Shown: positions 1-25,573 of the stretch, one piece after another
Layout: every line of letters starts with the position of its first letter
How positions within the stretch are numbered: position 1 is the first letter of the stretch
IMG/VR virus record: IMGVR_UViG_3300008448_013484
Coordinates: 1-25,573 of that record
Source of the DNA: a virus
DNA: 25,573 bases
Reading direction: 5' to 3' (one strand)
Notes under the pieces: generated by a model
The model's input: the letters and a program-made list of their open reading frames with translations, nothing else
Told to the model about the DNA's origin: nothing
Databases searched by the model: none
Position numbers and translations under genes: made by a program

Positions 1-1655
1 AGCAGTTTAATTCCAAAGTGATTTAGCTCTTGAGTAATCTTATGAATTTCTTCGTGAGGATTCGGCTCATACTGAGCGAACTTCAGCAAGCTCAAGAAAA
101 ACTGCTGTGGATAATTGAATTTAAGATATACGGTAATTGCTGCAAGATAAGCGTAAGAAATACTGTGAGACTTGTTGAATGAATAGTTTGCAGAGTCTTC
201 GGCAACCTTCCACAAAACATCTCCAATCACAGGATCAAGATTGTTCTCAGCGATTTTACTGCTGATCTTTTCTTTCCATGCGCCCATCTCAGCCACCTTC
301 TTCTTACCCACAATACGGCGTAGTTGCTCTGATTCATCAAGGCTGAACCCAACCTTCACCGCCATCTTCATCAACTGCTCCTGATACAGTGGAATACCGC
401 CTGTATAGCTCAGAATATCATCGAAGAACAAATGTACCGATTGGAACTCTCCAGTGCGTACATACTCCGCATATCTATCCAAGAAATCCAAAGCACCTGG
501 CCTTGCGATAGCAACTACCGCAGATAACTGTTCCAAATTGCGGGGAGCAACTTTCTGAGCTACGCGGAAGTTTGTATCGGCTTCGATTTGGAACAAACCA
601 CTGGGTGATTTAAGAACCTGTAATGCAGCGTAGATTGACTCATGGTTAGGGTCAATGTCCTGAACTTTGATTCCAAGCGATTTACAAACGTCATGTACAA
701 CAGACAAAGTGCGAAGACCAAGAATGTCGAACTTGACCATTAGCTCCGCTACGTTGTTCATATCATAGCCAGAGACAACTGCATCATCACCAGTCTTCTG
801 AATGGGCATGATGTCTTCCAGAGTATAGAAGCTGATTGCAATACCAGATGGGTGGACACCAGTATTCTTGTTCAAGCCCTCTAACTTCTTGGCAATACGA
901 TAAACACGTTTGTTATTATTAGCGAAAGCTTTAAAGTTATCGCTTTCAGTATAAGCAGCAGATAACTTCGCCACTTTGCCGAACTTCTTGGGAATTGTAT
1001 CGCTGATTTCGTTGACAGCAGATTCCGACATCTCTGCTACAATTTTGCCGCATTCTTTAATACAAAGTTTACTGCTGAGAGTATTGAGTGTGAGGATTTT
1101 AGATGTCTTACCTTTATACTTTTGATTGATATATTCAATCACCTCCTGACGGCGATCGTAACTAATATCATTGTCAATATCGGCAAGCAGAGTACCATCC
1201 AAAAAGATTTCCCCATCTGATTCAATCTTCCTCGCACGACTTTTCGATACGAACCGCTCAAAGAATAGATCGTATTTAATTGGATCGATATTGGTTACGC
1301 CAATGACGTACAGCACAAGAGAACCTGCGGCAGATCCACGCCCCGCCCCAGTTGGAATGCCATTTTCATGACAGAAGTTAAGGATATCCCAGTTGAGAAG
1401 AATGTAATCAATGAAACCCAATTCATTAAGAATAGAAAGCTCCATTGACAAACGATCATAATATTCCTTTACGTTATCTAGCTTATCAATGCCCCTTGTC
1501 TTAACGCCTTCAAAGCACAGTCGCCGCAGGAAGTTAAAATTACTCGCATCTTCAGGACATCCAATTGTCTGATATTGCTTTTGCTCAATGTGAATATTCG
1601 GGAGCTTAACTCCCGCTGGAAACGGAGATTCGTATTTTTTAAATAAATTTTTCAT
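1..1655 (-). CDS. dnaE: DNA polymerase III alpha subunit, catalytic core (partial, 3' end beyond window)
   Basis: C-family replicative polymerase core; 551 codons are visible and the gene continues past the left edge. Seen: GRGSAAGS (residues 105-112), the palm metal-binding aspartates in ADIDND (D159, D161, D163), GVHPSGIAIS (266-275) and KFDILGLRTLS (from 308), which carries the third palm aspartate. The N-terminus starts at the PHP-to-palm linker (FPAGVKLP), so the PHP domain of normal DnaE is missing. It is encoded separately two genes upstream. About 15 extra residues sit between the FFERF motif and the catalytic aspartates compared with the bacterial enzyme. The ATG lies in an ATGA overlap with the stop of the exonuclease gene, so the two are probably translationally coupled. 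It acts at the phage replication fork with the DnaB helicase and primase encoded nearby. Confidence 0.95.
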   Translation of the reverse strand, partial: MKNLFKKYESPFPAGVKLPNIHIEQKQYQTIGCPEDASNFNFLRRLCFEGVKTRGIDKLDNVKEYYDRLSMELSILNELGFIDYILLNWDILNFCHENGIPTGAGRGSAAGSLVLYVIGVTNIDPIKYDLFFERFVSKSRARKIESDGEIFLDGTLLADIDNDISYDRRQEVIEYINQKYKGKTSKILTLNTLSSKLCIKECGKIVAEMSESAVNEISDTIPKKFGKVAKLSAAYTESDNFKAFANNNKRVYRIAKKLEGLNKNTGVHPSGIAISFYTLEDIMPIQKTGDDAVVSGYDMNNVAELMVKFDILGLRTLSVVHDVCKSLGIKVQDIDPNHESIYAALQVLKSPSGLFQIEADTNFRVAQKVAPRNLEQLSAVVAIARPGALDFLDRYAEYVRTGEFQSVHLFFDDILSYTGGIPLYQEQLMKMAVKVGFSLDESEQLRRIVGKKKVAEMGAWKEKISSKIAENNLDPVIGDVLWKVAEDSANYSFNKSHSISYAYLAAITVYLKFNYPQQFFLSLLKFAQYEPNPHEEIHKITQELNHFGIKL

Positions 1656-2284
1656 ACTTCAATATCGTAGATTTGTTTAAGGAAGATTTGGAAGTTCATT
1701 TCAATATCGTACATGCCATCGTGCAGTCGCTTGGGATCGTGAGGAATATTGTAATGCTTTAATAGCGTAGCTTGAGAGGTCTTCAAGCCTTTTTCTTTAT
1801 GATTCAAAAGTTTATACTGCCAAGACATAAAGTTACTATGATCGGGCAGGATACCTTTAAATATTGCAGTTGCTAATGATTTAGTATCAATTATGCGGTC
1901 AATGAAAGAATAATCACTAGGTAGGCCAATAGCCTTACGCCAAATATTAAACATGTAGACATCAAAGCCAAGAAGATTCTGCCCGATAATCAAATACTCT
2001 GGATCATAAATATACTTAGCCAAATCATCAAATACAATGCGGGGATCTTCTGCTTTGCGAAGATACGATTCTTCAGAGAAACCAGTAATCTTTGCTGCAC
2101 CCTCAGAAACTTTTAAATCATCCCATAAAAGAAATCGGTCGTTTCTAGAAATAATGTTTTTACCTTCAGCTAAAATCCAAGCTGCTTGCCAAGGTCTGCT
2201 TGATACCAGATTTAATCCTTCTGTCTCAAAGTCGAGAATCAGATACTTTTGGCGATACTGAAAACGTAGTAGATTATCTTTCAT
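1652..2284 (-). CDS. DEDDh 3'-5' exonuclease, DnaQ-like proofreading subunit
   Basis: Probable proofreading exonuclease of the phage replicase, 210 aa from the chosen start. DEDDh motifs are complete: Exo I LDFETEGLN (D18, E20), Exo II around GQNLLGFDV (D108), Exo III HDGMYD (H188, D193, the HxxxxD spacing of the DnaQ branch). An in-frame ATG at 2335 would add 17 residues, but the ATG at 2284 lies one base after the stop of the PHP gene, which fits the tight spacing here, so it is preferred. The gene lies between the PHP-domain gene and the polymerase core and overlaps the latter by ATGA. The context says it works in trans with that polymerase; PolC-type enzymes carry an exonuclease inserted in the same chain. 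An RNase T or other DEDDh nuclease role is possible but less likely here. Confidence 0.88.
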   Translation of the reverse strand: MKDNLLRFQYRQKYLILDFETEGLNLVSSRPWQAAWILAEGKNIISRNDRFLLWDDLKVSEGAAKITGFSEESYLRKAEDPRIVFDDLAKYIYDPEYLIIGQNLLGFDVYMFNIWRKAIGLPSDYSFIDRIIDTKSLATAIFKGILPDHSNFMSWQYKLLNHKEKGLKTSQATLLKHYNIPHDPKRLHDGMYDIEMNFQIFLKQIYDIEV

Positions 2285-2285
2285 A

Positions 2286-3029
2286 TTATTGAGATTGTTC
2301 AGCAAATGATTCCCAGCAAAATTCATCACTACCAAAGTGATTTAGGTTTGGCGAAGATAGTGTAGCTTGCTTACCGAATGATCGGTTACATACAATTTTA
2401 TAAGACTGGAATGCGTCACAGTCAGATTTATTTTTGTAGTAAATAGACTTAGTTAGAAATGTTTCGCAGTTATTACGCTGTGCATATTCCTCAACAGCAT
2501 TTTTAATCATGCCATCAAACGGCAGATTGTTTTGCTCAATAAAAAATATTGGCTTAATACCCTTGAACTCTGGAACACAATTTCCCAAGTACAATTGATT
2601 ATTAAAGATGAATGAATCATAAAATGGAACCGCCAGAATCAAGTTTGGCGTCCACATTTTTAGAAGATCATCATTAGTAATCTTGCCGTCACTCTCTGTA
2701 TTGATAAAGCTATACAGTTTATTCAAATCTTTGCAGCCAGCATCGTCTTTGGCGAATGCTACTAGCTTATGGCATGAGTCTTTATTTTCTAAGCATGTGC
2801 AGCAAGTAAAGCGATAGCCGAAAATTAATTGTATACCAAGATCCTTGCACTTGCGAAAAGCTTCAAAAAATCCAGTCATCGAATCTTCAACGAGATACAA
2901 TTCTTGTAAATTGTTTTCTTGAGCTATAGAAAAAATACTATCTGGACCATCCTCAACAGCTTTGTCGGGATGATCCAGAGTTAGTATGCTCTTGCCAATT
3001 GAAAAGTGAGATTTGAATAATGGAAGCAT
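2286..3029 (-). CDS. Stand-alone, degenerate PHP domain of DnaE-type polymerase
   Basis: 247 aa resembling the N-terminal PHP domain of DnaE. Seen: SHFSI near residue 7 (DnaE has HxHYS), YLVEDSMTG near 45 (DnaE has a TDHG-like motif), LIFGYRF near 68 (DnaE has IIGxEF), LVAFAKDDAGCKDLNKL near 89 (DnaE has the LLAxxxxGYxNL stretch). Several metal ligands look lost: the first His is K6, TDH reads VED, and the Glu after GY is R73. PHP-based phosphoesterase activity is therefore unlikely and a structural role is inferred. Four cysteines (C76, C77, C79, C86) sit in one loop. The product ends where DnaE's PHP domain would pass into the palm linker, and that linker starts the dnaE core gene. No Shine-Dalgarno; a promoter with its -10 six bases before the ATG is visible. 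Confidence 0.8.
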   Translation of the reverse strand: MLPLFKSHFSIGKSILTLDHPDKAVEDGPDSIFSIAQENNLQELYLVEDSMTGFFEAFRKCKDLGIQLIFGYRFTCCTCLENKDSCHKLVAFAKDDAGCKDLNKLYSFINTESDGKITNDDLLKMWTPNLILAVPFYDSFIFNNQLYLGNCVPEFKGIKPIFFIEQNNLPFDGMIKNAVEEYAQRNNCETFLTKSIYYKNKSDCDAFQSYKIVCNRSFGKQATLSSPNLNHFGSDEFCWESFAEQSQ

Positions 3030-3064
3030 TAACAGATGCTACCACAAACCTACACACAAGTCAA
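3030..3064 (-). promoter_or_regulatory. Promoter of the split replicase genes (leaderless type)
   Basis: On the minus strand, -35 TTGACT (3064-3059; it contains the stop codon of the upstream gene), a 17-bp spacer and -10 TAGCAT (3041-3036). The ATG of the PHP gene follows 6 nt after the -10, so a transcript starting at the usual distance would begin at or near the ATG. The spacer ends in TTTGTGG, which is also found at the dnaB promoter; only about 25 bp are shared, inside otherwise unrelated flanks. Confidence 0.6.
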
Positions 3065-4110
3065 TAATTTTGTGGGTGATAATGTGGACACCCTTTATAT
3101 TCCATTTTTTTATAGACGTATCCAGCGTCTTGTGGGTATTGTTTTTCAGACTCTTCCCTCTCATGATCAAAAATAGATTTGACCATAACATCGTCTTTAT
3201 AAATCAAAAAATATTCAAAGGGATAGCGCATTGGACAATGCCACATTACCGTTCCATCTTTTTTAAGCTGTCCTTGGTATTTACCCATGCCGCATTGTAG
3301 TGGCCCACCAAATGAATTATCAGTGGGATACTTTTGTCGAGCAGCAAGGTTGCCCATAGCATCTGATTCTGAAAAATTATCCAAGTATTCTTGGATGCCG
3401 TTCAACTGATATTCGAATCCTTCTAGATCATCATCCGAAATAATATTCATTCGGATTACGCCCTCTGACTTTTCTAACATCTCCTCATCCAAGCCGAACT
3501 TTAAAAACAAAAATTCACTCTGACGGTTTTTGTATTCTGGGTAAATATGCTTGATAGCAAGACTGTACATGTAGTCTTGAAGATTATCGGATACTTCTTT
3601 TCCTTTGAATTTCTGTTTGCTGCTTTTAAAGTCTCTAATAAGTGCAAACTTATTTTTCTTATACAAAAACAATTTGTCGATAAAGCCTTTGATTTTATAA
3701 CGACGATCTTCTTCGTTGCAAACAATTTCGAAGTCTTTTTCTGAAATAGCTTCAGTAGGTTTCCCAAAGCTTTCACCATAGAAGTCGTACTTCAATCCAT
3801 TCAAAGTCATTTCTTTGATAGATTCAATGTTCTCTTCGTCATCTACTCCAACTTTTTTAGCATGTTTGTAAATAAGACGCTTGATGGATGGTACTGCAAA
3901 AACATCCTGACGATTAATGATTTTTTTATAAATTGACTTTCTCTTCGGTTCACCAAGTAATTCAAAAATCAAGTGGCAAATACTGCCACGCTTTGCACCA
4001 TCATTGGATGCATCAGGTAGATTAAGCTTATACTTGCACCAGTATAGCCAACTACACGATTGAGCGGTTTTGATCCGACTAGCGGATAATGGTGTTACTG
4101 GTTCAGTCAT
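3061..4110 (-). CDS. PD-(D/E)XK nuclease, Cas4/AddB/RecB-like, possible Fe-S cluster
   Basis: 349-aa nuclease of the PDDEXK_1 (RecB/Cas4) type, expected to cut or resect DNA. Motifs in order: GSICH (H46), GFIDKL (D145), IRDFKSS (D160, K162) and QDYMYSL (Q178, Y180). This is the full H-D-DxK-QxxxY signature, so it should be active. Cysteines at C19/C25, C273, C292 and C341 resemble the N-terminal-plus-C-terminal layout that holds a 4Fe-4S cluster in Cas4 and AddB, although the C-terminal spacing is much wider. It overlaps the primase stop by 8 nt and belongs to the replication operon. No helicase domain is fused. It may process recombination intermediates with the RecA-like protein or degrade host DNA. 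No cas1/cas2 is nearby, so a CRISPR role is not supported. Confidence 0.82.
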   Translation of the reverse strand: MTEPVTPLSASRIKTAQSCSWLYWCKYKLNLPDASNDGAKRGSICHLIFELLGEPKRKSIYKKIINRQDVFAVPSIKRLIYKHAKKVGVDDEENIESIKEMTLNGLKYDFYGESFGKPTEAISEKDFEIVCNEEDRRYKIKGFIDKLFLYKKNKFALIRDFKSSKQKFKGKEVSDNLQDYMYSLAIKHIYPEYKNRQSEFLFLKFGLDEEMLEKSEGVIRMNIISDDDLEGFEYQLNGIQEYLDNFSESDAMGNLAARQKYPTDNSFGGPLQCGMGKYQGQLKKDGTVMWHCPMRYPFEYFLIYKDDVMVKSIFDHEREESEKQYPQDAGYVYKKMEYKGCPHYHPQNY

Positions 4111-5179
4111 AGTTTTGTAAAAATTTAATTAGCGATTGAACTTCTTTAAGCTTGAAGCGATGTTTATTGTTTTGAATAAACTCAAGCAGTTCATTTCGAT
4201 AAGTCTTTGAATCAACTTCACTATTATACCAATCTTCTAGATTATATCCACTCTGAAATGCTTCGGAGAAGTCATTATGTGGATGTGGCGGAAGCTTGAT
4301 TTGAATTTGATCAAAATCAAAGAACGGGCGCAGCGACATGAGGATGCTGATTGCCGATACATATCCATGATTAACTTGCGAATTGTAATCATTATTAGTT
4401 GCAATAATGATCTTTTTAATTGGGAAGGAATTCAAATAATTAATAATATTAGGTGAAACACCGATACCAAAAGTTACCAAGTTATTTTTAAATCCTTGCT
4501 CATGCAAAGCCATACTATCGCCAATGCTTTCTACAAGAATAACTTCCTGCTGCTGTTTAATTATAGAATCAATCGATTGATCTTGTGGGATATATGCTGG
4601 ATAGATCCAATTCTTGCGCTTACCAAGATGCTTCCACTTGGGAGATTGATCGTTGCCCTCGTCAATCTTTCTACCACTGAATCCAATAATTTGCTTATGC
4701 TCATTATAAATTGGGAATACCATGCGGCGATACATCTTTCCAGCACCAGCCAAACCTGTTTTATAAAATTTCAATATCTCTTCTGAGAAGCCCTTCTTGG
4801 TATAGAAAGTGAAATTGGGAAACAGTTTCTTTAGCATTTCTTCGGGATAAATTTCTTCCATTTCGATAGTTTCTTTTTTGGTATAAACGAATTCATCAGA
4901 CTTCTTTAGAGAAGCCATTATGTCCTTTAATTTTTTTTGATCGTTATTGAGAGTGAGTTGTATGAGTCGCTCAAAAGGTAAAGACTTATTACCTTGTACA
5001 AAGTCAGTCCAGACTCCTGTGTTTTTATAAATGCGGATAGACGTTTGATTGTCTCCTCCTCGGTACAAAGCACTAGTTCTCCAGTGGTTGCCAAAATCTA
5101 ATAGCTTATAGCCAACAGATTCTAGCGTAGCTTGGATCTGTGCTGGATCAATTGAAACTTGGCAGGTCGTCGTCGTCAT
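4103..5179 (-). CDS. DNA primase, DnaG-like with TOPRIM domain, zinc ligands lost
   Basis: 358-aa primase that should lay RNA primers beside the DnaB helicase. Residues 13-80 look like a CHC2-type zinc-binding N-terminus (RTSALYRGGDNQTSIRIY, then VWTDFVQGN), but the positions that hold Cys/His ligands are not Cys/His. Residues 150-175 carry the catalytic-core motif with IIGFSGRKID. The TOPRIM domain has LVESIGDSMAL (E217), then IIIATNNDYN, where the usual DxD reads NND (N262, D264), and a long C-terminal region. The start codon lies inside the dnaB coding end, a 32-nt overlap; no in-frame ATG lies between it and the CHC2-like region. Primase is the best call; another TOPRIM protein is possible but the helicase neighbour argues against it. 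Confidence 0.85.
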   Translation of the reverse strand: MTTTTCQVSIDPAQIQATLESVGYKLLDFGNHWRTSALYRGGDNQTSIRIYKNTGVWTDFVQGNKSLPFERLIQLTLNNDQKKLKDIMASLKKSDEFVYTKKETIEMEEIYPEEMLKKLFPNFTFYTKKGFSEEILKFYKTGLAGAGKMYRRMVFPIYNEHKQIIGFSGRKIDEGNDQSPKWKHLGKRKNWIYPAYIPQDQSIDSIIKQQQEVILVESIGDSMALHEQGFKNNLVTFGIGVSPNIINYLNSFPIKKIIIATNNDYNSQVNHGYVSAISILMSLRPFFDFDQIQIKLPPHPHNDFSEAFQSGYNLEDWYNSEVDSKTYRNELLEFIQNNKHRFKLKEVQSLIKFLQNYD

Positions 5180-6656
5180 CTTCGTCTAGTTCAAGGTTTC
5201 CTTCCATGAAGCGAGCAACATCACGAAGATCGCCTCTTTCAGTAATCGCAAAATTCTTAAATTCTAAATTAATGAAGTTCTTGCGGAGAGTATCACCAAC
5301 ACGCACAGGTTCAACTGCGCCAGCAATATCTTTGCCCAAGTGTCGAGCCTTAACATTGATCAACTTGTGCGTACCAAAGCTTCTACCCTCTGTTTCAATC
5401 TCGTCCACTGTTTTATTACGAAGAATAAACATGTGCGAGCAGAACTGTGTGATTCGGTCAGACAATGACACAATACTTTCATCATCAATAATATTCTGAG
5501 ACTGGCGATTATTTGTGATACCGCTTCTGTTTGACTGAACAGAAGTAATCATGGGAATCACGGGATTGCCATTTTCTAGGATCTCTTTCTGAATACACTT
5601 TTTAAACTTATCAACCATTTCACCAACTACCTGCCATTCATTTTTGCCAGCAGTTGATTCTGATGTTGTTTTGATATAGTCAAAAGAAAAGATCATCTTA
5701 TTGCCGCGACCCACTTTGCCATAATAGAATCTCTTGAGCGTTTTGATCATTGAGTCAACATCCATGCCGCCTACATTGTAGTAATAGAACCTCATGTTTT
5801 TAATCTTAGGCCAAATTGATCTGATCTTATTGACCACATCTTGTCCAGCCCTACGCCACTCACCCGTTTCGATCAAATGCATGGGTACACCAGATAGTGC
5901 GGCACACTGCCGCATAACCAGTTCCTCCTTGCTCATCTCGCCATTATCAAAGTGCAATACAGGGATGCCATACTCTACGGCAACCTTGGTGCTATAGTCC
6001 ATGCAAAACTGAGTTTTGCCAACACCAGATCGAGCAACAATAACCGTAATATTTCCTGGCCTCAGAAGCGAACCATAGATTTCATTTACTTTTTTATGTG
6101 GACCCATCATCCCGAATTCGTTGACAGGATTGTTGCCACGCTCTTCGACAAGAGCTTCCATTTCTTCGTAAATGTTTTCTGGCACATCATTGCCAATCTC
6201 GTACAAATTGATGCGAGAATTATAAGCATTATCCGCCTGTTCAATAATGTCAGAGTAAGTCGTATCTGGAGAAACAGACTTCATTCTCTTTGCGATCTCT
6301 TGAGCGGACTCAAAGATCTCGCGGCGAATAGTAAACTTCTTTAATTCACGCGCAGTTTTAACCAAGTTGCCCTTGGGAACTTTTCTGAAGGCCAATGAAC
6401 GGATGTAGTCTGCTGGATTTACCCTATCTTCAAACGACAATCCAAGAGAATTGACTCGTTGGGCAATGATTACTTCGTCCACTGCTTCGCCAGAATCAAT
6501 GGCTTGTTTGATGATAGTAAAAATTGTACTATGCAGGTTGGATTCTTCTGAATAAAAATCCTTGGAACTGATAAAATTTGCGACCTCTGTGTAGCTCTCA
6601 GGTTCCTTGATGAGAGCAGCGAGCAATTGTTTTTCCAATTCTAAGTTATAAATCAT
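5148..6656 (-). CDS. dnaB: Replicative DNA helicase DnaB
   Basis: 502-aa hexameric replicative helicase. An N-terminal DnaB domain (residues 1-100, starting LEKQLLAALI) is followed by a linker and the RecA-like ATPase. Walker A is ARSGVGKT (208-215), the H1a glutamate is in FDNGEMSKEEL (E240), Walker B is MIFSFDY (D326), and a QSNRSG motif follows. The C-terminus is an acidic run (EDDDDDLPSFN) resembling the acidic tip of bacterial SSB (DDDIPF). The DNA for this tail also encodes the start of the primase gene in another frame. It is the first gene after a recognisable promoter; the gap to the upstream nuclease gene is 38 nt and no Shine-Dalgarno is seen. Confidence 0.95.
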   Translation of the reverse strand: MIYNLELEKQLLAALIKEPESYTEVANFISSKDFYSEESNLHSTIFTIIKQAIDSGEAVDEVIIAQRVNSLGLSFEDRVNPADYIRSLAFRKVPKGNLVKTARELKKFTIRREIFESAQEIAKRMKSVSPDTTYSDIIEQADNAYNSRINLYEIGNDVPENIYEEMEALVEERGNNPVNEFGMMGPHKKVNEIYGSLLRPGNITVIVARSGVGKTQFCMDYSTKVAVEYGIPVLHFDNGEMSKEELVMRQCAALSGVPMHLIETGEWRRAGQDVVNKIRSIWPKIKNMRFYYYNVGGMDVDSMIKTLKRFYYGKVGRGNKMIFSFDYIKTTSESTAGKNEWQVVGEMVDKFKKCIQKEILENGNPVIPMITSVQSNRSGITNNRQSQNIIDDESIVSLSDRITQFCSHMFILRNKTVDEIETEGRSFGTHKLINVKARHLGKDIAGAVEPVRVGDTLRKNFINLEFKNFAITERGDLRDVARFMEGNLELDEDDDDDLPSFN

Positions 6657-6693
6657 ACCAAGCTAAAGATACCACAAATCCTAGAGAAGTCAA
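6657..6693 (-). promoter_or_regulatory. Promoter of dnaB (leaderless type)
   Basis: On the minus strand, -35 TTGACT (6693-6688), a 16-bp spacer and -10 TATCTT (6671-6666), with the dnaB ATG 9 nt after the -10. The spacer contains TAGG and ends in TTTGTGG, in the same order as in the promoter before the PHP gene. The shared order TTGACTT, TAGG, TTTGTGGTA in two unrelated contexts supports a real element. Confidence 0.6.
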
Positions 6694-6694
6694 C

Positions 6695-7102
6695 TCACAA
6701 AATTACGCCAAATGATTCAAATAGCTCTTCTCCTATGATGTCTTTTGGATATATCTCAACAAGATTAATTCCGTTTATTTCACAGAATCGAAATTTTTTA
6801 TCATCTCTTTTTAATTGCTCTAGATACTTCATTCTATTACCATGAAAGAATTTAACATATTTTGTATGCTGCTCGCCTTGAACTTCAACAGCGATCTTTT
6901 TATTTGCATTATAAAAGTCAAATGACAAACGAGTACCAACTATTTTTAGTTCCTCAAAAACAATATCAGCCTTCCAGTAAGGATGAAGAAAATCCTTAAC
7001 GGAAAGCTGAAACTTGCTCTTGCTTTGTCCTTGCCAGTTTATCAAATACTTTTTAGCATTTTTTAAATCAGCAGATGATCCAGTAAGAGTTTTAAACTTC
7101 AT
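6695..7102 (-). CDS. Small PD-(D/E)XK-type endonuclease
   Basis: 135-aa protein with a compact restriction-endonuclease-like core: LSFDFYNANKKIAVEVQGEQH (21 residues, from about 60), in which D62, E73 and Q75 form a D-x10-ExQ variant of the catalytic motif. VEVQGEQH resembles the (I/V)EYDGxQH core of Vsr/DUF559-like and phage endonucleases. The upstream in-frame start at 7108 would be TTG; the ATG at 7102 is used instead. It overlaps the recA-like gene by 11 nt. The position between recombinase and helicase suggests a role in recombination or repair. The substrate is unknown and a homing-nuclease origin cannot be excluded. Confidence 0.65.
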   Translation of the reverse strand: MKFKTLTGSSADLKNAKKYLINWQGQSKSKFQLSVKDFLHPYWKADIVFEELKIVGTRLSFDFYNANKKIAVEVQGEQHTKYVKFFHGNRMKYLEQLKRDDKKFRFCEINGINLVEIYPKDIIGEELFESFGVIL

Positions 7103-8225
7103 TGGCAATTGTTTTCTTAAAATAATTAACTAGGAAGTCGCATAGTTTTTTATCGCCCTCAATGAATGAGAATAAGGCTTCCTGACCTTGAATCTTTTCA
7201 AATTTTGGGAAACCATTTTCTATAAGAAGTTCGTCAAATTCTTCTGTTGATGAAATCCATGCTCCCCTCTTTACCAAAAACTCCCACAAAAACAAAAGGT
7301 CAACAACTTCTTTCTCAACCCAGATTGAATTGCCATTTGTGCGTCCATACTTAATTGGATATGGAATAGTCAAATTGGTTTTTTCGTTAGGTGATTTTTT
7401 GACAGTGACTTTGGCGAAGTGTCCAATAATGGGATTGTTTACTAAATCAATTTTATTGTCGCTGGGATTTTGAAGAATAAGATCTCCCTTATATCGGGAT
7501 TCAAATTCTAAAATCCAGTTGGCAAAGTGAAGCAGCGCATTACCCCCCGTAGCAGAAGTTTGTCGAACTGGTGCTTTGGAATATGGATCGAGTTTGATAT
7601 CGGCACGAACCTGACTAATAAACACCGCCATATGTCCGCGTTTAGCAAGACCAATCGACAATCTTTTCATGAAGTTGGCGGCAATAACTGCTCCACCAGC
7701 AACCTTATTGGAATCTTCGAAGCTTTTATCCAAGTCTCCTTTAGAGATCAATCCATCTACCGAATCAAGCAAAAAGTAATACAGATTACCTTCATCGTTT
7801 CTAGACACTAGCTGACGCATGACATCAACTACTGTTTCATAGATATTGCTTTCAAAAACAAAACAAGTACCCGCCTGCCACTCTTCGGCAGAGAAAACAA
7901 ATTTAATACCAGATCTCTCCTGCATTTCTGTAGAGAGACGACCTTCAGCTTTGATATAAAAGCCTTTGCCATTGGGTGTTTTTTCTAGGAAGTTCTTCAT
8001 GAAAGAAAGCGCAGCACTAGTCTTGCCACCCTCATTCATTCCAACAAATCTATGCAAACCTGGACCTAGGCCACCACCCAATTGTAGGTCAAGCTGCAAT
8101 GATCCGCTGGAAACCTTGTAGTCAATCGATTCTTCAAAATTATAATGATCCGTTGAGTTCTGCTTTAAGAACGAATTCAACACATCATTTGACTTTATTA
8201 CTTCTTTTTCTTTAGTCTTGCTCAT
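7092..8225 (-). CDS. RecA/UvsX-like recombinase
   Basis: 377-aa strand-exchange ATPase of the RecA superfamily. Walker A GMNEGGKT (62-69), Walker B YYFLLDSVDG (D154), and a DNA-binding loop region containing SATGGNALLHF (224-234). E. coli RecA has DAEHA where this protein has IKAEGRL (91-97). The order and spacing match RecA and the T4 UvsX family; UvsX is likely because of the phage context. It would coat single-stranded DNA and drive recombination-dependent replication and repair. The product starts 14 nt inside the end of the upstream 116-aa gene and overlaps the following nuclease gene, so all three are probably co-translated. Confidence 0.92.
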   Translation of the reverse strand: MSKTKEKEVIKSNDVLNSFLKQNSTDHYNFEESIDYKVSSGSLQLDLQLGGGLGPGLHRFVGMNEGGKTSAALSFMKNFLEKTPNGKGFYIKAEGRLSTEMQERSGIKFVFSAEEWQAGTCFVFESNIYETVVDVMRQLVSRNDEGNLYYFLLDSVDGLISKGDLDKSFEDSNKVAGGAVIAANFMKRLSIGLAKRGHMAVFISQVRADIKLDPYSKAPVRQTSATGGNALLHFANWILEFESRYKGDLILQNPSDNKIDLVNNPIIGHFAKVTVKKSPNEKTNLTIPYPIKYGRTNGNSIWVEKEVVDLLFLWEFLVKRGAWISSTEEFDELLIENGFPKFEKIQGQEALFSFIEGDKKLCDFLVNYFKKTIANEV

Positions 8226-8562
8226 TTAAAAAATCTTTTATTGTTTTTGCTGGCTTTGAAATCTCTATATCATCACCAACCTTTTCTCCTATATCATACC
8301 ATTCATACTTCGAAAGATCAACCTTAAAATTAAAGGCGCGGAATTTTTGGTCTAGCGTGTCTTTGAGTTTTTCGCTCACTAGATAAGCTAGTGAATCAAA
8401 TTTCTTATCAAAAGATACAGCATTCATAAACTCCAATGAATAACGATCACATAGATCGTTAAGGAACTTCATTTCTCGCATATAAAACAAACGCTTATCC
8501 TTTGTGGGGACAAGCGTTAGTCTTGCAAGAATATGTTTCTTGTTAATCTTAGACTTTGCCAT
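8212..8562 (-). CDS. Hypothetical protein upstream of the recombinase gene
   Basis: 116 aa, not recognised. It is rich in Lys and Asp, with an N-terminal basic stretch (MAKSKINKKH) and no membrane segment, signal peptide or clear motif. It starts 14 nt inside the end of gmd and ends 14 nt inside the recombinase gene, so it is part of the replication run and not of the sugar island. Its start is one of the few with a plausible Shine-Dalgarno: GGAG about 6 nt before the ATG. A small DNA-binding or recombination-accessory protein is conceivable from position alone. Confidence 0.7.
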   Translation of the reverse strand: MAKSKINKKHILARLTLVPTKDKRLFYMREMKFLNDLCDRYSLEFMNAVSFDKKFDSLAYLVSEKLKDTLDQKFRAFNFKVDLSKYEWYDIGEKVGDDIEISKPAKTIKDFLNEQD

Positions 8563-9613
8563 CTAGCTCCATTATATCGTGAGCTACCATCTTGTCAACA
8601 AGTTTTTTGAAAGATGTTTTGGGTTGCCATCCAAGTTTTTCTCTAGCTTTTGTTGAATCACCCAAAAGCAGATCAACTTCTGCTGGGCGATAAAATTTTT
8701 CATCAATTTCTACAAGCTTAGTTTGTGGCAGTCCAATAAAATCAGATAAATAATTGGGTAATAAATATAAAGTATTTAATTTTTCGCCAACCCAAATACC
8801 TTCGATACCTGCTGCTTGAAATGCTAATTCCACAAATTCTTTAATTGTATGTGTTTCATTGGAAGATAAAACATATTCTTTAGGCTTGTCTTGATTTAAC
8901 ATTAACCATACACCCTCTACAAAATCTTCAGCATCGCTCCAGTCTCTTTTAGCTTCAAGATTACCAAGCTTTAAAGGTTCAAAAGTTATTTTGTTTTCGA
9001 TTGCTTTTTTAATTCTAGCAACATTTTTAGTGATTTTGCGAGTGACAAATTCTTCTCCCCGTCTTGTGCCTTCATGATTGAATAACCAACCTTGAATAGC
9101 ATATAAATTATATGAATCACGATATACTTTAACTAGATGTCTCGCTGAGGCTTTAGAAGCTCCATAAGGACTCCTTGGACGAAGCGGATGTTCTTCGGAC
9201 TGAGGGGCAGTTACAACATCACCAAATTCTTCTGAAGAACCAGCATTATAATAACGGCAATGTGGAGCGTATTTGCGTATAGCTTCTAGTTGATATAATA
9301 CTGGCATGCAATTGGTTTGCATATGATGCATAGGCATATTCCAACTATTTCCAACAAAAGAATTTGCGGCAAAATTAATAAAATAATCTGGCTGCTCATC
9401 ACGAATAATTAATGATGTATTCATTGCGTCAGCAATATCTAAATCAATTAATTTAAATCGAGGATTATTTAGTAAATGTTGTATGTTTTTATGATTCGGC
9501 ACACTCAATCTTCTTATGCCAGCTATAATAATATAATCGGTATTCTTCAGAAGATAGTCAGCCATGAAGCTGCCATCTTGGCCTGTTATCCCAGTGATAA
9601 TAACTTTTTTCAT
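8549..9613 (-). CDS. gmd: GDP-mannose 4,6-dehydratase
   Basis: 354-aa extended SDR that converts GDP-D-mannose to GDP-4-keto-6-deoxy-D-mannose. Rossmann motif TGITGQDGS with GxxGxxG at 8-14, GSSEEFG near 125 (the catalytic Ser/Glu region), catalytic Y150 and K154 in YGASK, and the family stretch NHEGTRRGEEFVTRKI. Length is close to the family norm (about 345-375). It is the last gene of the sugar island, overlaps the upstream ColD-like gene by 4 nt, and runs 14 nt into the 116-aa gene of the replication block. GDP-mannose must come from the host, since no mannose pyrophosphorylase is visible. Together with the next two upstream genes it fits GDP-colitose synthesis. Confidence 0.93.
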   Translation of the reverse strand: MKKVIITGITGQDGSFMADYLLKNTDYIIIAGIRRLSVPNHKNIQHLLNNPRFKLIDLDIADAMNTSLIIRDEQPDYFINFAANSFVGNSWNMPMHHMQTNCMPVLYQLEAIRKYAPHCRYYNAGSSEEFGDVVTAPQSEEHPLRPRSPYGASKASARHLVKVYRDSYNLYAIQGWLFNHEGTRRGEEFVTRKITKNVARIKKAIENKITFEPLKLGNLEAKRDWSDAEDFVEGVWLMLNQDKPKEYVLSSNETHTIKEFVELAFQAAGIEGIWVGEKLNTLYLLPNYLSDFIGLPQTKLVEIDEKFYRPAEVDLLLGDSTKAREKLGWQPKTSFKKLVDKMVAHDIMELDGKV

Positions 9614-10755
9614 ATGGTGGAATTAATAAAATTAACTAAATTTAAAATTTGTTTTTCTTGTACATTATAATGCAAACCAACATAAAAACAATATTTATGT
9701 AAAAAATCGCTATTTGGAAAATTATTAGCATTTCCAAATTTACTATAGCAGGTTTGTCTTAATAAATTACCAGAAATAATAGGACGAGTTTCTATTTGAT
9801 TTGTTTCACAAAATTCAAATATTTTTTGTTTTTGTTCTTGATTTTCGCAAATAATTGGCAGACAAAATGGAGAGTGTTTCTTTTCTGTTTCTATTTTATA
9901 ATTAAATTTTAATAATTTATTAGCATATAGATTAAAAAGTTTTTCTCTTTTTTTCTTCAATTTTGCTATTCTTTTAAAATCTAAAAGGCCAATAAAGGCA
10001 TGTATATCACTATTCCTAAAATTGTTTCCAAAACAATAGAAATCAAATCTAGCATCAACATCTGGATTAGCATATTTTTCTGGTTCAGCAATGCTTCTTG
10101 TCATACCATGATTTCTTAACATAAGAAAATATTCATACTCTTCATACGAATTTGTAAAAATAAATCCACCTTCTACGCTTTGAATTTGATGTCCAAAATA
10201 AGTACTGGTAGTGCTAGTAAAAAAAGATGAAATATTTTTATTACGAAAAGAACCAAAAGTATTTTCACAATTATCCATCATAATTTTTACTTGATACTTC
10301 TCTCCTATTTCTTTTAATCGATTTATATCTGGAACAAATCCAATTAAACTTGTGACAAAAACACAAGCAACTGAATTATTATTTTCCTTCAAATAAGTTT
10401 CTAAAGCATCTAAATCTAAAGAAAAGTCTGATAGAGAAATATCTAAGAAAATCGGCTCAAAGCCCTCTCGTATAAATGGAGAAATTGATGTTGTCCAAGT
10501 TGTAGATGGAAATATAATCTGTTTTTTTTCTTCTTTGTTATGATCTTTTAGATACATAGCTAGAACAGTATTAGCAGTAGAACCGCTAGAAACAAATACA
10601 GCATATTTTGATCCAATATATTGAGCCATCTGTTCTTCAAAAAGTCGAACTTTTGAATTCATAGTCCAAAAATTCTTTTTTTGCAAGAAGAAGCGGCATA
10701 TTTTCAATCTATCAAAAAAGCTAAAATTTGAATCATTTAATTTCCAAGGTTTCAT
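9610..10755 (-). CDS. colD: GDP-4-keto-6-deoxymannose 3-dehydratase, ColD-like
   Basis: 381-aa member of the DegT/DnrJ/EryC1 PLP-enzyme fold. The key observation is that the residue holding PLP as a Schiff base in aminotransferases is H189 (GHQIQSVEGG; six residues before E195), not Lys. In ColD and RfbH the same Lys-to-His change turns the fold into a 3-dehydratase that removes the C3 hydroxyl. Other motifs: SSGSTAN (57-63, phosphate binding) and DNCEN (D161, PLP ring nitrogen). Neighbours on either side are Gmd and an Fcl/ColC-like reductase, the gene set of the GDP-L-colitose pathway. It overlaps the upstream gene by 23 nt and the downstream one by ATGA. An aminotransferase function is unlikely without the lysine. 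Confidence 0.85.
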   Translation of the reverse strand: MKPWKLNDSNFSFFDRLKICRFFLQKKNFWTMNSKVRLFEEQMAQYIGSKYAVFVSSGSTANTVLAMYLKDHNKEEKKQIIFPSTTWTTSISPFIREGFEPIFLDISLSDFSLDLDALETYLKENNNSVACVFVTSLIGFVPDINRLKEIGEKYQVKIMMDNCENTFGSFRNKNISSFFTSTTSTYFGHQIQSVEGGFIFTNSYEEYEYFLMLRNHGMTRSIAEPEKYANPDVDARFDFYCFGNNFRNSDIHAFIGLLDFKRIAKLKKKREKLFNLYANKLLKFNYKIETEKKHSPFCLPIICENQEQKQKIFEFCETNQIETRPIISGNLLRQTCYSKFGNANNFPNSDFLHKYCFYVGLHYNVQEKQILNLVNFINSTI

Positions 10756-11656
10756 TATTTTTTTTTAGATATGTTTTTAAAATTCCTTCAGATAAAGGTG
10801 TGAATTGAAAATCTGGATAGTCTTTTAGAAACTTTTCAGACGATGCATCTTTTCTAAATTGGCCATCAGGTTTGCTTTTATCCCAAATAATTTTTAAATA
10901 ATCAGCATTGCAAGCTTTTAAAGCAACTTCTGCAATTTGTTTTATACTCAAATTCTCTGGTGTGCAGATATTATAACTAAAGTTCTTTGTGTTTTCAATA
11001 GTTAATGTAATTGCTTTTGCTAAATCTTCTGCATACATGAACTGTCTCAAAGGCGAACCAGACCCAAATAATTCTATAGCGCCTTGATTTTTTTGTTTAG
11101 CTAAAATAATTTTTTTAATTAAGCTAGATAAAAAATGTGCTTTATTACCTTCAAAATGATCATGTTCTGAATATAGATTACATGGAATTAAGTATGAATA
11201 TTGAGTTCCATATTGTTCATTATAGGAATCCATTTGTACAGCCATACATCTTTTCGCATATCCATAAGCAAAATTAGTTTTAGTGGGTGGTCCCAAATGT
11301 AAATATTCTTCTTTAATGGGATACTGAGATTTGGATAAAACATCTGGATATATACAAGTACTTAATATGCTAACAACTTTTTTTATTCCAAGCGAATAAG
11401 CGCATTTAATCACATTACTATTAATATATATATTATCATCAAAAAATCCAACAGGATCATTTATGTTATCTAATATTCCTCCCACTTTCGCAGCTAAATG
11501 TATGATAGCATCAGGTTTATGAAATTTAAATACTTCGTAAGTATTATTAAAATTTCTTAAATCGCAATCGGCACTCGAAAGATAAATTGCATTGGGCAAA
11601 AATTTTTTTAAATGTTTTCCAACCATGCTGGAGCCACCAGTAACTAATATTTTCAT
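10733..11656 (-). CDS. GDP-L-colitose synthase or GDP-L-fucose synthase (Fcl/ColC family)
   Basis: 307-aa SDR epimerase/reductase. Rossmann motif GGSSMVG (7-13), the family active-site pattern STCIYPD (S99, C101), catalytic Y131 and K135 in YGYAK, H165 in NLYSEHDHF, and PLRQFMYAEDLA later. This is the Fcl/GFUS signature. ColC, the C5 epimerase and C4 reductase that completes GDP-colitose, belongs to the same family. The ColD-like gene immediately downstream favours ColC; with Gmd alone it would make GDP-fucose. Its ATG overlaps the stop of the preceding glycosyltransferase gene by 4 nt. The sequence alone cannot separate the two specificities. Confidence 0.88.
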   Translation of the reverse strand: MKILVTGGSSMVGKHLKKFLPNAIYLSSADCDLRNFNNTYEVFKFHKPDAIIHLAAKVGGILDNINDPVGFFDDNIYINSNVIKCAYSLGIKKVVSILSTCIYPDVLSKSQYPIKEEYLHLGPPTKTNFAYGYAKRCMAVQMDSYNEQYGTQYSYLIPCNLYSEHDHFEGNKAHFLSSLIKKIILAKQKNQGAIELFGSGSPLRQFMYAEDLAKAITLTIENTKNFSYNICTPENLSIKQIAEVALKACNADYLKIIWDKSKPDGQFRKDASSEKFLKDYPDFQFTPLSEGILKTYLKKNNETLEIK

Positions 11657-12462
11657 AAGTTAAAATCTTTATCAAAGAAGTCTCCACAATTGCACATGCT
11701 TTTAAAAAATTTTTTAGTTTCTGAGTTGAATGCTTGATTGATCCAATAATTTATTATGTGAATAAATGAAGAGTCGTCTAAATTTCCTAAACCCTCGCAA
11801 TAATGAAATACTTTAATTTGTTTTTTATCATGAGAGTATAATTTATTATCAAGAACTTTCCAATGATTTGTGTAATTATGCCAAGGTTTTTCTCCTGACT
11901 GGGCAGCTACATTTCCTTTTGATCTAACATTATAAATAACTTCGGATTTATCATAAGGATAATCTATTATTTTATAAGAATAATTATTAATATTATTCCA
12001 AATAATTTGATTCAATGCTCCTTGTTCATAATAACTTGTTGAGTAATTTTTTGTAATTTCACATATTTTATATAAGAAAGATAAATTATTAATACATAAA
12101 ACATCTGCATTTAAATGTGTTTCATGATCTGGAGTAGTTACATATTCAGTAGATAACTGATATGGATAATCTAATGTCGCTAAAATATCTTCACTAGAAT
12201 CTAAAAACTCAAAAAGTCTAGCGCATGTTATTGTGTCCGCTCCTAAAAATATAGATTTTTTTATATTTTCTTTTAAGCAAATTGATAATGCTTGTTCAAA
12301 TTTATCAACCGCATGATAAACTGAATAATCATTTTTATTTAAAATAATTATTCTAATATCTGGATGATAATACTTAAAACTGTTAATCGCGCATTCTAAC
12401 AGTTTATCATATCTGTTAGAATCGGAATAAAAAAAACAAGCTGTATTAGCTAAATAATTCAT
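11653..12462 (-). CDS. GT-A-type glycosyltransferase (GT8-like)
   Basis: 269 aa resembling nucleotide-diphospho-sugar transferases of the GT8/GT77 kind. Residues 1-60 carry an N-terminal beta/alpha start (NTACFFYSDSNRYDKLLECA), then IFLGADTI (72-78, an xDT motif in place of DxD), LNADVLCIN, YYEQGALNQIIW and a C-terminal KVFHYCEGLG with the His typical of these enzymes. No signal peptide or membrane segment is seen, so it is probably cytoplasmic. It is joined by a 4-nt overlap to both neighbours. Donor and acceptor are unknown; the neighbouring genes suggest a dideoxyhexose donor. Confidence 0.7.
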   Translation of the reverse strand: MNYLANTACFFYSDSNRYDKLLECAINSFKYYHPDIRIIILNKNDYSVYHAVDKFEQALSICLKENIKKSIFLGADTITCARLFEFLDSSEDILATLDYPYQLSTEYVTTPDHETHLNADVLCINNLSFLYKICEITKNYSTSYYEQGALNQIIWNNINNYSYKIIDYPYDKSEVIYNVRSKGNVAAQSGEKPWHNYTNHWKVLDNKLYSHDKKQIKVFHYCEGLGNLDDSSFIHIINYWINQAFNSETKKFFKSMCNCGDFFDKDFNL

Positions 12463-13268
12463 TGCGATAATATTGATTGTATAGCAGCTTTAGTTTCTAT
12501 AAATTTTAGATTTATTTTTTTTATTTTTTCTGCACTGCCAGTATAGTTAAATAAGTAGGGTAATTTTTGTATCTCAATACCGTTACCATAAATTATTTTA
12601 ATGATATCTGTTAATTTATATTTTTTTTCATAACATAAATTAATGTCTTTTGGAAGGTGGTTTCCATTGATAATATAATACTCTAATATAGAAATAAAAT
12701 CTTTTATATAAAAAAAGTCCATATATTTATTTCCATGTATTTCTGGGGGTAGTCCATTTTTGAATCGAGTTATATTATTTTTAATAAATCGTGTGTCATT
12801 TTCGTTCTCATCAAAAATACCAAATATTCTAAAATTTATAATATTATTATTAATTTGTTGGATTCGTTTGCTAATTAGATTTTTTGAAAATCCATAATAA
12901 TCTTTGGGTATACATGAAAAGATATCTTCTTCTTTTGCATTAAAAATATGTTGAGACATATCAAATTCTGCACCAGATCCAATATTAAATATAAATTTAA
13001 CTTTATCCTTATAAAGTAATAAATTTTCGAACATTAACAAGTTTTTATAAACAATCGAAGCGTCATACTGAATATTTCTATGACCACCTTCAATTGCTGT
13101 ATGTATAATTATATCTGGTTTTATATCTGATAATTGCTTTATTATACTATCTTTATCTAATAAATTTGAATTGTCTCTATTTAAAGAAATTAATTCATAT
13201 TTATCTTTTAAATAAAGAGAAATGCTTTTAGCAATATATCCATTTCCACCAGTTATTAGTATTTTCAT
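12459..13268 (-). CDS. NAD(P)-dependent SDR epimerase/reductase
   Basis: 269-aa short extended SDR. Rossmann TGGNGYIA (6-13), GSGAEFD (97-103) supplying the active-site Ser, and YYGFSK with Y125 and K129. The length is that of sugar 4-ketoreductases. It follows the E1 beta gene by ATGA overlap, so it probably acts last in the second dideoxysugar pathway by reducing a keto group, as Tyv/Abe/Prt-type or YerF-type reductases do. The exact substrate is inferred only. Very AT-rich compared with the replication genes. Confidence 0.75.
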   Translation of the reverse strand: MKILITGGNGYIAKSISLYLKDKYELISLNRDNSNLLDKDSIIKQLSDIKPDIIIHTAIEGGHRNIQYDASIVYKNLLMFENLLLYKDKVKFIFNIGSGAEFDMSQHIFNAKEEDIFSCIPKDYYGFSKNLISKRIQQINNNIINFRIFGIFDENENDTRFIKNNITRFKNGLPPEIHGNKYMDFFYIKDFISILEYYIINGNHLPKDINLCYEKKYKLTDIIKIIYGNGIEIQKLPYLFNYTGSAEKIKKINLKFIETKAAIQSILSQ

Positions 13269-13801
13269 TTTTCTTTACTAAAGTCTCCGAATTCTACTAA
13301 CATAGTACTCTTGCCATCTGTTCTATTAAGAGCTTTCTCATAAGCAGGTAAAATATCTTCTGGTTCGATTAACTCGATAATATCGAGGGTTTTGCACATC
13401 AATCTAAAGGCTTCTGCAAAATTACCTTTATGTTGATCCTGTGGATCTACGGGGCGTTCACTACCTACTGCTACTCTGATAATAACTTTAGGCAAGCATT
13501 TACCTCTTGACATTAATGGAATTTTATCTAAATGATTAACTATTTGATCTGTACCCATTAGTAAAAAGTTCCATCTGGGAATAACTGAAACTGGTATCAT
13601 ACCTTCAATAGCCATTCCATTAACAATACCTGATTGTAAATATTCCGCTACGGGAAACTCCATTTTTTTATGATCAGGTATATGCGTTAACGAATCATAA
13701 AGACCTGTACCTTCATACTCTACAGCTTGACCAATAAAAACTGTTTGTGGATGCTCGGCAAGCAAGGACATTGCTTTTTTTATTTCATTAAGATATTTCA
13801 T
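13265..13801 (-). CDS. ThDP-dependent E1 beta-like subunit (pyrimidine-binding domain only)
   Basis: 178 aa related to the beta subunit of pyruvate/acetoin dehydrogenase E1 and to the Pyr domain of transketolase. The conserved activating glutamate is E53 in FPVAEYLQSGIVNGMA; GTDQIVNH and PKVIIRVAVGSERP follow, and then an EPED stretch where the Pyr domain ends. Normal E1 beta is about 320-340 aa; the C-terminal transketolase_C domain, which binds E2 in dehydrogenase complexes, is missing. It starts 2 nt after the stop of the E1 alpha-like gene, so the two products are expected to form one enzyme. See the findings for a possible role in branched-sugar synthesis. Confidence 0.82.
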   Translation of the reverse strand: MKYLNEIKKAMSLLAEHPQTVFIGQAVEYEGTGLYDSLTHIPDHKKMEFPVAEYLQSGIVNGMAIEGMIPVSVIPRWNFLLMGTDQIVNHLDKIPLMSRGKCLPKVIIRVAVGSERPVDPQDQHKGNFAEAFRLMCKTLDIIELIEPEDILPAYEKALNRTDGKSTMLVEFGDFSKEK

Positions 13802-13803
13802 AA

Positions 13804-14433
13804 TTAAAATTGTACACGTTTACCTGCCCCAGCATGAGGATACTTATTATTATCATATTGATAATAAATTAAATTTCTCTGTCTAAGAATACCACCATTA
13901 TATTTATTTTCTAGAAAATAAGGGGTTGTTCTGTTCCATACATTATTAGTTGGAGTGCATACAGATTTTCCATTATCTTCCACAATAAAAGTAATTGGTA
14001 GGTCATGATTTAAGCTATATTTATAGGCTTCATGAAAAGCTCCTGTTTCTGCGCTCATATCACCAACCCAACACCAAACTCTATTAGATTTATTTTTTAA
14101 TTTAATAGCTAAAGCGATACCAGCAGCAATAGATGGAATACCACCAACAATTGAACTACAAATAAATTTATACTCAGGTAGTGTCATTACCATTGATTTA
14201 CCATTTATAATATTTTCTTTGAGAATTTCATGCGGTATTCCTTTTAAAAGTCCTTGATAATGATTTCTCCATGTGCAGCATACCCAATCCTCTTCAATAT
14301 TGATATCTTTAAAAATTTCTATCATGATATCTTCATTACCATGATATAAGTGAATAGGCGCTCTAATAGCACCACTATCAAATGTGTCGCCAATTTCACG
14401 CTCAAATTTAATTAATTGTTCTGCTGTTACCAT
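13804..14433 (-). CDS. ThDP-dependent E1 alpha-like subunit (diphosphate-binding domain)
   Basis: 209 aa related to E1 alpha of 2-oxo-acid dehydrogenases and the PP domain of transketolase. The thiamin diphosphate motif is present: GDM (124-126), 26 residues, then DN (153-154), a GDG-x26-NN variant. Before it are RNHYQGLLKG (56-65, the YRDHG region) and SSIVGGIPSIAAGIALA. Normal E1 alpha is about 320-370 aa, so the C-terminal part is short. There is no lipoyl E2 or E3 gene in the window. The gene overlaps the RmlB-like gene by 7 nt and precedes the E1 beta-like gene directly. This pair resembles the E1-like AviB1/AviB2 proteins linked to a two-carbon branch on the eurekanate sugar of avilamycin; the similarity is recalled, not computed. 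Confidence 0.82.
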   Translation of the reverse strand: MVTAEQLIKFEREIGDTFDSGAIRAPIHLYHGNEDIMIEIFKDINIEEDWVCCTWRNHYQGLLKGIPHEILKENIINGKSMVMTLPEYKFICSSIVGGIPSIAAGIALAIKLKNKSNRVWCWVGDMSAETGAFHEAYKYSLNHDLPITFIVEDNGKSVCTPTNNVWNRTTPYFLENKYNGGILRQRNLIYYQYDNNKYPHAGAGKRVQF

Positions 14434-15374
14434 ATATATATTCTTTTATAATACTCTACAATATCTGAAAGCTCTTTATCAAAATCAGCCTCTGGTTTCC
14501 AACCTAAAGACCTAAGCTTGCTATCATCAAGAGCATATCTAAGATCTTGACCGTCTCTATTATAAGAGAAATCAATACAATCTTCAATATCTTTACCATT
14601 ATAAAGATTAGCTATTTTAGCGAATGTCTCATAGTTACTCTGTTCATAATCTCCATTAATATTATAAATTTCATTTTTTACTTCTTTTTCGATTATAGTA
14701 ATAATTGCATTTGCAGTATCACGCGCATGCAACCAATTGCGTATAGGAGTACCATTATTATGAAGAGGTAATTTCTTATTTAATTTTAGATATTTGCAAG
14801 CCTTGGGAATAAGCTTTTCTACATATTGTCCTATGCCATAATTATTAGTTGGTCTAACTATAATATATGGAATGCCATAAGTGCGATTCCAAGCTAATAC
14901 TAACATATCTGCTGCTGCTTTTGTAGCGGAATATGGATTGCTTGGCTTGAGCAAATCATCTTCTGTGTGAACTCCATTTATAATATCACCATAAACTTCA
15001 TCAGTACTAAAGTGTAATAATGTAGGTTTTTTATTTGTTTCTTGTCTATAGTTTTTTATTAATTCAAGGAGATTATGAACACCATTAATATTTGATGATA
15101 TAAATTCATTGCTATTCGCTATAGAATTACCAACATGAGTTTCTGCCGCAGTATTAATAATATAATCACATTCGTAAAGAAATTTTAATTCATTAATGTC
15201 GCAATGCACAAATGAAAAATTTTCATACTTTTGAAATTCTTTGAGTAATGTTGTATTGGCGGCGTATGTAATTTTATCGACACCCTTTACATACCAACCT
15301 TTTTCTAAACATAATCTAGTCACATAAGAACCAATAAATCCAAGACATCCAGTAATATATACTACTTTTTTCAT
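14427..15374 (-). CDS. NDP-glucose 4,6-dehydratase, RmlB-like
   Basis: 315-aa extended SDR of the RmlB type, which forms NDP-4-keto-6-deoxyglucose. Seen: TGCLGFIG (8-15), TAAETHVGNSI (75-85), STDEVYGD (123-130, with the catalytic Asp125-Glu126 pair), YSATK (148-152), RPTNNYG and PIRNWLHARD. These favour dTDP-glucose 4,6-dehydratase; CDP-glucose 4,6-dehydratase (RfbG) would be the usual partner of an RfbH enzyme but has a different signature. No nucleotidyltransferase gene is in the window, so NDP-glucose must come from the host or from phage genes elsewhere. It overlaps the RfbH-like gene by 4 nt. Confidence 0.88.
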   Translation of the reverse strand: MKKVVYITGCLGFIGSYVTRLCLEKGWYVKGVDKITYAANTTLLKEFQKYENFSFVHCDINELKFLYECDYIINTAAETHVGNSIANSNEFISSNINGVHNLLELIKNYRQETNKKPTLLHFSTDEVYGDIINGVHTEDDLLKPSNPYSATKAAADMLVLAWNRTYGIPYIIVRPTNNYGIGQYVEKLIPKACKYLKLNKKLPLHNNGTPIRNWLHARDTANAIITIIEKEVKNEIYNINGDYEQSNYETFAKIANLYNGKDIEDCIDFSYNRDGQDLRYALDDSKLRSLGWKPEADFDKELSDIVEYYKRIYIW

Positions 15375-16696
15375 AATGTTTTTATAAATTTTTCTAGAAC
15401 TGATTCTATATAATCGATTTGTTTTTCAGAAATGACGGGGCTAGTGCCAAGAAAAAAAGTATCAGTAGTAATTTTGCGAGCATTGGGAAATCCATTAATA
15501 ACATGCTGTTCGTCCATCATTCCTTTATATGCTGGCTGAAGCATAATGTTTCCAGCAAAGTATGGTCTTGTTTGTATTTTATTGGATTCAAAAAAATCAA
15601 CAATATTTTTACGTTTAAATGGCGCATTATCTTTAAGCGTGGCAGCGAAAGCAAACCAACTAGGATCACTATTAAATGTTGCTTTAGGAAGAATAAAAAA
15701 TTCTTCATATTTAGAAAATACATTTAAAAGTCTATTATGATTTTGTTTTCTTTTTTCTATAATAAATGGAAGCTTTTTAATTTGTTCCAAGCCCATTGCC
15801 GCTTGCATTTCAATTGGCTTCAGATTATAACCTATTTCATCATAAACATATTTATGGTCAAATATTTCATCAGGCAATGATGGCAACCAATTACTAAATC
15901 TTTTACCACAACTTCCATTTTTTGAAAGTCCAGCTTTTTGTCCAACACAATAACAACCTCTACCCCATTCTCTTAAATTTCGAACAATGTTTTCTTGCTC
16001 TTTTGTTTTAGTAGAAATGAAGCCGCCTTCTCCCATTGTTATATGATGAGCAGGATAAAATGAACAACTAGACATTTCTCCAAAACTTCCAAGAGGTTGA
16101 TTGTTATAAGTGGAGCCTAAAGCATCACAACAATCTTCTAATAAAATTAGATCATAGTCTTTAACGATTTGCATCAATTTATCCATATTTGGAGGATTAC
16201 CTAAAACATGTGCAAATGTAATAATTTTAGCACCATTTTTCGCTTGCTCTTCTACCTGTTCTAAATTTAAGTTTAAAGTATCTAAATCAATATCTACAAA
16301 TAGAGGTTCAAATCCAACTTGAAAAATAGGATTAATAGTAGTTGGAAATCCAGCTATTGGAGTAATAACTTTAGTACCTTTAGGTAGATTATATAACCTA
16401 TTAGATGTCATTGCAGACATCATTAACAAATTCGAACTACTACCACTATTAGTTAGTACCCCATATTCTTTACCAAGAAATTTAGAAAATTGTCTTTCAA
16501 ATACCAAGCCTTGATGCCCCAAAACTAACCATCCATTTAATATAGTTTTTATTGCTTCTACATATTCACTACTATCAAATAATGGACCTGCATATTGAAC
16601 CCAATCTTTTCCCTCTTCCCAAGAGGTCTGTTTATTATCAACAAAGTTTTTTACTAAAGATAGTATTTCATTTAAATTTTCCATTTGTCTTTCCAT
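15371..16696 (-). CDS. rfbH: NDP-4-keto-6-deoxyglucose 3-dehydratase, RfbH/DdhC family
   Basis: 441-aa PLP and [2Fe-2S] enzyme, close to the family length (about 437). The PLP lysine is replaced by H217 in PAHHITMGEGG, as in RfbH/E1 of Yersinia. The Fe-S ligand pattern C-x57-C-x-C is exact (C190, C248, C250), but the last cysteine, C263, is 12 residues on, where Yersinia E1 has 7. Other motifs: NSGSSSNLL (83-91) and LLEDCCDALGS (185-195). It removes the C3 hydroxyl and needs a reductase (DdhD/E3) that is not in the window and may come from the host. The start at 16696 overlaps the GT2 gene by 25 nt; an ATG at 16684 would fit almost as well. Confidence 0.92.
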   Translation of the reverse strand: MERQMENLNEILSLVKNFVDNKQTSWEEGKDWVQYAGPLFDSSEYVEAIKTILNGWLVLGHQGLVFERQFSKFLGKEYGVLTNSGSSSNLLMMSAMTSNRLYNLPKGTKVITPIAGFPTTINPIFQVGFEPLFVDIDLDTLNLNLEQVEEQAKNGAKIITFAHVLGNPPNMDKLMQIVKDYDLILLEDCCDALGSTYNNQPLGSFGEMSSCSFYPAHHITMGEGGFISTKTKEQENIVRNLREWGRGCYCVGQKAGLSKNGSCGKRFSNWLPSLPDEIFDHKYVYDEIGYNLKPIEMQAAMGLEQIKKLPFIIEKRKQNHNRLLNVFSKYEEFFILPKATFNSDPSWFAFAATLKDNAPFKRKNIVDFFESNKIQTRPYFAGNIMLQPAYKGMMDEQHVINGFPNARKITTDTFFLGTSPVISEKQIDYIESVLEKFIKTL

Positions 16697-17397
16697 TTTT
16701 TTTGAATGATATTTGAATAGCTTATTGGATTCTTATTCATGGACCAAGTAGCCTGTTTTTCATGAATATGATAATTGTATCCAATCCATTTTCCAATATT
16801 TTCTATGTAAATATCATTATCTACTAAATGGCAATATAATGCATAATCTGCTGCTCCACTATATAAATGTGGCTGAGGTGTATATAGCTTTTTTTCAACT
16901 AATTTAGTACTAAAAAATACAGTTGGGGTATTAACACAACAAGATTGTATTAATTGTTTTTTTAAATCATTTAATGAATTATATTCGTGATTTACATAAT
17001 TAATTTGTTCATTATTTTGTATCCAAATTAATGAAGATTGAGCAATTAAAATTTCTCTATTTTGTTCTAGTAACCAATTTTCAAAATTTCTTAAATAATC
17101 TTTTTCAATCCAGTCATCAGCAGCAATTATAGTAAAGAAGTCTCCATCCATATAATCAAATGCTTTTGTAATGCATTCATCCCAACAATAAGGATAAATA
17201 TTTGGAGCAGAATCAATAATTATTTTTTCTGGATATTGTTTTTGAATTTTTTTTGCAATCTCCAAACTATCATCAGAACTTTCATTGTCTATAAAGATTA
17301 TTTTATAATCAGAATGAGACTGATTAACGCATGATAGAATACATTTTTCCAAAAATCTACTGCAATTATAATTTGGTATAATAATATTAAATTTCAT
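16672..17397 (-). CDS. Family 2 glycosyltransferase (GT-A)
   Basis: 241-aa GT2 enzyme. N-terminal IIIPNYNCSRFL (5-16), FIDNESSDDS (35-44) and the metal-binding DxD-like IAADDW (91-96). A C-terminal NYHIHEKQATWS stretch includes the His/Gln/Trp segment common in short bacterial GT2 proteins. No membrane helices, so it probably works in the cytoplasm on a lipid-linked or protein acceptor. It is joined by ATGA to the upstream CgeB-like gene. Base composition is extremely AT-rich, for example 12 G+C in 60 bases at 17041-17100. Confidence 0.85.
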   Translation of the reverse strand: MKFNIIIPNYNCSRFLEKCILSCVNQSHSDYKIIFIDNESSDDSLEIAKKIQKQYPEKIIIDSAPNIYPYCWDECITKAFDYMDGDFFTIIAADDWIEKDYLRNFENWLLEQNREILIAQSSLIWIQNNEQINYVNHEYNSLNDLKKQLIQSCCVNTPTVFFSTKLVEKKLYTPQPHLYSGAADYALYCHLVDNDIYIENIGKWIGYNYHIHEKQATWSMNKNPISYSNIIQKKWKDKWKI

Positions 17398-18293
17398 AAA
17401 GATAGAAAATATTCGATTCGATTAATATATGAATGATTGTTTTGAATTAAAGTTTGATTTTTATTTTTTAGATAATTTATTTCATCCACATCTTTTTGAA
17501 TAAATTTTTGACAATGAGAAACTAAATCAGTTTCGCAATTTGATGTAAATACATCTGGAAATATTCTATTTAATTGATCTATTTTGTCGCTCACTAAAAT
17601 ACCATTGCATCCAAGCCCTTTAAAAGTTCTTTCATTTGTATCTAATCCTAATGTTCTTTGATAAGCATCATGTACATTAAGTGCAATTTTTGAATTATTT
17701 AATAAATAATTTTCTTGTTCATGAGTTAAGTTGGCATTAACTGCAAAAGCGCATCTTAAATTAGTTTTTAAGAAAGCGTCTAAAGTTTTTTTTATTATTT
17801 CTATTTTTTCATTAAATCCATTATTAGCGATACTACCGATATAGCAAATATCATAATCATATTTTAACTTTATATCCGAACGATAATTAATGCTATCAAA
17901 TGCTAAAGGTACTGAGTATACATTATTCCATAAATAGAAATAATCTTTATTAATGTCTGAAAAATTCCATTTGATTACGTTTTTTAATTGATTGATATCG
18001 TTAATTAAATTAAAATTGAGTGAACTAATCCAATTTGGATGAGAACCCCAAGGATCAGGATATTTATTTGCAGAAACATATAAAATAGTTTTTTCGCTAT
18101 TTTCAATAATATCTATATATTGCTGATCAATAAGAGATTCAGTAATCATTAAATAATAAGGTTGATCTATTTTTACTTCTGATAAAGAATTAATAAATTC
18201 AACAGAAAATCCCTTGTAAATCCAAGCGTGTGAATATCCTCTATATATCCATTTACCAGCATGCGAATCATGCGATTGTATAAATATTTTCAT
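17394..18293 (-). CDS. CgeB-like glycosyltransferase (GT-B)
   Basis: 299 aa resembling the CgeB/Glyco_trans_1_2 group. The N-terminus MKIFIQSHDSHAGKW is a GT-B-type start. A second Rossmann part begins at about 148 with YDICYIGSIANNGF, and the C-terminal part has LNVHDAYQRTLGLDTNERTFKGLGCNG (in two pieces: LNVHD near 210, then NERTFKGLGCNG), the E-x7-G-like donor-binding segment of this group. A partly similar protein is encoded by the next gene upstream, suggesting an ancient duplication or repeated recruitment of the family. Donor and acceptor are unknown. Confidence 0.72.
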   Translation of the reverse strand: MKIFIQSHDSHAGKWIYRGYSHAWIYKGFSVEFINSLSEVKIDQPYYLMITESLIDQQYIDIIENSEKTILYVSANKYPDPWGSHPNWISSLNFNLINDINQLKNVIKWNFSDINKDYFYLWNNVYSVPLAFDSINYRSDIKLKYDYDICYIGSIANNGFNEKIEIIKKTLDAFLKTNLRCAFAVNANLTHEQENYLLNNSKIALNVHDAYQRTLGLDTNERTFKGLGCNGILVSDKIDQLNRIFPDVFTSNCETDLVSHCQKFIQKDVDEINYLKNKNQTLIQNNHSYINRIEYFLSL

Positions 18294-19198
18294 ATGATTT
18301 GATTAATAATTTCACTCAATCTAATTTTTGAAGTATGTTGTTTTTTAAATCTTTCATAACCAGAGTTAGCAATTTTTTGTCTAGCAGAATCATTTTGTAA
18401 ATAGAATTTTATTTTATCTTGCGCTTCTTCAATATTGTAAAAAACTTCAATCTCTTTTCCTACATTAAAAAATTCTTCTATAGAGTCCACATATTCTGTT
18501 AAGAGTAAGGATTGAGATGCTACTACTTCAAATATTCTTAACTTCATTTGATTTTTTTTGTCGATATCATTATCGTTGGTTGTTAAATTTAATCCAATTT
18601 TTGATAAGCCATATGCCCTCATAATATCTTCGTAAGATAATCCATAAAAATATTTTAAATTAATTCCAGAATTAGCAAGCTTTTGAAACATATCTATTCT
18701 TGATTGTGTTTGTCCTCCACAAAAAGTTACATCAAATATTTTTGACGAACTAAATTTTAAATCTTGATTGCAATGCCAATTGCCTAATAGGATATTATTA
18801 TATCCAATTTCTTTATACTTGGAAATATATTTTTTTTCTGGAGTAGAGCAATATGAAAAATATTTACAAATTTTTTTACCAAAAGTTTCAAATCTCCATG
18901 TATCGTCACAAAACCAGTTGAATGTTTTTATTTTATTTTCTTGTGTTATTTTTTTAATTTCATCTATTGGTTCATGAGGAGTTATTGATGGATTTCCAGT
19001 TAAAATAGAAAAAATTAAATTAGGTTGAAAGTCATCAACAATTTCCATAAATGGTTTATTGTCTCCATGTATTGTATCATATAAATAAACTTGATGACCA
19101 AGTTCAAGTAATGGTATATAAAAATTATAATATGGTGCATCAAAAAATTCTGATTGACCTCTATTTAAATATTTATTTAATACTAATAAAATTTTCAT
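18290..19198 (-). CDS. CgeB-like glycosyltransferase (GT-B), second copy
   Basis: 302 aa from the chosen start. The ATG at 19198 forms an ATGA overlap with the upstream stop and begins MKILLVLNKYL, a normal GT-B first strand; the alternative start at 19240 would add 14 charged residues reading inside the upstream gene. Seen: NWFCDDTWRFE (the D/W segment common in CgeB-like proteins), FDVTFCGGQTQSR near 155, and MKLRIFEVVASQSLLLTE near 217-234, the donor-side motif. It lies directly upstream of the other CgeB-like gene. No membrane segment is seen. Confidence 0.75.
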   Translation of the reverse strand: MKILLVLNKYLNRGQSEFFDAPYYNFYIPLLELGHQVYLYDTIHGDNKPFMEIVDDFQPNLIFSILTGNPSITPHEPIDEIKKITQENKIKTFNWFCDDTWRFETFGKKICKYFSYCSTPEKKYISKYKEIGYNNILLGNWHCNQDLKFSSSKIFDVTFCGGQTQSRIDMFQKLANSGINLKYFYGLSYEDIMRAYGLSKIGLNLTTNDNDIDKKNQMKLRIFEVVASQSLLLTEYVDSIEEFFNVGKEIEVFYNIEEAQDKIKFYLQNDSARQKIANSGYERFKKQHTSKIRLSEIINQII

Positions 19199-20043
19199 AT
19201 TTTTAATTTCTCCCAAAAAATTTTGGATGCGTTTTCGCAATTATATTTAAATTTTTCGTAACCAACTTTTTCAAATTCTTGGATACTGCCAATTTTTGTT
19301 TTATCACCAATAAAATCACATCCACATAATAATGCTTCGGCAACCATTCTACAAAATGGTTCATTTACAACTGGATTATGATAAATATATTTTGATTGAG
19401 AATATATATTAAAAATTTCTGAAGGAGTTTTTTTGCCATGAAATATAATATTATGTAATGAGCATAGCCTATTTATGATATTATCATCATAAGACCATCC
19501 AAATATATTGATTTCTCTATTGGGATTTTCTTTTGCGAATTTATATAAATTATCACATCCTTTTAGTGGATGCAAAAATCCCGCATAAGTTATGTCATAT
19601 TTTCTATTTTCAAGAGAATTATTAATTTTAGAACAGTCTATTGGATCATAAACAATTTCTATATTAGAAAAATAATTACCATATTTTTTCTTAAAAAAAT
19701 CTATATGAAAGTTAGAAAGAAAAAAGTTCTTTTTAGAATGACAGAACAATTTTTTTCTAAGATCATTATTCAAATATGAGCAAGAATCATGCTCCAATCG
19801 AACATGATTATCATGATTGAAAATGAAATCAAATATATAACTTTTATGTTGAGACAAGACTTCTAAATTTGATGAAATAACAATATCAAATCTAGAAATT
19901 AATTCTATTGGCGAGCTTTGATAATCGAATAGGGTAATTTCATGACCTAATGATCTGCCAAAAGAAATAATAGATTCATTACTAACCTGCGCCCCACCAG
20001 GGTTTTGATTAATATTAAAATCAGAAATAAATAAGACTTTCAT
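19195..20043 (-). CDS. GT4-type glycosyltransferase (GT-B), first gene of the island
   Basis: 282-aa retaining-type GT-B enzyme. N-terminal MKVLFISDFNINQNPGGAQV has the glycine-rich acceptor-side loop. ITYAGFLHPLKGCDNLYKF near 150 is the K-containing second-domain start, and VNEPFCRMVAEALLCG (about 226-241) is the E-x7-E signature of GT4. It is short for GT4 (usually 350-400 aa) and may lack part of the N-domain. The gene starts the island: upstream there is a 20-nt gap with a possible promoter. AT-rich: 15 G+C in 60 bases at 19441-19500. Confidence 0.82.
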   Translation of the reverse strand: MKVLFISDFNINQNPGGAQVSNESIISFGRSLGHEITLFDYQSSPIELISRFDIVISSNLEVLSQHKSYIFDFIFNHDNHVRLEHDSCSYLNNDLRKKLFCHSKKNFFLSNFHIDFFKKKYGNYFSNIEIVYDPIDCSKINNSLENRKYDITYAGFLHPLKGCDNLYKFAKENPNREINIFGWSYDDNIINRLCSLHNIIFHGKKTPSEIFNIYSQSKYIYHNPVVNEPFCRMVAEALLCGCDFIGDKTKIGSIQEFEKVGYEKFKYNCENASKIFWEKLKI

Positions 20044-20054
20044 GCGAATGCATG
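20041..20054. repeat. Short inverted repeat over the start codon of the first island gene
   Basis: CATGC GAAT GCATG: perfect 5-bp arms with a 4-nt spacer, covering the ATG at 20043 and the bases between it and the -10. It could be an operator or a small mRNA hairpin; at this length chance is also possible. Confidence 0.35.
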
Positions 20055-20083
20055 ATTATAAGCTCAAAGCTCGTCTTCTTCTA
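20044..20083 (-). promoter_or_regulatory. Possible promoter of the glycosylation island
   Basis: On the minus strand a perfect -10, TATAAT (20060-20055), lies 11 nt before the ATG of the first island gene. At 17 bp spacing the -35 would be TAGAAG (20083-20078), only 3 of 6 matches, so an activator or a phage factor may be needed. Predicted leader is about 5 nt. It overlaps the end of the upstream gene. Confidence 0.4.
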
Positions 20084-21038
20084 TTTCTATTTCGATATTT
20101 TTAAGATCTGGATTTTCTAAGAATAACTCTTCCTGTTCTAAGAAGTCAGTATCATCCCAGCCCCAATCATCAATATCATCCTCTAAAAGAATAGTGTCTT
20201 CAGAAGCCATTGACGAAACTGGTTTGCGACTCCAAAAACGGCAACTCCAGTATCTGGCTTTCCACTTAGGACCAACATTAGTATCGCACTGATGTCTAGC
20301 TCTAAAATTGCGGCGGCGTTCTGGATCGTCTCTGCGGATTTCCATATTTGGATCTCCGAATTTTACCATGACAGTATTGCCTTTATCATTTTTTACATAA
20401 ACACCAAATTTCTTTTTAGAGCCACTAGGTAATCTAAATGGCTTATTAAGTGTTTTTTGTTCTGCTTCTGAATAGTCAATATCATCTAAATCAATATCAC
20501 CTTCAAGATCAAGATCAACTCCAGCCTTGATAAGATCAATGCGAGCTAGATCGAAGTCTAAAGACTCAAACTCCCAAAAGCAATCTTCTGGCTTTTGTTC
20601 GTAGTACAGTTCTGAACCAGCAGCAACATCTTGATCAGCAGCGCGATAGGAATCTTTAACCTTTCCTCCACGAACCATTTTAAGAAACATATTAACGCGA
20701 GCCATTGCCCAACTATTTCTTGTTTGGCCTGGCCTATGAGACGCAGAGAAAGCTCCAAGACCACGACGATACACTTTCTTTAATTGAGAAAGAGTTACCT
20801 TCTTACTATATTTTTCATTATGCGAGGAAACCTTCTCCTTCAGAGAGTTAATGATTTTCTCTGTAAATTGAATTTTGCCACCATCTTTGCCAGCGGAACC
20901 CTTTGGATTTTTATCAGATCCTCTGCGTCTTTCAGAAGGTAATGCTGGAGTCTGTGCGTCACTTTTCGGGCCAGAACGTTTTGCAGCTTCTGTATTGTCA
21001 AAAAGCTCTTGAATTTTGGTAGAAAAATCAATTTCCAT
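20064..21038 (-). CDS. Phage protein of unknown function with two conserved-looking modules
   Basis: 324 aa. Residues 1-60 are low-complexity and charged (RSGPKSDAQ, PSERRRGSDKNPKG). Residues 81-137 form a first module (LSQLKKVYRRGLGAF, SASHRPGQTRNSWAMARV, MFLKMVRGGKV) that resembles a DUF5824-like domain. Residues 150-200 are acidic. Residues 209-270 form a second module (KKFGVYVKN, VKFGDPNMEIRRDDPERRR, RARHQCD, ARYWSCRFW; C251 and C266) that I recall in many T4-like and cyanophage proteins without a settled function. The C-terminus is strongly acidic. Family assignment is from memory and uncertain. It sits between the sugar island and nrdA with 19-37 nt gaps, so it may be its own transcription unit. 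Confidence 0.65.
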   Translation of the reverse strand: MEIDFSTKIQELFDNTEAAKRSGPKSDAQTPALPSERRRGSDKNPKGSAGKDGGKIQFTEKIINSLKEKVSSHNEKYSKKVTLSQLKKVYRRGLGAFSASHRPGQTRNSWAMARVNMFLKMVRGGKVKDSYRAADQDVAAGSELYYEQKPEDCFWEFESLDFDLARIDLIKAGVDLDLEGDIDLDDIDYSEAEQKTLNKPFRLPSGSKKKFGVYVKNDKGNTVMVKFGDPNMEIRRDDPERRRNFRARHQCDTNVGPKWKARYWSCRFWSRKPVSSMASEDTILLEDDIDDWGWDDTDFLEQEELFLENPDLKNIEIEIEEDEL

Positions 21039-21075
21039 AATATATTGTTATTACACTATTTTTTTAAAAAAATAA

Positions 21076-22725
21076 TTAAGCTTCGCAATTTTTGCAAGAA
21101 AGAATAGATCTTGCCAGTTCTTGAGCGGGATTTGCGCTTCTTTGGTAGTAAAGACCCTTAATGCCCTGTTCCCAAGCAAAAATCATTAATTCATTTACAT
21201 CTTTTGGTTTTGCTGTAGGTGGAATCATAATATTCAAGCTTTGGCCCTGATCAATATGCTTTTGACGTTGTGCGGCTTGAATAATGATTTCTTTTTGAGA
21301 TATTTCTCCAAAAGTTTTAAATACATCTTTTTCCTTCTCAGAGAGAAAATCAAGGTGCTGAACTGATCCGCCTTTAATAAGGATCGACCTCCAGACTTCT
21401 TCGGTATTTTGCATCTTTTGTTTAAGGAGCTTTTCTAAGTGGGGGTTGCGATAAGTAAACTTACCCTTAGCTAAATCTTTTACAAAATAATTACTATTGA
21501 GTGGTTCAATAGATGGAGATGCCTGACCAAGAATAAACGAACTGCTAGTAGTTGGAGCTACTGCAAGTGTAGTAGTATTTCGCCTTCCATATCCTTGAAG
21601 AAGAGGAGGTTCTCCATAGATACCTGCCAGTTTTTGACTTGCGCTATCGCAGCGCATTCTGATTTCTGACCAGATTGTGCTGTTAAGCATTTTAGCATCC
21701 ATAGACTCAAATGGAATCATCTGTGACTGAAGAAAAGTGTGCCAGCCCAAAACGCCGATCCCCAATGCTCTTTGATTGATAGCAAATCTGCGTGGGGCAT
21801 CCATGAATTTAATGCTTTCTGTTTTATCAATAAATTCAGTCATTACTGCATCCAAGAAAAACACAAGGGTTTCTATAGCATCAGTAAACTCAATCTCATG
21901 CCACTTCTCCAAGTTGAGAGACGAAAGATTGCAAACAAATGATTCATCAGGAGATGAAGAAAGGAAAATTTCATTGCATAAATTAGATGCATAAATCTTC
22001 AAGCCTTTGTCTTTGTAAACTTGCGGTGCTTGATTATTAACATTGTCAGTAAAAAACAAGTATGGATAGCCAGACTCAAATCTCTTTTTAATAACTTGGC
22101 CCCAAAGCTTGCGTTTATCCTTATCGCCATCAAGCATTTCTTTCATCCATTGGTCTGACACACAAACACCAATAGACATCTCTTGAATTGAATTGCCTTC
22201 GGAGCGAATTTTCAAAAACTCTTCGATATCTGGATGATCAATTGGGAGATATGCGGCAAATGAACCTCTACGAACACTACCCTGAGAAACGACATTCATT
22301 AGCTTATCAAAAAGCTCCATGAAATGGACAGACCCAGTAGACTTTCCGCCAGAAGAAATCTCTGCACCGCGACCGCGCAATGCTCCAAAGTATGCGCTAG
22401 TGCCGCCGCCTGATTTGGTCATCATACCAACCTCTGAAACCTTGTTTAAAATCGCAGCCATATCATCATCAATATAACTACCAAAGCAAGAAATAGGCAA
22501 ACCCCTCTTACGGCCAAAGTTGCTCCAGATAGGACTCGAAAGAGAATAAAATCCTTGATGCATATAAGATTCAAATTTGTCAGCAAAGCCGTTTAAACCT
22601 AAATACTTTTCTGCGGTTTCTGCAATATCTCTAATGCGCCCTTCTGGGGATTCTCCTTCAATCAAATACCCACGCTGTAAAAAAGTGCGCGAGTCTTCAT
22701 TTAGCCAATAAATATCTTTTTCCAT
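21076..22725 (-). CDS. nrdA: Class I ribonucleotide reductase, large (alpha) subunit
   Basis: 549 aa; reduces ribonucleoside diphosphates to deoxyribonucleotides for phage DNA synthesis. Active-site cysteines: C80 in PISCFGS, the thiyl-radical C250 in SNLCNEI, and C265 in FVCNLSSLN. C544 and C547 form the C-terminal CxxC that is re-reduced by thioredoxin or glutaredoxin. The usual N-terminal ATP cone is absent, so dATP activity control is probably lost; this is common in phage enzymes. Typical NrdA is 700-760 aa. It lies downstream of nrdB with a 35-nt gap. A GAGG sits too far (about 16 nt) from the ATG to be a good Shine-Dalgarno. Confidence 0.95.
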   Translation of the reverse strand: MEKDIYWLNEDSRTFLQRGYLIEGESPEGRIRDIAETAEKYLGLNGFADKFESYMHQGFYSLSSPIWSNFGRKRGLPISCFGSYIDDDMAAILNKVSEVGMMTKSGGGTSAYFGALRGRGAEISSGGKSTGSVHFMELFDKLMNVVSQGSVRRGSFAAYLPIDHPDIEEFLKIRSEGNSIQEMSIGVCVSDQWMKEMLDGDKDKRKLWGQVIKKRFESGYPYLFFTDNVNNQAPQVYKDKGLKIYASNLCNEIFLSSSPDESFVCNLSSLNLEKWHEIEFTDAIETLVFFLDAVMTEFIDKTESIKFMDAPRRFAINQRALGIGVLGWHTFLQSQMIPFESMDAKMLNSTIWSEIRMRCDSASQKLAGIYGEPPLLQGYGRRNTTTLAVAPTTSSSFILGQASPSIEPLNSNYFVKDLAKGKFTYRNPHLEKLLKQKMQNTEEVWRSILIKGGSVQHLDFLSEKEKDVFKTFGEISQKEIIIQAAQRQKHIDQGQSLNIMIPPTAKPKDVNELMIFAWEQGIKGLYYQRSANPAQELARSILSCKNCEA

Positions 22726-22760
22726 TTGTATTTGTCTACTTTTACCTCAACCTAAACCAA

Positions 22761-23732
22761 TTAAAAAATATCATCTTCAGAAAACGACTGAGACTTTTTC
22801 GAATATTCAACTGGCCTAGAGTGGAAGAAGTCAGTCATATTATTGCCCAACAGTTCTTCGTCAAACCACATTGTAGACGAAACAAGAGATTCGTCAACTT
22901 CAAAAACAGGAGGAAATGAGATTTGTGTGAGTGACTCATTAATCCTACGCTTAATAAATTCTTTTAAGATGGGCGCAGAAAGCCCAGTCTCATTAATGCC
23001 ATTCACCATCCAATCGATAATCTTAGATTCTGATTTAAATGCTTCCATAGCTTCGCTAAGGATTTTCTGCTCCAAGTCTTCATCAAAAAGTTCTGGATGC
23101 TCTTCTCTAATGGTATTGATAATCTTAACACCAATGAGAGCGTGGATATTTTCTTCGTTCCTTGTGTACTTTACCTGCTGATCGGTATCTTTGAGGACAT
23201 TCTTATGTCGAGCAAACCAGTTGATGACATAGAACTGTGAAAACAAAGAAACATTCTCAACAAAGAGAGTAAACAGAATTAAAGCATAAAGATATTGCTT
23301 TTTAGAGTCTTTATAGAACTTGTGTGTATATTTTTTCAAGTACTTAACGCGGCCTTGAATCCACTCAAGTTTGAGATTTTCTTCAAAAATATCCTCAAGA
23401 TCTAGGGTGCTAAGAAGTCGCTCATAGGCATTATTGTGAATAACTTCCACATTTGCCATTACAAACCCAAGATCCTGCAATGAAGGGTGGGGAAGATTAT
23501 CACCAAGCTTTGACCAAAAGGTTTTTACAGCTACTTCAATCTGTCCAATTGCAGAAAGAGTTCTGATAATAATCTCCCGCTCTTGATCTGTAAGTTCAGT
23601 CTTAAACTGTTGAACATCTGACTTAAAAGAAAACTCTTTATCGGTCCAAAACCCATTGTGCATGGCCTCGATAAAATCTTCTGTCCACGGATAGTGATTC
23701 GGCTTTCTTGAAACTTGTTCCTCAAAGATCAT
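22761..23732 (-). CDS. nrdB: Class I ribonucleotide reductase, small (beta) subunit
   Basis: 323-aa ferritin-like radical-generating subunit. Metal ligands by pattern: E66, E96 and H99 (EVIH), E159 (FVENVSLF), E194 and H197 (EENIH). Y103, four residues after H99, matches the E. coli tyrosyl-radical Y122, so this is a Tyr-radical type and not the Phe-containing Ic type. The C-terminal tail that binds the alpha subunit ends SFSEDDIF. It is the first gene of the minus-strand run and is transcribed before nrdA, the reverse of the usual nrdA-nrdB order. Confidence 0.95.
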   Translation of the reverse strand: MIFEEQVSRKPNHYPWTEDFIEAMHNGFWTDKEFSFKSDVQQFKTELTDQEREIIIRTLSAIGQIEVAVKTFWSKLGDNLPHPSLQDLGFVMANVEVIHNNAYERLLSTLDLEDIFEENLKLEWIQGRVKYLKKYTHKFYKDSKKQYLYALILFTLFVENVSLFSQFYVINWFARHKNVLKDTDQQVKYTRNEENIHALIGVKIINTIREEHPELFDEDLEQKILSEAMEAFKSESKIIDWMVNGINETGLSAPILKEFIKRRINESLTQISFPPVFEVDESLVSSTMWFDEELLGNNMTDFFHSRPVEYSKKSQSFSEDDIF

Positions 23733-23755
23733 AGTGTTATAGTTTACACTATAAC
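23731..23755. repeat. Operator-like inverted repeats over the nrdB -10 and start codon
   Basis: Two interleaved perfect 7-bp inverted repeats: ATAGTGT (23731-23737) with ACACTAT (23746-23752), and GTTATAG (23736-23742) with CTATAAC (23749-23755). They cover the -10, the predicted transcription start and the first bases of the ATG. ACACTAT resembles the core of the NrdR box (ACACwATAT), so NrdR-type repression is possible. That match is by eye. Confidence 0.5.
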
Positions 23756-23776
23756 CTGAATTTACAAGTTTATCAA
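23733..23776 (-). promoter_or_regulatory. nrdB promoter
   Basis: On the minus strand, -35 TTGATA (23776-23771), a 17-bp spacer and -10 TATAGT (23753-23748), the best sigma70-like match in the window. The ATG is 15 nt after the -10, so the leader is about 8 nt with no Shine-Dalgarno. Confidence 0.6.
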
Positions 23777-23906
23777 CAACAAATTTTCTTAAATTTTTTT
23801 CTTGACATATAGAAATTTACTCTTACGATTACGTAGCTACTTTTCGATTTAAAACAACAACTTTGGACGAGTCAAGAGCGAAAGCGATCAATAGACTACG
23901 AATACG

Positions 23907-23984
23907 ATTAAATTAATTTTAAGTAGAGTTTATTCCTAAAGTTTTTCGTGGTCCTATAGTAAAGAAGATCAAAATTAATTTAAT
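23907..23984. repeat. 14-bp perfect inverted repeat with 50-nt loop
   Basis: Arms ATTAAATTAATTTT (23907-23920) and AAAATTAATTTAAT (23971-23984) are perfectly complementary and separated by 50 nt that are richer in G and C than the arms. It could form a long stem in a non-coding RNA or a cruciform, or bind a protein at each arm. AT-rich composition raises the chance of coincidence, but 14 exact pairs remain notable. Confidence 0.5.
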
Positions 23985-24003
23985 AGATGGAAAAAATTTT
24001 TTA

Positions 24004-24038
24004 TTGACAAATCCAGCTATTCGTGTTAAATTTTTGCT
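24004..24038 (+). promoter_or_regulatory. Promoter of the plus-strand nucleotide operon (leaderless type)
   Basis: -35 TTGACA (24004-24009), a 17-bp spacer and -10 TAAATT (24027-24032); the ATG is 6 nt later, so the mRNA would start at the ATG. The spacer ends in TTCGTGT, close to the TTTGTGG found in the same place before dnaB and the PHP gene. Confidence 0.55.
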
Positions 24039-24323
24039 ATGTCAGATAAAAATAAAGCCTCAAAAACATATTTATGTGCGAGTGCAGATTGGGAGGTTTC
24101 GGTAGAAGCTTTTTCTCATGAAGAAGCCGCATCCATTGCGCTTCAAAAACAGGTTGACAATATGGACGAGCGTTTTTGCGTTGGTGCGGTAATATCTGTT
24201 GTCCCAATTAAAAAAGATAATGAAAATATGCACCTTGTTTATTCTCCAGCAATTTTAGCAGATATTGGCTTGCATAGGCATGCCTCAGAGTTAATTAAAC
24301 AGATAGATCAAAAAAATGAGTAA
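24039..24323 (+). CDS. Hypothetical 94-aa phage protein
   Basis: Not recognised. A compact single domain is suggested by a strand-helix pattern: TYLCASADWEVSVEAFS, then SHEEAASIALQKQV, then FCVGAVISVVPIK. No membrane segment or catalytic motif. It is the first gene of the plus-strand operon, follows a leaderless-type promoter directly and overlaps the dUTPase gene by 8 nt. Small proteins at this place are often early host-takeover factors, but that is position-based inference only. Confidence 0.7.
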   Translation: MSDKNKASKTYLCASADWEVSVEAFSHEEAASIALQKQVDNMDERFCVGAVISVVPIKKDNENMHLVYSPAILADIGLHRHASELIKQIDQKNE

Positions 24324-24822
24324 ACTAAAAGTCAATAACTTAAACAATATATTGATGCCAGCACACATTACTGATTCTGGTTACGATATTATTGCAGCTA
24401 GTGATCCTGTAATAGTGGGCCTCAAGGTTGATGGAATAGAAGATAAATATTATTCGATAGACTATATTGAATACGATACCGAACTTTCCATTGAGCCTCC
24501 CATGTATTACCATACCTACGTTTTTCCAAGATCATCAATATCTAAAATGAATCTTGTTTTATGTAATTCTGTTGGTTTGATTGACCAAGGTTACAGAGGT
24601 AGCATTAAACTTAGGTTTAAGTATATTGCACAACCTATTGATTCAACACTAATTAATGGTCATAAACAGGCAATTGGTATCAATAAAAATAAAATCTACA
24701 AAATGGGCGATAAGATAGGTCAGTTGGTTCTTGCTTCAAAAGTTGTGGTAAACATCGAACAGGAAGATAATTTGTCACAAACAACTAGAAACGCAGGAGG
24801 CTTTGGAAGTACAGGATCATGA
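24316..24822 (+). CDS. dut: dUTPase, trimeric type
   Basis: 168 aa; hydrolyses dUTP to dUMP and pyrophosphate, keeping uracil out of phage DNA and feeding dTMP synthesis. All five motifs are present: ITDSGYDI (18-25), PRSS (71-74), GLIDQGYRG (87-95, catalytic D90), GDKIGQLVL (131-139) and R158 with GGFGSTGS (161-168). The stretch between motifs 1 and 2 (residues 26-70) is somewhat longer than in bacterial enzymes, similar to some phage dUTPases. It overlaps the dNMP kinase start by ATGA. Confidence 0.92.
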   Translation: MSKLKVNNLNNILMPAHITDSGYDIIAASDPVIVGLKVDGIEDKYYSIDYIEYDTELSIEPPMYYHTYVFPRSSISKMNLVLCNSVGLIDQGYRGSIKLRFKYIAQPIDSTLINGHKQAIGINKNKIYKMGDKIGQLVLASKVVVNIEQEDNLSQTTRNAGGFGSTGS

Positions 24823-25403
24823 GTATTATAGGAATAAGCGGACCTGCCCGTAGCGGTAAAGATACATTGGCAGATCGCATCTGCGAAATTCTTGCTGCTT
24901 CAAACATCAAATGTGAAAAAACATCTTTTGCCAAACAACTAAAGTTGGAATGTAAGGATTTTATCCACAGCACATTGGGTATTGATGTTTTTACCGAAAA
25001 TGATGATGAGAAAAATATCATTCGCCCGATGCTTGTTACTTGGGGTACTCATGTTCGACGCAAGCTAGATCCAGATATTTGGGTAAAATCTGTCGAAAAA
25101 CAATTAAAAGAAAATGTCGTGACTATTGTTAGCGATGTCCGATTTGAAAATGAATTTAATTGGATCAAAGATAATAACGGATTTAATATTTTTGTTGATA
25201 GAGTTTTACCAAACGGTAAACTTGTTCAACCAGCAAATGATGACGAAAGGAATAACACCATTCCTTTGAGAGAGAAATCAGACCATTTCTTTGTTTGGAA
25301 TACAATTGAAAATGATGATTGGCTTTCAGCAATCGCCCTTGAGGTTTTATATAAAACCATACCAGAAGAAACTTTAAACCTATGGAAGAAGACCTATGTT
25401 TGA
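24819..25403 (+). CDS. Deoxynucleoside monophosphate kinase, T4 gp1-like
   Basis: 194-aa P-loop kinase, expected to phosphorylate dNMPs to dNDPs so that dUTPase and nucleotide salvage products re-enter the dNTP pool. P-loop GPARSGKDT (8-16), then LVTWGTHVRRKLDPDIW (near 72-88, the T/W-G-T-x-xR segment of gp1-like kinases) and TIVSDVRFENEF (Walker B-like). The length is slightly below T4 gp1 (241 aa). AGGA lies a few bases before the ATG. The gene is in one operon with dut, consistent with nucleotide metabolism; the end overlaps the following gene by 22 nt. Confidence 0.85.
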   Translation: MSIIGISGPARSGKDTLADRICEILAASNIKCEKTSFAKQLKLECKDFIHSTLGIDVFTENDDEKNIIRPMLVTWGTHVRRKLDPDIWVKSVEKQLKENVVTIVSDVRFENEFNWIKDNNGFNIFVDRVLPNGKLVQPANDDERNNTIPLREKSDHFFVWNTIENDDWLSAIALEVLYKTIPEETLNLWKKTYV

Positions 25404-25573
25404 TTAATAGAATCAAAGAAGAAAACGATAGTATTAGCTTGCAGGAATTGATTAATAGACACTCTGGAGTCTATGTTGATGTAGTTAACAAAATGGTTTC
25501 AGAAACGTGTGAGTTTATGAATAAATCAGATATTTTATCTGACAAAGATTTCTCAATATACAATGCTGCCTTA
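25382..25573 (+). CDS. Probable phage sigma factor (partial, 5' end only)
   Basis: 64 codons are visible and the frame is open to the right edge. The start MEEDLCLINRIKEENDSISL, followed by QELINRHSGVYVDVVNKM, resembles the N-terminal part (regions 1.2/2.1) of sigma-70 family proteins, such as ikxgd-x-x-L-x-eLixrhx-xiy. If correct, it would be a phage-encoded sigma factor (T4 gp55-like) for middle or late transcription. Only about 60 residues are visible, so the DNA-binding parts cannot be checked. It overlaps the dNMP kinase gene by 22 nt. Confidence 0.55.
   Translation, partial: MEEDLCLINRIKEENDSISLQELINRHSGVYVDVVNKMVSETCEFMNKSDILSDKDFSIYNAAL

Follow-up and report, generated by a model that had tools for sequence, protein, structure and literature searches.

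Transcription from sigma-70 promoters starts 6-8 nt past the -10 hexamer, and the extended -10 motif is TRTGN. The late promoters of phage T4 consist of TATAAATA, have no -35 and are read by the phage sigma factor gp55. Lambda cI is expressed from a leaderless phage mRNA, and leaderless mRNAs are reportedly also made by Thermus phage P23-45; to our knowledge, phages have mostly furnished isolated examples of such mRNAs. In bacterial leaderless genes, a TANNNT signal precedes the start codon by about 12 bp (PMC3160421). ORFs adjacent to a -10 element have been described in Deinococcus-Thermus and, in Deinococcus, promoters of this kind are strengthened by a -35 located 17 bp upstream (PMC12340547).

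The window, i.e., the whole 25.6 kb stretch of viral DNA that was analyzed, includes the genes of a PHP-domain protein and of a DnaB-like replicative helicase (Table 1). The ATG codons of both genes are backed by tblastn, the matches in close relatives starting at residue 1. A sequence-only reading had claimed that a shared promoter-like element precedes these two genes and implies leaderless mRNAs, and had suggested a genome-wide motif search. In the window, a search for TTGACTT-N8..16-TTTGTGGTA returned exactly two matches, 3064-3040(-) and 6693-6670(-), located directly before the PHP gene and dnaB. The mean obtained with 100 dinucleotide shuffles was 0.00, indicating that the repeat, which has TAGG inside both copies, is real.

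Both copies match 9 of the 12 positions of the -35/-10 consensus and have TG(G) directly before the -10. The -35, TTGACT, agrees with the consensus at five of six positions at both copies, and the -10 hexamers in the window at only four of six. The TTTGTGG found directly 5′ of TAnnnT includes the TRTGN extended -10. The gaps behind the stop codons of the upstream genes, 31 and 38 bp, are wholly occupied by the two sites. The first T of the -10 was found 12 nt (PHP gene) and 15 nt (dnaB) before the start codon, the TANNNT placement of leaderless genes. As previously claimed, 6-9 nt separate the -10 from the ATG (6 nt at the PHP gene and 9 nt at dnaB), and neither start has a Shine-Dalgarno sequence. 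Since transcription usually starts 6-8 nt downstream of the -10, these distances would place the start at or near the AUG. A -10 that abuts the ATG at two replication genes, both without Shine-Dalgarno sequences, makes leaderless mRNAs probable. The -35/-10 consensus scan of the window was not evidence by itself because it found 32 sites compared with 28 expected from shuffles.

The window appears to hold at least four sigma-70 promoters abutting a start codon. The third one lies inside the preceding gene, at the 3′ end of its coding sequence, and similar promoters were matched in G001, G004, G005, G008 and G009. Since relatives have similar promoters, the DNA at 8598-8560(-) may be constrained by codons and promoter together.

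Table 1. Features identified in the window, with positions counted from its first nucleotide.
Feature	Position	Strand	Elements or evidence
PHP-domain protein gene, 247 aa	2286..3029	(-)	Pfam PHP 1.7e-6
PHP-gene discriminator and ATG	3027..3035	(-)	CTGTTA (6 nt), ATG 3029-3027; read from sequence
PHP-gene predicted promoter	3036..3064	(-)	-35 TTGACT 3064-3059; 17 bp spacer with TAGG and extended -10 TGTGG; -10 TAGCAT 3041-3036
DnaB-like replicative helicase gene, 502 aa	5148..6656	(-)	Pfam DnaB_C 3.4e-15, DnaB 1.5e-13
dnaB discriminator and ATG	6654..6665	(-)	TAGCTTGGT (9 nt), ATG 6656-6654; read from sequence
dnaB predicted promoter	6666..6693	(-)	-35 TTGACT 6693-6688; 16 bp spacer with TAGG and extended -10 TGTGG; -10 TATCTT 6671-6666
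Third predicted promoter abutting a start codon	8560..8598	(-)	TTGACA-N16-TATAAT (12/12), 8 nt, ATG 8562
AGTGTAA-N12-ATG before DUF5824 gene (20064-21038)	21036..21057	(-)	Motif scan
AGTGTAA-N11-ATG before nrdB	23730..23750	(-)	Overlapped by a TTGATA-N17-TATAGT pair
Fourth predicted promoter abutting a start codon	24004..24041	(+)	TTGACA-N17-TAAATT, 6 nt, ATG 24039
N-terminal 64 codons of putative phage sigma-like factor, cut by window end	25382..25573	(+)	50% identity over 64 aa to L134 homologue, E 3e-15

The upstream regions of relatives, fetched from viral contigs (80 dnaB loci and 22 PHP-gene loci), were aligned on the ATG. In this alignment the closer relatives have TTGACA-like and TATNNT-like hexamers at the same place, and the intervening sequence varies freely. 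Each distinct upstream region, with the window included in both sets, was scored by its best -35/-10 pair ending 4-11 nt before the ATG. A score of at least 9/12 was reached by 14 of the 14 distinct PHP regions (2.9% in shuffles) and by 13 of the 17 distinct dnaB regions (3.9% in shuffles). The -35 of the relatives is mostly TTGACA, and a minority of them have TG before the -10. Most of the distant dnaB relatives have neither an intergenic gap nor such a promoter. Both promoters were kept in position by descent. The TAGG/TTTGTGG core was not kept in the relatives examined, although the -35 and the -10 were; its sole near-equivalent among them is TTTTTGTGTTATGCT at the dnaB of L003.

The same layout recurs across the clade. 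The pattern TTGAC-N17..19-TANNNT-N4..10-ATG had 124 matches in 14 clade records compared with 16 for the reversed pattern, a count that includes records nearly identical to one another and may register one promoter twice. Forward and reversed matches were 7 and 5 in T4, 3 and 0 in Bacillus phage 268TH004, and 1 and 0 in Thermus phage P23-45. When all TTGAC/TANNNT pairs of eight clade records were taken together with the first ATG opening an ORF of at least 35 aa, the distance from the -10 to the ATG was 0-3 nt in no case, 4-11 nt in 75 and 12-19 nt in seven; the longer bins held seven (20-27 nt), nine (28-35 nt) and eight (36-43 nt). Combined with a transcription start 6-8 nt past the -10, the 4-11 nt peak would make the mRNAs begin at the AUG or no more than a few nucleotides from it. 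Shine-Dalgarno tetramers were found at 3-7% of the gene starts in the clade, called naively as in all the genome-wide scans, which is the level of a control window; the same pipeline found them at 46-63% in T4, the Bacillus phage, P23-45 and Roseobacter phage DSS3P8. The sequence-only reading was correct in calling the elements promoter-like: they are sigma-70 elements at the right spacing, kept in position by descent, in a layout found clade-wide. In a separate region, L106:4599-14317 (G009 64.6-74.3 kb), about 10 short genes form an array in which many stand behind TTGACA...TAACTTTTCCCCGCC-ATG-like, predicted leaderless promoters (TTTCCCCG before the ATG); it looks like an early region.

Two matches where none were expected, both preceding replication genes, could mean that TTGACTT-TAGG-TTTGTGGTA acts as a shared regulatory element peculiar to this phage, either a middle-promoter box or an activator box, through which the two replication transcripts are controlled together. 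We consider this improbable. The core is missing from the relatives examined, which keep the -35 and -10, and the 25.6 kb fragment holds no third copy. Furthermore, 2.9 million viral contigs scanned with the pattern TTGAC-N3..10-AGG-N0..2-TTTGTGGTA yielded at least 120 stretches. Among the matches listed, 57 of 96 distinct ones were exactly 25 nt long (= TTGACN-N17-TA), compared with about 12 expected from the number of gap combinations, and TATAAT was the commonest -10 at that place (21 of the 24-26 nt matches). In unrelated phages, again among the matches listed, the next start codon was mostly tens of bases away or there was none within 100 nt. The core string appears to be largely generic promoter sequence, and its proposed role as the shared element defining a promoter class could not be upheld, given its absence from the same promoters in relatives examined and its generic spacing in unrelated phages. 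The similarity between the two sites is also modest beside that of other clade promoter pairs: spacer to spacer, 25 of 3160 pairs scored at least as high, and a good number of these are orthologues or belong to a near-identical array in G009; among same-genome pairs it was 12 of 572, mostly from this array of near-copies. Convergence or local copying suffices to account for it. That the two promoters are a recent local duplication or gene-conversion pair, sharing the spacer without function, is unlikely but deserves some weight, because the spacer sharing is confined to this genome and the G009 array indicates that promoter copying occurs in the clade. However, the similarity ends past the -10 and short of the -35, its alignment needs gaps, and convergence on the extended -10 accounts for part of it. 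A duplication would concern the origin of the similarity only and is compatible with sigma-70 promoters giving leaderless mRNAs.

As a counterpoint to the leaderless explanation, read-through from the upstream same-strand genes could also be an expression route for both genes. In a further rival reading, the sites are not promoters, the genes are transcribed from upstream, and the AT-rich gaps serve translation only. The neighboring genes, all on one strand with tiny gaps, fit this reading, which nonetheless leaves unexplained a conserved -35 at the correct spacing and a layout enriched over the reversed pattern; we judge it highly improbable. A promoter of the Bacteroidota type (TTTG ... TAnnTTTG, with TTTG at -33 and TAnnTTTG as the -7 element) is scarcely credible. 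The PHP site does contain TAGGTTTG, and distant dnaB relatives occur in Flavobacteriaceae MAG bins, but the TAGGATTTG of the dnaB site is wrongly spaced, and in relatives the listed promoters keep TTGACA/TATAAT and do not have the motif. This candidate was rejected because TAnnTTTG is present at one of the two sites only and is contradicted by the promoters of the relatives. The explanation that we favor, and regard as likely, is that the PHP and dnaB sites are conventional sigma-70/sigma-A promoters read by the host that give leaderless mRNAs, and that this layout is a general mode of expression in the clade. The host RNA polymerase would read TTGACT, the 16/17 bp spacer, the extended -10 TGTGG and TAnnnT. 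The PHP-gene transcript would have the A of the AUG, or a base adjoining it, as its first nucleotide; the dnaB transcript would start about 2 nt before the AUG, for a predicted leader of 0-3 nt. These mRNAs would be translated via their 5′-terminal AUG, without Shine-Dalgarno pairing.

A second motif, AGTGTAA, emerged when the regions preceding clade genes were analyzed for enriched hexamers. In the 14 clade records, AGTGTAA-N7..12-ATG had 88 matches compared with nine for the reversed pattern; the counts were 17 and one in four more distant relatives and two and two in three control phages. The commonest distance to the ATG is exactly 8 nt, and no -35 was evident before the motif in averaged upstream sequence. 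The genes behind it include those of a minor tail protein, a head structural protein, endolysins, a ClpB-like ATPase and PhoH; clade loci with AGTGTAA-N8-ATG, among them L121, L110, L104 and L105, have it before virion, lysis and some nucleotide-metabolism genes. Because this motif marks virion and lysis genes, the earlier suggestion that the PHP and dnaB promoters belong to an early or middle class is plausible. The clade has two families of sigma-like proteins (L134:11160-11735(-) and L106:17032-17721(+)). The first is encoded after a dNMP kinase gene, in the window as well as in L134, where the homologue matches the PHROG RNA polymerase sigma factor profile (6.6e-10) and Sigma70_r2 (4.5e-5, just below the curated cut-off), weak profile matches that make it a candidate sigma factor. 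By analogy with T4 late promoters, AGTGTAA is probably a late promoter class that would be read by the phage sigma-like factor. Searching the literature turned up no description of a late phage promoter with AGTGTAA.

The host marker genes WhiB, Photo_RC and ribosomal S21 were absent, the RecA-like protein had no match to any named phage, and searches with the Ro-type RNA-binding protein, the tail protein and the ribonucleotide reductase (RNR) indicated many different hosts. For the RNR, the best hits come closest in alphaproteobacterial phages, at 58-65% identity, but these phages are not syntenic. The genome-contig search found only five dnaB relatives (50-74% identity); their bins are assigned to Lokiarchaeota or Flavobacteriaceae, or are unclassified. 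A block of about 12 genes at 8549-20043(-), flanked in the window by the recA-like operon on one side and the DUF5824/RNR genes on the other, looks like a nucleotide-sugar and glycosyltransferase cluster; the DegT aminotransferase (15371-16696) is its only profile-confirmed member. One-piece tmRNAs encoded by phages were found beside many tRNA genes at L110:7863-8241(-) and L121:9190-9583(-). Their tags are long and unusual (GNNKIVSFRKPNYSSKTVAFAA, GKNKVVTFRKSAKVARKASLAAA) and presumably recall cyanobacterial tags. A group I intron is located near a tRNA-Leu gene at L110:9567-9762(-).

We propose tentatively, as a possibility that goes beyond the two loci, that a lineage of large tailed phages dropped Shine-Dalgarno initiation. 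Both promoter classes, the host-sigma TTGACA/TATAAT of replication genes and the phage-sigma AGTGTAA of virion and lysis genes, would be fused directly to start codons, and the lead genes of both stages would be translated from leaderless mRNAs. If true, a phage clade with promoters abutting start codons throughout the genome and Shine-Dalgarno motifs at background would offer a natural model of leaderless initiation in infected cells, and two concrete, testable promoter rules follow. Gene finders that rely on Shine-Dalgarno sequences may misplace starts in such phages and, if AGTGTAA is read by a phage sigma factor, uncultured phages would have an identifiable early/late switch.

Like T4 late promoters, AGTGTAA lacks a -35, lies before virion and lysis genes and occurs in phages that encode sigma-like proteins; it differs in sequence, it is usually 8 nt from the ATG, and its link to a sigma factor is putative. 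The PHP and dnaB sites share with sigma-70/sigma-A extended -10 promoters the TTGACT, the 16/17 bp spacing and the TGTGG immediately 5′ of TAnnnT, but a start codon takes the place of the 5′ UTR. Bacterial leaderless genes likewise have the -10 hexamer a few nucleotides before the ATG and no Shine-Dalgarno sequence. The case described here concerns a phage clade rather than a cellular genome, and a TTGACA -35 is nearly always present at the PHP and dnaB loci. With the single leaderless phage mRNAs it has in common a promoter set directly against the start codon. Unlike the clade, P23-45 has Shine-Dalgarno-like motifs at 57% of its starts in the same scan. What distinguishes the clade from these single cases is that the arrangement recurs genome-wide, with no Shine-Dalgarno sequences elsewhere.
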